Shown here: in pieces, positions 1 through 64,000 of the stretch
Numbering within the stretch: position 1 is the stretch's first letter
Layout of the letters: each line of letters begins with the position of its first letter
Source of the DNA: Rhizobiales bacterium GAS188
Lineage (GTDB): Bacteria > Pseudomonadota > Alphaproteobacteria > Rhizobiales > Beijerinckiaceae
Direction: 5' to 3'
NCBI GenBank assembly: GCA_900104855.1
Contig: FNSS01000001.1
Span: 6,891,001-6,955,000 of the forward strand
DNA length: 64,000 nt
Translations under genes and position numbers: made by a program
The notes under the pieces: model-generated
Databases searched by the model: none
Seen by the model: the letters and a program-made list of their open reading frames with translations, nothing else
What the model was told of the DNA's origin: nothing

Positions 1-27
1 CAGCGTCCGGTCGAGGTCGAATGCCTT

Positions 28-147
28 GCTCGCAAGACCGCGCTTTGCAGGACCCTGCTTTGCGGGATTTGGCCTTGAAGGATTTGGTCTTGAAGGATTT
101 GCTTTCGAAGAACCTGGTTTCCAGGAACCTGGTTTCGAAGAAATTGG
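28..147. repeat. Degenerate 15-nt tandem repeat, about eight units
   Basis: Seven clear 15-nt units run from 43 to 147, and a weaker one covers 28-42. Each resembles yTTGaAGGAtTTGG. The block begins directly downstream of the VOC gene stop, which is on the minus strand at 150-152. Units differ by a few substitutions but keep length, so no frame is interrupted. Both forward reading frames give five-residue periodic peptides, which explains overlapping forward ORFs that I do not regard as genes. Similar short in-frame repeats occur at 29713-29748, 45783-45836, 45961-46020 and 58857-58892. Confidence 0.75.
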
Positions 148-149
148 CC

Positions 150-611
150 TCAAACCCAGCCCTCGATCTTCAGCCCGCTCGCCTTCTCAGCCTCCTCGCG
201 CGTCACCATCCGCACGGTCTGGCCAAAGGTCCAGACATGGCCTTCGGGATCGCGCGCCGCATAGACCCGGTCGCCGTAGAACTGATCTTCCGGCTCGCGC
301 ACGATCACCGCTCCGGCGGCACGCGCCCGGGCGCAATGCTCGTCGATGCCGTCGCGCAATTTCACATGGATGCCATGCGTGTTCTTGCCGCCAAGCGAGG
401 CGGGGCTTGCCGTGTACTCGGCCCATTCGCTGCCGACCATGATGTAGCCGTCGCCGAACCGCATCTCGGAATGGCCGAGCCGTCCTTCGGCATCGGTGAT
501 CACCATGCTGCGCTCAAAGCCGAAGGCGGTCTCGAGCCAGTCGAGCGCCGCGAAGGGATCGCGATAATAGACGGCGGTGCCGAAAGTCGGCCGTTGGACC
601 TTGTCGTTCAT
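150..611 (-). CDS. VOC (glyoxalase/bleomycin-resistance) family protein, PhnB-like
   Basis: The 153-residue protein has the vicinal-oxygen-chelate fold signature: an N-terminal segment with AVYYRDPFAALDWLETAFGF, and a C-terminal half ending in YAARDPEGHVWTFGQ, typical of PhnB/YdcN-type glyoxalase-like proteins. Family members are metal-dependent lyases, dioxygenases or drug-binding proteins, and the substrate cannot be read from sequence. The length equals a single two-module VOC subunit, and these usually dimerise. The gene is transcribed leftward, divergent from the transketolase-like gene, and is followed at once by a degenerate tandem repeat. Family is certain; function is not. Confidence 0.85.
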   Translation of the reverse strand: MNDKVQRPTFGTAVYYRDPFAALDWLETAFGFERSMVITDAEGRLGHSEMRFGDGYIMVGSEWAEYTASPASLGGKNTHGIHVKLRDGIDEHCARARAAGAVIVREPEDQFYGDRVYAARDPEGHVWTFGQTVRMVTREEAEKASGLKIEGWV

Positions 612-975
612 GAGTGCAAATCCTTCTCTCTTCGCGCAATAATTAACGGTGCGCGCAACTATCTGTCAAGCCGGAGGCGCCGGCGAACCGAGGCCCGCCG
701 AAACCCCGCTTGACAAGCCGACGGGGAGTGAACAGAGTGGCAACACGAAGGTGTCGGCAACACCATGCTGCAGTGCAGCGAGACCGAATCCGGGACATGA
801 CGCGTTCGCTGTAGATCTCCTGTTTTTAACAGCTGATCGCAATGCAGCATCGCCCGTGCATCGACCGGGATATGCGCATCCAGCCTGCTGCGCCTTTTCT
901 TCGCGGGATTTCGATGGCACAAAGACGCCTCGGGATCGCCGGCCGCGGGCGAGCCTCGTGTCGCAGAGGACCATC
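612..975. other. Divergent intergenic region, VOC gene / transketolase-like gene
   Basis: These 364 bases separate two divergent genes and should hold both promoters. The forward frame stays open upstream of the enzyme start at 976, but the translated extension (rich in R, P and S) resembles no transketolase N terminus and lacks a ribosome site. I see no RNA gene, terminator or clear operator. Confidence 0.4.
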
Positions 976-3369
976 ATGGACAAGCGCCTTCCCTTCCTCG
1001 CCGAGCTCGAGCGCAAGGTCTTGTGGTTGTCCACCTGGACGATCCACAACGCCAACCATCTGCGGGCGGGCGATGACAGCCTCAAGGTCGGCGGCCATCA
1101 GGCCTCCTCGGCCTCGCTCTCGACCATCCTGACGGCGCTCTATTTCGCGGTGCTGCGGCCCGAAGATCGGGTGGCGGTGAAACCGCATGCGAGCCCGATC
1201 TTCCATGCCATCCAATATCTGTTCGGCAACCAGACGCGCGAGAAGCTCGAGAATTTCCGCGGCTACAAAGGCGCGCAATCCTATCCGTCCCGCACCAAGG
1301 ATGTGGACGATGTCGATTTCTCGACAGGCTCCGTCGGGCTCGGCGTGGCGCAGACGCTGTTTGCGAGCCTCGTCCAGGATTACGTCAAGGCGCATGGCTG
1401 GGCCAAGGACCGGCGCGAAGGCCGCATGATCGCCCTCGTCGGCGATGCCGAGATGGACGAAGGCAATATCTTCGAGGCATTGCTCGAAGGCTGGAAGCAG
1501 GGCCTGCGCAATTGCTGGTGGATCATCGACTATAACCGCCAGAGCCTCGATGCGGTCATCCGCGAGGGGCTGTACGCGCGCTTCGAGGCGATCTTCCGCG
1601 CCTTCGGCTGGGATGTGGTGATCCTCAAATACGGCTCGCTGCAGCTTGCGGCCTTCAAGGAGCCGGGTGGCGAGAAGCTGCGGCAATGGATCGACACTGC
1701 GCCGAACCAGCTCTATTCGGCCTTGACCTTCCAGGGCGGGGCGGCCTGGCGCAAGCGGCTCCTCGACGATCTCGGCGATCAAGGCGAGATGACGCATCTC
1801 ATCGAGAGCCGCTCGGACGAGGAGCTGGCGAGATTGATGAGCAATCTCGGCGGGCATGATCTGCCGAGCCTGCTGCAGGCCTTCGAGGCGATCGACCATG
1901 ACCGCCCGACCGTGTTCATCGCCTATACGATCAAGGGTTTTGGTTTGCCGCTCGCCGGCCACAAGGACAACCATGCGGGGCTGCTGACGCCGACCCAGCT
2001 CGACCTCTATCGCCAGACGGTGGGCGTGCGGGCCGGCCATGAATGGGACAAGTTCGAGGCCTCGCGCCTCCCGCCCGAGGCCATGGAGCGTTTCCTCGGC
2101 GAGGTGCCCTTCGTGGCTGATGGCCGGCGCCGCTACGCCAGCCCGCGCCTCCCGGTTCCCGACGCGCTCGCCACGCCCCAGCAGCCGCGCCTGTCGACCC
2201 AGCAGGGTTTCGGCCTGCTCCTGAACGAGCTCGGCCGCAGCGATGCGCCGCTCGCCGACCGCATCGTCACCACTTCGCCCGATGTGACGGTCTCGACCAA
2301 TCTCGGCGCCTTCGTCAACCGGCGCGGCCTCTTCGCCCGCAAGGACATGAAGGACCTGTTCAAGGCCGAGCGCATTCCCTCGACCTTCACCTGGGATTTC
2401 TCGCCCAAGGGGCAGCATCTCGAGCTCGGCATCGCCGAGATGAACCTGTTCATCCTGCTTTCGGCGCTCGGCTTGTCGCATTCGCTGTTCGGCGAGCGCC
2501 TGATCCCGATCGGCACGCTCTACGACCCCTTCATCTCGCGCGGCCTCGATGCCCTGAACTATGCCTGCTACCAGGATGCCAGGTTCATCCTGGTGGCGAC
2601 GCCTTCGGGCGTGACCTTGGCGCCCGAGGGTGGCGCGCATCAATCGATCGGCACGCCCCTGATCGGCATCGCCCAGGACGGGCTCGCGGCCTTCGAGCCG
2701 GCCTTCGTCGACGAACTCTCGGTGATCTTGCGCTTCGCCTTCGACTATCTGCAGCGCTCGGGCGACGGCGAGCCCAATGAGCGGACCTGGCTGCGCGACG
2801 AGACGGGCGGCTCGGTCTATCTGCGGCTGTCGACCCGCCAGGTCGAGCAGCCGCAGCGCGACATGAGCGGGGCCTTGCGCGACGACATCATCGACGGCGC
2901 CTATTGGCTGCGCAAGCCCGGCCCCAATGCCCAGGTGGTGATCGCCTATACGGGGGCGGTGGCGCCCGAGGCGATCGAGGCGGTCGGGCTGATCGCCGAA
3001 GACCGGCGCGATGTCGGCCTGCTGGCCGTGACCTCCGCCGACCGCCTCAATGCCGGCTGGACCGCGGCGCAGCGTGCCCGCGAGCGCGGGTTGGTGCATG
3101 CACGCAGCCATATCGAGCGCCTGTTGGCCGAGGTGCCGCCCCATTGCGGATTGGTCACCGTGCTCGACGGGCATCCCGCGACGCTCGCCTGGCTCGGTTC
3201 CGTCATGGGCCATCGGACGCGTTCGCTCGGCGTCGAGCATTTCGGCCAGACTGGAACCATCGCCGATCTCTACCGGCATTTCGGCATCGACGCGCAAGCC
3301 ATCATCGCGGCCGCGCAGATGATCGCGCCGGGGCGACCCATCCGGCATTTGCGGGCTGTCCAGGGCTGA
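976..3369 (+). CDS. Transketolase / pyruvate dehydrogenase E1-like ThDP enzyme
   Basis: This 797-residue thiamine-diphosphate enzyme has the AceE-type layout: an N-terminal PP domain with HQASSAS, a ThDP motif GDAEMDEGN at about 156-164 followed by N187 (in IIDYNRQSLD), a central Pyr domain containing LELGIAEMNL, and a C-terminal transketolase domain. The family decarboxylates 2-oxo acids or moves ketol groups, and the substrate is uncertain here. I start at ATG 976 because AGAGGA sits 5 nt upstream and homology begins there; the frame is open further upstream without supporting features. No E2 or E3 gene is adjacent, so it may act as a stand-alone transketolase or with a complex encoded elsewhere. 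Confidence 0.85.
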   Translation: MDKRLPFLAELERKVLWLSTWTIHNANHLRAGDDSLKVGGHQASSASLSTILTALYFAVLRPEDRVAVKPHASPIFHAIQYLFGNQTREKLENFRGYKGAQSYPSRTKDVDDVDFSTGSVGLGVAQTLFASLVQDYVKAHGWAKDRREGRMIALVGDAEMDEGNIFEALLEGWKQGLRNCWWIIDYNRQSLDAVIREGLYARFEAIFRAFGWDVVILKYGSLQLAAFKEPGGEKLRQWIDTAPNQLYSALTFQGGAAWRKRLLDDLGDQGEMTHLIESRSDEELARLMSNLGGHDLPSLLQAFEAIDHDRPTVFIAYTIKGFGLPLAGHKDNHAGLLTPTQLDLYRQTVGVRAGHEWDKFEASRLPPEAMERFLGEVPFVADGRRRYASPRLPVPDALATPQQPRLSTQQGFGLLLNELGRSDAPLADRIVTTSPDVTVSTNLGAFVNRRGLFARKDMKDLFKAERIPSTFTWDFSPKGQHLELGIAEMNLFILLSALGLSHSLFGERLIPIGTLYDPFISRGLDALNYACYQDARFILVATPSGVTLAPEGGAHQSIGTPLIGIAQDGLAAFEPAFVDELSVILRFAFDYLQRSGDGEPNERTWLRDETGGSVYLRLSTRQVEQPQRDMSGALRDDIIDGAYWLRKPGPNAQVVIAYTGAVAPEAIEAVGLIAEDRRDVGLLAVTSADRLNAGWTAAQRARERGLVHARSHIERLLAEVPPHCGLVTVLDGHPATLAWLGSVMGHRTRSLGVEHFGQTGTIADLYRHFGIDAQAIIAAAQMIAPGRPIRHLRAVQG

Positions 3370-3466
3370 AGAGTTCTCAAGTCGGGTTGGTCGTGCCGGA
3401 ACATTCGGGGCCGGCCGAGCGTTACTGGGAGGTAACTCGCAACGACATTGCCGAGGAGATATTCCA

Positions 3467-3781
3467 GTGACTACGAGATCGCTCGTGACCACAAGATTGC
3501 TGAAGATGGCCGCCATCCTGAGCATGCTGGCCTTGCCGATGGCAGCCCAGGCCCAAGGCATCGGGCGCGGAGCGGCTGAGGGCGCGGCCGCCGGCAACAG
3601 GGCGGCCGGGCCGGTTGGCGCGGTCGTCGGCGGCACGGTCGGCGGAGTGGCGGGCGGCGTCACCGGCGGCGTCAAAGGCGTGCTCGGTGTGCCCCAGCGG
3701 ACCGGCTACTATCGTCATCACCACCGCTATCACCGCTACTCCCATCACTATCACCACTACTATCGGCACGCCCAGCGGTAG
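3467..3781 (+). CDS. Small secreted Gly/Ala-rich protein with His/Tyr-rich tail
   Basis: The 104-residue protein starts at GTG 3467 with GAGGAGAT just upstream. It has a hydrophobic leader cut probably after AAQAQ (about residue 30), then a Gly/Ala/Val-rich stretch with G-x-V-G-G repeats resembling glycine-zipper segments. The last 25 residues contain nine His and seven Tyr and could bind metal. It follows the transketolase-like gene by about 100 bp in the same direction and ends before the convergent glpK. I recognise no named family. A periplasmic or envelope protein with metal affinity is an inference from composition only. Confidence 0.7.
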   Translation: MTTRSLVTTRLLKMAAILSMLALPMAAQAQGIGRGAAEGAAAGNRAAGPVGAVVGGTVGGVAGGVTGGVKGVLGVPQRTGYYRHHHRYHRYSHHYHHYYRHAQR

Positions 3782-3859
3782 AGGTTCTGGATCGGCGCGC
3801 GGCAGGGTCCGCGCTCGTCGCCTGATCTGTGCGGGCGGTGGCTTAACGCGCGCGGGGGG

Positions 3860-5353
<1,494 letters not shown>

Positions 5354-5387
5354 GCATGTGCCCCTTCGGCTTGTCCGAGCCGCCGCG

Positions 5388-6917
5388 TCATGGAGATGGC
5401 GGCGAAGCGCTGCGGCGGCCTTCGAGATAGGCTGCGATCTCGCCGGCCGTGCTCTGCGGCAGATGCAATCCGAGCTTGCTGCGGCGCCACAGGATGTCCT
5501 CGGCGGTCACGGCCCATTCGCTGCTCACGAGATAGTCGATCTCGGCCGCGGTCAATCCCTTGCCGAAATCGCGCCCGAGATCCTCGGCACGCTGCGCCTT
5601 GCCGATGAAGGCTTCGAGGCGCGTGCCATAGGCCCGGGCCAGGCGGCGTGCCGCATCGGCGGCGAGGAACGGCTTGCGGGCCCGGAGCGCCGCGACGAAG
5701 GCGTCGAAATCGCCATCGGCAATATCGCCGCCTGGCAGGGTCGAGGTCTCGGTCCAGGCCGGCCCCATGGCCGGGAAGAAGCGGGCGAGCTCGTCCATGG
5801 CGTGCTCGGCGAGCCGGCGGAAGGTGGTGATCTTGCCGCCGAACACCGACAGCGCCGGAGGGGCGCCGCCCGCCGCCTCGAGGTCGAAGACGTAGTCGCG
5901 CGTCACCACCGAGGCCTTGAGCGAGCCGTCATCGAAGAGGGGACGCACGCCCGCATAGCTCCACACCACATCCTTCGACTCGACCGGGGTGCGGAAGCAA
6001 TGGGAGACGCTGTCGCAGAGATAGCGCGTCTCCTCCTCGCTGATGGCGACCCTGTGCGGCTCCTGGTCATAGGCGATGTCGGTCGTGCCGATCAGGGTGA
6101 AGTCGCGCTCATAGGGGATGGTGAAGACGATGCGCTTATCGGCATTCTGCAGGATATAGGCGTGCTCGCCCTCATAGAGACGGCGCACCACGATATGGCT
6201 GCCCTTGATCAGTCGCACATTCTTCGAGCTCTCCACGCCGAGCCGCGTTCTGAGCACCTCGGCGACCCAGGGACCGGCCGCGTTGACGAGGGCGCGCGCC
6301 CTGACATGACGCGTACCGCCGCCCGCGTCCTGCAAGGCGATGTTCCAGCCATCCCCCTCGCGCCGTGCCGAGACGAAGCGCGTGCGCACGCAGATCTCGG
6401 CGCCGCGCTCCCTGGCGTCCATGGCGGCGAGCACCACGAGGCGGCTGTCTTCGACCCAGCAATCCGAATAGGCGAAGCCGACCTTGAAGCTCTCCTTCAA
6501 GGGCTTGCCGTAGGGATGTTCTGCGAAGCGGATCGTCTCGCAGCCGGGCAGGCGCTTGCGCGGCGCGATATGGTCGTAGAGGAAGAGCCCGAGCCGCACG
6601 AGCCAGGCCGGGCGGATGCCGCGGTCATGGGGCAAGACGAAGCGCAGCGGCCAGATGATATGGGGCGCGGCCTGGAGCAGGCGCTCGCGCTCCGTCAGGG
6701 CTTCGCGCACCAGGCGGAATTCGAATAGCTCGAGATAGCGCAGGCCGCCATGGATCAGCTTGGTCGAGGCCGAGGAGGTGCCGCCGGCGAGGTCGCCCTG
6801 CTCGGCGAGCAGGACCGACAGGCCGCGACCCGCCGCGTCGCGGGCGATGCCGCAACCATTGATGCCGCCGCCGATGACGACGATGTCGAAAGCGTCTGGC
6901 GCAGCGCCCGCTTGCAA
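5388..6917 (-). CDS. glpD: Aerobic glycerol-3-phosphate dehydrogenase (FAD)
   Basis: The 509-residue membrane-associated flavoenzyme oxidises glycerol-3-phosphate to dihydroxyacetone phosphate and passes electrons to quinone. The N-terminal Rossmann motif is [20 protein letters not shown]. GlpD motifs follow: [16 protein letters not shown], an ALVNAAGPW segment, [10 protein letters not shown], and a C-terminal DAO_C domain with [17 protein letters not shown]. The start is TTG at 6917, supported by GGAGGG six bases upstream. It sits between glpR and glpK in one leftward unit. The 103-bp gap before it carries an inverted TTTCGT-type repeat that could bind GlpR. Confidence 0.97.
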
Positions 6918-6956
6918 GCCGGTCCCTCCATCGCAGCCTCGTCGCCGCGATCCCTA

Positions 6957-7001
6957 TTTCGTCTTCGTTTCGACGCTATCTGAACCACAAAACGAAAACA
7001 A
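6957..7001. promoter_or_regulatory. Candidate GlpR operator upstream of glpD
   Basis: Two AT-rich half sites face each other in the short gap between glpR and glpD: TTTCGTCTTCGTTT at 6957-6970 and AAAACGAAAACAA at 6989-7001, whose complement is TTGTTTTCGTTTT. DeoR/GlpR-family regulators commonly bind repeated TTTCG-type elements, and a GlpR-like gene is adjacent. The site is inferred from symmetry and position, with no footprint or cross-genome comparison. Confidence 0.45.
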
Positions 7002-7020
7002 GCGAGGAGGCGCCGCGACG

Positions 7021-7809
7021 CTAGCCGCCGCCCTCGTCGCTCGCCCCACCGACCTCGATCACCCGAACCCCTTTTGCTGCGCAGGTCCCGGCGATCTCGG
7101 CATTGGGCAGCCGGTCGGTGACCAAGACGTCGATGTCGCTCAGATGCCCGATGCGCACCGGCGCGCTGCGCTCGAATTTCATCCTGTCGGCGACCAGGAT
7201 GGTCTGGCGGGCATTCTCGATGATGGCGCGCGCCACCTGCACCTCGCGAAAGTCGAAATCGAGAAGCGCGCCGTCGCTGTCGATGGCCGAGACGCCGACG
7301 ATGGCATGGTCGACCTTGAATTGGCGGATGAAGTCCACAGCCGCCTTGCCGATCACCGCGCCATCGGCGCGACGCACCGGCCCGCCCGCGATGATCACCT
7401 CGATCCTCGGATGCGGGTAGAGCAGGGTGGCGACATTGAGGTTGTTGGTGATGACGAGCAGGCCCTGATGGTCCTGCAAGGCGCGCGCGACCTCCTCGGT
7501 GGTGGTGCCGATATTGACGAACAACGAGGCGTTGTCGGGGATCAGGGCAGCGGCGGCGCGGCCGATCGCCTGTTTCTCGGCCTGGTTGATGAAGCGCCTC
7601 GCCTCGTAGGCGAGGTTCTCGACGCCGGAGGCGATCACCGCCCCGCCATGGACGCGCGACAGCAGGCGGCGCGAGCCCATCTCGTTCAGGTCCTTGCGGA
7701 TGGTCTGCGTCGTCACCTTGAGCCGGCTCGCCAGCTCGTCGACCGAGACCCGGCCGGCCTGACGCGCGAGTTCCAGGATGCTTTCCTGGCGTGGGTTCAG
7801 CTTATCCAT
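7021..7809 (-). CDS. glpR: DeoR/GlpR-family transcriptional repressor
   Basis: The 262-residue protein has an N-terminal DeoR helix-turn-helix (about 5-60: RQESILELARQAGRVSVDEL, then TTQTIRKDL) and a C-terminal DeoR sensor domain with GTTTEEVARAL and a sugar-phosphate-binding-like NNLNVATLL. Such regulators usually respond to phosphorylated sugars or glycerol-3-phosphate. Start 7809 is chosen over 7833 because AGGAAGG lies just upstream and the family begins with the short pre-HTH segment. Its place directly upstream of glpD and glpK supports GlpR identity and autoregulation of the unit. Confidence 0.9.
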   Translation of the reverse strand: MDKLNPRQESILELARQAGRVSVDELASRLKVTTQTIRKDLNEMGSRRLLSRVHGGAVIASGVENLAYEARRFINQAEKQAIGRAAAALIPDNASLFVNIGTTTEEVARALQDHQGLLVITNNLNVATLLYPHPRIEVIIAGGPVRRADGAVIGKAAVDFIRQFKVDHAIVGVSAIDSDGALLDFDFREVQVARAIIENARQTILVADRMKFERSAPVRIGHLSDIDVLVTDRLPNAEIAGTCAAKGVRVIEVGGASDEGGG

Positions 7810-7872
7810 CAGCCCTTCCTGCAGGCGCCTCATCTTGTCCAGAAGGCACCGCCGCCTTGCACGACTTGTAGC

Positions 7873-8736
7873 TCAGGCGCGGCCGCGGCGCGATTTCTCG
7901 GGTCGCACCCGCAGCGAGATCCAGTTGCGCAGCTCGGTCAACCGCAATTCGGCGTCGATGAGCTCGGGCTGGATGCCGAGTCGCCAGGCGATGTCGCTGC
8001 GCCTGGGGTCGCGATCGAGGTCGCGCAGCTCGGCGCAATACGCCTTGCCCTGCGCCTCGTTGGCGAACATGCCCTCTTGGGCGAGCGAGGCGGCGCGACG
8101 CTCGATGATGGTGCCCAATTCGGTCAGCGAAAACTCGGGGTGATACTGCACGCCCCAGAAGACGCCGCCCGCATGGCGGATCTCGGCTGCCTGCACGATC
8201 GCGAAGCGATTATGGGCGAGGATGGTGGCGTCGCCCGGCGGAACGGCGACCACGTCGAGATGGGTGCAGGGCGCGTCGAAGGCCCCTGGTCGACCTGCGA
8301 GCAAGGGATGCTTGCTGCCGGCTTCGGTAACCGCGATGTTGCGCGCTATGCCGACCTCGCGGCCGAGCGGGTTCTTGACGACGCTGCCGCCGCTCGCGGC
8401 GGTAGCGAGCTGCAGGCCCCAGCAGGAACCGAAGAAGGCCGTCTTCGAAGCATAGACGGCGCGCGCCAGTTCGAGCTGGCGCTCGATCGCTTCGCCGCCA
8501 TCATAGATGTTGAGGGCGGAGCCCGTGACCGCGACCCCGTCATACTCCTCGAGCCCTTGGGCATTGGGCAGATTGGCGCCGCGATCGGCCGGAAAGCAGA
8601 TGTCGCAGACGGCGTCGGGCGCGATGGCACGCAGCGTATCGGCATAGGATTGCGAGGGCGTCTTGCCGTAGCTCGTCCGGTGGGCCTCGCGTGCCGCCTG
8701 CACATTGCCATCGACCACCAATAGCCTGAGCGACAT
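7873..8736 (-). CDS. Class I glutamine amidotransferase-like protein
   Basis: The 287-residue protein carries a GATase1 fold: nucleophile Cys105 in FGSCWGLQ and the His199/Glu201 pair in VQYHPEFS, so the hydrolytic triad is complete. Free-standing members hydrolyse glutamine or gamma-glutamyl compounds, or supply ammonia to a partner; GMP-synthase-like proteins share this architecture. The last 60 or so residues are charged and outside the core. I start at ATG 8736 (MSLRLLVVDG), because an upstream in-frame extension is low-complexity and basic. It lies 63 bp upstream of glpR in the same direction, but a role in glycerol use is not evident. Confidence 0.85.
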   Translation of the reverse strand: MSLRLLVVDGNVQAAREAHRTSYGKTPSQSYADTLRAIAPDAVCDICFPADRGANLPNAQGLEEYDGVAVTGSALNIYDGGEAIERQLELARAVYASKTAFFGSCWGLQLATAASGGSVVKNPLGREVGIARNIAVTEAGSKHPLLAGRPGAFDAPCTHLDVVAVPPGDATILAHNRFAIVQAAEIRHAGGVFWGVQYHPEFSLTELGTIIERRAASLAQEGMFANEAQGKAYCAELRDLDRDPRRSDIAWRLGIQPELIDAELRLTELRNWISLRVRPEKSRRGRA

Positions 8737-8858
8737 GTCGAACCTTCGAGATTGCGGGTGAATGATGGGCTGTGAGCCCGGCGGGAGCGTGACAGGATGG
8801 CCAAGGCGGCGGAACCGGAACTTTCGACTTTGGGAATTATCAGCTCCGTGGCTCTTGG

Positions 8859-8996
8859 TCACGCGACGAGCGCGCGATCGTGAAGGGCAGGCCGCCTGAT
8901 TGCGGTGGGACGCGCCGCGACGGCCACCGTCTCGGCCTTGACGGGCGCCACCGCCTTGCGCCACTCATCCTTCGCCATCCTCGAAAAGACAGGCAT
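8859..8996 (-). CDS. Possible 45-residue basic small protein
   Basis: This short reading frame (MPVFSRMAKDEWRKAV... ending ALVA) lies in the divergent region between the amidotransferase and M20 genes. It has strongly GC-ending codons like local genes and AAGG three bases before its ATG, which is closer than ideal. No signal peptide or membrane segment is visible, and I recognise no family. It could equally be untranslated leader or chance. Conservation across relatives would decide. Confidence 0.25.
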   Translation of the reverse strand: MPVFSRMAKDEWRKAVAPVKAETVAVAARPTAIRRPALHDRALVA

Positions 8997-9076
8997 GGTC
9001 CTTGCCCGTTCCCGATCGGCGTCGCGGCGAGGTCTGGCCTGAGAGGCAATCGCCGGAGCTCAACGCGGAAAATCCC

Positions 9077-10238
9077 ATGCCCAATCTCGAACTGATCGAC
9101 AGCTATGCGGACGAACTCACTGCCATTCGCCGCGATATCCACGCCCATCCGGAGATCGGCTTCGAGGAAAAGCGCACCTCCGCGCTGGTGGCCGAGAAGC
9201 TGCAGGGCTGGGGTGTCGAGGTGCATCGCGGCCTTGGCGGCACCGGCGTCATCGGCATCGTCAAGGGGCGCAAGGACAATGGCAAGCGCATCGGCCTGCG
9301 CGCCGATATGGATGCGCTTCCGATGGAGGAGGCCACCAATCTTCCCTGGCGTTCCACCATCCCCAACCGCTTCCATGGCTGCGGCCATGACGGCCACACC
9401 ACGATCCTGCTCGGCACGGCGCGCTATCTTGCCGAGACCCGCAATTTCGACGGCTCGGCCGTCCTGATCTTCCAGCCGGCCGAGGAGGGGCTGGGCGGCG
9501 CGCGCGCCATGTTGAAGGATGGGCTGTTCCAGAAATTCCCATGCGACGAGGTCTATGGGCTGCACAACGCGCCCGATCTCGCGCCGCGCCAGGTGACGGT
9601 GCTGCCGGGGCCGGCCATGGCGGGAGCCGATTTCTTCGACATCACCGTGAAGGGCTATGGCAGCCATGGCGCCATGCCGCAATTCTCCAAGGACCCGATC
9701 ATCGCCGCCATGACGCTCGGCCAGGCCTTGCAGACCATCGTCAGCCGCAACGCCGATCCGCTCGAGGCGGCAGTGGTCTCGATCACGCAATTCCATGCAG
9801 GGTCGGCCTATAACGTCATCCCGGGCGAGGCGAAGCTCGCCGGCACCATCCGCACCTTCTCCGACGCGCTGCGGGCTCTCGCGCGAGCGCATGCGCACAA
9901 TCGCTGCCGGCATCGCTGCGAGCTTTGGGGTCGAGATCGATGTCGATATCCGCGACATCTTCACGGTGCTCGAGAACCATCCTGAGCAGACCGACGCCGT
10001 CGCCAAGGTCGCAACCGAGATCGTGGGTGCCGAGAACCTGTCGATGACCCCGTCCCCCAAAATGGGGAGCGAGGATTTCGCCGATATGCTGCGCGCGGTC
10101 CCAGGTGCCTATTTCTGGGTCGGCCATGAAGGCTCCGTGCCCGTCCATAATCCGGGCTTCGTGCTCGACGATGCCATCTTGCCGGTCGGCGCGAGCCTGA
10201 TGGCCCGCATCATCGAGACGCGCATGCCATTGGGGTGA
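9077..10238 (+). pseudogene. M20-family amidohydrolase (hippurate hydrolase-like), frameshifted
   Basis: The first 268 codons encode a normal M20D peptidase/amidohydrolase: DIHAHPEIGFEE, RADMDALPME, metal-binding GCGHDGH, the QPAEEG catalytic Glu region and a dimerisation domain with GSHGAMP. After the codon at 9878-9880 the frame is lost and the first frame stops at 9985. The rest of the protein (RERMRTIAAG, PKMGSEDFA, HNPGF) continues in the next frame to 10238. Family spacing (L-x-x-R-R-M) suggests loss of two bases at about 9881. This is a recent pseudogene or a sequencing error. Intact relatives hydrolyse N-acyl amino acids such as hippurate. Confidence 0.85.
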
Positions 10239-10245
10239 AGGCTTT

Positions 10246-10383
10246 CCCTCTCCCGCCCCTTGAGGCGGGAGAGGGTGCCGAGACGAAGTCGAGGCGGGTG
10301 AGGGACGCCTGTGAAGCGCTCGACGGTCCCTCATCCGACCTCACTACGTTCGGCCACCTTCTCCCGCGAAGAGCGGGAGAAGG
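10246..10383. repeat. Hairpin-ended dispersed repeat, copy A
   Basis: The element starts with a CTCTCCCGCC / GGCGGGAGAG hairpin and ends with a CTTCTCCCGC / GCGGGAGAAG hairpin. About 90 bp lie between them, including GTGCCGAGACGAAG and GAAGCGCTC. A homologous copy in reverse orientation is at 44218-44346. It lies between the M20 pseudogene and the LIV transporter promoter. It encodes nothing obvious and may be a REP/MITE-like mobile palindrome. Confidence 0.8.
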
Positions 10384-10428
10384 AATGGCGCACCGCGCTA
10401 GGAGCCGCTCGGTTGTGTCCCAAAAATA

Positions 10429-10442
10429 ATTAGATATATAAT
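10429..10442 (+). promoter_or_regulatory. Candidate MarR-type operator upstream of the LIV transporter operon
   Basis: The 14-mer ATTAGATATATAAT sits in an AT-rich island (about 10422-10450) 50 bp before the start of the first transporter gene. Its exact reverse complement occurs at 17263-17276, upstream of the marR gene and the first amidohydrolase. MarR regulators typically bind such AT-rich near-palindromes. The match is seen directly; binding is inferred. Confidence 0.6.
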
Positions 10443-10491
10443 CATCTGATAGCTACCCAATAGCGGATGGCGGTCGGTGGGAGGAGATGGT

Positions 10492-11667
10492 GTGAAGCGA
10501 CTGAGCCTGGCATGCTGCCTGATCGCAGCTCTGTCGATGACGCGCCCTGCGCTCGCCGCCGGCACGATCAAGATCGGCTTCATCGCCACACTGTCGGGCG
10601 CCCAGGGCGTCAACGGCCAGGAGCTTCTGGACGGCTTCAAGCTTGGGCTCGCCATGCATGGCAACAAGCTTGGCGGGCTCGAAGCCGAGCTCGTCATCGG
10701 CGATGACCAGTCGCGTCCGGATATCGGCCGCCAGCTCGCCGAGAAGATGCTGGAGAGCGACAAGGTCGACCTGATCACCGGCATCAATCAATCGAATGTG
10801 GTGCTCGCCATCATCAAGCCGGTGATCGACGCCAAGAGCATCCTGATCGGCCAGAATGGCGGCCCGTCCCAGCTCGCCGGCAAAGGTTGCACGCCGTATT
10901 TCTTCTCGGCCTCCTGGCAGAATGACGGGGTGCATGAGGCGATGGGCCAATATCTGCAGCAGCAAGGCGTCAAGCGCGTCTATCTGATGGCGCCGAACTA
11001 CCCGGCCGGCAAGGACGGACTCGCCGGATTCAAGCGCTTCTACAAAGGGGAGATTGCAGGCGAAGTGTACACGCAGTTCGGCCAGGTCGACTATGCGGCC
11101 GAGATCGCCGAGCTGCGCGCGAGGAAGCCCGACGCCCTCTATTTCTTCTATTCGGGCGGCATGGGGATCAATTTCCTCAAGCAATTCTCTCAAGCGGGGC
11201 TGCGCCAGGAGATCCCTCTCTATGGCCCATCATACTCGATCGATCAGACGATTCTGCCGGGCGTCGGGGAGGCGGCGGTCGGCGCCTATGCCAGCGCCTT
11301 CTGGAGCTCGCAGCTCGATAATGCTGACAACAAGGCCTTCGTCGAAGCATTCCGGCGCGCCCATGGCCGCCTGCCCGCCGCCTATGCGGCGCAGGCTTAT
11401 GATGCGGCCAGCTGGATCGATGCGACGGTGACTGCGATCGGCGGCAAGATCGACGACAAGCAAGCCTTCCGCAAGGCATTGGAAGCCGGACGCTTCCCGA
11501 GCGTGCGCGGCGGTTTCAGGCTCAATGCCAACCATTTCCCGATCGAGAATTTCTACCTGACCCAGATCGAGACGGACGGGAAGGGCGGCTTCGTCGACGC
11601 CTTGCGCTCAACGATCCTCACCGACCATGCCGATGCCTATGCGGGCGAATGCCGCATGCGGCCTTGA
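10492..11667 (+). CDS. LIV-type ABC transporter substrate-binding protein (SBP1)
   Basis: This 391-residue periplasmic binding protein belongs to the Peripla_BP_6 family, which captures branched-chain amino acids, amides or aromatic acids. It has a classical leader (KRLSLACCLIAALSM... ALAA), then the mature start TIKIGFIATLSG. The start is GTG 10492, preceded by GGGAGGAGATG; a GTG at 10477 would lie on top of this ribosome site. It is the first gene of an SBP-livH-livM-livG-livF operon. A close paralogue sits at 15485-16666, sharing YLMAPNYPAG and GGMGINF. The 14-bp operator upstream suggests MarR control. The ligand is unknown; nearby catabolic genes suggest a carboxylic aromatic compound. 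Confidence 0.9.
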   Translation: MKRLSLACCLIAALSMTRPALAAGTIKIGFIATLSGAQGVNGQELLDGFKLGLAMHGNKLGGLEAELVIGDDQSRPDIGRQLAEKMLESDKVDLITGINQSNVVLAIIKPVIDAKSILIGQNGGPSQLAGKGCTPYFFSASWQNDGVHEAMGQYLQQQGVKRVYLMAPNYPAGKDGLAGFKRFYKGEIAGEVYTQFGQVDYAAEIAELRARKPDALYFFYSGGMGINFLKQFSQAGLRQEIPLYGPSYSIDQTILPGVGEAAVGAYASAFWSSQLDNADNKAFVEAFRRAHGRLPAAYAAQAYDAASWIDATVTAIGGKIDDKQAFRKALEAGRFPSVRGGFRLNANHFPIENFYLTQIETDGKGGFVDALRSTILTDHADAYAGECRMRP

Positions 11668-11686
11668 CGGCGATCGGCGCGACGCA

Positions 11687-12559
11687 GTGACCTTGTCCCT
11701 CTTCCTCGAGCAGAGCCTCAACGGCGTGCAGCTCGGCGTCATGCTGTTCCTGGTGGCCGCAGGCCTCACTCTGGTCTTCGGCATCATGAACTTCATCAAC
11801 CTGGCGCATGGGGCGCTCTACATGCTCGGCGCCTATTTCGCGGTGACGGCGCAGACCCTCACCGGCTCCTTCCTCCTGGCGCTCGCCTTTGCCTTGCCGG
11901 CCACCGCCCTGGTCGGGGTCGCGGTTGAGATGACGACGTTGCGCCGGCTCTATGCGCGCAGCCATCTCGACCAGGTCCTGTGCAGCTTCGGCCTCATCAT
12001 GTTCGCCAATGCCGCGGTGCGCTTCATCTTCGGGCCGCTGCCGAAGCGCGCCGCCTTGCCGCCGCTCCTCGCGGGCACCGTCGAGATCATACCGGGGGCA
12101 CCTTATCCGGCCTTTCGCCTGGCGATCATCCTGGTCGGCCTCGCGGTCGCGGCCTTCCTCTTTGTCCTCGTCACCCGCACCAGGCTCGGCATGTTGATCA
12201 GGGCAGGGGCCTCGGATCGCGACATGGCCGCGGCGCTCGGCATCGACATCAAGCGGCTCTTCACTTGGGTCTTCGCGCTGGGCGCAGCGCTCGCGGCGCT
12301 CGCCGGCGCCATGGCCGGGCCGCTGCTCGCCGTGCAGGTCGGGATGGGCGATTCCATCCTCATCCTCACTCTGGTCGTCATCGTCATCGGCGGCGTCGGC
12401 TCGATCCGCGGCGCCGTGGTCGCTGCTCTGCTCGTCGGCCTGATCGACACCTTCGGCCGCGTGCTGTTGCCGCCGGCGCTCGCCGATATCGGCATCTACG
12501 TCCTGATGGCCATGGTCCTGGCCTTCCGTCCACGAGGTCTGTTCCCGGCTCATGGCTGA
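11687..12559 (+). CDS. livH: LIV-type ABC transporter permease (LivH family)
   Basis: The 290-residue inner-membrane permease has the LivH signature GLTLVFGIMNFINLAHGALYMLG near the N terminus, the EAA-like region GRDMAAALGIDIKRLF-type loop (here SDRDMAAALGIDIK), and about eight hydrophobic segments ending in MAMVLAFRPRGLF. I place the start at GTG 11687, 20 bp after the binding-protein stop, because the upstream in-frame extension overlaps that gene and is not membrane-like. Its 3' end overlaps livM by eight bases (ATGGCTGA). It pairs with LivM to form the transport channel. Confidence 0.9.
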   Translation: MTLSLFLEQSLNGVQLGVMLFLVAAGLTLVFGIMNFINLAHGALYMLGAYFAVTAQTLTGSFLLALAFALPATALVGVAVEMTTLRRLYARSHLDQVLCSFGLIMFANAAVRFIFGPLPKRAALPPLLAGTVEIIPGAPYPAFRLAIILVGLAVAAFLFVLVTRTRLGMLIRAGASDRDMAAALGIDIKRLFTWVFALGAALAALAGAMAGPLLAVQVGMGDSILILTLVVIVIGGVGSIRGAVVAALLVGLIDTFGRVLLPPALADIGIYVLMAMVLAFRPRGLFPAHG

Positions 12560-13598
12560 CACCGTTCTCGAACCCTTCCGGGCGGCGACGGCGCTGCGAA
12601 CAGAGGGGCGGCGCGCAGCCTTGCTCATCGGCATCGGAGTCGTCGTGCTTTGCGTCCTGCCGCTCGTGGCGACCCTGATCGGCGAGCCCTTCTACATCCG
12701 ACTCGCGACCAGGATCATGATCATCGCCATCGCCGCGATGAGCCTCGACCTCCTCATCGGCTTTGGCGGCATGGTGAGCCTCGGCCACGCTGCCTTCATC
12801 GGGGTCGGCGCCTATGTGACCGGCATCCTCAGCTATCACGCCGCCAATCAGGAACCGCTCTTCACCTGGCCTTTCCTGTTCATGGGATCGGACAACGCCT
12901 TCCTCGCCTGGCCGCTGGCGATCCTGTGCGCGGCGCTCGCGGCATTGCTGATCGGGATCGTGTCGCTCAGGGCAAGCGGCGTCTATTTCATCATGATCAC
13001 GCTCGCCTTCGCGCAGATGCTCTATTACCTGTTCATCGCGCTGCAGAAATATGGCGGCGAGGATGGGCTGCAGCTCGCGGCGCGCTCGAGCTTCGGACCG
13101 CTCGACCTCGATGACCGCCTGACCTTCTATTATCTGGTGCTCGCCGTGCTGGTCATCTGCGGCTATGCGGCGCGCCGCCTGGTGCGCTCGCGTTTCGGCA
13201 TGCTGGTGCGCGGCGCCATGCAGAATGAGCGCCGCATGCTGGCGGTGGGCTTCCCGGTCTTGCGCTACAAGCTCGCGGCCTTCGTGATCGCAGGCGCCAT
13301 GGCGGGTCTCGCCGGGGTGCTGCTCGCCAACAACCAGACCTTCGTCAGCCCGGCCGACATGGCCTGGACGCGCTCGGGCGAGCTGATCATCATGGTCGTG
13401 CTCGGCGGCGTCGGCACGCTCTACGGGCCGATGCTGGGCGCGGCCGTCTATGTCCTGCTCGAGCTCGTGCTCGGCAGCTACACTATCTATTGGCAGGCGA
13501 TCTTCGGGCCGGTGCTGATCCTCTTCGTGCTGTTCATGCCCGGCGGCCTGTTCCGCGCCCTCACCGGCGCCAACCCACAGGGAGGCGGCCCTGGCTGA
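12552..13598 (+). CDS. livM: LIV-type ABC transporter permease (LivM family)
   Basis: The 348-residue permease shows the LivM hallmark MSLDLLIGFGGMVSLGHAAF at about 59-78, the cytoplasmic loop QNERRMLAVGFPVLRYKL that contacts the ATPases, and the C-terminal GGVGTLYGPMLGA segment. About ten transmembrane helices are likely. The ATG at 12552 overlaps the livH stop. Its own stop overlaps the apparent CTG start of livG by the same eight-base arrangement (CTGGCTGA), so translation of the three genes is probably coupled. Confidence 0.92.
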   Translation: MADTVLEPFRAATALRTEGRRAALLIGIGVVVLCVLPLVATLIGEPFYIRLATRIMIIAIAAMSLDLLIGFGGMVSLGHAAFIGVGAYVTGILSYHAANQEPLFTWPFLFMGSDNAFLAWPLAILCAALAALLIGIVSLRASGVYFIMITLAFAQMLYYLFIALQKYGGEDGLQLAARSSFGPLDLDDRLTFYYLVLAVLVICGYAARRLVRSRFGMLVRGAMQNERRMLAVGFPVLRYKLAAFVIAGAMAGLAGVLLANNQTFVSPADMAWTRSGELIIMVVLGGVGTLYGPMLGAAVYVLLELVLGSYTIYWQAIFGPVLILFVLFMPGGLFRALTGANPQGGGPG

Positions 13599-14349
13599 GC
13601 CGGTCCTGCGGGTCGACAATCTCGTCAAGCGCTTCGGCGGCATCACCGCGACGGATCATCTCTCGCTCGAGATCGGGGAGGGCGAGTTTCACGCGATCAT
13701 CGGGCCGAACGGGGCCGGCAAGACGACGCTGCTGGCGCAGCTCTCGGGCGAGCTGCAGCCGACGAGCGGCCGCATCGCCTTTCGCGGCGCCGATATCACG
13801 GCGCTCTCCATGCCGGCCCGCTCGCAGCGCGGCATCGCCCGCTCGTTCCAGATCAACACGCTCTGCCGCGACTTCACGGCGCTCGACAATGTGGCGCTCG
13901 CCGTGCAGGCGCATCAGGGCCACTCCTTCCGCTTCTGGCGGCCGGCTCAAGAGGATGCGCGGCTGCGCGAGCCGGCCCTTCGCGTCCTCGACGAAGTGGG
14001 GCTCGCGAAGCGCGCCGACATCCCGGCGGGGCATCTAGCCCATGGCGAGCAGCGCCAGCTGGAAATGGCCTTGGCGCTGGCCACCAAACCGCGCCTGTTG
14101 CTGCTCGACGAGCCGATGGCCGGCATGGGAGCGGAGGATTCAGCCGCCATGGTCGAGCTCCTGAGTCGGCTCAAATCAAGCTACACGATCCTCCTCATCG
14201 AGCATGACATGGACGCGGTCTTTGCGCTCGCCGACCGCATCACCGTGCTCGTCTATGGACGCGCGATCGCGACCGGCACGGCGGACGCCGTCCAGGCCGA
14301 TCCCGAGGTGCAGCGCGCCTATCTCGGCGAGGATCATGTCGATGCTTGA
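13591..14349 (+). CDS. livG: LIV-type ABC transporter ATP-binding protein (LivG), apparent CTG start
   Basis: The 252-residue ATPase has Walker A GPNGAGKTT at about 34-42, a LivG-type Q-loop segment (RSFQINTLCRDFTALDN), a degenerate signature region (AHGEQRQLE), Walker B LLLLDEPMAGM and the His switch IEHDM. Nothing in frame between the upstream stop at 13516 and Walker A is ATG, GTG or TTG. The only plausible initiator is CTG at 13591, five bases after AGGGAGG and overlapping the livM stop as CTGGCTGA, mirroring ATGGCTGA at livH/livM. A start at ATG 13810 would remove Walker A. Either CTG is used or the gene recently lost its ATG. Confidence 0.85.
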   Translation: MAEPVLRVDNLVKRFGGITATDHLSLEIGEGEFHAIIGPNGAGKTTLLAQLSGELQPTSGRIAFRGADITALSMPARSQRGIARSFQINTLCRDFTALDNVALAVQAHQGHSFRFWRPAQEDARLREPALRVLDEVGLAKRADIPAGHLAHGEQRQLEMALALATKPRLLLLDEPMAGMGAEDSAAMVELLSRLKSSYTILLIEHDMDAVFALADRITVLVYGRAIATGTADAVQADPEVQRAYLGEDHVDA

Positions 14350-15043
14350 GCTGCGCGATCTCGCGGCCGGCTACGGCTCGAGCCAGGTGCTGTTCGGCGT
14401 CGATCTCAAGGTCGCGGCCGGCGAGGTCGTCACCCTGATCGGCCGCAACGGCATGGGCAAGACGACGACGGTCGGGTCGATCATGGGGATGGTCGGCGTG
14501 CGCGGCGGCAGCATCTCCTTCATGGGGCGCGATCTGCGCGGGATGCCGAGCCACCGCATCGCGCGCTGCGGCCTCGGCCTCGTGCCCGAAGGCCGTCGCA
14601 TCTTCCCCAATCTGACGGTGCGCGAGAACCTCCTGGCCATGGCCGCCGATCGCGACGGCGCCGCCTCGCCCTGGACCTTCGAGCGCGTCATGGAGCTGTT
14701 CCCGGCGCTGACCACGAGACTGACGAATTGGGGCAACCAGCTTTCAGGCGGCGAGCAGCAGATGCTCGCCATCGGCCGGGCCCTGATGACCAACCCGAAA
14801 CTCCTGATCCTCGACGAGGCGACCGAGGGCCTCGCGCCCTTGATCCGCGCCGAGATCTGGCGCTGCCTCGAACATCTCAAGGGGCTAGGCCAGGCGATCC
14901 TGGTGATCGACAAGAACCTCGATCAACTGATGCGCATCGCCGATCGGCACAATGTGCTCGAGAAGGGCCGCATCGTCTGGCGCGGCGACAGCGCCGCGCT
15001 GCGGGCGGACGACACGATCCGCCGGCGTTATCTCGGCGTCTGA
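14342..15043 (+). CDS. livF: LIV-type ABC transporter ATP-binding protein (LivF)
   Basis: The second ATPase of the importer is 233 residues: Walker A GRNGMGKTT, Q-loop region LVPEGRRIFPNLTV, signature LSGGEQQML, Walker B LLILDEATEGLAP, and a terminal switch reading VIDKN where the family usually has VEQN. The substitution of the switch region (VIDKNLD) is worth noting because LivF normally carries E-Q-N there. Two ATGs (14336 and 14342) are possible. I choose 14342 because AGGA then stands eight bases away. The gene overlaps the livG end by eight bases. Confidence 0.9.
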   Translation: MLELRDLAAGYGSSQVLFGVDLKVAAGEVVTLIGRNGMGKTTTVGSIMGMVGVRGGSISFMGRDLRGMPSHRIARCGLGLVPEGRRIFPNLTVRENLLAMAADRDGAASPWTFERVMELFPALTTRLTNWGNQLSGGEQQMLAIGRALMTNPKLLILDEATEGLAPLIRAEIWRCLEHLKGLGQAILVIDKNLDQLMRIADRHNVLEKGRIVWRGDSAALRADDTIRRRYLGV

Positions 15044-15154
15044 CGCCAGGCCGAGGCCGCGCAATGCCCTTATGGCTTGGCGATGTCATAATCGACGGAA
15101 CCAGCAAGTAGTACCCGGAAACACAGAGGGCTTTTACGTGGATCGCTAAGCGCT

Positions 15155-15300
15155 TATCCCTCCCATGCGGAGCAAATGCGGAGCAGGGGAGGGTGGCGAG
15201 CGCAGCGAGCCGGGTGGGGTCCGTATCCGGAGAAGTCCCCCACCCGTCCGCTCGGCAAGAGCCTCGCGGCCACCCTCCCCCGCTGTGCGGAGGAGGGATA
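15155..15300. repeat. Palindromic intergenic element with TATCCCTCC termini
   Basis: The element begins TATCCCTCC and ends with the exact inverted copy GGAGGGATA. Inside, GGGGAGGGTGGC and GCCACCCTCCCC form a second pair of arms, and GTGGGG/CCCCAC-type arms lie nearer the centre. The whole 146 bp can fold into one long hairpin. It lies between livF and the small membrane ORF. The layout resembles the 10246-10383 element but the sequence is different, so it is a separate repeat family. It could also end transcription of the converging operons. Confidence 0.65.
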
Positions 15301-15343
15301 GGCGCACGGCGGTCTACGTATCAACTTTCTATGATTCCCGGAG

Positions 15344-15454
15344 CTAGGGAGAAGGACTCCGTGGCCCAAAGAAGAGAGTAACTATTGCGAGTATGAGCAG
15401 AATTGCCACCATCCAGGCGAAATATTTCAATATTTCCTTCAGGCGATCAGGCAT
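15344..15454 (-). CDS. 36-residue single-span membrane protein
   Basis: The frame reads MPDRLKEILKYFAW, then a 16- to 18-residue hydrophobic stretch (MVAILLILAIVTLFFG), then a short PRSPSP tail. The charge pattern (basic N terminus) suggests one transmembrane helix. AGGA stands nine bases before the ATG. It begins 30 bp after the stop of the second binding-protein gene on the same strand, so it can be the third gene of a marR-SBP2 operon. I know no named family. It could assist the transporter or be an unrelated small membrane protein. Confidence 0.55.
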   Translation of the reverse strand: MPDRLKEILKYFAWMVAILLILAIVTLFFGPRSPSP

Positions 15455-15484
15455 TTTACATGGTCCTGTGAAGGATAATGAAGC

Positions 15485-16666
15485 CTATTTCTTCGCCATG
15501 GCGCATTCGGTTGCATAGGCGTCGGCGTGTTCCTCGAACACCGTGCCGATGAGCTTGTTCACCAGGCGCCCTTGTGCGTCCTTGGCGACCTCGGTCGCGT
15601 AGAAATCCTGGATCGGGAAATGATTGGCGTTGAAGCGGAACCGCCCCCGGACAGATTGGAACGGCGCATTTTCGAGCGCTTCGCGGAAGGCGCGTCTGTC
15701 GTCGATCCTGCCGCCGATAGCCTCGAGCGCCGCGGCGATCAGGCGGGCCCCGTCATAGCCTTGGGCCGCATAGGGCGCGGGGATCCGATGTTCGGTTGCC
15801 TCGAAGGCCTCGACGAAACGCCGATTGGCCGGGTTGTCGAGATCCTCGCTCCAGAAGGTCGTGGAGACGATGCCGAGCGCCGCATCGCCAATTCCCGGCA
15901 GCACCGTCTGGTCGATGGAGAAGGACGGCGCATAGAGCGGGATGGTCCCGGCGAGGCCGGCCTGCGCGAATTGCTTGGTGAAGTTGATCCCCATGCCGCC
16001 CGGGAAGAAGGCGAAGAGAGCTGGCGGGTTCACGCTGCGCATTTGCGCGATCTCGGCCGCGTAGTCGAGCTGCAGCCAGGTCGGGTAGACCTCCCCGACG
16101 ATGTCGCCATGATAGAAGCGCTTGAACCCCGCGATCATGTCGCGCCCGGCCGGATAATTCGGCGCCATCAGGTAGACGCCCTTCACCCCCTTGTCGCTGA
16201 GGTATTTCCCCATCGCCTCCGGGATGTTGTCGTTCTGCCAGGAGACGGAGAAGAAATAGGGATTGCAGCCCTTGCCGGCGAGCTGCGAGGGAGCCGCGTT
16301 GATGGAGATGAGAAAGGTCTTCGAATCGAGGACGGGCTTCGCGATCGCCAGCAGCACATTCGAGAAATTGATGCCGGTGACGATATCGACCCGGTCGCTC
16401 TCGACGAGCCTCTCGGCCAGCTGGCGTCCGACATCCGGCTTGCCCTGATCGTCGACCACGATCAGCTCGACCGGAAGGCGGCCGAGCTTGCCGCCGTTCT
16501 CGGCAATGCCGAGCTTGAAGCCCGCCAGCAGCTCTTCGCTGATCGCCGCGGCCGGCCCCGAGAAGGTCGAGATGAAGCCGATTTTCAGCACTTGCGCCGC
16601 CTCGGCAGCGCAAGGCGCCGCCGACAGCGCCAAGGCGAAAGCGGCAATGCGTGCAGCGCTTCTCAT
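15485..16666 (-). CDS. LIV-type ABC transporter substrate-binding protein (SBP2)
   Basis: This 393-residue Peripla_BP_6 protein has a Sec-type leader ending near AEAAQ and is collinear with SBP1 over its length (shared GKGC-x-PYFFS, YLMAPNYPAG, GGMGINF, FNANHFPI/LNANHFPI, and a HADAYA-x-EC tail with two conserved Cys). No permease or ATPase follows it, so it probably delivers ligand to the channel encoded at 11687-15043. Its ATG overlaps the marR stop by one base (TGATG), placing it in the marR operon. Paralogous binding proteins sharing one channel usually broaden ligand range; here the ligands are unknown. Confidence 0.9.
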   Translation of the reverse strand: MRSAARIAAFALALSAAPCAAEAAQVLKIGFISTFSGPAAAISEELLAGFKLGIAENGGKLGRLPVELIVVDDQGKPDVGRQLAERLVESDRVDIVTGINFSNVLLAIAKPVLDSKTFLISINAAPSQLAGKGCNPYFFSVSWQNDNIPEAMGKYLSDKGVKGVYLMAPNYPAGRDMIAGFKRFYHGDIVGEVYPTWLQLDYAAEIAQMRSVNPPALFAFFPGGMGINFTKQFAQAGLAGTIPLYAPSFSIDQTVLPGIGDAALGIVSTTFWSEDLDNPANRRFVEAFEATEHRIPAPYAAQGYDGARLIAAALEAIGGRIDDRRAFREALENAPFQSVRGRFRFNANHFPIQDFYATEVAKDAQGRLVNKLIGTVFEEHADAYATECAMAKK

Positions 16667-17187
16667 CAGCTTGCCTCACCCTCATCATGCTGGGCGGTTC
16701 TTGCTGCCTCATCGGCGAAATTGCCGATCAGCCTGTCGAGAGTGGCGCGAAACAGCGCCAGCTCCTTGGGCCTGACATTGCGACAAGCGATCTCATTGAC
16801 CTCGGCGGCAAGCGGCAGCAGCTCGACGCGCAAATCTTTGCCGCGTGCCGTGAGATGGACGTTGACGACGCGGCGGTCAGCGGTGCTGCGCACCCGCAGC
16901 ACCAGGCCTTCGCGCTCCATGCGGTCGAGCGCCACCGCCGTCGTCGGCGCCATCATGCCGACCTGGTCGCTGAGCTCGCGCTGGCTGAGCCCGTCCCGCT
17001 CCCACAGGATGCGCAGGAAGCGCCACATGCCGATCGTCACCCCATGCGGAGCGAGGCGCAATTGCAGGGCATGGGCCAAGGCGCGATGCGCGGCACGCAC
17101 CAGATAGGCGATGGTCGCGTCCTTGCACAGCACGCTTCCCGGGCTCGGCGTCAGCAGCAGCGGATCGGCGGATGGACGTCTCGGCAT
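16666..17187 (-). CDS. MarR-family transcriptional regulator
   Basis: The 173-residue protein has a winged helix typical of MarR: GMWRFLRILWERDGLSQREL, recognition helix region MMAPTTAVALDRME, and wing VLRVRSTADRRVVNVHLTARG. MarR proteins are dimeric repressors released by small, often phenolic, ligands. I use ATG 17187; upstream in-frame starts to 17259 exist but add a sequence unlike the family. It is translationally coupled to SBP2. A 14-bp site at 17263-17276 precedes it and recurs before the transporter operon, so it probably represses itself, both transport units and perhaps the divergent hydrolase genes. Confidence 0.88.
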   Translation of the reverse strand: MPRRPSADPLLLTPSPGSVLCKDATIAYLVRAAHRALAHALQLRLAPHGVTIGMWRFLRILWERDGLSQRELSDQVGMMAPTTAVALDRMEREGLVLRVRSTADRRVVNVHLTARGKDLRVELLPLAAEVNEIACRNVRPKELALFRATLDRLIGNFADEAARTAQHDEGEAS

Positions 17188-17262
17188 TGGTCTCGCTCGA
17201 AGCTTTCGGTTCGCCAGAAGGTCGGTGTCGCCGACCGACATTGACTCGGTAGTAAGCAAATA

Positions 17263-17276
17263 ATTATATATCTAAT
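17263..17276 (-). promoter_or_regulatory. Candidate MarR operator between marR and the amidohydrolase genes
   Basis: ATTATATATCTAAT on the plus strand is the exact reverse complement of the 14-mer at 10429-10442. It lies 76 bp before the marR start and about 100 bp before the first amidohydrolase, so one dimer could control both directions. The island is strikingly AT-rich against the GC-rich background. Confidence 0.6.
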
Positions 17277-17377
17277 GAAAATTTCCGCAACCCTGTGAGA
17301 CGCGATGCCGAGATGCCTTCAACACCCGCCGGGAGATCCCCCCGGCGCCATTCCGTGCGCGTGTCGTGGGTGCCGCC

Positions 17378-18382
17378 ATGCGCGTTGACGTCCATGCCCA
17401 TATCGTCGATCGCTGCTATCTCGAGCGCCTCGAAAGCCGCATGCGGCTCGAGGTCAGCCGCGAGGAGGGCAAGACCTTCCTGAAGCAGGCTGGCAGCACC
17501 GTCGCTTGGTACACCGAGCGCATGTTCGACGTGGATGCGCGCTTGCGCGACATGGATCGCCAGGGCATCGACATGCGCCTCTTGTCGGTGAGCACGCCCA
17601 ACGTCTACCCCTGGGATCTGCCGGCCCAGATCGACATCGCCCGCGACCTCAACGAGGCGACGGCGCGCCTGTGCCGGCGCCATCCCGGCCGGCTGCGCGG
17701 CTTGGCAGCCCTGCCGCTCCTTGACCCCGCCGCCGCGCTCGCCGAGCTCGAGCGCGCGCTCTCCGAGCCCGGCATGGTCGGCATCGCCATGGGCTCGAAC
17801 CTCGCCGGACGGCCGCTCAACGATCCGCTGCTGGAGCCGATCTGGGAACGCCTCGCCGACCTCGATCTGCCGATCTTCATCCATCCGATGTTCCCAGCCA
17901 ACGTCGCGGGTATGGACGAGTTCGAGCTGCCGATCCGGGTGGGTTTCGTCTTCGATACGACGGTCGCCGCGGCGCGCCTGATCTATGGCGGCGTGCTCGA
18001 GCGGCATCCGCGCCTGACGATCATCCTCGCCCATACGGGCGGCACGCTGCTGATGCTGGCCGAGCGGCTCGACAACGGCTACCGGCTGTTTCCGGAGTGC
18101 CGCAGATACATCCAGCAATTGCCGAGCCTCTATATGCGCCGCCTCTATTACGACACCGGCAGCTTCTTCGCCCCGGCGCTGGCGATGGCGCATGGGCTCG
18201 TCGGGGCTGACCGCATCCTCTATGGCAGCGACGATCCCTTCATCGGCGCCGACACCTCGCATGTCGAAGCGCTCGGCCTGCCACGGCCCGAGGAAGCCGC
18301 CATCCTGGGCGGCAATGCCGCAAGGCTGTTCCGCCTCGGCTCACCCGCGAGCCGTGACACGGCGCCGGCGGCGCCCATCTGA
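17378..18382 (+). CDS. ACMSD-like amidohydrolase/decarboxylase (Amidohydro_2), 1
   Basis: The 334-residue TIM-barrel protein matches the metal site of the aminocarboxymuconate-semialdehyde decarboxylase (ACMSD)/gamma-resorcylate decarboxylase group: His6 and His8 (DVHAHI), His169 (FIHPMF), His219 (LAHTGG) and Asp285 (YGSDDP). Such enzymes remove CO2 from aromatic or muconic acids, or hydrolyse ring-cleavage products. ATG 17378 is preferred; GTG 17366 adds only four residues. The gene is divergent from marR and first of three hydrolase genes. Its position next to two binding proteins of a LIV importer suggests it acts on the imported acid. Confidence 0.85.
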   Translation: MRVDVHAHIVDRCYLERLESRMRLEVSREEGKTFLKQAGSTVAWYTERMFDVDARLRDMDRQGIDMRLLSVSTPNVYPWDLPAQIDIARDLNEATARLCRRHPGRLRGLAALPLLDPAAALAELERALSEPGMVGIAMGSNLAGRPLNDPLLEPIWERLADLDLPIFIHPMFPANVAGMDEFELPIRVGFVFDTTVAAARLIYGGVLERHPRLTIILAHTGGTLLMLAERLDNGYRLFPECRRYIQQLPSLYMRRLYYDTGSFFAPALAMAHGLVGADRILYGSDDPFIGADTSHVEALGLPRPEEAAILGGNAARLFRLGSPASRDTAPAAPI

Positions 18383-18629
18383 ACGGCCGTTGCGCAGGGC
18401 TCAAGCCAGCATTGCGCCTCGCCGATAGGTCGAAGCCGAATCGCCAGAAGACTGCGTGCCGAGCCCAGAAGGAGCGCGTCGGCAGCGATCCCGAAGCGAC
18501 CCGACCGCCTCGCAACAATCGACAAACGGTTATGTCGGTTCGGCGATTTGGTGTAGATATCCGACTGCATCCGGGCGTTGGCGGGGCGCCGGATATGCGC
18601 TGAACGGATCTGCCCGAAAGGACCTGCGC
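18383..18629. other. Intergenic gap between first and second amidohydrolase
   Basis: This 247-bp gap separates two genes of the same orientation and is long enough for a second promoter. I see no copy of the 14-bp operator, no terminator-like hairpin with a T-run, and no convincing small ORF. Moderately AT-richer sequence lies at about 18510-18570. Confidence 0.3.
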
Positions 18630-19700
18630 GTGAAGCCTCCCCGGATTGGCGCCATCGATTGCGACATCCATCCGGCCTTGCCTGGCCTTGCGAGTCTCAT
18701 CCCCTATCTGTCCGAGCATTGGCGGGAGATGGTGCAGCAAGCGGGGCTGCACGAGCTCGACAGCATGAATTATCCGCCGGGCGCACCGATCTCGGCGCGC
18801 AGCGATTGGCGCCCTGCGCAAGGTAAGGCCGGCGGCAGCCTGGAGCAGATCCGTGCTCAGGCACTGGACCCTTTAGGCATCAGCATCGCGATCTGCAATT
18901 GCCTCTACGGTGTGCAGTTGCTGTTCAGCGAGGATATGGCGGCCGGCTTGTCGCGCGCCATCAATCGCTGGATGGCGAGCGAATGGCTTGATCGCGAGGA
19001 GAGGCTGCGCGCCTCGATCGTCATCCCGATGCAGAGCCCGGAGCTCGCTGTCGACGAGATCGAGCATTGGGCCGCAGATAAGCGCTTCGTCCAAGTGCTG
19101 ATGCTGGTCACGGGCGACATGCCGCTCGGCCGGCGCCATTACTGGCCGATCTACGCGGCCGCTGCCCGCCATGGCCTGCCGGTCGGCATCCATGCCGGCA
19201 GCAGCTTCCGCTACCCCACCACCCCGGTCGGCTGGACCTCGTATTACGCCGAGGATTACGTCAACCAGTCGCAAGCCTTCCAGACGCAATTGACGAGCCT
19301 GATCTGCGAAGGCGTCTTCTCGAAATTTCCAGAGCTGCGCGTGGTGCTGATCGAGTCTGGCTTCACCTGGTTGCCCGCGCATCTATGGCACCTCGGCAAG
19401 TTCTGGCGCGGCCTGCGCATGGAGGTTCCCTGGGTCGACCGGCCGCCTTTCGAGATCGTGCGCGATCAGGTCCGGCTGACCTTGCAACCCGCCGATGCGC
19501 CTCCCCAGCGCCAGCAATTCGAACGCCTGATCGAGCATATGGGCTCCGACAAGCTTCTGCTGTTCTCGACGGATTATCCGCATTGGCAATTCGATGGCGA
19601 GGAGGCCCTGCCAGACGGCCTGCCGGAGGCGATGATCCGCAAGATCCTCCTCGACAATCCGCGCGAGACCTATCCGCGCCTGATGGAGCTGGCGCAATGA
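18630..19700 (+). CDS. Amidohydrolase family protein (Amidohydro_2), 2
   Basis: The 356-residue metal-dependent hydrolase starts at GTG 18630, with AAAGGA eight bases upstream and the metal motif DCDIH at residues 10-14. Further ligands probably come from VGIHAG and the C-terminal STDYPHW. Its closest relative in the window is the next gene: both share Y-W-P-I-Y, LPVGIHA, VGWTSYY/GGWPSYY, V-x-IESGF-x-WLPA and DYPHW-x-FD, so they arose by duplication. The stop overlaps the next ATG (ATGA), so they are co-translated and may form a heteromer. Substrate unknown; a carboxylated aromatic ring product is plausible. Confidence 0.85.
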   Translation: MKPPRIGAIDCDIHPALPGLASLIPYLSEHWREMVQQAGLHELDSMNYPPGAPISARSDWRPAQGKAGGSLEQIRAQALDPLGISIAICNCLYGVQLLFSEDMAAGLSRAINRWMASEWLDREERLRASIVIPMQSPELAVDEIEHWAADKRFVQVLMLVTGDMPLGRRHYWPIYAAAARHGLPVGIHAGSSFRYPTTPVGWTSYYAEDYVNQSQAFQTQLTSLICEGVFSKFPELRVVLIESGFTWLPAHLWHLGKFWRGLRMEVPWVDRPPFEIVRDQVRLTLQPADAPPQRQQFERLIEHMGSDKLLLFSTDYPHWQFDGEEALPDGLPEAMIRKILLDNPRETYPRLMELAQ

Positions 19701-20809
19701 ACATCCACGCCGCGCCGAAGAGTGAGATCAAGCTCGAGCGGGCGACGCGCTTCCCGGTCGCCGATTGCGACCTCCACCCCGTACCCAACACCATCCGCGA
19801 TCTCTTCCCCTATCTCGAGACGCGCTGGCGCGAGCATTTCGAGAGCTTCGGCGTGAGGCGCCGGCAAGGCATCTTCCAAGGGCCCGTCTATCCGAAGGGA
19901 CAGCCGGATGCGGCGCGCCGCGACGCCTGGCCTCCGGGAGGCGGCAAGCCGGGCAGCAGCCTCGCCTTCATGCAGCAGCAGCATCTCGACGCCAATAATG
20001 TCGAGCTCGGCGTGCTCACCGTCATCAATCCGCATCCGGGCAATTACCAGAACCCGGATCAGAGCATTGCCATGTGCCGGGCCGTCAATGACTGGCAGGT
20101 CGCCGAATGGATCGAGAAGGATCGCCGCCTCAAGGGCTCGATCCTCACGGCCTATGAACATGGCGCGGCCGCCGTCGCCGAGATCGAGCGGCTCGCCGGA
20201 GACCCGAATTTCGTGCAGGTGTTCTTCCTCAGCCGCACCGCCCAGCCGCTCGGCAACCGCTGCTACTGGCCGATCTATGAGGCGGCGGCGCGCGCCAACC
20301 TGCCGGTCGGCATCCATGCCTTCGGCAATAGCGGCTTTCCGATCACGAGCGGCGGCTGGCCTTCCTACTATATCGAGGAGATGGCCGGCCACGCCCAATC
20401 CTGCCAATCGCAGGTGACGAGCCTCGTCCTCGAGGGCGTGTTCGAGGCCTTCCCGAGCTTGCGCGTCGTGTTCATCGAAAGCGGCTTCGGCTGGTTGCCG
20501 GCACTCAGCTGGCGGCTCGATGCGCATTGGAAGAAGCTCAGGAGCGAGAACCCCGCTCTCAAGCGGCTGCCTTCGGAATATATCCGCGAGCATATCTGGA
20601 TCACGACGCAGCCGATGGAGGAGCCCGAGCGGCCGCGCCATCTGCTCGATATCTTCGAGTGGATCGGTTGGGATCGCATCCTCTACGCATCCGATTATCC
20701 GCATTGGGATTTCGACGATCCGGCCCATGTCCTGCCGGGCGGCGTGAGCGACGAGCAGCGCAAGAAGCTGTTCTTGACCAATGCCCTGTCGCTCTACGGG
20801 GTCGGCTGA
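19697..20809 (+). CDS. Amidohydrolase family protein (Amidohydro_2), 3
   Basis: The 370-residue protein is the downstream twin of the previous gene, with DCDLH near residue 20, GIHAFG, IESGFGWLPA and SDYPHWDFD. It begins at the ATG overlapping the upstream stop; longer in-frame upstream sequence lies inside the neighbouring gene and is not part of it. It has an extra loop after the first motif (PVYPKGQPDAARRDAWP) that its twin carries in a shorter form. Followed four bases later by a Rieske protein gene. Function unassigned; the conserved pair plus Rieske order suggests a shared reaction sequence. Confidence 0.85.
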   Translation: MNIHAAPKSEIKLERATRFPVADCDLHPVPNTIRDLFPYLETRWREHFESFGVRRRQGIFQGPVYPKGQPDAARRDAWPPGGGKPGSSLAFMQQQHLDANNVELGVLTVINPHPGNYQNPDQSIAMCRAVNDWQVAEWIEKDRRLKGSILTAYEHGAAAVAEIERLAGDPNFVQVFFLSRTAQPLGNRCYWPIYEAAARANLPVGIHAFGNSGFPITSGGWPSYYIEEMAGHAQSCQSQVTSLVLEGVFEAFPSLRVVFIESGFGWLPALSWRLDAHWKKLRSENPALKRLPSEYIREHIWITTQPMEEPERPRHLLDIFEWIGWDRILYASDYPHWDFDDPAHVLPGGVSDEQRKKLFLTNALSLYGVG

Positions 20810-20813
20810 CGAG

Positions 20814-21227
20814 ATGGCTAAGCATGTTGTGGCGCCCCTCAAGGACCTGCCGCCGGGATCGCGCAGGCTGGTTACGGTCAAGGGGCGAGGGGTCGCGGTG
20901 TTCAATGTGGGAGGCGAGCTCTTCGCGCTCGTCGATCGCTGCCCACACAAGGGCGGCAGCCTGTGCGAGGGAAAGCTCACGGGGCTCGTGCAATCGCCGG
21001 AGCCTGGACAATATGCCTATTCGCGCCCGGGCGAGATCCTGCGCTGTCCCTGGCATGGCTGGGAATTCGATATCCGCACCGGCAAATCCCGCTGCGAGCC
21101 CGAGCGCATCAAGGCGAAGAGCTATCCGGTCGCGGTCGAGCCGGGCGGCGAGCTGAGCGAGGGGCCCTACACGCTCGAGACCTTCCCGGTTTCGGTCGAG
21201 CAGGACTATGTCGTGTTGACGATCTGA
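20814..21227 (+). CDS. Rieske [2Fe-2S] protein, ferredoxin-like
   Basis: The 137-residue protein has both Rieske cluster motifs: Cys43-x-His45 (CPHKGG) and Cys78-x-x-His81 (CPWHGWEFD). The 32 residues between them exceed the usual 15-17 by a loop (TGLVQSPEPGQYAYSRPGE). No catalytic oxygenase domain is fused, so it should act as an electron carrier or small accessory subunit. It begins four bases after the third amidohydrolase in the same operon. No reductase or oxygenase large subunit is nearby, leaving its redox partner unknown. From memory, similar long-loop Rieske proteins accompany Amidohydro_2 genes in other bacteria. Confidence 0.88.
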   Translation: MAKHVVAPLKDLPPGSRRLVTVKGRGVAVFNVGGELFALVDRCPHKGGSLCEGKLTGLVQSPEPGQYAYSRPGEILRCPWHGWEFDIRTGKSRCEPERIKAKSYPVAVEPGGELSEGPYTLETFPVSVEQDYVVLTI

Positions 21228-21240
21228 GCATCCCCACCAT

Positions 21241-21291
21241 GCCGGCTGGAAGCCGGCGATCCGGCCCTGGGACCGCCGGCTTCCAGCCGGC
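21241..21291. repeat. Perfect 18-bp inverted repeat (hairpin) after the Rieske gene
   Basis: Arms at 21241-21258 and 21274-21291 are exact inverted copies containing GCCGGCTGGAAGCCGGC, separated by 15 bases. The hairpin starts 14 bp after the Rieske stop. No T-run follows, so it is either a REP-type palindrome or a transcript-stabilising or attenuating structure, not a canonical intrinsic terminator. The rest of the gap to 21532 holds GC-rich repeated GGCACGGCG strings and the RND operon promoter region; no gene is visible. Confidence 0.7.
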
Positions 21292-21532
21292 AATACGCTC
21301 CGCGTCCCCTTGACATGGCGCCGTGGGACCCTAACTGAAACCCTCCTTTCGCGCGGCACGGCGTGGGGCCGCCGCGGCCCCCGACGCCGCCCGAGGGGAC
21401 AAGGCACGGCGCGCGGTGCAAGGGACGCGTCGGCAGCAAAAGAACGAGTTGCGGGGAGGGCGGGAACGATCAGGCGAGGCATGTTCGTGGTATTGGCCAC
21501 GGCGAATTCACATCGCGAGCGAAGGCAGGATC

Positions 21533-22687
21533 ATGCTTAGATCGAAGTCGAGACTAGTCGGATTTTCTCTCGCGGCCCTGCTTCTCGCCTATGGCCTTCC
21601 CTTTGCAGCCCTGGCCCAGACGGCCGCGCCGCCTCCGCCCCCGGTGACGGTCGCCAAGCCCATCGTCAAGGACGTCCAGGAATGGGATGAGTTCATCGGG
21701 CGCTTCGAGGCGGTCGACCAGGTCGATATCAGGTCGCGCGTATCCGGCTATCTCGACAAGGTGCAGTTCGTGGACGGTGCCATCGTCAAGGCCGGCGATC
21801 TCCTGTTCACCATCGATCAGCGGCCCTATCAGACAGCGCTCGAACAGGCTCAGGCCGATCTCAAATCCGCGCAGGCGCGTCTTGAATTCGCCCAGACCGA
21901 CGCCGAGCGCGCTGAATCGCTGCGCAAGACCGGCAATATCTCAGAGCAGATCTTCGATCAGCGGCGCCAGGCGCTCTTGACCACGCGCGCCGATGCCGAT
22001 CGGGCGCAAGCCACGCTCGATCGCGCCAAGCTCGATATGGAATATACCGAGATCCGCGCGCCGCTGGCCGGACGCATCTCGCGCCGCCTGATCTCGCCGG
22101 GCAACCTCGTCAACGCCAACGACACCCTGCTCACCAATATCGTGGCGACCGATCCGATCTATTTCTATTTCGACGTCGACGAACGCTCTTATCTCGACTA
22201 CCTCGCCGCCGGCCTCAACGGCACGCGCGTCTCGAAGGAAGTGGGCGATATCTTTGTGGCGCTGACCAATGAGCGCGAGCCCGCCCATAAGGGCAGGCTC
22301 GACTTCCTCGACAACCGTATCGACCAGGCGAGCGGCACGATCCGTGGGCGCGGCGTGTTCGAAAACGGGGATTTGAAGCTCACGCCCGGCCTGTTCGGCC
22401 GCGTGCGCATCCTCGGCGCGGCGCTGCATCGCGGCATCCTCTTGCCCGAGGAGGCGTTCGCCACCGACCAGGATCGGCGCATCGTCTATGTGGTAGGCAC
22501 CGACAACAAGATCACGGCGAAAACGGTGCGCATGGGGCCGCATATCGACGGGTATCGCGTCGTCCGCGACGGGCTTTCCGGCGACGAGACCGTCGTCGTC
22601 AACGGGCTGATGCGAGTGCGCCCGGGCGTTGTCGTCGATCCGCAGATGACGAACCTGCCGCCCACGCGCGAACGCGTCGGCGGCTGA
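21533..22687 (+). CDS. RND efflux periplasmic adaptor (membrane fusion protein)
   Basis: The 384-residue adaptor links an inner-membrane RND pump to an outer-membrane channel. A signal peptide ends near AALAQ. The biotinyl-lipoyl half motifs (IRSRVSGYLDKVQFVDGAIVKAGDLLF-type, here DIRSRVSGYL and KAGDLLFTID) flank a coiled-coil hairpin (about residues 95-165, rich in Q, A and E). Beta-barrel and membrane-proximal domains follow, with YTEIRAPLAGRISRRL. Start ATG 21533 has AGGA upstream and is followed by the leader. It is 29 bp upstream of the pump gene. No tolC homologue or dedicated TetR repressor is adjacent. Confidence 0.93.
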   Translation: MLRSKSRLVGFSLAALLLAYGLPFAALAQTAAPPPPPVTVAKPIVKDVQEWDEFIGRFEAVDQVDIRSRVSGYLDKVQFVDGAIVKAGDLLFTIDQRPYQTALEQAQADLKSAQARLEFAQTDAERAESLRKTGNISEQIFDQRRQALLTTRADADRAQATLDRAKLDMEYTEIRAPLAGRISRRLISPGNLVNANDTLLTNIVATDPIYFYFDVDERSYLDYLAAGLNGTRVSKEVGDIFVALTNEREPAHKGRLDFLDNRIDQASGTIRGRGVFENGDLKLTPGLFGRVRILGAALHRGILLPEEAFATDQDRRIVYVVGTDNKITAKTVRMGPHIDGYRVVRDGLSGDETVVVNGLMRVRPGVVVDPQMTNLPPTRERVGG

Positions 22688-22716
22688 TCTCAGACACAGA
22701 CGGCAAGCCCAAAACC

Positions 22717-25700
22717 ATGCGTTTTTCCCATTTCTTCGTCGACCGTCCGATCTTCGCGACGGTGCTCGCCATCGTGCTCGTGATCGTGGGCATGGTCGCC
22801 TATTCGGGCCTGCCGGTCGCGCAATATCCCGAGATCGCCCCACCGACCATCGTGGTGCGCGCCTCCTATCCGGGCGCCAATGCCGACACGGTCGCAGCCA
22901 CCGTCGCGACGCCGATCGAGCAGGAGGTCAACGGCGTCGAGGACATGCTCTACATGTCCTCCTATTCGACGGGCGACGGCAACTTGTCGCTCACCATCAC
23001 CTTCAAGCTCGGCACCGATCTCGATAAGGCGCAAGTGCTGGTCCAGAACCGCGTGGCGATCGCGGCGCCGCGCTTGCCCGACGAGGTCAAGCGACTCGGC
23101 GTGACCACGCTCAAGAGCTCGCCCGACCTGATGATGGTCGTGCATATGCTGTCGCCCGACAACACCTATGACCAGCTCTACGTCTCGAACTATGCGCGCA
23201 ACAATGTGCGCGACGAGCTGTTGCGGCTCAACGGCGTCGGCGATCTCACGATCTTCGGCGAGCGCCAATATTCGCTGCGTGTCTGGCTCGATCCCGAGAA
23301 GCTCGCAGCCTTCGGGCTGACAGCAGGCGATGTGACGCGCGCCATCCAGGAGCAGAATATCCAGGTCTCGGGCGGTGCTCTCGGCCAGGAGCCGACGCCT
23401 TCTGCGGGGGCCTTCCAGATCACGGTGACGACGCAAGGCAGGCTCCAGGATCCGCGGCAGTTCCGCCAGATCATCGTGCGCTCGACCCCCGATGGAAGAC
23501 TGGTGCGCGTCCAGGACGTCGCCCGTGTCGAGCTCGGCGCCCAGGATTATCTCACCAACTCCTACCTGAACGGCAAGCCGGCCGTGGCGCTGGTGATCTT
23601 CCAGCGCCCGAATACCAATGCACTCCAGGCCGCTGCCGACATCACCAGGACGATGCAGCGGCTGAAGGAGAATTTCCCGCCAGGCATCGACTACACCATC
23701 GTCTACAACCCGACCGAGTTCATCGCCCAGTCCGTGGACGCCGTCTATCACACGCTGTTCGAGGCGGTGCTGCTGGTCATCCTGGTGATCCTCGTCTTCC
23801 TGCAGAGCTGGCGCACGGCGATCATTCCGATCATCGCCATTCCGGTGTCGCTCATCGGCACCTTCGCGGTGATGTCGGCCTTCGGCTTCTCGCTCAACAA
23901 CCTCACCCTTTTCGGCATGGTGCTCGCGATCGGCATCGTGGTCGACGATGCCATCGTCGTGGTCGAGAATGTCGAGCGCAATATCGCCCACGGCATGTCG
24001 CCGCGCGATGCTTCCCACGAGACCATGGACGAAGTCGGCACGGCCCTGATCGCCATCGCGCTCGTGCTCACCGCAGTGTTCGTGCCGACGGCCTTCATCC
24101 CCGGCCTCAGCGGCCAGTTCTACCGGCAATTCGCCCTGACGATCGCGGTTTCGACACTGATCTCGGCCTTCCTGTCCCTGACCTTGTCGCCGGCGCTCGC
24201 GGCCTTCCTGTTGCGGCCGCACACTCACGAGGCGAGCCGCAACCCGTTGGCGCGTTTCGGCCGCTTCCTTGCCGACAGCTTCAATGGCGGCTTCGCACGC
24301 ATGGCGAACGGCTATGCGGCAGCGGTCGGGCTGTTGGCGCGGCGCAAGAGCATCGTGCTGCCGCTCTATGCACTGCTGATCGGGGCGACCGTCTGGGTCG
24401 CGATGCGGGTGCCGCAAGGCTTCATCCCGACGCTCGACCAGGGCTATGCCATCATCATCGCCCAGCTGCCGGACGGCGCCTCGCTGTCGCGCACCGACGC
24501 GGTGACGCGGCGCATCAGCGACATCGCGCAGACGACCCCCGGCGCCGCCAATGCGGTTGCCTTCGCGGGCTTCTCGGCGGCGACCTTCACCAACGCCACC
24601 AACTCGGCCGCTGTCTTCGTTGCGTTCAAGCCCTTCGACGAAAGGGTCCAGGCGGGCCAGAGCGCAGCCTCCATCATCAAGGACCTGACGACGCGTCTGC
24701 AAGTGATCCAGGAGGCCTTCGTCATCGTCATCCCGCCGCCTCCGGTGCGCGGCATCGGCAATGCCGGCGGCTTCAAGCTGCAGCTGCAGGATCGCGCCGC
24801 TGCCGAGGTCGGTCCCGTGCTGGCCAGGGCCTATGAGCTGATGGGGAAGGCCCGCCAGGATCCGAAAGTGGCCGGAGTGTTCACGACGTTCTCGGCCGGT
24901 TCGCCGCAGATCTATCTCGATATCGACCGGCAGAAGGCGCAGATTCTCAACGTGCCGATCGCCAACATCTTCGAGACGCTTCAGGACAATCTCGGCGTCG
25001 CTTATGTGAACGATTTCAACGCTTTCGGACGTGTTTATCAAGTGCGCGCCCAGGCCGATCAGCGCTTCCGGGTGGACGCGGAAGATCTCAACCGCTTGCG
25101 CGTGCGCTCCTCGACGGGCGCACTCGTGCCGATGGGCACGCTCGCCGAGGCGCGCGAGGTGAGCGGCCCCAGCCTCGTGCAGCGCTACAACATGTATGTG
25201 TCCGTGCCTTTGCAGGGGGTGGCGGCGCCGGGCGTATCGTCGGGCGCGGCGCTTTCCGAGATGGAGGACCTCGCCCATCAGGTGCTGCCGCGCGGCATGG
25301 CCTATGAATGGACCGATCTCGCCTTCCAGCAGCGCGCCACCGGCAATACGGCGATCTTCGTCTTCGCGCTCTCGGTGGTCTTCGTATTCCTGGTGCTCGC
25401 CGCCCAATATGAAAGCTGGGCGCTGCCGCTCGCCATCGTGCTGATCGTTCCGATGAGCGTGCTCGCCGCACTTGGCGGCGTGCTCCTGCGCGACATGGAC
25501 AACAACATCCTCACCCAGATCGGGCTCGTCGTGCTTGTCGGCCTCGCGGCCAAGAACGCCATCCTCATCGTCGAGTTCGCGAGGGAGGCGGAGATCCGCG
25601 ACGGCAAGGATCCGATCGCGGCCGCAGTCGAGGCCTGCCGGCTGCGCCTTCGGCCGATCCTGATGACGGCGCTCGCCTTCACGCTCGGTGTGTTGCCGCT

Positions 25701-25911
25701 GGTGATCGCCACCGGCCCGGGGGCGGAAATGCGCCAGGCGCTCGGCACCGCGGTGTTCTTCGGGATGGTGGGGGTGACCTTGTTCGGCCTGTTCTTCACG
25801 CCGGTGTTTTACGTGGCCATCCGCACGCTGGTCCTCTGGATGCGCGGGCCGGAGCGTCGGCGCAAGCTGCCGGATGAGCCGCGCGACAGCGCCTCGGGCG
25901 CGACTGCCTAG
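22717..25911 (+). CDS. RND multidrug efflux pump, inner-membrane transporter (HAE1 family)
   Basis: The 1064-residue protein has the AcrB/MexB plan: a short N-terminal segment (FSHFFVDRPIFATVLAIVL), two large periplasmic loops and twelve transmembrane helices. The proton-relay Asp pair lies in GIVVDDAIVVVENVERN in TM4, and the C-terminal motif LVGLAAKNAILIVEFA is present. It forms a homotrimer exporting drugs or lipophilic compounds with the adaptor encoded just upstream. Length is normal for HAE1. Substrates cannot be predicted. Local regulation is unclear; the GlxA-like gene downstream converges on it. Confidence 0.95.
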   Translation: MRFSHFFVDRPIFATVLAIVLVIVGMVAYSGLPVAQYPEIAPPTIVVRASYPGANADTVAATVATPIEQEVNGVEDMLYMSSYSTGDGNLSLTITFKLGTDLDKAQVLVQNRVAIAAPRLPDEVKRLGVTTLKSSPDLMMVVHMLSPDNTYDQLYVSNYARNNVRDELLRLNGVGDLTIFGERQYSLRVWLDPEKLAAFGLTAGDVTRAIQEQNIQVSGGALGQEPTPSAGAFQITVTTQGRLQDPRQFRQIIVRSTPDGRLVRVQDVARVELGAQDYLTNSYLNGKPAVALVIFQRPNTNALQAAADITRTMQRLKENFPPGIDYTIVYNPTEFIAQSVDAVYHTLFEAVLLVILVILVFLQSWRTAIIPIIAIPVSLIGTFAVMSAFGFSLNNLTLFGMVLAIGIVVDDAIVVVENVERNIAHGMSPRDASHETMDEVGTALIAIALVLTAVFVPTAFIPGLSGQFYRQFALTIAVSTLISAFLSLTLSPALAAFLLRPHTHEASRNPLARFGRFLADSFNGGFARMANGYAAAVGLLARRKSIVLPLYALLIGATVWVAMRVPQGFIPTLDQGYAIIIAQLPDGASLSRTDAVTRRISDIAQTTPGAANAVAFAGFSAATFTNATNSAAVFVAFKPFDERVQAGQSAASIIKDLTTRLQVIQEAFVIVIPPPPVRGIGNAGGFKLQLQDRAAAEVGPVLARAYELMGKARQDPKVAGVFTTFSAGSPQIYLDIDRQKAQILNVPIANIFETLQDNLGVAYVNDFNAFGRVYQVRAQADQRFRVDAEDLNRLRVRSSTGALVPMGTLAEAREVSGPSLVQRYNMYVSVPLQGVAAPGVSSGAALSEMEDLAHQVLPRGMAYEWTDLAFQQRATGNTAIFVFALSVVFVFLVLAAQYESWALPLAIVLIVPMSVLAALGGVLLRDMDNNILTQIGLVVLVGLAAKNAILIVEFAREAEIRDGKDPIAAAVEACRLRLRPILMTALAFTLGVLPLVIATGPGAEMRQALGTAVFFGMVGVTLFGLFFTPVFYVAIRTLVLWMRGPERRRKLPDEPRDSASGATA

Positions 25912-25932
25912 CCTAAGGGCGCCCCGCCGGGT

Positions 25933-27063
25933 TCAGGCGGTCGAGAACCTGTCGCGGTATTGGCTGGGCGTCACTCCGACCCGCTTCTGGAAGACGCGCC
26001 GCAGCGTGTCGGCCGAGCCGAAGCCGCATTCGGTCGCAATGCTCTCCAGACGCTGCGCCGGATTTTCCAGGAGGCGCCGCGCCGCATCGACGCGGAGACG
26101 CTCCACGAATTCGGCCGGCGTCATGCCGGTCGCTTCCCGGAACAGGCGCGCGAAATTGCGCTCGCTCATCCCGGCCCGGGCCGCGAGCGTGGTGACGGAG
26201 AGATCGCCGCTTATGTTCTCGGCAGCCCATTCCTGGACACGTTGCACGGCGGGCGTGCTGGCAAATTGCGCCTGGAGCTGCAGGCTGAACTGGGCCTGGC
26301 CGCCGGCGCGCTTGAAGGGAACCACCATGGAGCGCGCGCAGCGCAGCGCGAAGGCCCGCCCCTGATCCTCTTCGATCAGGGCGAGAGCAAGATCGATGCC
26401 GGCCGTGACGCCCGCCGAAGTATAGACATTGCCGTCTCTGATGAAGATCCGGTCGACCTGTACCGTGACCTTCGGATAGCGCTTTTCCAGATCCCTCGCG
26501 AGCGCCCAATGGGTAGTCGCTCGCTTTCCGTCCAGCAAGCCCGCCTCGGCCAGCGGAAAAGCGCCGGTGCAGATCGATCCGAGGCGCCGTACGCGCAGCG
26601 AGGCCGATCTGAGGAACTGCAACAGATGCGCGTCTTTGCAGGCCTCCTCCTGGCCGAGGCCCCCCGAGACCAGGAGCGTGTCGAGCGGCAAGACCAATTC
26701 CTCGAGCTTGCAGCTCGGATTGACCGACATGCCGACCGAGGTCGCCACAGGTCGATCGTGTGACGCGATCACTTGCAGATCATAGAGCGGCTTGCGCCCG
26801 ATCAGCGAGGCGATGAGATTGGCCGTCGCGAAGACCTCCAAGGGCCCGACCGTGTCGAGCGCCGTGATGCCTGGATACACCACCATGGCGATGCGGCGCG
26901 CCTCGACATCCAGGCCTTGGCGCCAATAGCGGGGCCGGTCGCCAGAAGCAGGCCGCTTGCTTGCTGCTTCAGCGGGCTCGCCGGAGACCGAAGGTGGCCC
27001 TCCGCTTTCGCCATTAGCCACTAACTTGGCGCTCGAGCGAGCGGCTCGATTCGTCGGCGACAT
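25933..27063 (-). CDS. GlxA-family transcriptional regulator (DJ-1/PfpI + AraC HTH)
   Basis: The 376-residue protein joins an N-terminal DJ-1/PfpI-like domain (about 55-220: IAMVVYPGITALDTVGPLEVF, then the cysteine elbow GSICTGAFPLAEAGLL) to a C-terminal AraC double helix-turn-helix (about 270-370: TLAARAGMSERNFARLF and CGFGSADTLRRVFQKRVG). This arrangement is that of GlxA-type regulators, which act in metabolism of small nitrogenous or aromatic compounds. ATG 27063 is chosen because GGAGAG lies five bases upstream. The first 50 residues are low-complexity, so a later start is possible. It converges on the RND pump. Confidence 0.9.
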   Translation of the reverse strand: MSPTNRAARSSAKLVANGESGGPPSVSGEPAEAASKRPASGDRPRYWRQGLDVEARRIAMVVYPGITALDTVGPLEVFATANLIASLIGRKPLYDLQVIASHDRPVATSVGMSVNPSCKLEELVLPLDTLLVSGGLGQEEACKDAHLLQFLRSASLRVRRLGSICTGAFPLAEAGLLDGKRATTHWALARDLEKRYPKVTVQVDRIFIRDGNVYTSAGVTAGIDLALALIEEDQGRAFALRCARSMVVPFKRAGGQAQFSLQLQAQFASTPAVQRVQEWAAENISGDLSVTTLAARAGMSERNFARLFREATGMTPAEFVERLRVDAARRLLENPAQRLESIATECGFGSADTLRRVFQKRVGVTPSQYRDRFSTA

Positions 27064-27277
27064 GCGTCTCTCCGGCCGGTACGCGCCAAAGGACCGACCG
27101 GGAACCAGAACTCTCGAGTCCCAGGCTTGAGCCGACAATATCGACTGTCCGTATTGCGCCCTCGAGCCCGTTAGTAGCAAGGCGCGGGCGCACGAAGTCA
27201 AGCGCCGGCTCGGCGCGGCGGCATTTGGTCGGACGGCAATGTGCCGGCGTCGGCGCTCGAAGTTGCTCGACCAGATT

Positions 27278-28291
27278 TCAGGCGATGGCGAGCACATGGA
27301 TGAGCGCGAGGCTCACCGCCCCCAAGGTGAGGAGGGACAGGACCACAGCGCCGGTCGCCCGCCCGCCGGCACGCGCCACGACGCGCATATCCACTGCCAA
27401 TCCCAAGGCCGCCATCGACAGCACCGTCAACAGGGTCGCAAGGGTTGCGGCTGGCTGCATGGCAAGCTGCGGGACGAGGTCGGCCGAGCGCAGCGCAACG
27501 AGAAGCAGGAAGCCGATGATGAACCAGGGCACGAGGCGATGGATGGTGGGGCGGCCTTTGGCGCCGCTGCTCAGTAGCGCCAGACCGAGCACCACGGGAC
27601 CCAGCATGAGAACTCGGATCAGCTTGACCAGCGTGCCGATCTGGACGCTGAGAGCTGCGACCGGCGCGGTCGCGGCGATGACCTGCGGCACCGCATAGAC
27701 CGTCAGCCCTGCGAACACGCCATATTGCATCGGCGACAATCCGAGCACCGGGACGAGCAACGGCAACCCCAGCACCACGACGATGCCCAGAACGGCCGTG
27801 AAGGCGATGGAGGCCGCGATATCGGCACTCTCGGCCCCGATCACCGGCGCGGTCGCCGCAATCGCGGAATTGCCGCAGATGGAGTTGCCGCAGGCGACGA
27901 GCAGCGACATGCGGTGCGGCAGCCCTACGGCGCGCCCGATGCCGTAGCTCGACAGCATGGCGACCGCCACCACCAGCGCGATGCCGGCGAAAAGGGCGGG
28001 GCCCGTGGCCAGGACCGCCGTGGCGCTCACCGACAGGCCGAGAAGGACGACGGCGAGCTCGAGCAGGAATTTTGCGCCGAAATCGATGCCGGCCCGGAAA
28101 TGTTGGCCCGGCTTCCACATCGTCCGGACAGCTGCACCCAGAAGGATCGCCAGCACGAGGCTTTCGAGCCAGGCACGGCCGAACAGGAGACGCTCGGCGC
28201 CTTCCAGCACCACCGCGATCGCCGTGACCGCGGCGCAGAGCGCGAGGCCGGGCAGGATGGCGATCGATCTGTCTTTTGCGGAAAGGAGCAT
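27278..28291 (-). CDS. YeiH-family (UPF0324) membrane transporter
   Basis: The 337-residue membrane protein belongs to the YeiH/Cons_hypoth698 family, often annotated as a putative sulfate exporter. About ten hydrophobic segments are present, with the family motifs GAAVRTMW, FGAKFLLELAVVLLGL and VACGNSICGNSAIAATAPVIGA. Start ATG 28291 is preferred over 28312 as the conserved part begins right after it; AAGG stands upstream. It is divergent from a LysR regulator, as yeiH and yeiE are in enterobacteria. Transport of sulfur oxyanions or taurine-derived sulfite is an inference from family naming only. Confidence 0.88.
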   Translation of the reverse strand: MLLSAKDRSIAILPGLALCAAVTAIAVVLEGAERLLFGRAWLESLVLAILLGAAVRTMWKPGQHFRAGIDFGAKFLLELAVVLLGLSVSATAVLATGPALFAGIALVVAVAMLSSYGIGRAVGLPHRMSLLVACGNSICGNSAIAATAPVIGAESADIAASIAFTAVLGIVVVLGLPLLVPVLGLSPMQYGVFAGLTVYAVPQVIAATAPVAALSVQIGTLVKLIRVLMLGPVVLGLALLSSGAKGRPTIHRLVPWFIIGFLLLVALRSADLVPQLAMQPAATLATLLTVLSMAALGLAVDMRVVARAGGRATGAVVLSLLTLGAVSLALIHVLAIA

Positions 28292-28340
28292 GGGTAAACC
28301 TTGGCACTGCATCGGCCCGGACCATGCCCCGCGCTTGTCA

Positions 28341-28356
28341 TTCGATCTATCGCGAA
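28341..28356. promoter_or_regulatory. Inverted repeat TTCG-N8-CGAA in the YeiH/LysR divergent gap
   Basis: TTCGATCTATCGCGAA lies centrally in the 104-bp region between the divergent genes and has the dyad symmetry expected of a LysR-type box. A second dyad, GTTC-N9-GAAC, lies at about 28371-28387, close to the LysR start. LysR regulators usually bind such sites to activate the divergent gene and repress themselves. Position and symmetry are the only support. Confidence 0.35.
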
Positions 28357-28395
28357 ATATATGATGTTTTGTTCGATTTTAGAGAACGATTTTTT

Positions 28396-29280
28396 ATGAC
28401 CCTCGAACAGCTTCGCATTTTCGTCGCCGTCGCCGACAGGGAGCATCTCACTCGAGCGGCTGCCGCCCTCAACCTGACGCCATCGGCGGTCAGCTCCTCG
28501 GTGCGGGCCCTCGAGGATCGCTATGGCGCGCAGCTCTTCCATCGCGTCGGCCGTCGCATCGAGCTGACTGAAGCCGGACGCATCTTCCGTTCGGAGGCGC
28601 GCGCCACATTGAGCCGTGCCGAGGCCGCCGAGCTGACGCTTGCCGAGCTTGGCGGCTTGAAGCGGGGAACGCTTGCCATCGAGGCGAGCCAGACCATCGC
28701 GAGCTATTGGCTCCCGCCCGTGCTGGTGCGGTTTCGCGACGCGCATCCGCGCATCGACATCCGCCTTACCGTCGGCAACACCCAAAGCGTGGCACGGGCG
28801 GTGATCGATGGCGCGGCCGAGCTCGGCTTTGTCGAGGGGGAGATCGACGAGCCGGCGCTCTCGGTCGAGCTCGTCGACGCCGACCGGCTGATCATCGTCG
28901 TGGCGCCCGAGCACCCTTGGGCGGATGGGCGCCGGGTCGAGGTGGCAGATCTCGCCACCGCCCATTGGATCATGCGCGAGCCGGGATCGGGCACGCGATC
29001 GGCATTCGAGAGCGCCGTTCGCGCCTGCGGTTTGGCGCCCGAGAGCTTGCGGGTCGTCCTTGAACTGCCCTCGAATGAATCCGTACGATCTGCCGTGGAA
29101 TCCGGACCTTTCGTATCGGTGATGTCAAAGCTCGTCGCCGCGGCCTATCTCGATGCGGGGCGTCTTGTCGCCGTGCCGTTCGAGCTTGCGCCACGCGCCT
29201 TTACCATGCTGCGCCACAAGGAGCGCCACCGCAGCCGGGCCTCGCTCGCCCTGCAGCAGATCATGCGCGACCGGCGCTGA
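28396..29280 (+). CDS. LysR-family transcriptional regulator (YeiE/CysB-like group)
   Basis: The 294-residue protein has the LysR N-terminal winged helix (TLEQLRIFVAVADREHLTRA, then LTPSAVSSSVRALEDRYGAQLFHR) and a periplasmic-binding-like effector domain (about 90-290) with ASQTIASYWLPPVLVRFRDA and IMREPGSGTR. ATG 28396 begins exactly at the conserved MTLEQLR; the longer upstream frame crosses the divergent promoter and is not coding. The adjacent divergent YeiH gene is the probable target. Confidence 0.92.
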   Translation: MTLEQLRIFVAVADREHLTRAAAALNLTPSAVSSSVRALEDRYGAQLFHRVGRRIELTEAGRIFRSEARATLSRAEAAELTLAELGGLKRGTLAIEASQTIASYWLPPVLVRFRDAHPRIDIRLTVGNTQSVARAVIDGAAELGFVEGEIDEPALSVELVDADRLIIVVAPEHPWADGRRVEVADLATAHWIMREPGSGTRSAFESAVRACGLAPESLRVVLELPSNESVRSAVESGPFVSVMSKLVAAAYLDAGRLVAVPFELAPRAFTMLRHKERHRSRASLALQQIMRDRR

Positions 29281-29302
29281 GCCGGGTCGCGGGGGCGCTT
29301 GG

Positions 29303-29539
29303 TCACGGATTGTAGAGCTTGACCACGCCGTATGGTAATTTGGCGTCCTCGACGTAACCGGGGCGCGGAGGCTTGTTGATCACCGCGATCAAGTCGTTGG
29401 GCGTAGGCGAATTGCCCACATGAGCCCTAAACGCCATCTCCGCCTCTCCGCGCGAGAAGGCCATGACGATCAGCTCCCTCTCTGACACAAATTCGACCCC
29501 TGGAGCGGGCTCCGAGACAACGGCTATGTATGCTTTCAT
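29303..29539 (-). CDS. Small conserved-looking hypothetical protein
   Basis: The 78-residue frame starts MKAYIAVVSEPAPG and ends VVKLYNP; it has no leader or membrane segment. A TTG start at 29590 would lengthen it to 95 residues. The ATG at 29539 has GGAG too close upstream, so the start is uncertain. It converges on the LysR gene, from which it is separated by 22 bp. I do not recognise the family, and no function is suggested by its neighbours. Confidence 0.5.
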   Translation of the reverse strand: MKAYIAVVSEPAPGVEFVSERELIVMAFSRGEAEMAFRAHVGNSPTPNDLIAVINKPPRPGYVEDAKLPYGVVKLYNP

Positions 29540-29651
29540 GCTCCGTATATGGCACGTCCGGCTGCGGCACTCCACCGTCAATCGGGCCAATATTCAAACG
29601 GACCCACAACCGAAAAGTGGGGCCATATTTGGAGGAGCTCGAGAACGCTAG

Positions 29652-30863
29652 CTAGAGCGGCCGTTTGACGGGAGCCCGACGGCTCGGCCAAAGGGCCATC
29701 TCGCAGGCGCGCGCAAGCTTGCCCGCAATCTTGCCTCCAATCTTGCCTTTGGGCCCATCCTCGGCGAATTCGTCGGAGACCAGCCTTGTCCAGCCCTCGC
29801 CGACCAAGCCGCCGACCAGCACCCGTCCGGAGCGGATGATCCGCAGGAGATCAGCGTCGCGCGCATGGAGATGGGTGCCGCTCGCGTGGCGGAACACGAT
29901 CCTGTCGTTGCGGAACAGGCCAGGCATGAGGAACGGCTGCGCGGTGCCGCGCACCACGGTGCAACCCATTGCGGCGGCGTGCGCGAACAGGCTTTCGAGC
30001 ACGACCTCGGCCGCCTCGGGCCGCGCCGCGATCTGGAGGGTCATGGCCTCGGAGCGGCGCCTGCCGAAATAGAGATAGGCGCCGACGGTCTCACCTGTGC
30101 AGCGTTGGACGCCTCTGATGAACAGGGAACCGAATTTCGTCTTGCGGCTCGCCTGATCCAGAAGCCAAAGAAGCTCGCTTCTCGTCCAGGACGGGCGCAG
30201 ATCGAATTCGCCGGCGAAGCGCTCGAAGATGGAAGCGAAGCTCTCCACGTCGATGTCCGCGTCGCGCCAGCCGCTTCGGGCTTGGATGGGGTGGTATTGC
30301 GCCTTCTCGACGCGGACACGGTCGAGGAGGCGCGCGAGAGGCCTCAGCGGCATCATCGGCAACCGCCCGGTCCGCACATCGAGGAGCGACAGGACATAGC
30401 TCGCCGGCTCGAGGATCTTCGTCCATTGCAGGCTCTGAAGATCGAGCGTCTCGCAGCCCAGCACCCTCTGGAAATCGAGCGAGCGCCGATTGGCGGTGTC
30501 CGTGATGGTGACGTCCTGGGGACCGTTCAACAGCCTCCTGACGAGCCTTGCTCCCGTGATCGGGTTCGCTGCGGGGTCGTCCACCATGAAGCCCCCGGTG
30601 ACCACCCCCCGCAGCGCCCGCCCGCTGAGCATCAAGGGCTGCGGGAAGGCTCCGATGAAGCCGTCGATCGCCCCGTCCAAGCGCAGATGGACGAGCGAAC
30701 CCATGCGCCGATCATAGGCCGGGTGACCGAAATACACGTCCCGCATATGCTCGATCAGAGAGGTCGGGGCAGCCGCGGTCCTGCCGCGAAAGGCCTTCAG
30801 GAACATGATCGCGACCTCGGGGAGATCGCTCGGTTCAAATGGTCGGATTAGCGACCTCTCCAT
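29652..30863 (-). CDS. GNAT-like acyltransferase, function unknown
   Basis: The 403-residue protein opens with LIRPFEPSDLPEVAIMFLKAF, typical of a GNAT acyltransferase N terminus, and contains a second acyltransferase-like half (GETVGAYLYFGRRRSEAMTL). Cytoplasmic; no leader or membrane helix is seen. Acceptor and acyl donor are unknown. Start ATG 30863 follows the conserved RSLIRPF; a TTG six bases upstream is less likely. The C-terminal tail (PKGKIGGKIAGKLARA) is encoded by three 12-nt repeats at 29713-29748, so this tail may be recently expanded and not part of the fold. Confidence 0.65.
   Translation of the reverse strand: MERSLIRPFEPSDLPEVAIMFLKAFRGRTAAAPTSLIEHMRDVYFGHPAYDRRMGSLVHLRLDGAIDGFIGAFPQPLMLSGRALRGVVTGGFMVDDPAANPITGARLVRRLLNGPQDVTITDTANRRSLDFQRVLGCETLDLQSLQWTKILEPASYVLSLLDVRTGRLPMMPLRPLARLLDRVRVEKAQYHPIQARSGWRDADIDVESFASIFERFAGEFDLRPSWTRSELLWLLDQASRKTKFGSLFIRGVQRCTGETVGAYLYFGRRRSEAMTLQIAARPEAAEVVLESLFAHAAAMGCTVVRGTAQPFLMPGLFRNDRIVFRHASGTHLHARDADLLRIIRSGRVLVGGLVGEGWTRLVSDEFAEDGPKGKIGGKIAGKLARACEMALWPSRRAPVKRPL
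29713..29748. repeat. Three 12-nt tandem units inside the 3' end of the GNAT-like gene
   Basis: Units GCAAGCTTGCCC, GCAATCTTGCCT and CCAATCTTGCCT lie back to back and encode the KIGG-KIAG-K pattern of the protein tail on the minus strand. The unit length is a multiple of three, as in the other repeat blocks of this window. Confidence 0.7.
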
Positions 30864-30992
30864 GGCCAACGCCTCGAAACGGCAATGGGGCTGTATCCCA
30901 GGCGTGTGGATGCAAGCCGGTGACCGGCGCCGCCGTGCCGAAACGGGGCAAAAAACGATTGAAGCGGGATTCTTCTGACTTTGGTAGGTGCG

Positions 30993-31010
30993 GGGGGCGC
31001 CTGAGCCCCC
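30993..31010 (-). terminator. GC-rich hairpin after the Tat-exported protein gene
   Basis: GGGGGC at 30993-30998 pairs with GCCCCC at 31005-31010 around a six-base loop, starting six bases past the stop at 31016-31018 of the leftward gene. No T-run follows on either strand, so it is a weak terminator candidate or a 3'-stabilising hairpin. Confidence 0.4.
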
Positions 31011-31015
31011 AATCG

Positions 31016-32215
31016 CTATTGTGTGCCTTCAAGCTGAACCGTCAGGATGTCCGTGGCCGGTCCGACCTGCTGGCGCAGATCCGCGAAGGCGAGCAGACCG
31101 CTGCGCAGATCGTAACCGAAACTCTGCCGGGCGAGCGGGGTCTGGGCAATGATGAAAATGAGATTGCCTTGCCGGCCATAAACCGTGATCTGCACGCCCG
31201 TGACCGGGTCCTGGTCGAGAAGCTCTCCTTGGCGATAGCCGATCAAGGTGTTGGGGTTCATCCACAGCGAGCCCACCGTGCCGGCAGGGACGATGCGATC
31301 CTCCGCTGAGCCCGGCGCCCCATAGACGCCCGACACGCTCATGCGGGCATTGAGGTAGGGGCCGGCATTGGCGCTGATGTCGTAGCGAACCTGCGCCGGG
31401 GAGGGGGGCACCTGCATGTCGGTGCCGGACATGACGATGCCCCGCGTGCCCGAATAGGTGATGGCGCGAACCTTGCGGATGGCGTCCGGGTAGGTCGATC
31501 CCGGTCCCGGTAGATTGGTGTGCCGAGCGCTGACGAATTGGCCATACGTCATCATCGTGCTGCCGGCGCCGGTCGTCAGCTGGTTGTTGGGATCGCGAAT
31601 GAGCACGGGCGAGCCTTGAGCCGTCGAGGAGGAGACGAGGAGCAGGCCGCTGTCGACATCGTAGGTGGTCTGGCTCCAGCCATCGCCGTTCTGGTTCTGC
31701 AGGCGCACGGCGCGGTAGCTGTGCCCGTTGAGGGGATAGGGCATATGGAGGATGCGTGCGCCGCCATAGCTGATGTCCGTCATTCCGGCGAGGCGGGTCG
31801 GCGAGGTCCAGAAATCACCTATGGCTTCGGGACCGGACGGCAGGGCATCCGCGGTGAGGAAAGTCGTTGCATTTCCGGATTCGGTATGGATCAGGAAATG
31901 GCTGAAATTGATGAGGAACCCGTTCGGATCCGCCGACAGCACATCCATCACGGAATAGCCGGCCCCGGCCGGTCCCGGGGTCTCGAATTCATGGTAATGC
32001 TGGCCGGTGGCCTTGTTGATCCATCCGCCATTGGGATCGGGCTCGAGCTGCTGGCGCTCGCCCGGCATGGAGGAGGCCGCGCCAAGCCAGATGATGCGCA
32101 TCCCCGGCTGCAGGAGCGCGCTTGGAACACCCTGCGCCTGGGCTCCCGATCGGGCGGTGATTGCCGTGGCGGCGACCACGCCACCGATGAAGCTGCGTCG
32201 CGTCAGTCCAGTCAT
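31016..32215 (-). CDS. Tat-exported protein of unknown function
   Basis: The 399-residue protein has a twin-arginine leader (LTRRSFIGGVVAATAITA, cleavage near GAQAQ). The mature part is rich in Gly, Ser, Thr and Tyr with beta-like alternation, and repeated phrases such as GQHYHEFETPG, YGGARILHMPYP and VYGRQGNLIFII. No cofactor motif is evident, and I do not recognise the family. Tat export suggests folding in the cytoplasm before secretion. It is flanked by a GNAT-like gene and a divergent thioesterase, which give no hint of role. Confidence 0.7.
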   Translation of the reverse strand: MTGLTRRSFIGGVVAATAITARSGAQAQGVPSALLQPGMRIIWLGAASSMPGERQQLEPDPNGGWINKATGQHYHEFETPGPAGAGYSVMDVLSADPNGFLINFSHFLIHTESGNATTFLTADALPSGPEAIGDFWTSPTRLAGMTDISYGGARILHMPYPLNGHSYRAVRLQNQNGDGWSQTTYDVDSGLLLVSSSTAQGSPVLIRDPNNQLTTGAGSTMMTYGQFVSARHTNLPGPGSTYPDAIRKVRAITYSGTRGIVMSGTDMQVPPSPAQVRYDISANAGPYLNARMSVSGVYGAPGSAEDRIVPAGTVGSLWMNPNTLIGYRQGELLDQDPVTGVQITVYGRQGNLIFIIAQTPLARQSFGYDLRSGLLAFADLRQQVGPATDILTVQLEGTQ

Positions 32216-32470
32216 CGGAGGCCTCGCTTGTTGTCAGCTGCTCCGTGCCGTCGCGCACAATCTCGTGCTGCTCCGTCCGTCGGAGATTAGAGCAACTTCC
32301 GGCGAAGTGGAAACCGGCGGGTATTCGGAATCAGCAGCCGCCGACGTTCGCGAGCCCCGGTCTATAGCGTCCGAAAACTGCCAGACAACATGCCCCCTCA
32401 AATGCACCTAGTGCGCGTCGCTGCGTTATTCGCTGAAGCCGGACACGTTGAGTTCAACCAGGGGAAAGTG

Positions 32471-32953
32471 ATGCCAAGCCGTGTCGCCGACAAGACATAT
32501 GGGACCGTCAGCGCTGAAAGGCAGAAGGAGATGAGCGGCCTGGAGTTTGTCCAAGGACTCGTCGAGGGGACGTTACCCCTCAATATGATCGCCCAGACCT
32601 TGGGCTATGACGTGACCGAGGCGGCGAGCGGACGCGTCGTCGTCACCGTGGAACCGAACGATACTCACCTCAATCCGGCTGGTACGGTGCATGGCGGTCT
32701 CGCGGCCACGCTGCTCGATAGCTGCATGGGACTGGCCATCCAGTCGACTCTCGAGAAAGGCATTGGCCAGACGACACTCGAATTCAAGATTTCGCTCGTG
32801 CGGCCCATCACCCCTGAGACGGGCCAGATCACGGCGGAAGGCGTTGTGATGAGCCGAGGTCGCCGGGTTGGCACCGCCGATGGACGGATCACGGACGGCA
32901 AGGGGCGTTTGCTCGCCCATGGCACGACCACATGCCTGATTTTCCAACGCTGA
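32471..32953 (+). CDS. PaaI-family hotdog thioesterase
   Basis: The 160-residue protein is a hotdog-fold thioesterase: the central motif NPAGTVHGGLAATLLDSCMG carries the HGG segment and the catalytic acidic residue (Asp in LLDS) typical of PaaI/DUF4442-like enzymes that hydrolyse acyl-CoA or phenylacetyl-CoA-type esters. Start ATG 32471 is preceded by GGGGAAAG; a longer in-frame start at 32390 adds an unrelated N terminus. It is alone between a divergent and a convergent gene. The acyl substrate cannot be told. Confidence 0.88.
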   Translation: MPSRVADKTYGTVSAERQKEMSGLEFVQGLVEGTLPLNMIAQTLGYDVTEAASGRVVVTVEPNDTHLNPAGTVHGGLAATLLDSCMGLAIQSTLEKGIGQTTLEFKISLVRPITPETGQITAEGVVMSRGRRVGTADGRITDGKGRLLAHGTTTCLIFQR

Positions 32954-32972
32954 TATGACTGTAAATCAACCG

Positions 32973-32987
32973 GGGGGCTCGGCCCCC
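32973..32987. terminator. Hairpin between convergent thioesterase and FecR-domain genes
   Basis: GGGGGC (32973-32978) and GCCCCC (32982-32987) form a six-pair stem with a three-base loop, in the 41-bp gap between two convergent stop codons. The position suits a bidirectional terminator, although only TAT follows instead of a T-run. Confidence 0.5.
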
Positions 32988-32994
32988 TATCGAC

Positions 32995-33660
32995 TCATTG
33001 AGGAAACAGCCTCTTGCAAATGCTGCCGCAGATATCGCCGAAGTCGCGCATGTCGCTTGATTTCGGCACCGGGCCGCGCGCGCCGCTCCTGGTCACGATG
33101 ACGGCCGTGTCAGGCTGAGTGACGGGAATGCAATGCGAGCGCGAGGCCGTGAGCCGCGCATGCGGACACACCACCATGGCACCTTGCTTCAGCACGGCGA
33201 TCATCCTTCCGCCGGCGATCACGAAGCCGAGCGTGGTGCCGGAGGTGCCGAGCGAGCCATAGGGCGTGCGGATCTCATAGGCGCGATGATCGGAATTGCC
33301 GCTGACGAAGCGGAAGGCACCTTTCGAGGCATTCAGCACGATCCTGGAGGCGGTGTTGTCGGGATTGTAGACGAAGCTGTCGAGCTTCACCGTTGAAGAG
33401 GGACCGACGAAGAGCAGCGTGTTGTCGAGGAACTTCAGGCGCGCGAGGCTTTCGACACCCGTCTCGACCACCTCGTTCTTGAACACGGCGTCGTCCTGGG
33501 CAATCGGCTTCTTTGCACCGGCGATAGAGCCGACCACCGTCTTCTCGATGGTCACGGCGCGGCCGATTTCAGCCTCCGTCGCGCCGCAAGTCGTTGCGCC
33601 GAGGATGGCGGCCATGGCGAGCAGTTGGGTCTGGATCGCGAGCTTGCTGAGTATCGGCAT
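32995..33660 (-). CDS. FecR-domain secreted protein
   Basis: The 221-residue protein has a Sec leader (LAIQTQLLAMAAILGATTCGA) and a FecR-type domain at about 45-170: LKFLDNTLLFVGPSSTVKLDSFVYN, KGAFRFVSG and IRTPYGSLGTSGTTLGF, the pattern of free-standing FecR domains that lack an anti-sigma region. Start ATG 33660 is only two bases after the stop of the family-5 binding protein, so the two are one operon. The upstream in-frame sequence overlaps that gene and is not coding here. No FecI sigma factor or TonB receptor is near, so iron signalling is not implied. Confidence 0.8.
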   Translation of the reverse strand: MPILSKLAIQTQLLAMAAILGATTCGATEAEIGRAVTIEKTVVGSIAGAKKPIAQDDAVFKNEVVETGVESLARLKFLDNTLLFVGPSSTVKLDSFVYNPDNTASRIVLNASKGAFRFVSGNSDHRAYEIRTPYGSLGTSGTTLGFVIAGGRMIAVLKQGAMVVCPHARLTASRSHCIPVTQPDTAVIVTRSGARGPVPKSSDMRDFGDICGSICKRLFPQ

Positions 33661-33662
33661 CG

Positions 33663-35240
33663 TCACACCCTGCGGATGTTCCAGAACAAGGTCATCCCTT
33701 TGAGCCCACCTTGCAAGTTCTTGCGCTGCACCGTCGGCTGGAAGAACTGCCCGAGCGGCAGGAAGGGAACGTCGATGAAGGCCTGCGCCTGGATCTTGGC
33801 GGCGATGCTCTTCTGCTCGGCTGGATCCGAAGCTTCGAGCCATCTGTCGCGCAGCCTCTCGAGCTCCGGCGACACCGGCCAGCCGAACCAGGAATCGGCG
33901 CCATTGCCGCGCAGCACCAGATGGCTCGCCGGGTTCGACATGTCGACACCCGTGAAAGTGGTGATGAAGACGCTCCAGCCCCCTTCGCTCACCGGGGCCT
34001 TGCTGGTTCGCCGCCGAATGACGCTGCCCCAATCGGTCGCCTGCAGGTCGACATTCAGGCCGCATCGCCTCATCATGTCGGCCGCCACATTGGCGAGTGC
34101 GTCGATCCTCGGATAGTCGCTCGGCGTCATGATGACGACGGGCTCGCCGCGGTAGCCCGCCTTCTCGATCTCCCGCTTGGCCCTGCTCGCGTCGCGCGGC
34201 CCCGTGAGCGCCGATAGTCCCGCAGCGCTCGCCATGGGCGTGTCGGGTGCGAAGACGCCGACATTGCCGCGCCAGGCCTTGGCATCGTCGCCGACGACGG
34301 CCGCCATGAATTCGGCCTGGTCGAGGGCTCCCAGGAGCGCGCGACGGATGGCGGCATTGTCGAAGGGAGGAAACAGCTGGTTCATGCGCAGCAGGCCGAT
34401 ATTGCCGGTGACCTCGACGAGCGAGGTCGTCAGATCAGGCGAGCGCGTCAGCAGAGGCAGAAGGTCGAAGACCGGCTGCTCCCACCAATCGGCCTCACCC
34501 TTCTGCATGGCCGCTGAGGCCGTGGCGCCGTCCGGAATGACGTTCCACACGACCTTGTCGAAATGGGCGATCTTGGGACCCGCGGTCCAATCCGGAGTGC
34601 CCTGTTCGCGCGGGCGGTATTTGTCGAAGCGCTGATAGGCGACACGCGCGCCGACCAGGCGCTCATCGGTGAGGAAGCGGAACGGCCCGCTGCCGACCAT
34701 CTCGGTGACCTGCTTGAACGGATCGGTGTTTGCCAGCCGCTCGGGCATGATCGGGAGCATGTTGATGCCCATCTTGCCGAGCGCGTCGGGCAGGAGCGGG
34801 AAGGGCGCTTTCAGGCGAAACAGGATGGTGCGGTCGTCGGCTGCGGAGAGCTCGTCCGTCGCCAACATAAGGGTCTGGCCGAAGGCGTCGCGCTTCGCCC
34901 AGCGGCGGATGCTGGCCACGCAATCGCGAGCCAGCACCGGAGTGTCGTCGTGGAACAGCAGCCCCTCGCGCAGCTTGAGTCGCCAGATCAGCCCGTCCTG
35001 CTCGGTCGCGGCGCCCTCGACCATCTGCGGCTGCACCCGAAACGAGCTGTCCTGGCCGTAGAGCGTGTCGAACACCAGATAGCCATGGTTGCGCGTGACG
35101 TAGACGGAGGTCCAGACTGGGTCGAGCGCCGTCAGGTCCGATTGCGGAATGAAGCGCAGGACGCGCTCGCTCTCGGCGCGCACCAGCTGCGGCGCCGCCA
35201 GGACGCCTGCCGCCATCTTCAGAAAGTTTCGCCGCTTCAC
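33663..35240 (-). CDS. ABC transporter substrate-binding protein, family 5 (peptide/nickel type)
   Basis: The 525-residue protein is an SBP_bac_5 periplasmic receptor with a twin-arginine leader (MKRRNFLKMAAGVLAAPQLV). It has the family phrases LDPVWTSVYVTRNHGYLVFD, WRLKLREGLLFHDD and VGSGPFRF. Members bind oligopeptides, nickel complexes, opines or heme. No permease or ATPase gene is adjacent, so it is an orphan or partners a distant system. A FecR-domain gene follows two bases later, an unusual pairing. The tRNA-Gln gene lies upstream beyond a 256-bp gap in which I see no other gene. Confidence 0.9.
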   Translation of the reverse strand: MKRRNFLKMAAGVLAAPQLVRAESERVLRFIPQSDLTALDPVWTSVYVTRNHGYLVFDTLYGQDSSFRVQPQMVEGAATEQDGLIWRLKLREGLLFHDDTPVLARDCVASIRRWAKRDAFGQTLMLATDELSAADDRTILFRLKAPFPLLPDALGKMGINMLPIMPERLANTDPFKQVTEMVGSGPFRFLTDERLVGARVAYQRFDKYRPREQGTPDWTAGPKIAHFDKVVWNVIPDGATASAAMQKGEADWWEQPVFDLLPLLTRSPDLTTSLVEVTGNIGLLRMNQLFPPFDNAAIRRALLGALDQAEFMAAVVGDDAKAWRGNVGVFAPDTPMASAAGLSALTGPRDASRAKREIEKAGYRGEPVVIMTPSDYPRIDALANVAADMMRRCGLNVDLQATDWGSVIRRRTSKAPVSEGGWSVFITTFTGVDMSNPASHLVLRGNGADSWFGWPVSPELERLRDRWLEASDPAEQKSIAAKIQAQAFIDVPFLPLGQFFQPTVQRKNLQGGLKGMTLFWNIRRV

Positions 35241-35496
35241 CTTGTCCGTCCTGGCAAGATTTATCCCGCCGGCTAGCCGGGATCGAGTGATCAGCCAGCG
35301 ATCTTAGTCCAGCAGGGGGGCTCGAGCTAGGCGCCGGTGCTTTGACGGGTTCGCCAGGGACCGCTCGCATTCTCATCGAATCACGGCGTGGCATCGTCCC
35401 CGCTCGGCGCGGCCTTCTGCGCGCCCGAAAGCGGGGCACGCCTCAGCGAACCACAATTCTTTGAAAATATTGAGCTTTTCGCGCCGGTCAGAGGAG

Positions 35497-35570
35497 TGGC
35501 TGGGGGACCTGGATTCGAACCAAGACTAACGGAGTCAGAGTCCGTTGTTCTACCGTTAAACTATCCCCCA
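35497..35570 (-). tRNA. tRNA-Gln (anticodon CTG)
   Basis: The minus-strand gene folds as a full cloverleaf: a 7-bp acceptor stem (TGGGGGA with TCCCCCA), a D arm containing AACGGTAGAAC, an anticodon loop CTCTGAC giving anticodon CTG, and a T arm with TTCGAAT. The CCA end is encoded. It decodes CAG codons, frequent in this GC-rich genome. It stands alone between the family-5 binding protein and livF; tRNA 3' ends are common integration sites, but no integrase or att duplication is seen here. Confidence 0.97.
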
Positions 35571-35691
35571 ACGGGACGCCTCGGCGCGCCGTTCGGGCGC
35601 GTCGCTGCAACGGCAACGCCGGTGCAGTTACAGCCTTTATCGGCACTTGTCCATGAGGTTGCGCGACACTCATTTCGCAGCGCAGGCCTCG

Positions 35692-36456
35692 CTATTGCGC
35701 CTTCATCTCGCCGAGATAGGCCTGCTGCACCATCTCATTGTCGCGCAGGCTCTGGGCCGAACCGTTCAGCACCACTTCGCCGGTCTGCAGGACATAGCCG
35801 TAATCGGCGATCGAGAGCGCCATATTGGCGTTCTGCTCCACCATGAAGACGCTCGTGCCTTGCCGGTTGATCGCCTGGATGATGTCGAACACCTGCTCGA
35901 CGAAAGCGGGCGACAGGCCCATCGAGGGCTCGTCCATGCACAGGAGCTTGGGGCGCGCCATCAGGGCACGTCCCATCGCCACCATCTGCTGCTCGCCGCC
36001 CGAGAGGGTGCCGGCCAATTGCTTGAGCCTTTCCTTGATGCGCGGGAAGAGGGCGAAGACACGTTCCTTGTCGGCCTCGATCTCCTCCGTATCGTCGCGC
36101 GTGAAAGCGCCCATCTCGAGATTGTCGAGCACGCTCATGCGCGGGAACAGGCGGCGCGCCTCCGGCACCGGCGCGATGCCGCGCTTGACGCGTTCGGACG
36201 TGGCCAGATCGTTGATCTTCTGGCCCGCATAGGTCACCGTGCCGGTCTTCGGCCGCACGATGCCGAGGATGGTTTTCATCGTGGTCGATTTGCCGGAGGC
36301 ATTGCCGCCGAGCAGGCACACGATCTCACCTTCACCCACCCGGTAGTTCACGCTCTTGAGAACGTGAAGCTCGCCGTAATAGGTGTTGACGTCGGTGAAC
36401 TCAAGAAGCGGCGGCCGCCTCTGCGACTGCGTCTGTGGAGCGTCCGAGATAGGCAC
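35692..36456 (-). CDS. livF: LIV-type ABC transporter ATP-binding protein (LivF)
   Basis: The 254-residue ATPase has Walker A GGNASGKSTT (more often GxNGAGKTT in LivF), PVPEARRLFPRMSV around the Q-loop, signature LSGGEQQMV, Walker B LLCMDEPSMGLSP and switch MVEQN. It starts at GTG 36456 with AAGGAAG six bases upstream, inside the end of the fused livMG gene (56-bp overlap), so translation is coupled. It is the last gene of a livK-livH-livMG-livF operon importing branched-chain or related amino acids. Confidence 0.92.
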   Translation of the reverse strand: MPISDAPQTQSQRRPPLLEFTDVNTYYGELHVLKSVNYRVGEGEIVCLLGGNASGKSTTMKTILGIVRPKTGTVTYAGQKINDLATSERVKRGIAPVPEARRLFPRMSVLDNLEMGAFTRDDTEEIEADKERVFALFPRIKERLKQLAGTLSGGEQQMVAMGRALMARPKLLCMDEPSMGLSPAFVEQVFDIIQAINRQGTSVFMVEQNANMALSIADYGYVLQTGEVVLNGSAQSLRDNEMVQQAYLGEMKAQ

Positions 36457-38470
36457 GCAGAACTTCCTTGTTGGAGTGAACTTCCTTGGGCGTGCCCTCG
36501 GCGATCTTCTCGCCGTGATCGAGCACGATGACCTTGTCGGCGATCTGGTTCACGACAGCGAGCTTGTGCTCGATCATCAGAACCGTGACGCCACGATCGC
36601 GCAGATGCCGGATCTGGTCCGTGAGCTCCAGCGTCTCGGTGGGGTTCATGCCGGCGGTCGGCTCGTCGAGCAGCAGCAGCACCGGCTCGGAGACGACAGC
36701 GCGGGCGATCTCGAGCCGGCGTCGATTGGCATAGGAGAGCGTGCGGGCCAAGTGCTGGATGCGCGGCATCAGCCGGTTGCCGAAAATGCTCAAGGCATCG
36801 AGCACGCGCTCGCGCGCCGCCTTTTCCTCACGCAGCACGCGGGGCGAGCGCAGCACCGCCCCGATGGCGCCGGTCCGGGTGCGCGCGTGCGTGCCGACCA
36901 GCACATTCTCCATCAGCGTCATATTGGCGAAGAGGCGAAGGTTCTGGAAGGTGCGCGCAATGCCGCGCTCGACGATCACATGCGGCAACAGCCCGGTCAC
37001 ATCCTCGCCCTGCAGCAGCACCTTGCCGCCGTCGGGCTGGATCAGGCCGGTGATCAGGTTGAAGAAGGTCGTCTTGCCGGAGCCGTTCGGGCCGATGATG
37101 CCGACGATGGAGCCCGGCATCACGTCGAGATCGAATTGGCGCACGGCGCGAATGCCGCCGAAGGATTTGGAGAGGCCGCGGATCTCGAGCAGCGGCTTCG
37201 TCGGATCGACGCTCTTGCGGTGCAGTGGCGCAAGCCCGCCCTGCACGCCGGCTCGTGACGGCACCGCCGTCTGCTGGGCATGGGTCAGCGCCGTCACCGC
37301 CGCGCGTTCAGGAATCAGGCCTTGTCGTCGGAAGCGCATCATCAGCACGAGGATGATGCCGAAGATCAGCTCGATCGATTGCACGAGATCGACCTTCTCC
37401 AGCAATCCGATGCCGGTGAACCGGCCGAGCGCCTGTATCCACTGCGTCATGTCCTGCAGGAACCAGGATTGCAGGAGCTGCAGGATCAGCGCACCGAGCA
37501 CGACGCCCGCGACGCTGCCGGTGCCGCCGAGCACGATCATGACGAGCAGCATGACGGAGACCGGGAACATGAACATCTCGGGCGAGGCGGTCTGCAGCTT
37601 GGCGACATAGAAGGTTCCGGTCGCCCCCGCGAAGCCGGCCCCGACCGCGAAGGCGAGCAGCTTGAGCTTGACGCGATTGACCCCCATCGCTTCCGCCGCG
37701 ATCTCGTCTTCGCGGATGGCGAGCCAGGCACGGCCGATGCGCGAATCTTTCAATCGCAAGCTGACGAAGATGAGGAAGGCCATCATGGCGAGGCCGAGAT
37801 AGAAGAAGGGCGTCGACTTCACGCCGAAGCCGTAACCGAACAGCGTGGGCGGCGTGACGCCGTTCAGCCCCTGGGCGCCATTGGTGAGATAAGGGATGTT
37901 GCGCGCCACGATCGGTACGATCTCGCCGAAGCCGAGCGTCACAATGGCGAGATAATCACCCTTGAGGCGCAAGGTCGGGGCGCCGAATATGAGGCCGAAG
38001 AAGGCGGCGACCAGTGCCGAGATCGGCAGCATCAGCCAGAACGACACTGCGAAATGCACCGTGTCGGGGCCGCTCGCCGGGTGGATATGCTGCACCAGGC
38101 CGAGCCATTGGAACGGCTCCCAGAAGCTCGACCATTCGGGCTGCACCTGGTAGGACGAGAAGATGCCGTAAGTATAGGCGCCGATGGCGAAGAAGGCGGC
38201 ATAGCCGAGGTCGAGCAGTCCGGCGAAGCCGACCACAATATTGAGGCCAAGCGCCAGGATCGCGAAGGCCAGCGCATTGGCCGCCGCGTCGATATCGCCC
38301 TCATTCCCATCGATATAAGGGAAGATGACACCGAGAACGAGCAGCACGACGATGAAGGCGCGCCGCCCGAATGTCGTTTGCATCCGTTCGCGCAGGCCGG
38401 CGAGAAAGCCGCCCTGCGCCTTCAGTGCGGCGGCGGCGATCGGTGAGGTTTCGGGCTGAGTTTCGACCAT
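36401..38470 (-). CDS. livMG: Fused LIV permease and ATP-binding protein (LivM-LivG)
   Basis: The 689-residue protein joins a LivM permease (about 1-350, with LNIVVGFAGLLDLGYAAFFAIGAYTYG and the coupling region IREDEIAAEAMGVNRVKLKL) to a LivG ATPase (about 420-680, with Walker A GPNGSGKTTFF, GIARTFQNLRLF, signature region LSYANRRRLEIARA, Walker B LLLLDEPTAGMNP and switch IEHK). A 60-residue hydrophilic linker connects them. A transporter built from livH, livMG and livF therefore has one composite chain. No stop or frameshift separates the halves. Such fusions occur in some Hyphomicrobiales. Confidence 0.92.
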   Translation of the reverse strand: MVETQPETSPIAAAALKAQGGFLAGLRERMQTTFGRRAFIVVLLVLGVIFPYIDGNEGDIDAAANALAFAILALGLNIVVGFAGLLDLGYAAFFAIGAYTYGIFSSYQVQPEWSSFWEPFQWLGLVQHIHPASGPDTVHFAVSFWLMLPISALVAAFFGLIFGAPTLRLKGDYLAIVTLGFGEIVPIVARNIPYLTNGAQGLNGVTPPTLFGYGFGVKSTPFFYLGLAMMAFLIFVSLRLKDSRIGRAWLAIREDEIAAEAMGVNRVKLKLLAFAVGAGFAGATGTFYVAKLQTASPEMFMFPVSVMLLVMIVLGGTGSVAGVVLGALILQLLQSWFLQDMTQWIQALGRFTGIGLLEKVDLVQSIELIFGIILVLMMRFRRQGLIPERAAVTALTHAQQTAVPSRAGVQGGLAPLHRKSVDPTKPLLEIRGLSKSFGGIRAVRQFDLDVMPGSIVGIIGPNGSGKTTFFNLITGLIQPDGGKVLLQGEDVTGLLPHVIVERGIARTFQNLRLFANMTLMENVLVGTHARTRTGAIGAVLRSPRVLREEKAARERVLDALSIFGNRLMPRIQHLARTLSYANRRRLEIARAVVSEPVLLLLDEPTAGMNPTETLELTDQIRHLRDRGVTVLMIEHKLAVVNQIADKVIVLDHGEKIAEGTPKEVHSNKEVLRAYLGRSTDAVAEAAAAS

Positions 38471-38478
38471 CTACGCCC

Positions 38479-39408
38479 TCACGATTTGGTCGGCGCCGCG
38501 CGCCCGAGGAGCCCCGTCGGCCTGAAGACCAGCACCAGGATCAGGATCGAGAAGATGATCACGTCGGTCCAGCGGACTTCGAGATACTGGCCGCCGAGCG
38601 ATTCGATGAGCCCGATCAGCACACCGCCCAGCATGGCGCCGGGTATATTGCCGATGCCGCCGAGAACGGCAGCCGTAAAGGCGCGAAGCCCCGCCGAATA
38701 GCCGATGATGAAGCTCGTATAATTATAGTAGAGCCCGAAGATGACGCCCGCCGCCCCCGCCAGCGCCGAGCCCAGGAAGAAGGTGATGATGACGACCCTG
38801 TCGACATCGACGCCGACCATGGTCGCCGCTTCCTGGTCTTGGGCGGTGGCCTGCATCGCCTTGCCCATCTTGGTGCGCCGCACGAAGTAGTGAAGACCCA
38901 CCATTAGAAGGATCGAGATCCCCCAGAGCAGCACCTCGCGCAGGCGCAGCACCGCTTCTCCGATCTCCCAGCGGATATTGGGCATCGGATTCGAAAAGTT
39001 CTTCGAATCCGCGCCCGTGGTCAGGAGGATGATGTTGAAGAGGATGTAGGAGAGGCCGATGGTGGTGATCATCGGGGCGGTGCCCGACACTCCCCGCAAC
39101 GGCCGTAGCGCCACGCGCTCGATGAGCGCGCCTATGGCACCTGTGCACAGCATGGTGACGGCGAGCACGAGGATCAGCATACCGATCAGGGGCAGGCCGT
39201 AGAGGATATGGGTTTGCCCCGAGAACCCCATGGCCTGCATCATCCACAGCGCGATGAACGAGCCCACCATGAAGATATTGAAATGGGCGAAGTTGATCAG
39301 CTCGATGATGCCGTAGACCATGGTGAACCCGAGTGCGAGGAGCGCATACATCGCTCCCAGGCTCACCCCATTGATGACCTGCTGAAGCAGGATGTCCCCA
39401 AATTCCAC
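38479..39408 (-). CDS. livH: LIV-type ABC transporter permease (LivH)
   Basis: The 309-residue permease carries LLQQVINGVSLGAMYALLALG and GIIELINFAHFNIFMVGSF at the N terminus, the loop QATAQDQEAATMVGVDVDRV and the GGIGNIPGAMLGG segment. Eight membrane helices are expected. It initiates at GTG 39408. It lies 37 bp after the livK gene stop and eight bases before livMG, so the four genes form one unit. Confidence 0.93.
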   Translation of the reverse strand: MEFGDILLQQVINGVSLGAMYALLALGFTMVYGIIELINFAHFNIFMVGSFIALWMMQAMGFSGQTHILYGLPLIGMLILVLAVTMLCTGAIGALIERVALRPLRGVSGTAPMITTIGLSYILFNIILLTTGADSKNFSNPMPNIRWEIGEAVLRLREVLLWGISILLMVGLHYFVRRTKMGKAMQATAQDQEAATMVGVDVDRVVIITFFLGSALAGAAGVIFGLYYNYTSFIIGYSAGLRAFTAAVLGGIGNIPGAMLGGVLIGLIESLGGQYLEVRWTDVIIFSILILVLVFRPTGLLGRAAPTKS

Positions 39409-39445
39409 GCTAGAACTCCCGGGTCAGCGCTAAGGTCGCTTCGTT

Positions 39446-40699
39446 TTACGACTGTGGCGCCGCTCCGATATAGACAGTCTGATGCGTGTAGTCGTCCACC
39501 GGGACTTTCGCATCCCTCTTGTACTGGAAGACACTGACCGTGCGATCCTTGATGTCTCCGTTCTCGTCGAAGGAGACGACGCCCTGCAAGGTCTTGAGGC
39601 TGGTGGTCTGCATGGCGTCGCGAACATTGGAGCGGGTTACTTCCTTGCCGCTCTCGGCCACGCGCTTGATCGAGTCGAGCACGACCAGGGCCGCGTCATA
39701 GGCAGTGATCGAGTAATCGCTCGGCTCGTCCTTGAACCTCTCGGTGTAGGTCTTGACGAAGGCCGCCGCATCCTTGTCCTCGGTGAGATGGGGACCGGCA
39801 TTGGTGGAGTACCAGCCCTCGACGGCAGGGAAACCAGCGCCCTTGAAGAAGCTGCCGCCTTGGATACCGTCGCCGCCGCCCTTGAGCATATTCGGGATGA
39901 CGTCATAGGCCTGCTTGGCGAGCTTGACGCCGGCTTGCGCCACGCCGCCATAATAGAGAGCGTCCGGCTTCAGGCCTTTGATCTTGGTGAGAATAGTCGT
40001 GTAGTCGGCTTCCTTCGGGTTGAGCTGATCGCGGCCGAGCACCTTGATGCCATTCGCCGCCGCCTGCTTCTGGAAGGAATCCGCGATGCCGACCCCGTAG
40101 GCGCCGGAATCGTCGAGAATGTAGATCGTCTTCACCTTGAGGACCTGGGTGAAGAAATTCGCCATGTTCGGGCCTTGGAAGGCATCCGTCGTCACGGTGC
40201 GGAAATAGATCGCCCTTCCCTTGGGCTTGAACTGGGCGGCCATCTTCGGATCGGTGATGTCGGGATTGGTGGAGCTCGGCGTGATCGTGGCGAGGTCGGC
40301 ATCGCTCAGGATCGGCGTCATGGCCTTGCCTTCGCCGCTCATTTCGGGCCCGAGATTGGCCACGATCTTCGGATCGGAGATGAGCTTCTTGGTATTGGTC
40401 GCGGCCTGTGCCGGATCATATTGGCCGGCGGTCGCGGTGCCCGAATCGTAGGTCACGATTTCGATCTTGTAGCCAGCGACCCCACCTTTGGCATTCGCCT
40501 CGTCAACCGCGATCTGGAAGCCGTGCTGGATCTTGGCGGCGTCATCGGCGTCGGCGCCGGTGAGCGGCAATGTCACGCCTAGCTTCACAGTCTTTTGCTG
40601 CGCCTGGACCGCGAGAATACCGCCCGCGCTGGCCAAGGCCGCGACGCCTGCGACTGCAGCAATATTGAATGCACGGCGCGTATGTTTGGACTGTTTCAT
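39446..40699 (-). CDS. livK: Branched-chain amino acid ABC transporter substrate-binding protein
   Basis: The 417-residue Peripla_BP_6 receptor has a twin-arginine-like leader (KHTRRAFNIAAVAGVAAL) and a mature start near QQKTVKLGVTLPLTGADA. The segment GPEMSGEGKAMTPILSDADL and repeated Ser/Thr-rich binding loops match LivJ/LivK-type proteins. Start ATG 40699 has a near-ideal ribosome site, AAGGAGGTGA, eight bases upstream, suggesting abundant expression as expected of a binding protein. It heads the operon with livH, livMG and livF. Confidence 0.93.
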   Translation of the reverse strand: MKQSKHTRRAFNIAAVAGVAALASAGGILAVQAQQKTVKLGVTLPLTGADADDAAKIQHGFQIAVDEANAKGGVAGYKIEIVTYDSGTATAGQYDPAQAATNTKKLISDPKIVANLGPEMSGEGKAMTPILSDADLATITPSSTNPDITDPKMAAQFKPKGRAIYFRTVTTDAFQGPNMANFFTQVLKVKTIYILDDSGAYGVGIADSFQKQAAANGIKVLGRDQLNPKEADYTTILTKIKGLKPDALYYGGVAQAGVKLAKQAYDVIPNMLKGGGDGIQGGSFFKGAGFPAVEGWYSTNAGPHLTEDKDAAAFVKTYTERFKDEPSDYSITAYDAALVVLDSIKRVAESGKEVTRSNVRDAMQTTSLKTLQGVVSFDENGDIKDRTVSVFQYKRDAKVPVDDYTHQTVYIGAAPQS

Positions 40700-41075
40700 G
40701 GTCTTCACCTCCTTGACAGCCTAACCCCATGTCGTTCGCGGCCGTAGCATGGCGCCCGCGATATTTTTCAGGCAAGAAGCTTGCCAGAGTCCGGGGTGAC
40801 GGCTGAAGGAGGGTTCGCCACCGGCAAGGTGCCGGAATGTCGAAGATTCCGCAGCCCGTCAGGTCCAGATCGGCACCCCCCAGCAAACCCTTCTGGGGTC
40901 AGCGTAAGCTGCGATGTGCGGCAAGAGCAACAAGAATCTGCGTGATCTTGTTCTAACCATCTAATTCGTATTGCTTGGATTGAGCGGCAAGCTCACGAAA
41001 ACATCGAAGCCGGGCTGCTTTCCTTTTCCACTGCTGCTGCATCGCAGCAAACTCTATGAGCGATTGCCCGAGTTT
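40700..41075. other. Intergenic region upstream of livK with two hairpins
   Basis: The 376 bp between livK and epmB (both leftward) carry two perfect small hairpins in the livK leader: GGCAAG/CTTGCC at 40771-40785 and CCGGCA/TGCCGG at 40821-40835. An AT-richer stretch at about 40920-40985 probably holds the livK promoter. No gene, riboswitch of a known class or T-run terminator is visible. Confidence 0.4.
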
Positions 41076-42215
41076 TCAGCGCGACGGATAGGCATGCGGG
41101 CGCCCCGAGAAATCCTCGATGCTCCAGCCCGCCTCGGCGCCTTCTGCGGCTGCCTGTGTCGCGTAACTCGGCCCGAGCGGCGATTTCCCATGGCCGCCTG
41201 GAATGTCGAGCACATAGTTCGGCTGGCACAGGCCTGAGACGCGCCCGCGCAGCGCCCGCATCAATTCCAATCCGCGTTCGATCGGCAAGGCGAGATGCGC
41301 GGTTCCCGGCGCGCGATCGAGATGATGCAGGTAATAGGGCTTGATGCGCGCCTCGACGAAAGCGCGCATGAGCGAGGCGAGGGTCGCCTCATCATCGTTG
41401 ACGCCCTTCAGCAGCACCGTCTGGCTCAGCATCGGAATGCCGGCATCGATCAACCGGGCGCAGGCTGAACGCGCCTGCGGCGTCAATTCGCGCGGATGAT
41501 TGGCGTGCAGCGCCACATAGACGGCTTTGCCGGCGCTCTTCAGGGCGCGAATGAGAGCAGGCGTGACGCGTTCGGGCGCCACTGCCGGCACGCGCGTATG
41601 CCAACGCATCACCTTGACGTGAGGGATGGCGCCGATCTGTTCTACCACCTGGCGGATGCGGCGTGCCGAGAGGATGAAGGGATCGCCGCCGCTGAAGATG
41701 ACCTCCCAGACCGCCGGCCGCTCCGCCACATAAGCGAGTGCCGCCTCGGTGGCCTCCTCCGACAGCATGGCCGCCCCCTTCTGGCCGACGGTCTCGCGGC
41801 GAAAGCAGAAGCGGCAATAGACCGGGCAGACGCTGACGAGCTTGATGAGCACGCGGTCCGGATAGCGATGCACCAGTCCTTCGAGCGGCGAGTGCACATC
41901 ATCGCCGATCGGATCGGCGAGTTCCTCCGGCGAAATGGCGAGCTCGGCCCGATCGGGCAGGAATTGCCGCGCGATCGGATCCTGCAGATCGGCAGGATCG
42001 ATGAGCTCGGCCATGGAAGGGGTGACCGCCACCGCATAACGCGCCGTGACCCGCTCGACCTCCGCTTGCCGTGCCGGCGTGACGAGGCCGGCTTTCGCAA
42101 GCGCTGCTGCGCTGGTCAGGCTGGCGCGGCGTGTGGCTTTGGCCTTTGCCGGGGTCTCAGGCGTGGCCGAGATCTCGGCATTGGGGGCCGGGAGGGTGGA
42201 AAGAGCTGTTCGCAT
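41076..42215 (-). CDS. epmB: EF-P lysine 2,3-aminomutase (radical SAM)
   Basis: The 379-residue enzyme converts alpha-lysine to beta-lysine for EF-P modification. The radical-SAM cysteines are Cys130, Cys134 and Cys137 (CPVYCRFC), followed by FSGGDPF. PLP-binding KamA-type features occur in the C-terminal half (LHHLDRAPGT, YVLDIPGGHGKSPLGP). Its neighbours epmA and efp make EpmB more likely than a catabolic lysine aminomutase, and the length matches EpmB better than clostridial KamA. A basic, Ala-rich 35-residue N terminus precedes the domain. epmA ends 57 bp upstream on the same strand, so they are probably co-transcribed. Confidence 0.93.
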   Translation of the reverse strand: MRTALSTLPAPNAEISATPETPAKAKATRRASLTSAAALAKAGLVTPARQAEVERVTARYAVAVTPSMAELIDPADLQDPIARQFLPDRAELAISPEELADPIGDDVHSPLEGLVHRYPDRVLIKLVSVCPVYCRFCFRRETVGQKGAAMLSEEATEAALAYVAERPAVWEVIFSGGDPFILSARRIRQVVEQIGAIPHVKVMRWHTRVPAVAPERVTPALIRALKSAGKAVYVALHANHPRELTPQARSACARLIDAGIPMLSQTVLLKGVNDDEATLASLMRAFVEARIKPYYLHHLDRAPGTAHLALPIERGLELMRALRGRVSGLCQPNYVLDIPGGHGKSPLGPSYATQAAAEGAEAGWSIEDFSGRPHAYPSR

Positions 42216-42272
42216 TGCTCCTCAGTCGCCGCGAGATCGTGCGACGTCAAGTCCAGGCCCGCGACCTCGCCG

Positions 42273-43331
42273 TCAGGGCAGCGGCGTCCACAACACATCC
42301 TCGATGCGCGTGACGCCGGTTGCCAGCATCACCAGCCGGTCGAGCCCGAGCGCGATGCCGCTCGTCGGCGGCATGAGGCTGAGAGCTGCGAGCAGGTCTT
42401 CGTCGAGGGGGTAGCGCGTGCCGTAGCGGCGTTCCTTCTCGGCCATGTCGGCTTCGAAGCGGCGGCGCTGCTCGGCGGCATCGATCAGCTCGCCGAACGC
42501 ATTGGCCAGCTCGACACCGCAGGCATAGAGCTCGAAACGCTCCGCCACCCTCGGGTCGGAGGGTTTGGGGCGCGCCAGGGCCGCTTGCGAGATCGGGTAG
42601 TCGACGAGGATCGTCGGCGCTCCGATGCCGAGATGCGGCTCGATCTTCTCGGTGACGATACGGCTGAAGATGTCGCCGAGATCGTCATCCTCGGCGACCC
42701 GCATGCCCGCTTGCCGGGCGGCGCTCGCCAACCGGTCACGCGCCGATCGTGCCGGTGCCTCGAGCGCCGCCATCAGGTCGATGCCGGCGAAGCGGGCGAA
42801 GGCCTGCGCCACGCTCAGGCGCTGCGGCATCGCGAAGGGGTCGGCTTCCCGGCCGCGCCAGCGCAGCACCTTGCCGCCGACCGCCTCGGCGGCGACCGCG
42901 AGAAGCGCTGCGCAATCCTTCATGAGCGTTTCGTAGTCTTCGTTGGCGCGATACCATTCGAGCATCGTGAATTCGGGATGGTGCAGGGCGCCTCGCTCCC
43001 TATCACGGAAGACGCGCGCCAGGGTGAAGATGCGGGTCTCGCCGGCCGCGATCAGCTTCTTGCAGGCAAATTCCGGCGAGGTGTGCAGATAGAAGGGGCG
43101 GCGCCCCCCGTCGGGGCCCTCGACCGTGCTCGACAGCGCATGCAGATGCGTCTCGTTACCGGGCGAGGCCTGCAGGATCCCGGTCTCGACCTCGATGAAG
43201 CCGCGCTCCTCGAAAAAGCCGCGTATCGCCCGCAAGATACGGGCCCTGGCATGCAGCGCCACCTTGCGGTCGCGATGGACATGCGGCGTCCACCAGGGCG
43301 AAGGCAGGGGCGGCCGGCTTGCATCACGCAT
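42273..43331 (-). CDS. epmA: EF-P--(R)-beta-lysine ligase (LysRS-like)
   Basis: The 352-residue protein is a class II lysyl-tRNA-synthetase-like catalytic domain lacking the tRNA anticodon-binding domain, the mark of EpmA (GenX/PoxA). Motif 2 reads [20 protein letters not shown] and motif 3 [12 protein letters not shown]. It activates beta-lysine and ligates it to the conserved lysine of EF-P. It is transcribed opposite to efp from a 113-bp divergent gap, with epmB downstream, so the whole modification pathway except the hydroxylase EpmC is present here. Confidence 0.95.
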
Positions 43332-43444
43332 GCTTCACTTGCCTTCGGCGCGCAAAGCTGGAAGGAGGGGGGCCGCGTTCGCGCCCCCTGCGCGAATTTC
43401 GGGCGAGTGCTCGCCGGCGCGTCAACAATCGAGGATCAAGAACC

Positions 43445-44011
43445 GTGAAGGTCATCGCCAGTTCGCTTCGCAAGGGCGCCGTCGTCGAGATCGACAACAG
43501 GCTTTATGTCATCTTGAGCGCCGAGAACATCCATCCGGGCAAGGGCACTCCCGTGACCCAGGTGGATATGCGACGCATTTCGGACGGGACCAAGGTTTCC
43601 GAGCGCTGGCGGACAACCGAGCAGGTCGAGCGCGCCCATGTGGAGGATCGCGAATACACCTTCCTCTACGAGGATGGCGAGGGCTTCCATTTCATGAACT
43701 CGGCGAATTACGACCAGATCCAGGTGCCGGCCGATATCATCGGCGACCAGGCGCCCTATCTTGCTCCCGAGATGAAGGTGATGCTGTCGATCTATGGGGA
43801 GACCCCGATCGCCATCGAGCTGCCGCAGCGCGCCGTGCTCGAAGTGGTGGACACCGAGCCCACCACCAAGGGGCAGACGGCTTCCTCCTCCTATAAGCCG
43901 GCCAAGCTCTCCAACGGAGTGCGCACCATGGTCCCCCCGCATATCGCGCCCGGGACGCGCATCGTGGTCATGACCGCCGACGGCTCCTATGTGGAGCGCG
44001 CCAAGGACTGA
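43445..44011 (+). CDS. efp: Translation elongation factor P
   Basis: The 188-residue protein rescues ribosomes stalled on polyproline. The modified lysine should be Lys33 in HPGKGTP, equivalent to Lys34 of E. coli EF-P, consistent with epmA and epmB alongside. Three OB-like domains are covered: KOW-like N-terminal, central ([15 protein letters not shown]) and C-terminal ([23 protein letters not shown]). GTG 43445 is the start; GAGG stands about 12 bases upstream. An in-frame upstream extension to 43319 overlaps the divergent promoter and is rejected. Confidence 0.96.
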
Positions 44012-44217
44012 GGCTCAGGGCTTTTCGCCGTCCTCTCCATAAGCCGCGCGCGGGGCATCCGCGATAATGTCGCCGGACCTCCGTGACAGATCGGTTGTCG
44101 GATGCTCCACAAGCGAGCCCGGTCTCACCGTCCGCGCCGGGCCAGATTACTGAAAGGTCAAATCGCCGCCCAGAAAACGGGCAGGGTGCGAAATACTAGG
44201 CAGTTTTGCCCGCGCTT

Positions 44218-44346
44218 CCTTCTCCCGTTTGCGGGAGAAGGTGCCCGAACGCAGTGAGGGCCGATGAGGGGCGGTAGAGCGCTTCACCGATGCCCCTCAT
44301 CCGCCTCGGCTTCGCCTCGGCACCTTCTCCCGCAAGCGGGAGAAGG
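44218..44346. repeat. Hairpin-ended dispersed repeat, copy B (inverted relative to copy A)
   Basis: The element runs from a CTTCTCCCG/CGGGAGAAG hairpin to a CTTCTCCCGC/GCGGGAGAAG hairpin. Read on the minus strand it aligns with 10246-10383, including GTGCCGAGGCGAAG and GAAGCGCTC. It lies between efp and urtA, just upstream of the sigma-54 promoter. The rest of the gap (44012-44217) shows no gene; CGGGCA/TGCCCG arms occur at about 44179-44212. Confidence 0.8.
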
Positions 44347-44419
44347 AAAGTGCCCGACCGTAGTGCCCTCAATTGGCCCCAACCACGGCTGTGCCGATCG
44401 GGAATACCAGCTCTGCCTG

Positions 44420-44434
44420 TGGCACAGGACTTGC
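44420..44434 (+). promoter_or_regulatory. Sigma-54 (-24/-12) promoter of urtABCDE
   Basis: TGGCAC, five bases, then TTGCC: the GG and GC dinucleotides are separated by exactly ten bases, as sigma-54 RNA polymerase requires (consensus TGGCAC-N5-TTGCA). Initiation would fall near 44446, about 45 bp before urtA. Nitrogen-scavenging genes are commonly NtrC/sigma-54 controlled. I found no clear NtrC site upstream. Confidence 0.75.
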
Positions 44435-44491
44435 CAACCTCCGGGGTGTCGCATGTGGCGACGCAAAAACAAACCCTGGAGGTGTGGGTCG

Positions 44492-45787
44492 ATGCGTTAC
44501 CAAATCAATCGGAGGGCCGTACTGGGGCTCGCGCTCGGCGCGACGCTCGCCGGGGCGGCGGTCGCTCCCGCGCACGCCGAAGATACGATCAAGATCGGCA
44601 TCCTGCATTCCCTGTCGGGCACCATGGCCATCAGCGAAACGACGCTGAAGGATGTGATGCTCATGCTGATCGACGAGCAGAACAAGAAGGGCGGGGTGCT
44701 CGGCAAGAAGCTCGAGGCCGTCGTCGTCGACCCCGCCTCCAACTGGCCGCTCTTCGCCGAGAAGGCCCGCGAGCTGATCGGCAAGGACAAGGTCGCGGCC
44801 GTGTTCGGCTGCTGGACCTCGGTGTCGCGCAAATCCGTGCTGCCGGTATTCAAAGAACTCGACAGCGTCCTGTTCTATCCCGTGCAATATGAGGGCGAGG
44901 AGAGCGAGCGCAACGTCTTCTACACCGGCGCCGCGCCGAACCAGCAGGCGATTCCGGCCGTCGACTATCTGATGGACCAGGGCATCAAGCGCTGGGTGCT
45001 CGAAGGCACCGACTATGTCTATCCACGCACCACCAACAAGATCCTCGAGGCCTATCTCAAGGCGAAGGGCGTCGCCGACGCCGATATCTCGATCAACTAC
45101 ACGCCCTTTGGTTTCGCCGATTGGCAGACGCGCGTCGCCGCCATCAAGAAGTTCGGCTCCGAAGGCAAGAAGACGGCCGTGGTCTCGACCATCAACGGTG
45201 ATGCCAATGTCCCCTTCTACAAGGAGCTCGGCAACCAGGGCCTGAAGGCGACCGATATTCCCGTCGTCGCCTTCTCGGTGGGCGAGGAGGAGCTCGCCGG
45301 CATCGACACCAAGCCGCTCGTCGGCCATCTCGCCGCCTGGAACTATTTCCAGTCGATCGACACGCCCGACAACAAGGCCTTCATCACCAAGTGGAAGGCC
45401 TATACCAAGAACCCGAAGCGCGTCAGCAATGACCCGATGGAAGCCCATGTCATCGGCTTCGCAATGTGGGTGAAGGCCGTGGAGAAGGCCGGCACCACCG
45501 ATCCGGACAAGGTCATCGACGCCGTCATCGGCGTCTCGGTGCCGAACCTCACCGGCGGCTACTCGACCATGATGCCGAACCACCACATCACCAAGCCGGT
45601 CTTCATCGGCGAGGTGCAGGCGGACGGCCAGTTCTCGACCGTCTGGCAGACGCAGGGCCTGGTGGTTGCCAATGAGTGGTCGCCCTACCTTGAAGGCTCC
45701 AAGGACCTGATCGCCGATTGGCGCAAGCCCATGAGCTGCGGCAATTTCAACGTCAAATCCGGAAAATGCGGCGGCCAAGGTACCTGA
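44492..45787 (+). CDS. urtA: Urea ABC transporter substrate-binding protein
   Basis: The 431-residue receptor has a twin-arginine-type leader (INRRAVLGLALGATLAGA) and UrtA phrases: TIKIGILHSLSGTMAISETTL, DPASNWPLFAEKARELI, FGCWTSVSRKSVLPVF and YPVQYEGEE. It binds urea or short amides outside the cell membrane. Start ATG 44492 has GGAGGTG seven bases upstream; longer in-frame starts overlap the dispersed repeat. It heads urtABCDE and follows a sigma-54 promoter. Its stop codon lies inside the first unit of an 18-nt tandem repeat. Confidence 0.95.
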   Translation: MRYQINRRAVLGLALGATLAGAAVAPAHAEDTIKIGILHSLSGTMAISETTLKDVMLMLIDEQNKKGGVLGKKLEAVVVDPASNWPLFAEKARELIGKDKVAAVFGCWTSVSRKSVLPVFKELDSVLFYPVQYEGEESERNVFYTGAAPNQQAIPAVDYLMDQGIKRWVLEGTDYVYPRTTNKILEAYLKAKGVADADISINYTPFGFADWQTRVAAIKKFGSEGKKTAVVSTINGDANVPFYKELGNQGLKATDIPVVAFSVGEEELAGIDTKPLVGHLAAWNYFQSIDTPDNKAFITKWKAYTKNPKRVSNDPMEAHVIGFAMWVKAVEKAGTTDPDKVIDAVIGVSVPNLTGGYSTMMPNHHITKPVFIGEVQADGQFSTVWQTQGLVVANEWSPYLEGSKDLIADWRKPMSCGNFNVKSGKCGGQGT

Positions 45788-45836
45788 GCAAGGACTGGTT
45801 CCTGAGCAAAGACTGGCCCCTGAGTCGGGCCTGCCT
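45783..45836. repeat. Three 18-nt tandem units spanning the urtA stop
   Basis: Units at 45783-45800, 45801-45818 and 45819-45836 each begin CCTGAG; the first two differ at three positions and the third is more diverged. The urtA TGA is inside the first unit. The rest of the 152-bp gap to urtB contains no gene. Confidence 0.65.
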
Positions 45837-45939
45837 CCGCGCTTGCTTCCGGCCCGCATGACCATCGCGCAGGCGCCGCTTCTCGCGACGCCTGCGCCCG
45901 ACGTCCGCTGCTCTCCTACGGCAAATCAACGAGAGTGAG

Positions 45940-47595
45940 ATGCGATCGATGCTCCGCAATCTTGCCAAGAATCGCCTTGCCAAGAGTCGCTTTGCCATGA
46001 GTCGGCTTGCCAGCCTCGCTGCGCTCTTGGTTTTGACCCTTCTCGTCCCCCTGCTGGCGAGAGCGGCCGATCGTGCCGAGCTCATGACGCGCTTTGCGAC
46101 CGAGAATTTCAACGAGATCGATGCCGCCGTGACCGCGCTCGCGGCGAGCGGCGAAGAGACCGCGCAGACGGTGATCTCGGCGCTCGCCGACCGGCGGCTC
46201 TTCTACAACCCTGCCGATAAGAACGTCGTCTACAAGGACGAGGCCGGCAAGACCTTCGCTGCCGCGACCGGCGCCGAGATCGCCGCCCCCCCGAGCGGCC
46301 TCAAACCGGTGCGTCTCAACAACCGCGTGCGCTCGAGCATCGAAGCAGCGCTCGGCTCGCTCACTTTACTGGCGGCCGATCCGGGCAAGCGCCGCAGCGC
46401 CGCCGACGCCGTGTTCAAATCGCGCGACCCCACCGCCCTGCCGGCCCTCGAGGCGGCCCTGGCGAAAGAGAGCGATCCTTTGGTGAAGCGCATCATGGGG
46501 CAGGCGCGCGCCGCCATCTTCCTGCAGAAGGCCGATGCGCCGGAGGCTACCCGCATCGACGCGGTGCGCCTGATCCGCGAGCGCGGCGACCAGGACGCGC
46601 TGTCGCTGCTGCGCTCGATCCCGGCCGACGCGCCGGCTTCGGTCAAGGAGGCCGCAGCCGCCGCCATCGCGGCCATCGAGAGCCGGCTCGCCTTGTGGGG
46701 GACCGCGCAGAATGCCTGGTACGGCCTGTCGCTGGGCTCGGTCCTGCTGCTGGCCGCCATCGGCCTTGCCGTCACCTTCGGGGTGATGGGGGTGATCAAC
46801 ATGGCGCATGGCGAGATGGTGATGCTCGGCGCCTATACGAGCTTCATGATCCAGGATGCGATGCGCCAGCACGGCTCGACCAATATGGGGCTGGCTCTGG
46901 CGCTGGCTGTTCCGGCGGCCTTTTTGGTATCGGGCGCGGCCGGCATCGTCATCGAGCGCGGCGTCATCCGCTTCCTCTATGGGCGGCCGCTCGAAACCCT
47001 GCTCGCCACCTGGGGCATCTCGCTGATCTTGCAGCAGGCGGTGCGCACCGGTTTCGGCCCGACCAATCGCGAAGTCGACACGCCGGCCTTCATGTCGGGC
47101 GCCTTCGATGTCGGCGGCATGCAGATCACGCTCAACCGGCTCGCCATCATCCTGTTCGCGATCGCGGTGTTCGTGGCGCTGCAGTTCGTCCTGCGCTTCA
47201 CCAGCTTCGGCCTGCGCACCCGCGCCGTCACCCAGAACCGGCGCATGGCCTCCTCGATGGGCATCCGCACCAACTGGATCGACGCGCTCACCTTCGGCCT
47301 CGGCTCCGGCATTGCCGGCCTCGCCGGCGTCGCTCTCTCGCAGATCGACAATGTCTCGCCCAATCTCGGCCAGGGCTACATCATCGATTCCTTCCTGGTC
47401 GTGGTGTTCGGCGGTGTCGGTAATCTCTGGGGCACGCTGATCGCCGCCTTGTCGATCGGCATGGCGAACAAGTTCCTCGAGCCCTTTGCGGGCGCGGTCC
47501 TCGGCAAGATCGCGCTCCTCGTCTTCATCATCCTTTTCATCCAGAAACGGCCGCGGGGCCTGTTCGCCCTCAAGGGCCGGGCGATCGAGGCGTGA
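45940..47595 (+). CDS. urtB: Urea ABC transporter permease UrtB
   Basis: The 551-residue protein has the long extracytoplasmic N-terminal domain typical of UrtB (about 45-245, Ala/Leu-rich helical repeats such as ALPALEAALAKESDPLVKRI) and a C-terminal LivH-like permease (about 260-545) with GVMGVINMAHGEMVMLGAY and the GGVGNLWGTLIAA segment. The leader region contains four 15-nt repeats encoding NLAKN-RLAKS-RFAMS-RLASL. Its stop overlaps the urtC start. Confidence 0.93.
   Translation: MRSMLRNLAKNRLAKSRFAMSRLASLAALLVLTLLVPLLARAADRAELMTRFATENFNEIDAAVTALAASGEETAQTVISALADRRLFYNPADKNVVYKDEAGKTFAAATGAEIAAPPSGLKPVRLNNRVRSSIEAALGSLTLLAADPGKRRSAADAVFKSRDPTALPALEAALAKESDPLVKRIMGQARAAIFLQKADAPEATRIDAVRLIRERGDQDALSLLRSIPADAPASVKEAAAAAIAAIESRLALWGTAQNAWYGLSLGSVLLLAAIGLAVTFGVMGVINMAHGEMVMLGAYTSFMIQDAMRQHGSTNMGLALALAVPAAFLVSGAAGIVIERGVIRFLYGRPLETLLATWGISLILQQAVRTGFGPTNREVDTPAFMSGAFDVGGMQITLNRLAIILFAIAVFVALQFVLRFTSFGLRTRAVTQNRRMASSMGIRTNWIDALTFGLGSGIAGLAGVALSQIDNVSPNLGQGYIIDSFLVVVFGGVGNLWGTLIAALSIGMANKFLEPFAGAVLGKIALLVFIILFIQKRPRGLFALKGRAIEA
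45961..46020. repeat. Four 15-nt tandem units in the urtB leader
   Basis: CTTGCCAAGAATCGC, CTTGCCAAGAGTCGC, TTTGCCATGAGTCGG and CTTGCCAGCCTCGCT are consecutive. They encode the charged n-region before the signal helix, so the leader is longer and more basic than usual, but in frame. Confidence 0.7.
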
Positions 47596-48782
47596 TGATG
47601 AGCGCATCTCGCTTCGGACCTGGCTTTGGCTTCGTCGGCCCGCTCGGCGCGGGCTTCCTGGCGCTGCTCGTCATTGCCGCCATCTTCGTGCCGATCGCCA
47701 ACCTCGCGGTGCCGGCAGGCTCGGCGCTGCATGTCTCGACCGCCAGCATGTCGCTTGCCGGCAAATATCTGTGCTACGCGCTCCTCGCCGTGGCGCTCGA
47801 CCTCGTCTGGGGCTATTGCGGCATCCTGTCGCTCGGCCATGGCGCCTTCTTCGCGCTCGGCGGCTATGCCATGGGCATGTATCTGATGCGCCAGATCGGC
47901 TCGCGCGGCGTCTACGGCAATCCGCTCCTGCCCGACTTCATGGTCTTCCTCAATTGGACGAAGCTGCCCTGGTACTGGACGGGCTTCGACCTGTTCCCGG
48001 TCGCCGCGATCATGGTGCTGCTGGCGCCCGGCATCCTCGCCTTCGTGTTCGGCTGGTTCGCCTTCCGCTCGCGCGTGACCGGCGTCTATCTGTCGATCAT
48101 CACCCAGGCGATGACCTATGCGCTGCAGCTCGCCTTCTTCCGTAACGATATGGGGTTTGGCGGCAATAACGGCATGACCGATTTCAAGGACGTGCTCGGC
48201 TTTCCGGTCCAGGCGGAGACGACGCGCGCCACCTTGTTCTCCATCACCTGCATCGCCCTCGGCTGCGGCTATCTCCTGTGCCGCGCCATCGTCACCTCGA
48301 AGCTCGGCAAGGTGCTGGTCGCCATCCGCGACGCCGAGAGCCGGGTGCGTTTCCTCGGCTACCGGGTCGAGAACTACAAGGTGTTCGTGTTCACCGCCTC
48401 GGCCTGCCTCGCTGGCATCGCGGGCGCGCTCTACGTGCCGCAGGTCGGCATCATCAACCCGTCCGAATTCGCGCCGGGCAACTCCATCGAGATGGTCATC
48501 TGGGTCGCGGTCGGCGGGCGCGGCACCCTGGTCGGGGCAGCCTTCGGCGCCATCCTGGTGAATTTCGCGAAGACCAGCTTCACCAGCGGCGTAATGGCCG
48601 AATATTGGCTGTTCGCGCTCGGCGGCCTGTTCGTCTTCGTGACCTTGTTCCTGCCCAAAGGGGTGCTGGGCACAGTCATCAGCCTCGTGCGCCCGCGCTC
48701 GCCCTCAAGCTTGGCGGTGGCCGATCCCACCCCGCCGCCCTCCACCACGACGGTGGAGGAAACCTCCTGTCCGGCGAGGTAA
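47595..48782 (+). CDS. urtC: Urea ABC transporter permease UrtC
   Basis: The 395-residue permease has LivM-family features: ALDLVWGYCGILSLGHGAFFALGGYAMG, the coupling loop RDAESRVRFLGYRVENYK, and GGRGTLVGAAFGA near the end, with a Pro-rich cytoplasmic tail. The ATG at 47595 overlaps the urtB stop (TGATG). The next ATG, 47598, has better spacing from GAGG and may be the true start. It pairs with UrtB in the urea channel. Confidence 0.94.
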   Translation: MMSASRFGPGFGFVGPLGAGFLALLVIAAIFVPIANLAVPAGSALHVSTASMSLAGKYLCYALLAVALDLVWGYCGILSLGHGAFFALGGYAMGMYLMRQIGSRGVYGNPLLPDFMVFLNWTKLPWYWTGFDLFPVAAIMVLLAPGILAFVFGWFAFRSRVTGVYLSIITQAMTYALQLAFFRNDMGFGGNNGMTDFKDVLGFPVQAETTRATLFSITCIALGCGYLLCRAIVTSKLGKVLVAIRDAESRVRFLGYRVENYKVFVFTASACLAGIAGALYVPQVGIINPSEFAPGNSIEMVIWVAVGGRGTLVGAAFGAILVNFAKTSFTSGVMAEYWLFALGGLFVFVTLFLPKGVLGTVISLVRPRSPSSLAVADPTPPPSTTTVEETSCPAR

Positions 48783-48785
48783 CTC

Positions 48786-49535
48786 ATGGCCCAGCTCACC
48801 CGCAGCCTTCTCTATCTCGACGGCGTCTCGGTCTCTTTCGACGGCTTCAAGGCGCTGCGCGAATTGTCCTTGACGGTCGAGCCCGGAGAGATGCGCGCCA
48901 TCATCGGGCCGAACGGGGCCGGCAAGACCACCATGATGGACGTGATCACCGGCAAGACCCGTCCCGACAAGGGTCATGTGCTGTTCGAAGGCGATATCGA
49001 CCTCACCCGCCTCGACGAAGCTCAGATCGCCGGCCTCGGCATCGGCCGCAAATTCCAGAAGCCGACCGTGTTCGACAGCCATACGGTCGAGGACAACCTC
49101 ATCCTCGCGCTGCAGTCGCCGCGCCAGGTGTTCTCGAACCTCGTCTGGTCGGTCAGCGACGCGGCCGGAAAGCGCATCGACAAGATCCTGGAGACGACGC
49201 GCCTCACGCCGGTGCGAGAGCGGCTCGCAGGTTCCCTCAGCCACGGGCAGAAGCAATGGCTCGAGATCGGCATGCTGCTCGCTCAGGAGCCGAAGCTGCT
49301 CCTGGTCGACGAGCCCGTCGCCGGCATGACCGATGCCGAGACGGCCGAGACGGCGCGTCTCCTCAAGGAGATCGCGGAGGACCATTCGGTCATCGTGGTC
49401 GAGCACGACATGACCTTCGTCGCCGAGCTCGGCGTGCAGGTCACGGTCCTGCATGAGGGCTCGGTGCTGGCCGAAGGCTCGCTCGACAAGGTGAGTGCCG
49501 ATGAGCGTGTCATCGAAGTCTATCTCGGGCGTTAG
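48786..49535 (+). CDS. urtD: Urea ABC transporter ATP-binding protein UrtD
   Basis: The 249-residue ATPase has Walker A GPNGAGKTTMMD, the UrtD-type ITGKTRPDKG, RKFQKPTVFDSHTVEDNL, signature LSHGQKQWLEIG (diverged C-loop, as usual in UrtD), Walker B LLLVDEPVAGMT and switch VEHDM. It starts three bases after the urtC stop and is followed by urtE. Confidence 0.95.
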   Translation: MAQLTRSLLYLDGVSVSFDGFKALRELSLTVEPGEMRAIIGPNGAGKTTMMDVITGKTRPDKGHVLFEGDIDLTRLDEAQIAGLGIGRKFQKPTVFDSHTVEDNLILALQSPRQVFSNLVWSVSDAAGKRIDKILETTRLTPVRERLAGSLSHGQKQWLEIGMLLAQEPKLLLVDEPVAGMTDAETAETARLLKEIAEDHSVIVVEHDMTFVAELGVQVTVLHEGSVLAEGSLDKVSADERVIEVYLGR

Positions 49536-49552
49536 AGGCACTCGGAGCAAAC

Positions 49553-50248
49553 ATGCTGAACGTCGAGAAGGTCGACCTCTACTATGGCGCCGCGCAAGCG
49601 TTGCGCGGCGTGTCGCTCTCGGCCGGGCGTGGCCAGGTGACTTGCGTGCTCGGTCGCAACGGGGTCGGCAAGACGACGCTGCTGCGTGCGGTGACCGGCC
49701 AGCAGCCCGTGGGGGCGGGCGCGATCAGCTGGGAGGGCGAGGACATCACCACGCTTCCGCCGCATCAGCGGGCGCGGCGCGGCATCGCCTATGTGCCGCA
49801 AGGCCGCGAGATCTTTCCGCTGCTGACGGTGCGCGAGAATCTCGAGACCGGCTTCGCACCCTTGCCGTGGGCACAGCATTCCATCCCCGAGGAGGTCTTC
49901 TCGCTGTTCCCGGTGCTCAAGGAGATGCTGCGCCGTCGGGGAGGGGATCTGTCGGGCGGCCAGCAGCAGCAGCTCGCCATCGGGCGCGCCCTCGTGACGC
50001 GCCCCAAGCTCATCGTGCTCGACGAACCAACGGAAGGCATCCAGCCCTCGATCATCAAGCAGATCGGGGCGGCGATCGACTATCTTCGCCGCTCGGGCGA
50101 GATCGCCATCCTGCTGGTCGAGCAATATTTCGATTTCGCCAAGGAACTCGCGGATACCTTCTTCGTCATGGATCGCGGCGAGATCGTGCTCTCCGGCGCC
50201 GGCAAGGACATGAATGACGCCGATGTGCGTCGCCTGATGTCGGTGTAG
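49553..50248 (+). CDS. urtE: Urea ABC transporter ATP-binding protein UrtE
   Basis: The 231-residue ATPase has Walker A GRNGVGKTTLLRAVTG, PQGREIFPLLTVRENLETG, signature LSGGQQQQLAIGRAL, Walker B LIVLDEPTEGIQPSII and switch LVEQY. It ends the urtABCDE operon. The next gene, PBP1A, converges 19 bp away; no terminator hairpin is obvious between them. No urease genes follow in the window. Confidence 0.95.
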   Translation: MLNVEKVDLYYGAAQALRGVSLSAGRGQVTCVLGRNGVGKTTLLRAVTGQQPVGAGAISWEGEDITTLPPHQRARRGIAYVPQGREIFPLLTVRENLETGFAPLPWAQHSIPEEVFSLFPVLKEMLRRRGGDLSGGQQQQLAIGRALVTRPKLIVLDEPTEGIQPSIIKQIGAAIDYLRRSGEIAILLVEQYFDFAKELADTFFVMDRGEIVLSGAGKDMNDADVRRLMSV

Positions 50249-50267
50249 GCGGTGGCTATTCGTCGAT

Positions 50268-52691
50268 TCAGTACAATCCGCCGGTGCCCGCCCCCATAAC
50301 CCCATCGGCCCGGGGTGACTCGCCGCGTTGCCTCGTCCCGCCACCCGCGAAGTAATCGGGAGGCGCTTGTCCTGGCTTGAAGGCTTCCATGATGGTGTTG
50401 CCGTCGCCGGGGCCGGCGCGCAGCCCCGTGGCGACGCTGACACGGATGAGCTTGATGCCTTCCGGCACGCGGAAAGGAGTATCGGGCTTGTCCTTCAGCG
50501 CCATGCTCATGAAGTCGCGGAAGATGGGGGCGGTATAAGTTGCGGCCTGGGCGTTCTCTCCGCTGCCGAGAGAGCGCGGCTGGTCATAGCCGATGTAAAC
50601 GCCCATCGCGAGATTGGCCGTGAATCCCACGAACCAGAGGTCCTTGGCCTCATTGGTCGTGCCCGTTTTGCCGGCAATATAGGTGCGGCCGAGCACCTTG
50701 ATGGCGACGCCCGTGCCGCGCTGGATCACGCCCTGCATCATCGACGTGATCTGATAGGCGGTCATCGGGTCGATGACCTGTTCACGCTTGTCGATCAGCG
50801 TGGGCTCGGGCTGATCGTGCCAGTCATCGGAGTCGCAGGCGTTGCAGACGCGCTCATCATGCTTGAAGATGGTGTGGCCCCAGCGGTCCTGGATGCGGTC
50901 GATCAGGGTCGGCTTGATGCGGCGTCCGCCATTGGCGAGCATCGAATAGGCCGTGGTCAGGCGCAGCACCGTGGTTTCGCCCGCTCCCAGCGCCATCGGC
51001 AGATAGGGCTTGAGATCGTCATACACGCCGAATTTCTTGGCATATTCGACGATGAGCGGCATGCCCACATCCTTGGCGAGCCGCACCGTCATCAGATCCA
51101 GAGAGTGCTCGATGCCGTAGCGCAGCGGCCTCGGTCCGGCGAAACGTGCCTCGAAATTTTTCGGCCGCCAGGGCGGCAGGCCCGGTCCTTGATCGATCTC
51201 GATCGGCCCGTCGACCACGACGGTCGAGGGCGTATAGCCATTGTCGAGCGCCGTCGCATAGACGATGGGCTTGAAGGCCGAGCCCGGCTGGCGCAGGGCC
51301 TGCGTCGCACGATTGAACTCGCTCTGGCTGAAGGAGAAACCGCCGACCATCGCGAAGACGCGTCCCGTCAGCGGATCCAGGGCGACGAGCCCACCGGAGA
51401 CCTCCGGGATCTGCCGCAACCGATACTGGCCGGGCTTGCCGTCGAGCGGCTCGACATAGACGACGTCGCCGCTCGACAGGATCTCACGCAGCCTTCCCTT
51501 GCGCGCCCATTTCACATTGTCGCTCAGGATCGTGCCCGTGTCGCGGGTAGGCGCCACTGCGCCGCTCGCGAGCCTCGGCGGCTGCAGGCCGATATTGGCG
51601 GAGAGATCATTTGTGTCGAGCACCACGGCGAGCTGCCAGGGCTTCACATCGCCCAGCACAGGAACTTGGGCGAGGGCCTCGCCCCAGTCGCGCCCAACAT
51701 CGATCCTCTGGATGACGCCGTGCCATCCATGCTGCTCGTCGTAGCGCACGAGCCCGTCGACCAGGGCCTTGCGCGCCATGAGTTGCATTTGCGGATCGAG
51801 GGTCGTGCGCACCGAAAGGCCGCCTTCGTAGAGCTCGGACGAGCCGTAGCGATCGGCAAGCTCGCGGCGCACCTCTTCGCTAAAAAAGCCGGCATAGACG
51901 TTGTTCGGGGATACGCTGCGCAGGTTGAGACGGATGTCCTCGGCCTTTGCCTTCTGCACGTCCTCGCGTGTCGCAAAGCCGTTCTCGACCATGCGGTCGA
52001 GCACCCAGTTGCGGCGTTCGATCGCCGCATCATGCCGCTCGAAAGGATTATAGCTGCTCGGCGCCTTGGGCAGGGCAGCAAGATAAGCGGCCTCGGCGAG
52101 CGTCAGCTCATGGACGGACTTGCCGTAATAGTTCAGTGCCGCGGAGGCGACGCCGTAATTGCCGAAACCGAGATAGATCTGGTTGAGATAAAGCTCGAGG
52201 ATCTTCTCCTTGGTGTAGGTCGCCTCGATGCGCAGCGCCAGCAGTATCTCCTTGATTTTGCGGTCATAGGTCTGTTCGGAGGACAAGAGGAAGTTCTTCG
52301 CGACTTGCTGGGTGATGGTCGAGGCGCCCTGCTGGCGGCGGCCTGATCGCGTGAAATTGGCGATGATGGCGCGCCCGATGCCTTCCGGATCGACGCCGTA
52401 ATGCGTGAAGAAGCTCCTATCCTCGGCCGCAAGAAAAGCGTTGACCAAGAGCTTCGGCACGTCCTCGACGGGTAGATACAGCCGACGCTCCTTGGCATAT
52501 TCGGCGATCAGGCTGCCATCGGCGGCGTGCACGCGCGTCATCACCGGCGGCTCGTAATCGCGTAACTGCGTATAGTCGGGAAGATCCTGCGAGTAGTTCC
52601 AGATCAAAAATGCGGCAACGCCGGAGCCGGCAATGAAGACGATCGTCGCCGACGCGAAGACGAACCCAATAAATCTGATGAGTGATCGCAT
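50268..52691 (-). CDS. mrcA: Penicillin-binding protein 1A (class A, bifunctional)
   Basis: The 807-residue enzyme polymerises and crosslinks peptidoglycan in the periplasm. It has a short cytoplasmic start, one transmembrane helix (about 8-31), a GT51 glycosyltransferase domain (catalytic Glu90 in AAEDRSFF, later STITQQVAKN and LNQIYLG), an OB-like insertion and a transpeptidase domain with nucleophile Ser471 (GSAFKP), and KTGT at 675-678. The second transpeptidase motif reads Ser530-Leu-Asp532 (HSLDLM) instead of the usual S-x-N. Start ATG 52691. The Gly-rich C-terminal tail is probably disordered. Confidence 0.95.
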   Translation of the reverse strand: MRSLIRFIGFVFASATIVFIAGSGVAAFLIWNYSQDLPDYTQLRDYEPPVMTRVHAADGSLIAEYAKERRLYLPVEDVPKLLVNAFLAAEDRSFFTHYGVDPEGIGRAIIANFTRSGRRQQGASTITQQVAKNFLLSSEQTYDRKIKEILLALRIEATYTKEKILELYLNQIYLGFGNYGVASAALNYYGKSVHELTLAEAAYLAALPKAPSSYNPFERHDAAIERRNWVLDRMVENGFATREDVQKAKAEDIRLNLRSVSPNNVYAGFFSEEVRRELADRYGSSELYEGGLSVRTTLDPQMQLMARKALVDGLVRYDEQHGWHGVIQRIDVGRDWGEALAQVPVLGDVKPWQLAVVLDTNDLSANIGLQPPRLASGAVAPTRDTGTILSDNVKWARKGRLREILSSGDVVYVEPLDGKPGQYRLRQIPEVSGGLVALDPLTGRVFAMVGGFSFSQSEFNRATQALRQPGSAFKPIVYATALDNGYTPSTVVVDGPIEIDQGPGLPPWRPKNFEARFAGPRPLRYGIEHSLDLMTVRLAKDVGMPLIVEYAKKFGVYDDLKPYLPMALGAGETTVLRLTTAYSMLANGGRRIKPTLIDRIQDRWGHTIFKHDERVCNACDSDDWHDQPEPTLIDKREQVIDPMTAYQITSMMQGVIQRGTGVAIKVLGRTYIAGKTGTTNEAKDLWFVGFTANLAMGVYIGYDQPRSLGSGENAQAATYTAPIFRDFMSMALKDKPDTPFRVPEGIKLIRVSVATGLRAGPGDGNTIMEAFKPGQAPPDYFAGGGTRQRGESPRADGVMGAGTGGLY

Positions 52692-53008
52692 GCGTTCACC
52701 CGTCTAATCGTGCCCAGAAGACTCCACCGAATCTCGACCTCTGCAATCCGAAATTCTAAAGCTTGACGCTCATTACTTGCCGGACTGATCGGGCGCGAAC
52801 CGCCGCCGATAGTCGATGTCCCCTCTCTCGCAAGGGAGACGAGGTGAAACATCCGTGCCTCTTCTGCAACAGTGTCGTTGAGGCCTTGGGCTTTTGTGAG
52901 GCGAAGCGGCAATTTCCAAGAATCAAGGATGCCCAGGCCACCCTTGACCGATCGATTTCAGAGCAGGACCGCGCGAACCCGGCAATCGCGGCATGTGCGG
53001 ATTGATCG
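52692..53008. other. Intergenic region upstream of mrcA
   Basis: These 317 bases lie between the mrcA start and the stop of the Ldh-family gene, both leftward, and should hold the mrcA promoter. Short open frames of about 80 codons exist on both strands (for example rightward 52763-53005) but lack ribosome sites or family resemblance. I see no repeat or RNA gene. Confidence 0.35.
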
Positions 53009-54118
53009 TTATAAGCCGAGGTGCGGGGCCGCGCCGGCGGCGTCGATCGTCTCCTGCGGCACGCCGATCTCGCGCGCCGCGTCCATGATCGCGGTCCAGG
53101 CATCCTCCGACAGCGGCACGCCCTTCGCCATGCGCTCGCGGCGGGCGATTTCCTCGGCCTCGCCCGGCACCAGCACGTCCTTGCCGGGATCGATGGGCTT
53201 GGCGCTCTTCACGAAGGCGAGGTAGCGGGCGATCTCGTCGGGAAAGAACTCCGAGGCATCGATGACCTTGGGGTCGATGAAGATCGACAGCATACCGTTC
53301 GAGAAGCGCCGGCCCGATTTCGTCGCGCCGTTGCCGGTGAGCGCGCCGCCGATCAGCTCGCACATCAGCGCCAGCCCCGAGCCCTTATGCTCGCCGAAAG
53401 CCCGGATCGCGCCCTTGCCCTGGCCGTGATTGCGCGGACCGGTCGGCTCGTACTCGCCATAGAGCAGATGCGGATCGCCGCTCACGCTGCCATCCGGGCC
53501 GATCAGTGCATCCGACGGCAGCTTCTTGCCGCCGCGACTCGCGACCAGCGCCTTGCCTTCGGCCACCAGCGAGGTCGCGAAATCGAGGATCAACGGCGCG
53601 AGGCCGGGGCGCGGAATGCCGACGCAGAAAGGCGCGGTCGAGAAGCGCCGCTCCGTGCCGCCGAAGGGAGCGACGAGCACGCTGCCGGCCGCATTGACGA
53701 AATGCGCCGAGACCAGGCCTTCGGCGGCCGCCATCTCGGCGAAATCGCCGACCCGGCCGATATGCGCCGAGTTGCGCAGCGCGATCGCCGACAGGCCCAT
53801 CGCCTTGCATTTCTCGATGCCGATCGCCACCGCTTGCGGCGCGACGGTCTGGCCGAAGCCGAATTGCCCGTCGATGACGGCGATGACCGGCGTGTCGGAG
53901 ACGATCTTGATGCTCTGGTCTTGAACAGTCTGGCCTTCCTTGAGCCAGCGCAGATAGACGGGCACGCGGATGACGCCGTGGCTGTCATGGCCGGCGAGAT
54001 TGGCTCCGACCAGATAGGTGGCGACGCGCTGCGCCTCGGCGGGCGAGGAGCCGGCGGTCGCAAAAATCTGCGCGACGAGCTCGCGCAGCCGGTCATGGGG
54101 GATAGTGATCATGGACAT
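53009..54118 (-). CDS. Ldh-family NAD(P)-dependent 2-hydroxyacid oxidoreductase
   Basis: The 369-residue protein belongs to the malate/L-lactate/ureidoglycolate dehydrogenase family (LDH2), with HDSHGVIRVPVYL near residue 40, NSAHIGRVGDFAEMAA, FVNAAGSV and GEHKGSGLALMCELIGGALTG. The family oxidises hydroxyacids such as malate, sulfolactate or ureidoglycolate. It is the last gene after a purine-type importer and xanthine dehydrogenase genes, so a ureidoglycolate or related role is possible but not shown. Start ATG 54118 or 54112; no strong ribosome site stands before either. Confidence 0.88.
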   Translation of the reverse strand: MSMITIPHDRLRELVAQIFATAGSSPAEAQRVATYLVGANLAGHDSHGVIRVPVYLRWLKEGQTVQDQSIKIVSDTPVIAVIDGQFGFGQTVAPQAVAIGIEKCKAMGLSAIALRNSAHIGRVGDFAEMAAAEGLVSAHFVNAAGSVLVAPFGGTERRFSTAPFCVGIPRPGLAPLILDFATSLVAEGKALVASRGGKKLPSDALIGPDGSVSGDPHLLYGEYEPTGPRNHGQGKGAIRAFGEHKGSGLALMCELIGGALTGNGATKSGRRFSNGMLSIFIDPKVIDASEFFPDEIARYLAFVKSAKPIDPGKDVLVPGEAEEIARRERMAKGVPLSEDAWTAIMDAAREIGVPQETIDAAGAAPHLGL

Positions 54119-54202
54119 ATCGAAGCGAGGGAGGGGAGGCGCGCCTGACCCGGAATGCGGGCGGGTCAGACGCTGATCGGAGGGCGGATGAAGGTGCCGC
54201 TC

Positions 54203-55282
54203 TCAGCTCTGCACGCCCTCCACGTACCAATCCATCTTCGAGAGCAGATCGTCGCTGGCCTTCTCGCCGGCCTTGAGCTTCTGGGCGCCCTTATTGTCGG
54301 AGATCGGCCCGGTGACCGGGTGCAGCGTGCCGGCGATGATGCCGTTCTTGACCTCGTCGGCCGCCTTCTTGACGTTGTCGGGCAGGGCGGCGTTGTAGGG
54401 GGAGATCTGCACCATGTCCTGCTTGAGGCCCCACCAGGTGTTGCTGGTCTTCCAGGTGCCATCCATCGCAGCCTTGACGCGCTCGATATAATAGGGCGCC
54501 CAATTGTCGACGATCGCTGTCAGATGCGCCTTGGGTGCGATCGAGCTCATATCCGACGCCTGGCCGAAGCCGTAGAGGCCGCGCTGCTCGCAAACCTGCA
54601 GCGGCGCGGGCGAATCCGTATGCTGGGTGATGATGTCGCAGCCCTGGTCGGCGAGCGCCTTGGCGGCGTCGGCTTCCTTGGCCGGATCGTACCAGGTGGA
54701 AAGCCACAGCACCTTGGTCTGGAATTTCGGGTTGATCTTGCGCGCCGCGAGCGTGAAGCAGTTGATGCCCATCACCACTTCGGGGATCGGGAAGGACGCC
54801 ACATAGCCGCCGACGCCGGTCTTCGACGTCATGCCGGCGATGGTGCCGATCACGGCACGGCCCTCATAGAAGCGGGCATTGTACGTGGCGAGGTTCGGGC
54901 CGCTCATATAGCCCGTGCCATGCTCGAAATAGGTCTTGGGCAGCGCCTTCGCCACCTTGGCGGTGGCGTTCATGAATCCGAAGGAGGTGGCGAAGATGAT
55001 CTTGTTGCCCTCTTGGGCGAGCTGGCGCAGCACGCGCTCGGCATCGGGCCCTTCAGGGACATTCTCGACATAGTTCGTCTTGATCTTGTCGCCATAGGCT
55101 TCCTGCAGCTTCTTGCGGGCGACGTCATGGGCGTGGGTGTAGCCGAAATCGCCGACGGGCCCGACATAGAGGAAACCGACCTTCATTGGGTCGGCGGCTG
55201 AGGCCCGCCCGCCGATGAGGGGAAGGGTAGAGCTTGCGGCTGCGCCAGCCAGCAGGGTACGACGATCGAGAATGGCCGCCAT
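54203..55282 (-). CDS. BMP-family ABC transporter substrate-binding protein
   Basis: The 359-residue periplasmic protein has a twin-arginine leader (LDRRTLLAGAAASSTLPLIG) and the BMP/PnrA pattern: MKVGFLYVGPVGDFGYTHAH, EGNKIIFATSFGFM, DQGCDIITQHTDSPAPLQ and GLYGFGQASDMSSIAPKAHL. Family members bind nucleosides, purines or related ligands. Two permeases and a double ATPase upstream complete the importer. It lies 30 bp after the second permease gene. Next to xanthine dehydrogenase genes, a purine-base ligand is likely. Confidence 0.92.
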   Translation of the reverse strand: MAAILDRRTLLAGAAASSTLPLIGGRASAADPMKVGFLYVGPVGDFGYTHAHDVARKKLQEAYGDKIKTNYVENVPEGPDAERVLRQLAQEGNKIIFATSFGFMNATAKVAKALPKTYFEHGTGYMSGPNLATYNARFYEGRAVIGTIAGMTSKTGVGGYVASFPIPEVVMGINCFTLAARKINPKFQTKVLWLSTWYDPAKEADAAKALADQGCDIITQHTDSPAPLQVCEQRGLYGFGQASDMSSIAPKAHLTAIVDNWAPYYIERVKAAMDGTWKTSNTWWGLKQDMVQISPYNAALPDNVKKAADEVKNGIIAGTLHPVTGPISDNKGAQKLKAGEKASDDLLSKMDWYVEGVQS

Positions 55283-55312
55283 GGAACAATCCTCTGTTGC
55301 GAAATGGCCGGT

Positions 55313-56239
55313 TCAGGCGCCGGCCCGGAAAGTCTTGCCGAGGCAGCGCGGCGCATCGAGCCGCCCTCGGGAAGGGCGCAGGGCGATGACCGCGAGCGCT
55401 GCTACCGTAGCAAGATAAGGCAGCATCGCAAGCATCTCCGGAGGCAGGAGCGCAAAGCCTGCCGCCTTGCTGTAGAGCTCGAGCGTCATGACGGCACCGA
55501 AGATATAGGCCCCGAGCAGCAGCCGCCATGGCCGCCAGGCCGAGAAGACGACGAGGGCCAGCGCGATCCAGCCGCGCCCGGCGGTGATCCGATCGGCCCA
55601 CATCGGCGTGACGGCCAGCGAATAATAGGCACCCGCAAGCCCGGCCATGGCGCCGCCGAAGGCGACCGCGATATAGCGGATGACGGTCACCGGATAGCCG
55701 ATCGCATGGGCCGAGGCGTCCGATTCCCCGACGCAGCGCAAGATGAGGCCAGGTCGCGTATGGTTGAGGAAGCGGGCGGCGAGCAAGGTCAGCCCGATCG
55801 ACAGATAGACGATCACATCATAGCCGAACAGAAGACGCCCCAGCGGATGGGTGGCGAGCGCCATGGGGAAGAGCGGTTCGAGCCGGGTGATGGTGGTGCC
55901 GACGAAGCCTGCTCCCGCGAGCGAAGAGAGACCGGTGCCGAAGATCGTCAGCGCCAGGCCCGTGGCGACCTGGTTCGCCCCGAACGTCAACGCGAGCACG
56001 GCGAAGACGAGCGAGGCGGCAAGCCCCGCCAGCGACGCGACCATATAGCCGAACGGGGTGAGCCCGGTCGTCGTGGCCGCGATGAAGCCGGCCACCGCGC
56101 CTACCAGCATCATGCCCTCGACGCCGAGATTGAGGACGCCACTCTTCTCGGCGATCAGCTCGCCGAGGCCAGCAAGCAGGATCGGCGTCGCCGCGATGAC
56201 GAGCGTCATGACGATCGAGATGGCCATGTCGGTATTCAT
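55313..56239 (-). CDS. BMP-type ABC transporter permease, second subunit
   Basis: The 308-residue BPD_transp_2 permease has TPILLAGLGELIAEKSGVLNLGVEGMML and GANQVATGLALTIFGTGLSS, then GWIALALVVFSAWRPWR near the end, the pattern of the YufQ-like subunit of nucleoside importers. Start ATG 56239 overlaps the stop of the first permease gene (ATGA). A longer in-frame upstream reading to 56974 lies inside that gene and is rejected. Confidence 0.92.
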   Translation of the reverse strand: MNTDMAISIVMTLVIAATPILLAGLGELIAEKSGVLNLGVEGMMLVGAVAGFIAATTTGLTPFGYMVASLAGLAASLVFAVLALTFGANQVATGLALTIFGTGLSSLAGAGFVGTTITRLEPLFPMALATHPLGRLLFGYDVIVYLSIGLTLLAARFLNHTRPGLILRCVGESDASAHAIGYPVTVIRYIAVAFGGAMAGLAGAYYSLAVTPMWADRITAGRGWIALALVVFSAWRPWRLLLGAYIFGAVMTLELYSKAAGFALLPPEMLAMLPYLATVAALAVIALRPSRGRLDAPRCLGKTFRAGA

Positions 56240-57315
56240 GAGGCGCGTTGCCGCAGCGGGGTCATGAAGCGCAGCCGGTTGTTCACCAGGATGTCGACGG
56301 CGAGCAGGAAGAACAGCATCATCGCCTGGATCAGCCCGGTCGCCGCCTGCGGCAGGCCGGACGCGGTCTGGGCGATGTCGGCGCCGATATAGGAGGCGGC
56401 CAAGACCAGCCCGCCGATCAGCACGCCGAGCGGATGCAGGCGCCCGAGGAAGGCGACGATGATCGCGGTGAAGCCGTAATTGACCGGGAATTGCGGCGTG
56501 AGCTGGCCGAAGGTCGCCGAGCATTCGACCATGCCTGCGAGCCCTGCGAGACCGCCTCCGACCAACATGGTGACGAAGACGGTGCGGTTCTCGCTGAAGC
56601 CGGCGAGGCGCGCGGCCGCCGGCGCGAGGCCGACCACGCGCACCTGATAGCCGGCGAGCATGCGCGACATCACGAACCAGGCGATGAGCACGCAGATCAG
56701 CGTCAAGGGCGCGCCCCAATGCAGCTGCGTGCCCTCGATGAGATTGGGCATGGTCTGCGCCTCGGTGAACATGCGAGTCTGGGGGAAGTTGAAGCCCTCG
56801 GGATCGCGCCAGGGCCCGCGCACCAGATAATAGAGGAGCTGGATCGCCACATAGGTGAGCATCAGGCTTGTCAGGATCTCGCTGACCTTCAGGCGGATGC
56901 GCAACAGGGCCGGGATCGCGGCCCATAGCGCCCCGCCGATGACGCCCGCCACCAGCATCAACGGCAGCACCCACCAGCTATCCACCTCGTAGAGGGCAAG
57001 CCCGACGCCGGTGCCGGCGATGGCGCCGACGATGTATTGGCCCTCCGCCCCGATATTCCAGACGTTGGCGCGAAAGCCGATGGCGAGCCCCGTGGCGATC
57101 ATCACCAGCGGAGAGGCCTTCACGGCGATGTCCGGCCAACGCTCGGGCTCGAGCAAAGGCTGCACGAAGATCTGGAAGACGGCGGCCCCGCCGCGAAAGC
57201 CCATCAGGGTGAAGATAGCGGCGCCTGTCAGCATGGTCAGCAGGATCGCCGCGACGGGGCCGCCATAGAGCGCGGCCTGGGAGGGAGTCTTGCGCGGCTC
57301 GAGCCTAAGCGGCAT
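56236..57315 (-). CDS. BMP-type ABC transporter permease, first subunit
   Basis: The 359-residue permease (YufP-like) carries SPLVMIATGLAIGFRANVWNIGAEGQYIVGA, SEILTSLMLTYVAIQLLYYLV and GFTAIIVAFLGRLHPLGV. About eight or nine helices are likely. I choose ATG 57315, with AGGA nine bases upstream; it overlaps the end of the ATPase gene by 11 bases, which is typical coupling. Starts at 57330 or 57354 are possible. Confidence 0.9.
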   Translation of the reverse strand: MPLRLEPRKTPSQAALYGGPVAAILLTMLTGAAIFTLMGFRGGAAVFQIFVQPLLEPERWPDIAVKASPLVMIATGLAIGFRANVWNIGAEGQYIVGAIAGTGVGLALYEVDSWWVLPLMLVAGVIGGALWAAIPALLRIRLKVSEILTSLMLTYVAIQLLYYLVRGPWRDPEGFNFPQTRMFTEAQTMPNLIEGTQLHWGAPLTLICVLIAWFVMSRMLAGYQVRVVGLAPAAARLAGFSENRTVFVTMLVGGGLAGLAGMVECSATFGQLTPQFPVNYGFTAIIVAFLGRLHPLGVLIGGLVLAASYIGADIAQTASGLPQAATGLIQAMMLFFLLAVDILVNNRLRFMTPLRQRAS

Positions 57316-58900
57316 GGCTCGCTTCCTCATCAGCGCGCGCCGCTTCAACTCCATGCACGCCGCCCATCAACAGGCCGATCTGCTCGATCGAGGCCTCGCC
57401 TACGATCAGCGGCTCGGAGAGACGCCCCTCATTCATGACCGCCAGCCGGTCGCAGAGCGATAGGAGCTCGTCGAGATCCTGCGACACCACGATGACCGCC
57501 GAGCCGCGTGCCGCAAGGTCGACGAGGGCCTGGCGGATGGCCGCGGCCGCGCCCGCATCGACACCCCAGGTGGGCTGGTCGACGGCGAGCACGAGCGGCT
57601 CCTGCATGATCTCGCGTCCGACGACGAATTTCTGCAGATTGCCCCCCGAGAGGCTGCGCGCCGGCGCGTCCTGGCCGGTCGCCTTGACCTTGAAGGCCTC
57701 GATCACCGCGCGCGCATAGTCGCGCATGGCGGCGCCTCTGATCACCCCGCCCATGCTGAGCTTCCGGCGCTCGCGCGCGGTCAGCAAGGTGTTCTCCGCG
57801 AGGCTGAAGCTCACGACTGCGGCGTGCCCATTGCGCTCCTCGGGCAGGGCGCAGAGGCCGCGCTGGCGCCGCGTCGGCGGCGGCAAGGTTCCGATGGCGA
57901 TGCCGTCGAGACTTATGGCCGAAGCATTCGACGCCGGAATCTCGCCGGAGAGCGCGAGCATCAGCTCCTTCTGCCCGTTGCCGGCGACGCCCGCTATGCC
58001 GAGGATCTCGCCGCCGCGCGCCGCGAAGGAGATATCCTCGAGATCGACGCCGAAGGGCTCATCGCTGGCGAGCGACAGGTGCTGGACCTCGAGGCGCGCC
58101 TCGCCCGGGCTGCGACCCTCGGGGCGCTCGACATTGCGTAGCTCGGCCCCGATCATCAGCTCGGCGATGCGCCGCTGCGTCTCGGCCCGCGGGTCGCATT
58201 CGCCGACCACGCGGCCGCCGCGCAGGATCGTGGCGCTCTCGCACAAGGCTTTGATCTCATTGAGCTTGTGGCTGATGTAGAGCACCGTGCAGCCTTGGCT
58301 TGCCAATTGCCGCAAAGTGTCGAAGAGCTGATCGGCCTCCTGCGGCGTCAGCACCGAGGTCGGCTCGTCCATGATCAGCAGCTTCGGCTTCTGCAGCAGG
58401 CAGCGCACGATCTCGATGCGCTGGCGCTCGCCGACCGAAAGCGTGTCGACATAACGATGGATGTCGAGCGGCAGCCCGTAGGCATCGAGGATGGCGCGCA
58501 CCTCGCGCTCCAGCGCCCGCCGGTCGAGCGCCTGGTCCATGCCGACCGCGATGTTCTCCAGAACCGTCATCGGCTCGAACAGCGAGAAATGCTGGAACAC
58601 CATGCCGATGCCGAGCCTGCGCGCCGCACGCGGATTGGCGATCGTCACTGGCACGCCTTCGAAGCGCATCTCGCCGGCATCGGCGTGCTGCACGCCATAG
58701 ATGATCTTGACGAGCGTCGACTTGCCGGCCCCGTTCTCGCCGATCAGCGCCTTGATCTCGCCCTTGCGCGCCGACAGGTTCACGGCGTCGTTGGCGAGGA
58801 CCTCGCCGAAACGCTTGGTGATGCCGGTAAGCTCAAGCTGCGCGATTGGATCGGCCAAGTTTCGCCCCAGATTTCGCCCCAAATTTCGCCTCTGGGGCAC
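57305..58900 (-). CDS. BMP-type ABC transporter double ATP-binding protein
   Basis: The 531-residue protein has two ABC modules, as in sugar and nucleoside importers. The first has Walker A GENGAGKSTLVKIIYG, signature LSVGERQRIEIVR and Walker B LLIMDEPTSVLTPQE. The second (about 280-500) has GVAGNGQKELMLALSG in place of a canonical P-loop, signature LSGGNLQKFVVGRE and LVLAVDQPTWGVD. It starts at ATG 58900, 68 bp inside xdhC, in another frame. The first residues (NLGRNLGRNL) come from a 12-nt repeat, so the true start could be slightly downstream. Confidence 0.92.
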   Translation of the reverse strand: MPQRRNLGRNLGRNLADPIAQLELTGITKRFGEVLANDAVNLSARKGEIKALIGENGAGKSTLVKIIYGVQHADAGEMRFEGVPVTIANPRAARRLGIGMVFQHFSLFEPMTVLENIAVGMDQALDRRALEREVRAILDAYGLPLDIHRYVDTLSVGERQRIEIVRCLLQKPKLLIMDEPTSVLTPQEADQLFDTLRQLASQGCTVLYISHKLNEIKALCESATILRGGRVVGECDPRAETQRRIAELMIGAELRNVERPEGRSPGEARLEVQHLSLASDEPFGVDLEDISFAARGGEILGIAGVAGNGQKELMLALSGEIPASNASAISLDGIAIGTLPPPTRRQRGLCALPEERNGHAAVVSFSLAENTLLTARERRKLSMGGVIRGAAMRDYARAVIEAFKVKATGQDAPARSLSGGNLQKFVVGREIMQEPLVLAVDQPTWGVDAGAAAAIRQALVDLAARGSAVIVVSQDLDELLSLCDRLAVMNEGRLSEPLIVGEASIEQIGLLMGGVHGVEAARADEEASHAA

Positions 58901-59750
58901 TGATCGCCGCAGCCTTCAATCTTCGGGGCGCAACATCGACCCCAGCGACCGCAAGAACATGCCCCACGATCTCCGCCGCCGCCAGGGCCGCGATGACCTG
59001 CGGACGCTTGTCGCGCGTCGCCTTGCCGCCGATCGGGCAGATGAAGCGCGAGAGCGCCTCGCGCGCGCCGCCGCGCGCCAGGAACCAATGCTCGAAGCGG
59101 GCTCGCTTCGTGGCCGAGCCGATCATGCCGACATAGGCCGCGTCGCGCCGCCTGAGCGCCGCATCGGCAAGACGATAATCGAGCGCGTGGCTATGGGTGA
59201 GGATGACGAAAGCCGCGCCTGCCGGTGCCTTGGCGACCAGCGTCTCGGGGTCGTCGATCTGCTCGAACGAGACAGGATCAGGGAGCGGAGGGGCGGGCGT
59301 ATCGCGATCGTCGATCAGCGTCGTCGTCACGGGCAGGAGCGCCAGCGCTTGCGCCAGAGCAAGCCCCACATGGCCGGCACCGAAGAGCAGGACATGCGGC
59401 CGCGAGATTGCCTCTCGAGCTTCGGCCTCGGCAAGTTCGACGAGATCGGCGTCTCCGGCTCGTCTCAGCAGCAGCTCCACGCGTCCGCCGCAGCACTGGC
59501 CGAGATGCGGGCCGAGCGGCAGATCGAGCAGCCTTTCGCGAATCTGCGCTCCGATCATCTCCCGCGCCACATCGATCGCGTGGAATTCGAGCTGCCCGCC
59601 GCCGATCGTGCCGTGGCTGGCATCGGGCGTCACCAGCATGACGGCGCCGGCCTCGCGCGGGGTCGAGCCTTCGGCACGCACCACGGTAACCAGGATCGCC
59701 GGTTCGCCCGCCGCCAGCGCCGCGCGCAGATGGGGGGCAAGGAAGCTCAC
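58833..59750 (-). CDS. xdhC: Xanthine dehydrogenase accessory protein XdhC
   Basis: The 305-residue chaperone inserts and sulfurates the molybdenum cofactor of xanthine dehydrogenase. It has the N-terminal XdhC_CoxI motif (VRAEGSTPREAGAVMLV), the cysteine pair GQCCGGRVE, and a C-terminal Rossmann domain (HVLLFGAGHVGLALAQALA, IGSATKRARFEHWFLARG). The stop overlaps the importer ATPase start by 68 bp. The last residues (FGAKSGAKLGRSNRAA) are encoded by the repeat at 58857-58892 and lie outside the family core. The start overlaps the xdhB stop by four bases. Confidence 0.94.
   Translation of the reverse strand: MSFLAPHLRAALAAGEPAILVTVVRAEGSTPREAGAVMLVTPDASHGTIGGGQLEFHAIDVAREMIGAQIRERLLDLPLGPHLGQCCGGRVELLLRRAGDADLVELAEAEAREAISRPHVLLFGAGHVGLALAQALALLPVTTTLIDDRDTPAPPLPDPVSFEQIDDPETLVAKAPAGAAFVILTHSHALDYRLADAALRRRDAAYVGMIGSATKRARFEHWFLARGGAREALSRFICPIGGKATRDKRPQVIAALAAAEIVGHVLAVAGVDVAPRRLKAAAISAPEAKFGAKSGAKLGRSNRAA
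58857..58892. repeat. Three 12-nt units in the xdhC/ATPase overlap
   Basis: AAGTTTCGCCCC, AGATTTCGCCCC and AAATTTCGCCTC are consecutive and are read in two minus-strand frames: as FGAKSGAK at the XdhC end and as NLGRNLGRNL at the ATPase beginning. Confidence 0.75.
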
Positions 59751-62224
59751 GCGACGCCCTCGCCCAAACGTGCCGACGCTGCTGGCAGTCGATTGGCCTT
59801 CATCTCCTCGACGGCGAGCAGCACGCGCTCGGGCGTCGCCGGCGCGTCGAGACGCGGGCAGAAGCGGTAATCGGCGACGCTTGCGACGGCGTCCGACAGC
59901 GCCTGCAGCACCGAGATGGCCAGCATCAGCGGCGGCTCTCCGACCGCCTTGGAACGGCCGATGGTCGGTTCGCAGTTCTCATAGCCTGAGAGCATCTCGA
60001 CATTGAACAGGCGCGGCCGGTCCGACGCTACCGGGATCTTATAGGTCGAGGGCGCATGGGTGCGCAGTCGTCCTTCGGTGTCGAACCACAACTCTTCGGT
60101 CGTCAGCCAGCCCATGCCCTGCACGAAGCCGCCTTCGATCTGGCCGCGATCGATCGCCGGATTCAGCGAGCGGCCGCAATCATGCAGGATGTCGACCCGC
60201 TCCACGCGATATTCGCCGCTCAGCGTGTCGATCGCGACCTCGCTCACCGCTGCCCCATAGGCGAAATAATAGAAGGGGTGGCCGCGTCCCGCCTTGCGGT
60301 CCCAATGGATTTTCGGGGTGCTGTAGAAGCCTGCGGCCGAAAGCTGGATGCGCGCCATATAGGCCTCACGCACCAATGTCTCGAAACTCATGGTCCTGTC
60401 GCCGGCGCGCACCTCTCCGGCCTCGAAGATCACCTCTGTCGGCGGCACGCCCCATTTGCCGGCAATGAAGGCGATGAGCCGCTCCTTGATAATACGCGCC
60501 GCTGCCTGCGCCGCCATGCCGTTCAGGTCGGAGCCGGAGGAGGCGGCGGTCGCCGAGGTGTTCGGCACCTTGCCGGTCGTCGTCGCGGTGATCTTGACGC
60601 GCTCGAGATCGACCTGGAACTCGTTGGCCACGACCTGGGCGACCTTGATGTAGAGCCCCTGGCCCATCTCGGTGCCGCCATGGTTGAGATGGATCGAGCC
60701 GTCCGTATAGACATGCACGAGAGCGCCGGCCTGGTTGAACCAGGTCGCCGTAAACGAGATGCCGAACTTGACCGGAGTCAGCGAAAGGCCCCGCTTGACG
60801 ATGCGGCTCTCGGCATTGGCCTTGCGGATGGCCGCGCGGCGGGCCCGGTAATCCGAGCTCGCTTCCAGCCCGTCGACGATCTCGGCGATGATGTTGTCCT
60901 CGACGCGCTGGTGATAGGGCGTCACATCGCGTTCGCCAGTGCCGTAGAAGTTCCGCTTGCGAATATCGAGAGGATCGAGCCCGGTGGCGAAGGCGATTTC
61001 TTCGATGATGCGCTCGGCGCCCAGCATGCCCTGCGGTCCGCCGAAACCGCGAAAGGCGGTGTTCGAGCAGGTATTGGTCTTATAGGGCTGCGAGACGGCG
61101 CGCACGGCCGGGTAGAAATAGCAATTATCGGCGTGGAAGAGCGCCCGATCGGTCACCGGGCCCGACAGGTCGGCGGAGAAGCCGCAGCGCGCCGCATAGA
61201 CCATGTCGACGGCCTCGATCCTGCCCATATCGTCGAAGCCGACCTCGTAATCGATCAGGAAATCGTGCCGCTTGCCGGTGATCGCCATGTCGTCGTCGCG
61301 GTCGGGGCGGCATTTCACGGCGCGGCCGAGCCTCTTCGCCGCAAGCGCCGCGATGCAGGCGAAGAGGCTGCCCTGCGTCTCCTTGCCGCCGAAGGCGCCG
61401 CCCATGCGCCGCACCTCGACCGTCACCGCATTCGAGGGCACGCCGAGCACATGCGAGACCATGTGCTGGATCTCGCTCGGATGCTGTGTCGAGGACAGCA
61501 CCGTGACTTCGTCGTCCTCCCCCGGCATCGCCAGGGCGACCATGCCCTCGAGATAGAAATGCTCCTGGCCGCCGACCTGCATCGAGGCTTTGAGGCGCCG
61601 CGGCGCGGAACGCATCGCTTCCGCCACCTCGCCGCGCTCGAGCTTCAGCGGCTCGGTGACGAAAGGGGCGTCGGCACGCCGGGCCGCCTCCACCGTTACG
61701 ATGGCGGGCAGGTCCTCATAGCTCACCTTGGCGAGCAGGCAGGCGCGCCTGGCGGCGTCGCGCGTCTCGCCGACCACCGCGAAGATCGGCTGGCGGTGAT
61801 AGGCAACGAGCCCGTCCGCCAGCAGCACCTCGTCATGGCGGCCGGTCGAGCTGATATCGTTGATGCCGGGGATGTCGGCGGCCGTGAGCACGGCGAGGAC
61901 GCCCGGGGCGGCGCGAACCGCGTCGAGATCGAGCGAGGCGATCCGCGCATGGGCACGCTCGGAGAGGCCGAGATAGACATGGGAGAGGCCCGCAGGCTCG
62001 GGCAGATCGTCGATATAAAGAGCTTCGCCCGCCACATGCTTATGCGCCGAATCATGCGGCAGGGCTTGATGCATGCCGCATTTCACCGAAGTGGCGTGCG
62101 GTTTCGCCAGCTTGCCTTTATCCTGGCTCGCCGGGCCCGGCTTCTGGCGGTGATCGCCGCGCCGCTCGCGCGTTTCGCCGATCGTCGCGCGTCGCGCATC
62201 CGATGAGGAGGAGCGGTCGATCAT
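59747..62224 (-). CDS. xdhB: Xanthine dehydrogenase, molybdopterin-binding subunit
   Basis: The 825-residue subunit oxidises hypoxanthine and xanthine to urate at the Mo site. Key segments are DSAHKHVAGEALYIDDLPEP near the start, MGGAFGGKETQGS (Mo-pterin contact and Gln), AFRGFGGPQGMLGAE, HLNHGGTEMGQGLY and the catalytic-Glu region VGEPPLML-AISV. The first 50 residues before the conserved block are Arg/Lys-rich and may mark a later start; the stop of xdhA is three bases away. It acts with XdhA and is matured by XdhC, encoded next. Confidence 0.95.
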   Translation of the reverse strand: MIDRSSSSDARRATIGETRERRGDHRQKPGPASQDKGKLAKPHATSVKCGMHQALPHDSAHKHVAGEALYIDDLPEPAGLSHVYLGLSERAHARIASLDLDAVRAAPGVLAVLTAADIPGINDISSTGRHDEVLLADGLVAYHRQPIFAVVGETRDAARRACLLAKVSYEDLPAIVTVEAARRADAPFVTEPLKLERGEVAEAMRSAPRRLKASMQVGGQEHFYLEGMVALAMPGEDDEVTVLSSTQHPSEIQHMVSHVLGVPSNAVTVEVRRMGGAFGGKETQGSLFACIAALAAKRLGRAVKCRPDRDDDMAITGKRHDFLIDYEVGFDDMGRIEAVDMVYAARCGFSADLSGPVTDRALFHADNCYFYPAVRAVSQPYKTNTCSNTAFRGFGGPQGMLGAERIIEEIAFATGLDPLDIRKRNFYGTGERDVTPYHQRVEDNIIAEIVDGLEASSDYRARRAAIRKANAESRIVKRGLSLTPVKFGISFTATWFNQAGALVHVYTDGSIHLNHGGTEMGQGLYIKVAQVVANEFQVDLERVKITATTTGKVPNTSATAASSGSDLNGMAAQAAARIIKERLIAFIAGKWGVPPTEVIFEAGEVRAGDRTMSFETLVREAYMARIQLSAAGFYSTPKIHWDRKAGRGHPFYYFAYGAAVSEVAIDTLSGEYRVERVDILHDCGRSLNPAIDRGQIEGGFVQGMGWLTTEELWFDTEGRLRTHAPSTYKIPVASDRPRLFNVEMLSGYENCEPTIGRSKAVGEPPLMLAISVLQALSDAVASVADYRFCPRLDAPATPERVLLAVEEMKANRLPAASARLGEGVA

Positions 62225-62227
62225 GGC

Positions 62228-63742
62228 TCAGATGCCCCGTGCCGTCGGGGCTTCGCCGCGCCTGGCGAGGCGGATATCGGCCAGCCGGCCGGCGACCCGC
62301 GTCTCGATGGTCTCGCCGCTTTCGATCGCGAAGCGGCGCAGCAGATTCTGCGCACACAGCATGCGGTAGCGGGACGAGGCGCGCCAATCGTCGAGCGGCT
62401 TGAAGTCCTGCTCGAGTGCCGCAGCGGCGCGCTCGGCCGCTTCCTCGTCCCAGGGCTGGCCGATCAGCGCGGCCTCGGCCGCAGCGGCGCGCTTCGGCGT
62501 GCCCGCCATGCCGCCATAGGCGAGGCGGGCCGCGGCGACCGCACCCTTGGCATCGAGTGTCAGGTGGAAGGCGCCGCACAGGGCGGAAATATCCTCGTCG
62601 AAGCGCTTGCTGATCTTCGAGGCATGGAACAACGAGGCCGCGTCGAGCTTCGGCACGCGCACTGCCTCCACGAACTCGCCCGGGCGCCGATCCTGCTGCT
62701 TATAGGCGAGGAAAAAGGCCTCGAGCGGCAGCTCGCGGCGTTCCTTTCCGTGCCGCAGCAGCAAGGTCGCGCCGAGCGCGATCAAGGCAGGCGGCAGATC
62801 GCCGATCGGCGAGCCGTTGGCGATATTGCCGCCGACAGTGCCGGCATTCCGGACCTGCTCGCCGCCGAAACGGCGCAGCAATTCGCCCAATTGCGGATGG
62901 ATATGTCCCAGCGCCTCGGTCGCGTCGGTGAGGCTGGTCATGGCGCCGATCGTCAATTCGCCGCCTGCGTCCGTCACACCGGACAAGGCCGCGATCCGCC
63001 CCGGATAGAGCACCCGGTTGAGGACGCGCATCTCCTTGGTGATCCACAGCCCCGCATCGGTCGCTCCCGCCACGATGGTCGCGTCGGGATCGCGCGCATA
63101 GGCCTCGGCGAAGCTGTCGAGATCGGCGGGTGCGACGAAGCTGCGCCCGTCCTTGACGATCTCCAACATGCGATCGTCGCGCAAGGCTGTAAGGCGCTTC
63201 ACCATCGAGGCCTGCTCGGAACGCCATTCGGCCTTGGCCACAGCGCCTTGGCGAAACATCTCGGTTCCGGCCGCGATGATTGGCTGGTAGCCGGTGCAGC
63301 GGCACAGATTGCCGGCGAGCGCATCCTCGATGCGCTCCTCGCTCGCCGCATCTTCCTCGAGCCACAGCGCGAAGAGCGACATGACGATGCCGGGCGTGCA
63401 GAAGCCGCATTGCGAACCGTGCTGATCGACCATCGCCTGCTGCACGGGATGCAGCACCCCGTCGCGTTTCAGATGCTCGACCGTGAGCAGCCGATGCCCG
63501 TCGAGGCAAGCGAGCGGGGCGATGCAGGCGTCGATCGCCCGGTAGACCACGCGATCGCCGTCGAGCTTGCCCACCACCACGGTGCAGGCGCCGCAATCGC
63601 CTTCGGCGCAGCCTTCCTTGGTGCCCATGCGCCGCTCGTCGAGGCGCAGCCAGTCGAGGATGGTGAGCGTCGGGTCGAAGCCCGACAGCTCCCTGTCCGC
63701 GTCGCCGCAGATAAAGCGCAGGGATGTCCGTTTTGCGCTCAA
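62228..63742 (-). CDS. xdhA: Xanthine dehydrogenase, FeS and FAD subunit
   Basis: The 504-residue subunit has two [2Fe-2S] centres (CAEGDCGACTVVVG; CGFCTPG and CRCTGY) and an FAD domain with ATIVAGATDAGLWITKEM and GGNIANGSPIGDLPPAL. It passes electrons from the Mo subunit to NAD+. I start at TTG 63742 (LSAKRTSLRF), four bases after the uraH stop and eight after GGGAG, because the upstream frame lies inside uraH. The order uraH-xdhA-xdhB-xdhC is an operon for purine breakdown. Confidence 0.94.
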   Translation of the reverse strand: MSAKRTSLRFICGDADRELSGFDPTLTILDWLRLDERRMGTKEGCAEGDCGACTVVVGKLDGDRVVYRAIDACIAPLACLDGHRLLTVEHLKRDGVLHPVQQAMVDQHGSQCGFCTPGIVMSLFALWLEEDAASEERIEDALAGNLCRCTGYQPIIAAGTEMFRQGAVAKAEWRSEQASMVKRLTALRDDRMLEIVKDGRSFVAPADLDSFAEAYARDPDATIVAGATDAGLWITKEMRVLNRVLYPGRIAALSGVTDAGGELTIGAMTSLTDATEALGHIHPQLGELLRRFGGEQVRNAGTVGGNIANGSPIGDLPPALIALGATLLLRHGKERRELPLEAFFLAYKQQDRRPGEFVEAVRVPKLDAASLFHASKISKRFDEDISALCGAFHLTLDAKGAVAAARLAYGGMAGTPKRAAAAEAALIGQPWDEEAAERAAAALEQDFKPLDDWRASSRYRMLCAQNLLRRFAIESGETIETRVAGRLADIRLARRGEAPTARGI

Positions 63743-63746
63743 CCTC

Positions 63747-64000
63747 TCAGCTCCCTCGATAGGTCGAATAGCCGTAGGGCGAGACCAGAAGCGGTACATG
63801 ATAATGCGCCGCCGCATCCGCAATGCCGAAGCGGATCAGCACCTCGTCGAGAAAAGCGGGCTCCGGCAAGGCGACGCCGCTCTCGCGGAAATAGCGTCCG
63901 GCCTGGAAAGCCAGCTCATAGCGGCCGGCCGCCATCTCGGCGCCGGCAAGCAGCGGCTTGTCGCAGCGCCCATCGGCATTGGTCACGGTGCGCTTGATCT
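63747..64000 (-). CDS. uraH: 5-hydroxyisourate hydrolase (transthyretin-like), partial
   Basis: Only the C-terminal part is in the window; the gene runs past 64000. It shows [19 protein letters not shown], the [19 protein letters not shown] ending, whose C-terminal YRGS tetrad is diagnostic of 5-hydroxyisourate hydrolases. The enzyme hydrolyses 5-hydroxyisourate, the urate oxidation product, on the way to allantoin. It stands four bases upstream of xdhA. The start and the catalytic N-terminal His lie outside. Confidence 0.93.

Follow-up and report, generated by a model that had tools for sequence, protein, structure and literature searches.

Does a locus in the genome of Rhizobiales bacterium GAS188, where a LIV-type importer lies next to a MarR regulator, three PF04909 genes and a Rieske protein, form one system, and what could that system oxidise? 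The window analysed here is the whole stretch of 64,000 nucleotides, and all coordinates are positions in it; the genome totals 9.09 Mb. The original prediction was a single regulon importing an aromatic or cyclic acid and processing it with three ACMSD-like hydrolases. Its gene list was borne out, with SBP1-livHMGF on the + strand, the MarR gene, SBP2 and a 36-aa ORF on the - strand, and the three PF04909 genes (H1, H2 and H3) and the Rieske gene on the + strand.

The importer and its likely ligand class

The importer set is complete, with a binding protein, two BPD_transp_2 permeases and two ATPases in a single operon on the + strand. The Peripla_BP_6 binding protein SBP1 (10477..11667, likely start 10492 by eye; Pfam PF13458 5e-76, PDB 4evq 1.2e-57) is followed by the livH-type permease (11627..12559, likely start about 11687 by eye; PF02653), the livM-type permease (12552..13598; PF02653), the livG-type ATPase (13591..14349) and the livF-type ATPase (14342..15043; PF00005). 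The livG gene was assigned from its translation, with NCBIfam UrtD/LivG matches under the cut-off; its 5' end has no ATG, GTG or TTG and was read from a CTG at 13591, overlapping the livM stop. On the - strand are the 36-aa ORF (15344..15454), which contains one hydrophobic stretch and, known as an ORF only, may or may not be coding, and the second binding protein, SBP2 (15485..16666; PF13458 3.4e-81, PDB 4evq 2.3e-54), which is 61% identical to SBP1.

Concerning the ligand, the nearest PDB sequences of both binding proteins are 4evq, 4zpj and 4ey3; 4evq and 4ey3 are Rhodopseudomonas aromatic-acid binding proteins. LIV importers also carry amino acids. Some relatives of the importer lie within a 20-kb stretch with genes for gentisate dioxygenase, a maleylacetoacetate isomerase-type protein, a benzoate-CoA ligase-type protein and 3-hydroxybenzoate 6-monooxygenase, and others share a stretch with salicylyl-CoA hydroxylase and CoA-ligase genes. 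The SBP-livHMGF operons of gentisate, 3-hydroxybenzoate and salicylyl/aminobenzoyl-CoA-type clusters have the same gene order as here, their binding proteins show about 50-63% identity, and several of them also have a MarR-type gene nearby. Of five plasmid relatives of the importer that were inspected, two had no clear aromatic cluster around them and one had only a fumarylacetoacetate-hydrolase family gene. By genome context and similarity, the importer is probably for an aromatic acid. However, the known aromatic clusters use gentisate dioxygenase or CoA-ligase routes, whereas this locus carries H1 and an oxygenase instead, together with a second binding protein.

Two of the three PF04909 proteins resemble oxygenase subunits

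H1 (17366..18382, +, starting at 17366 or 17378) is the only ACMSD-like protein of the three. This PF04909 protein, a mononuclear amidohydrolase or decarboxylase by its matches, is closest in the PDB to ACMSD (6e-34), gamma-resorcylate decarboxylase (6e-32) and 5-carboxyvanillate decarboxylase (6e-31), and the closest other protein in 397 genomes of the order shares 40% identity with it. The alignment, read by eye, shows that H1 keeps the ACMSD zinc ligands H9, H11, H177 and D294 and the catalytic H228, residues whose roles are described in PMC11650718. The Zn-ligand positions, His228 and Arg239 are common to H1 and these decarboxylases. Counted on the alignments, the substrate-binding Arg51 of ACMSD is replaced by Ala47 in H1, a position that rests on numbering since both aligned PDB chains themselves seem to carry Ala in place of Arg there (4ign is titled R47A), and Trp194 is replaced by Ile. 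As H1 lacks Arg51 and Trp194, its identification as ACMSD proper was rejected; it is probably a non-oxidative decarboxylase or a related C-C lyase.

Regarding the other two proteins, H2 (18630..19700, +) matches AibH1 best (6m1w_A and 8ful_A, about 1e-85), versus 2e-8 for ACMSD and 7e-9 for gamma-resorcylate decarboxylase. H3 (19697..20809, +) matches AibH2 best (6m1w_B, 7.3e-94), versus 8e-10 for ACMSD and about 6e-15 for gamma-resorcylate decarboxylase; in phmmer, AibH2 reached 7e-94 and the top mononuclear PF04909 enzyme 5.8e-15. All six dinuclear ligands of AibH2 (D25, H27, H211, E265, D337 and H340) are present in H3 as D25, H27, H207, E261, D333 and H336. The second-sphere residue D342 of AibH2, with a role described in PMC7782822 and PMC10401708, corresponds to D338, so that 7/7 site residues are found. 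The seven residues are also present in every H3 copy scored among relatives, both in the 80 named loci (81/81) and in 27 further loci (26/26). In contrast, H2 aligns a Gln with position 342, where none of the H2 copies scored in relatives has D or E (0/71 and 0/25). The H3 model (pLDDT 77.5) matched the AibH2, SfbO and PtmU3 structures first in Foldseek, with TM scores (query) of 0.84, 0.82 and 0.72, compared with about 0.58-0.68 for the listed decarboxylases.

The third gene of this triad encodes a small Rieske ferredoxin (20814..21227, +; PF00355 6.6e-17), which carries the motif C-x-H...C-x2-H and is AibG-like by position and motif. The genes read near the triad include no counterpart of the ferredoxin reductase AibF; two PF14759 reductases are encoded elsewhere in the genome, one of them inside a second, independent cluster with a LIV importer and an oxygenase of this kind. 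AibF combines FMN with a 2Fe-2S domain and differs in type from the PF14759 reductases looked for genome-wide.

This arrangement recalls AibH1H2GF, the 2-aminoisobutyrate monooxygenase of Rhodococcus wratislaviensis (PDB 6M1W, 8FUN), which likewise has two PF04909 subunits encoded in this order, a catalytic subunit with the six ligands and D342, a partner without D342, and a small Rieske gene directly 3'. Structural alignment gives H3 an identity of about 40-42% with AibH2. According to PMC10401708, an AibH1H2 heterodimer contains about three metals. On the other hand, AibH1H2GF is accompanied by a LysR regulator and an amino-acid permease, whereas this locus has MarR, a LIV importer and no adjacent reductase gene. 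SfbO and other candidate enzymes (PDB 8SM6-8SM9) have the same site residues as H3, but the sulfate-binding arginines reported for SfbO, R232 and R235, are replaced in H3 by Met229 and His232 (by eye). Of the AibH2-like proteins (n=555) described in PMC10401708, 90% have an adjacent small Rieske gene and 40% have permeases. Taken together, there is strong sequence-based support for H2, H3 and the Rieske protein being, very probably, the AibH1-AibH2-AibG arrangement of an amidohydrolase-related dinuclear oxygenase (ARO), in which two of the three supposed hydrolases would be oxygenase halves. An oxygenase would thus be present at this locus.

Operators, relatives and the extra block

The MarR-family gene (16666..17259, -; PF01047 6.3e-13; start uncertain, at 17259, 17241 or later) encodes a winged-helix MarR domain and adjoins a repeated palindrome-like site. 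The two operator-like copies originally noted are real: the 14-mer ATTAGATATATAAT occurs exactly 5' of the importer operon (10429..10442, +) and in the divergent promoter between the MarR gene and H1 (17263..17276, -), and these are its only exact copies in the genome. The reversed control pattern had no match in the genome, and no further operator was found in the window at up to three mismatches (shuffles gave a mean of 0.27 matches). These data support a MarR protein with its own putative operator at both promoters. The window scan also means that there is no operator upstream of H2, so any MarR control of the oxygenase would be indirect at best. One copy with a single mismatch exists elsewhere, at C1:2193191; it was considered as an extra regulon member, and no obvious catabolic genes were seen around it.

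Neighbours of the triad were searched in the 80 named loci with tblastn (E 1e-8, at least 60 bits, best-scoring query per place). The full H2-H3-Rieske triad was present in 58 of them, several loci being cut contigs; many contigs are short, and in 42 of the 80 the sequence extends 5 kb or more upstream and 3 kb or more downstream. No MarR or H1 match was found beside the triad in any of the 80 loci, and LIV permeases matched in only two (L017 and L047), with low identity. At L058 a livG/livF-like pair lies at the edge of the contig, and the binding-protein matches seen at L052 and L065 were weak (23% and 26%). When neighbouring ORFs were clustered, the surroundings of the triad proved diverse, with no extra partner common to all; a ferredoxin-reductase-type cluster appeared in four loci. 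The oxygenase relatives adjoin sugar, peptide, TTT and other transporters, so that the family as a whole is not characterised by aromatic substrates. A conserved importer-oxygenase unit was accordingly rejected. The co-occurrence of hydrolases and transporter on which the original prediction depended is not seen, as the triad recurs without MarR or H1 and mostly without a LIV importer.

The two closest relatives, L012 and L013, have the oxygenase directly after an M20 gene. In the window, 8.4 kb containing the importer, SBP2, MarR and H1 (10240..18616) separate the M20 gene from H2, and this block is missing from the same place in L012 and L013. The M20 gene of the window has a frame change, which could be a sequencing error. 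L012 and L013 have a common M20-H2 intergenic sequence (score 31 versus a shuffled mean of 10.8) with no above-chance counterpart at either block flank in the window, where the 5' region has been replaced. The three loci differ from one another to about the same degree (78-81% DNA identity), and the choice between insertion and loss therefore rests on outgroups; an insertion here is probable, rather than a loss in the relatives. No other genome searched contained the whole cassette, which leaves its functional unity without comparative backing. As a check for terminators between H1 and H2, a scan of 10200-21500 gave 4 sites, no more than expected by chance (5.6 in shuffles).

A proposed composite locus and its alternatives

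The reading that we favour, with a probability of about 0.5, is a composite locus in which a MarR-controlled cassette with an aromatic-acid importer and a decarboxylase-like enzyme was inserted 5' of an ARO operon and probably drives it. Beyond the computed gene identities, metal-site residues, operators and extra block, we infer MarR binding, the substrate class, read-through, a joint pathway and the direction of change. The 8.4-kb cassette (SBP1-livHMGF, SBP2, MarR and H1) would have entered between a pre-existing M20 gene and the oxygenase operon. MarR would repress the importer operon and the divergent MarR-SBP2/H1 promoter through the two identical operators, with derepression upon an aromatic (hydroxybenzoate-like) acid or a derivative. 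Both binding proteins would serve the single importer, and H1 would act on the imported acid. The H3 subunit would hold a two-metal site (Mn/Fe or Fe/Fe) activating O2, H2 would be the partner with a mononuclear site, and electrons from a reductase encoded elsewhere would arrive through the Rieske protein. The oxygenase would then hydroxylate or dealkylate the imported substrate or the H1 product. Since the insertion would have removed the conserved upstream region of the oxygenase genes and left them 247 bp downstream of H1 in the same orientation, they are probably now co-transcribed with H1, and their joint regulation with the importer is possible; a new promoter in the 247-bp gap is also possible.

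Such a promoter is part of the explanation that ranks next, in which the cassette landed by chance beside an ARO operon that has an unrelated substrate. The absence of MarR and H1 relatives beside the triad, even with 42 loci extending well to both sides, the lack of an operator at H2 and the separate history indicated by colinearity with L012 and L013 all fit such unrelated neighbours. However, the oxygenase lies close behind H1 on the same strand, its ancestral upstream region is absent, and the same genome has the second LIV-ARO cluster, so that this explanation is a real but minority possibility. One system for a non-aromatic acid could also be imagined, with amino-acid-like or amide-derived import (compare 2-aminoisobutyrate for AibH1H2), hydroxylation by the ARO and H1 as a hydrolase. 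The amino acids carried by LIV importers and the M20 amidohydrolase next to the closest oxygenase relatives are consistent with this, as is the best-characterised relative, AibH2, which oxidises the amino acid 2-aminoisobutyrate (PMC7782822, PMC10401708). Nevertheless, it is unlikely given the gentisate, 3-hydroxybenzoate and CoA-aromatic genes near importer relatives, the PDB neighbours of the binding proteins and the M20 frame change, if this is not a sequencing error.

The originally proposed pathway of three ACMSD-like hydrolases, with no oxygenase and an accessory Rieske protein, was rejected as highly improbable. PF04909 is common to all three proteins and H1 fits, but the scores of H2 and H3 against oxygenase subunits and the complete dinuclear ligand set of H3 already contradict it. 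What stands of the single aromatic-acid regulon is a locus for uptake and catabolism linked to MarR, whose importer is probably for an aromatic acid and whose operators are common to the importer operon and the divergent MarR/H1 promoter.

The composite locus also permits a more tentative and rather doubtful proposal: a heteromeric ARO acting on an aromatic acid would have been captured by an aromatic-acid MarR regulon via a promoter-replacing importer-decarboxylase cassette, giving an aerobic route with no flavin hydroxylase, classical Rieske dioxygenase or CoA ligase. What is new is the gene setting, the kind of ARO itself being already known. AROs are described in PMC10401708 as a large, uncharacterized family whose neighbourhoods yield few clues to function, and their genes, annotated as amidohydrolases, are easily mistaken for those of hydrolases. 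In this locus the ARO is accompanied by one importer plus two binding proteins, a decarboxylase-like enzyme and a MarR regulator whose operator-like site is repeated. Ligand screens of this regulator and of both binding proteins are feasible and offer a practical way to find a candidate substrate for the ARO, and the importer block gives a hint of the compounds that this poorly understood enzyme family may oxidise.

Genes of the locus and the dinuclear oxygenase

The GAS188 genome has 9.09 Mb in three contigs, with the window at C1:6891001-6955000. All the genes that the original prediction listed for positions 10426-21227 are present. On the forward strand, a Peripla_BP_6 binding protein gene (SBP1) is followed by livH, livM, livG and livF; the reverse strand carries a MarR gene, a second binding protein gene (SBP2, its product 61% identical to SBP1) and a 36-aa ORF; and, forward again, there are three PF04909 (Amidohydro_2) genes, H1, H2 and H3, and then a small Rieske gene. 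The 5' end of livG (13591-14349) has no ATG, GTG or TTG, and its apparent start is a CTG overlapping the livM stop; ORF calling with the usual start codons yields a fragment of just 179 aa. The H2 and H3 genes share 4 bases, while H3 and the Rieske gene lie 4 bases apart. Directly after the latter, at 21416-25911, lies a gene pair named by eye as membrane-fusion-protein-like and RND-pump-like.

The best PDB matches of H2 are AibH1 (about 1e-85) and that of H3 is AibH2 (7e-94), with candidate amidohydrolase-related dinuclear oxygenases (AROs, 8sm6-8sm9) as the next-ranked group in both lists. According to PMC7782822 and PMC10401708, AibH1 and AibH2 are the two subunits of 2-aminoisobutyrate monooxygenase, the dinuclear ligands of AibH2 are D25, H27, H211, E265, D337 and H340, and a second-sphere D342 is present in AibH2 and missing from AibH1. 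In the PDB alignment, H3 has all six ligand residues and the D342 equivalent. H2 has Gln at the D342 position. Relatives were assigned as H2 or H3 by similarity, the 342 position playing no part, and copies covering less than 75% of the query were left out. The seven site residues are intact in 81/81 H3 copies scored from 80 named loci and in 26/26 from 27 further loci (L093-L119; three others of a set of 30 were set aside, namely L092, which is the copy in the window, and the most distant pair, L120 and L121). Asp or Glu at position 342 was found in none of the 71 and 25 H2 copies of these sets, respectively, and the first-His position is Gln in one H2 copy of each.

An AlphaFold2 model of H3 (pLDDT 77.5, 14 sequences) matched, in order, AibH2 (TM 0.84), other AROs (SfbO, 0.82), and AibH1 and PtmU3 (0.72), with decarboxylases ranking below all of these. 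The Rieske protein downstream shows the C-x-H...C-x2-H motif, and PMC10811679, which defines the ARO family, finds new members by such a Rieske neighbourhood. Similarity to AibH1 and AibH2, the H3 site residues, the fold and the Rieske neighbour thus point to an oxygenase, with H2 and H3 as its subunits (probability about 0.93). Hence, of the three ACMSD-like hydrolases proposed originally, only H1 keeps that description.

H1 and the cargo of the importer

The nearest PDB relatives of H1 are ACMSD, gamma-resorcylate decarboxylase and 5-carboxyvanillate decarboxylase (E 6e-34 to 6e-31). With the alignments read by eye against the residue roles in PMC11650718, H1 retains all four Zn ligands as well as His228 and Arg239, and has Ala at the Arg51 position of ACMSD and Ile at that of Trp194. 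Because these two positions are changed, H1 is probably an ACMSD relative with another substrate. At E 1e-50, its relatives appear in 6/397 genomes of the order, own genome included, the best other being 40% identical.

SBP1 and SBP2 have 4evq, 4zpj and 4ey3 as nearest PDB sequences; we take 4evq, 4ey3, 4evs and 4f06 to be Rhodopseudomonas aromatic-acid binding proteins. Among other genomes of the order, the nearest complete importers retrieved (L162-L165) are 59-63% identical in the binding protein and 50-67% in the other subunits, and the neighbours of three of them were inspected. At L163, gentisate 1,2-dioxygenase, maleylacetoacetate isomerase and a benzoate-CoA ligase family gene, all over the curated cut-off, share the same 20 kb with the importer. 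At L164, 3-hydroxybenzoate 6-monooxygenase and maleylacetoacetate isomerase pass the cut-off, which a gentisate-dioxygenase-like gene does not reach; at L165, the sole gene scanned, fumarylacetoacetate-hydrolase-like, is also below it. Among five plasmid relatives inspected, two share clusters with salicylyl-CoA hydroxylase, CoA-ligase and MarR genes, one adjoins a fumarylacetoacetate-hydrolase family gene and two are in no clear aromatic cluster. R. palustris binding proteins, as described in PMC3223731, bind benzoate, hydroxybenzoate and cinnamic-type acids.

Given these neighbours and the similarity of the binding proteins, an aromatic acid is the best guess for the importer's cargo. That the oxygenase also acts on an aromatic acid is a weaker, tentative guess. 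Regarding this data, the earlier interpretation stands in part: a MarR-linked uptake and catabolic locus with a likely aromatic-acid importer is retained, but three hydrolases and no oxygenase is not. Literature searches on the ARO family and on this setting listed the three primary papers, a review mentioning the subject several times and papers with incidental mentions. No description of this LIV importer-MarR-H1-ARO arrangement was found in the titles and abstract starts of the open-licence PMC papers listed.

Control of the genes and origin of the 8.4-kb block

The operator-like site ATTAGATATATAAT occurs twice: ahead of the importer operon at 10429 and, on the opposite strand, between MarR and H1 at 17263. 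Both predicted copies are real and are the only exact ones in the genome; a single additional copy carries one mismatch, and a reversed control pattern gave 0 matches. Allowing up to three mismatches, the window has no third site (shuffles average 0.27 matches) and none upstream of H2. By their positions, the sites join the importer operon to the MarR/SBP2/H1 promoter, and MarR likely controls the importer and H1.

Relatives of the MarR protein (E 1e-25) were found in 13/397 genomes of the order and those of H3 (E 1e-60) in 32/397, own genome included in both. A scan of named genomes used the best 80 of at least 591 H3 relatives, the two nearest labelled Hyphomicrobiales. H2 lies next to H3 in 72 of these 80 loci and the full H2-H3-Rieske triad is present in 58, several contigs being cut; only 42 loci include 5 kb or more of upstream and 3 kb or more of downstream sequence. 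In tblastn searches (E 1e-8, at least 60 bits), no match to the window's MarR or H1 was found near the triad in the 80; low-identity matches to LIV permeases were seen at two loci (L017 and L047), and L058 has a livG/livF-like pair at the contig edge. At other loci, the triad, or just the H2-H3 pair, adjoins sugar importers with a trehalase-family gene, a different sugar importer accompanied by a ferredoxin subunit and an FAD-dependent oxidoreductase, or peptide-type transporters, TTT receptors and others. Among the genomes searched, the complete assembly is at the window locus only. The single system first proposed is thus not borne out as a conserved unit, since the triad recurs in these loci without this MarR or H1 and mostly without LIV genes.

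The two closest oxygenase relatives among those 80, L012 and L013 (H3 85% and 81% identical), are colinear with the window on both sides, with a class-I glutamine-amidotransferase-like gene, an M20 gene (identified by Pfam in L012) and then the triad. The M20-to-H2 match spacing is about 177 bp in L012 versus 8.4 kb, holding the importer, SBP2, MarR and H1, in the window. Sequence just upstream of H2 is conserved between L012 and L013 (alignment score 31 versus a shuffled mean of 10.8) and has no above-chance counterpart at either flank of the window's block. Judged from these alignments, the block was quite likely inserted in the window's lineage, and insertion with loss of the oxygenase's ancestral upstream region is the simplest reading. 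The three loci differ from one another to about the same degree (78-81% DNA identity), so that loss of the block in L012 and L013 is a less likely but conceivable alternative.

Insertion would have removed that ancestral region, so the oxygenase would have to be expressed from block-borne DNA or from a promoter newly arisen in the 247 bp between H1 and H2. Transcription continuing from H1, under its MarR-controlled promoter, into the oxygenase genes would be likely, and there is about an even chance that MarR controls the oxygenase together with the importer and H1.

Palindromic intergenic repeats lie at the left edge of the block (10244-10385; inverted arms of 42 nt, 74% complementary) and between livF and SBP2 (15109-15346; 55 nt, 71%). 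The window's M20 gene (9077-10238), intact in L012 and L013, has a frame change near 9865-9876 that may be a sequencing error.

Related clusters in the GAS188 genome

At C1:5226000-5262900 (L202/L170), a gentisate 1,2-dioxygenase gene over the cut-off adjoins maleylacetoacetate-isomerase-like and MarR-like genes (named by eye); a paralogous LIV importer is some 17 kb away. This region also has a 2-mismatch operator-like copy (L170:1331, C1 about 5227330) some 95 bp upstream of a periplasmic binding-protein-like gene.

A second ARO cluster (C2:57-74 kb, within locus L203, C2:55000-74900) holds an ARO pair, a Rieske gene, a LIV-type importer, a ferredoxin reductase, a CoA-transferase and an acyl-CoA dehydrogenase. 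By eye, its catalytic subunit retains all seven site residues and its partner lacks most metal ligands. The ferredoxin reductase is one candidate reductase, a second candidate being at C1:5102635. With the window locus, this makes at least two places in the GAS188 genome where a LIV importer and an ARO are neighbours.
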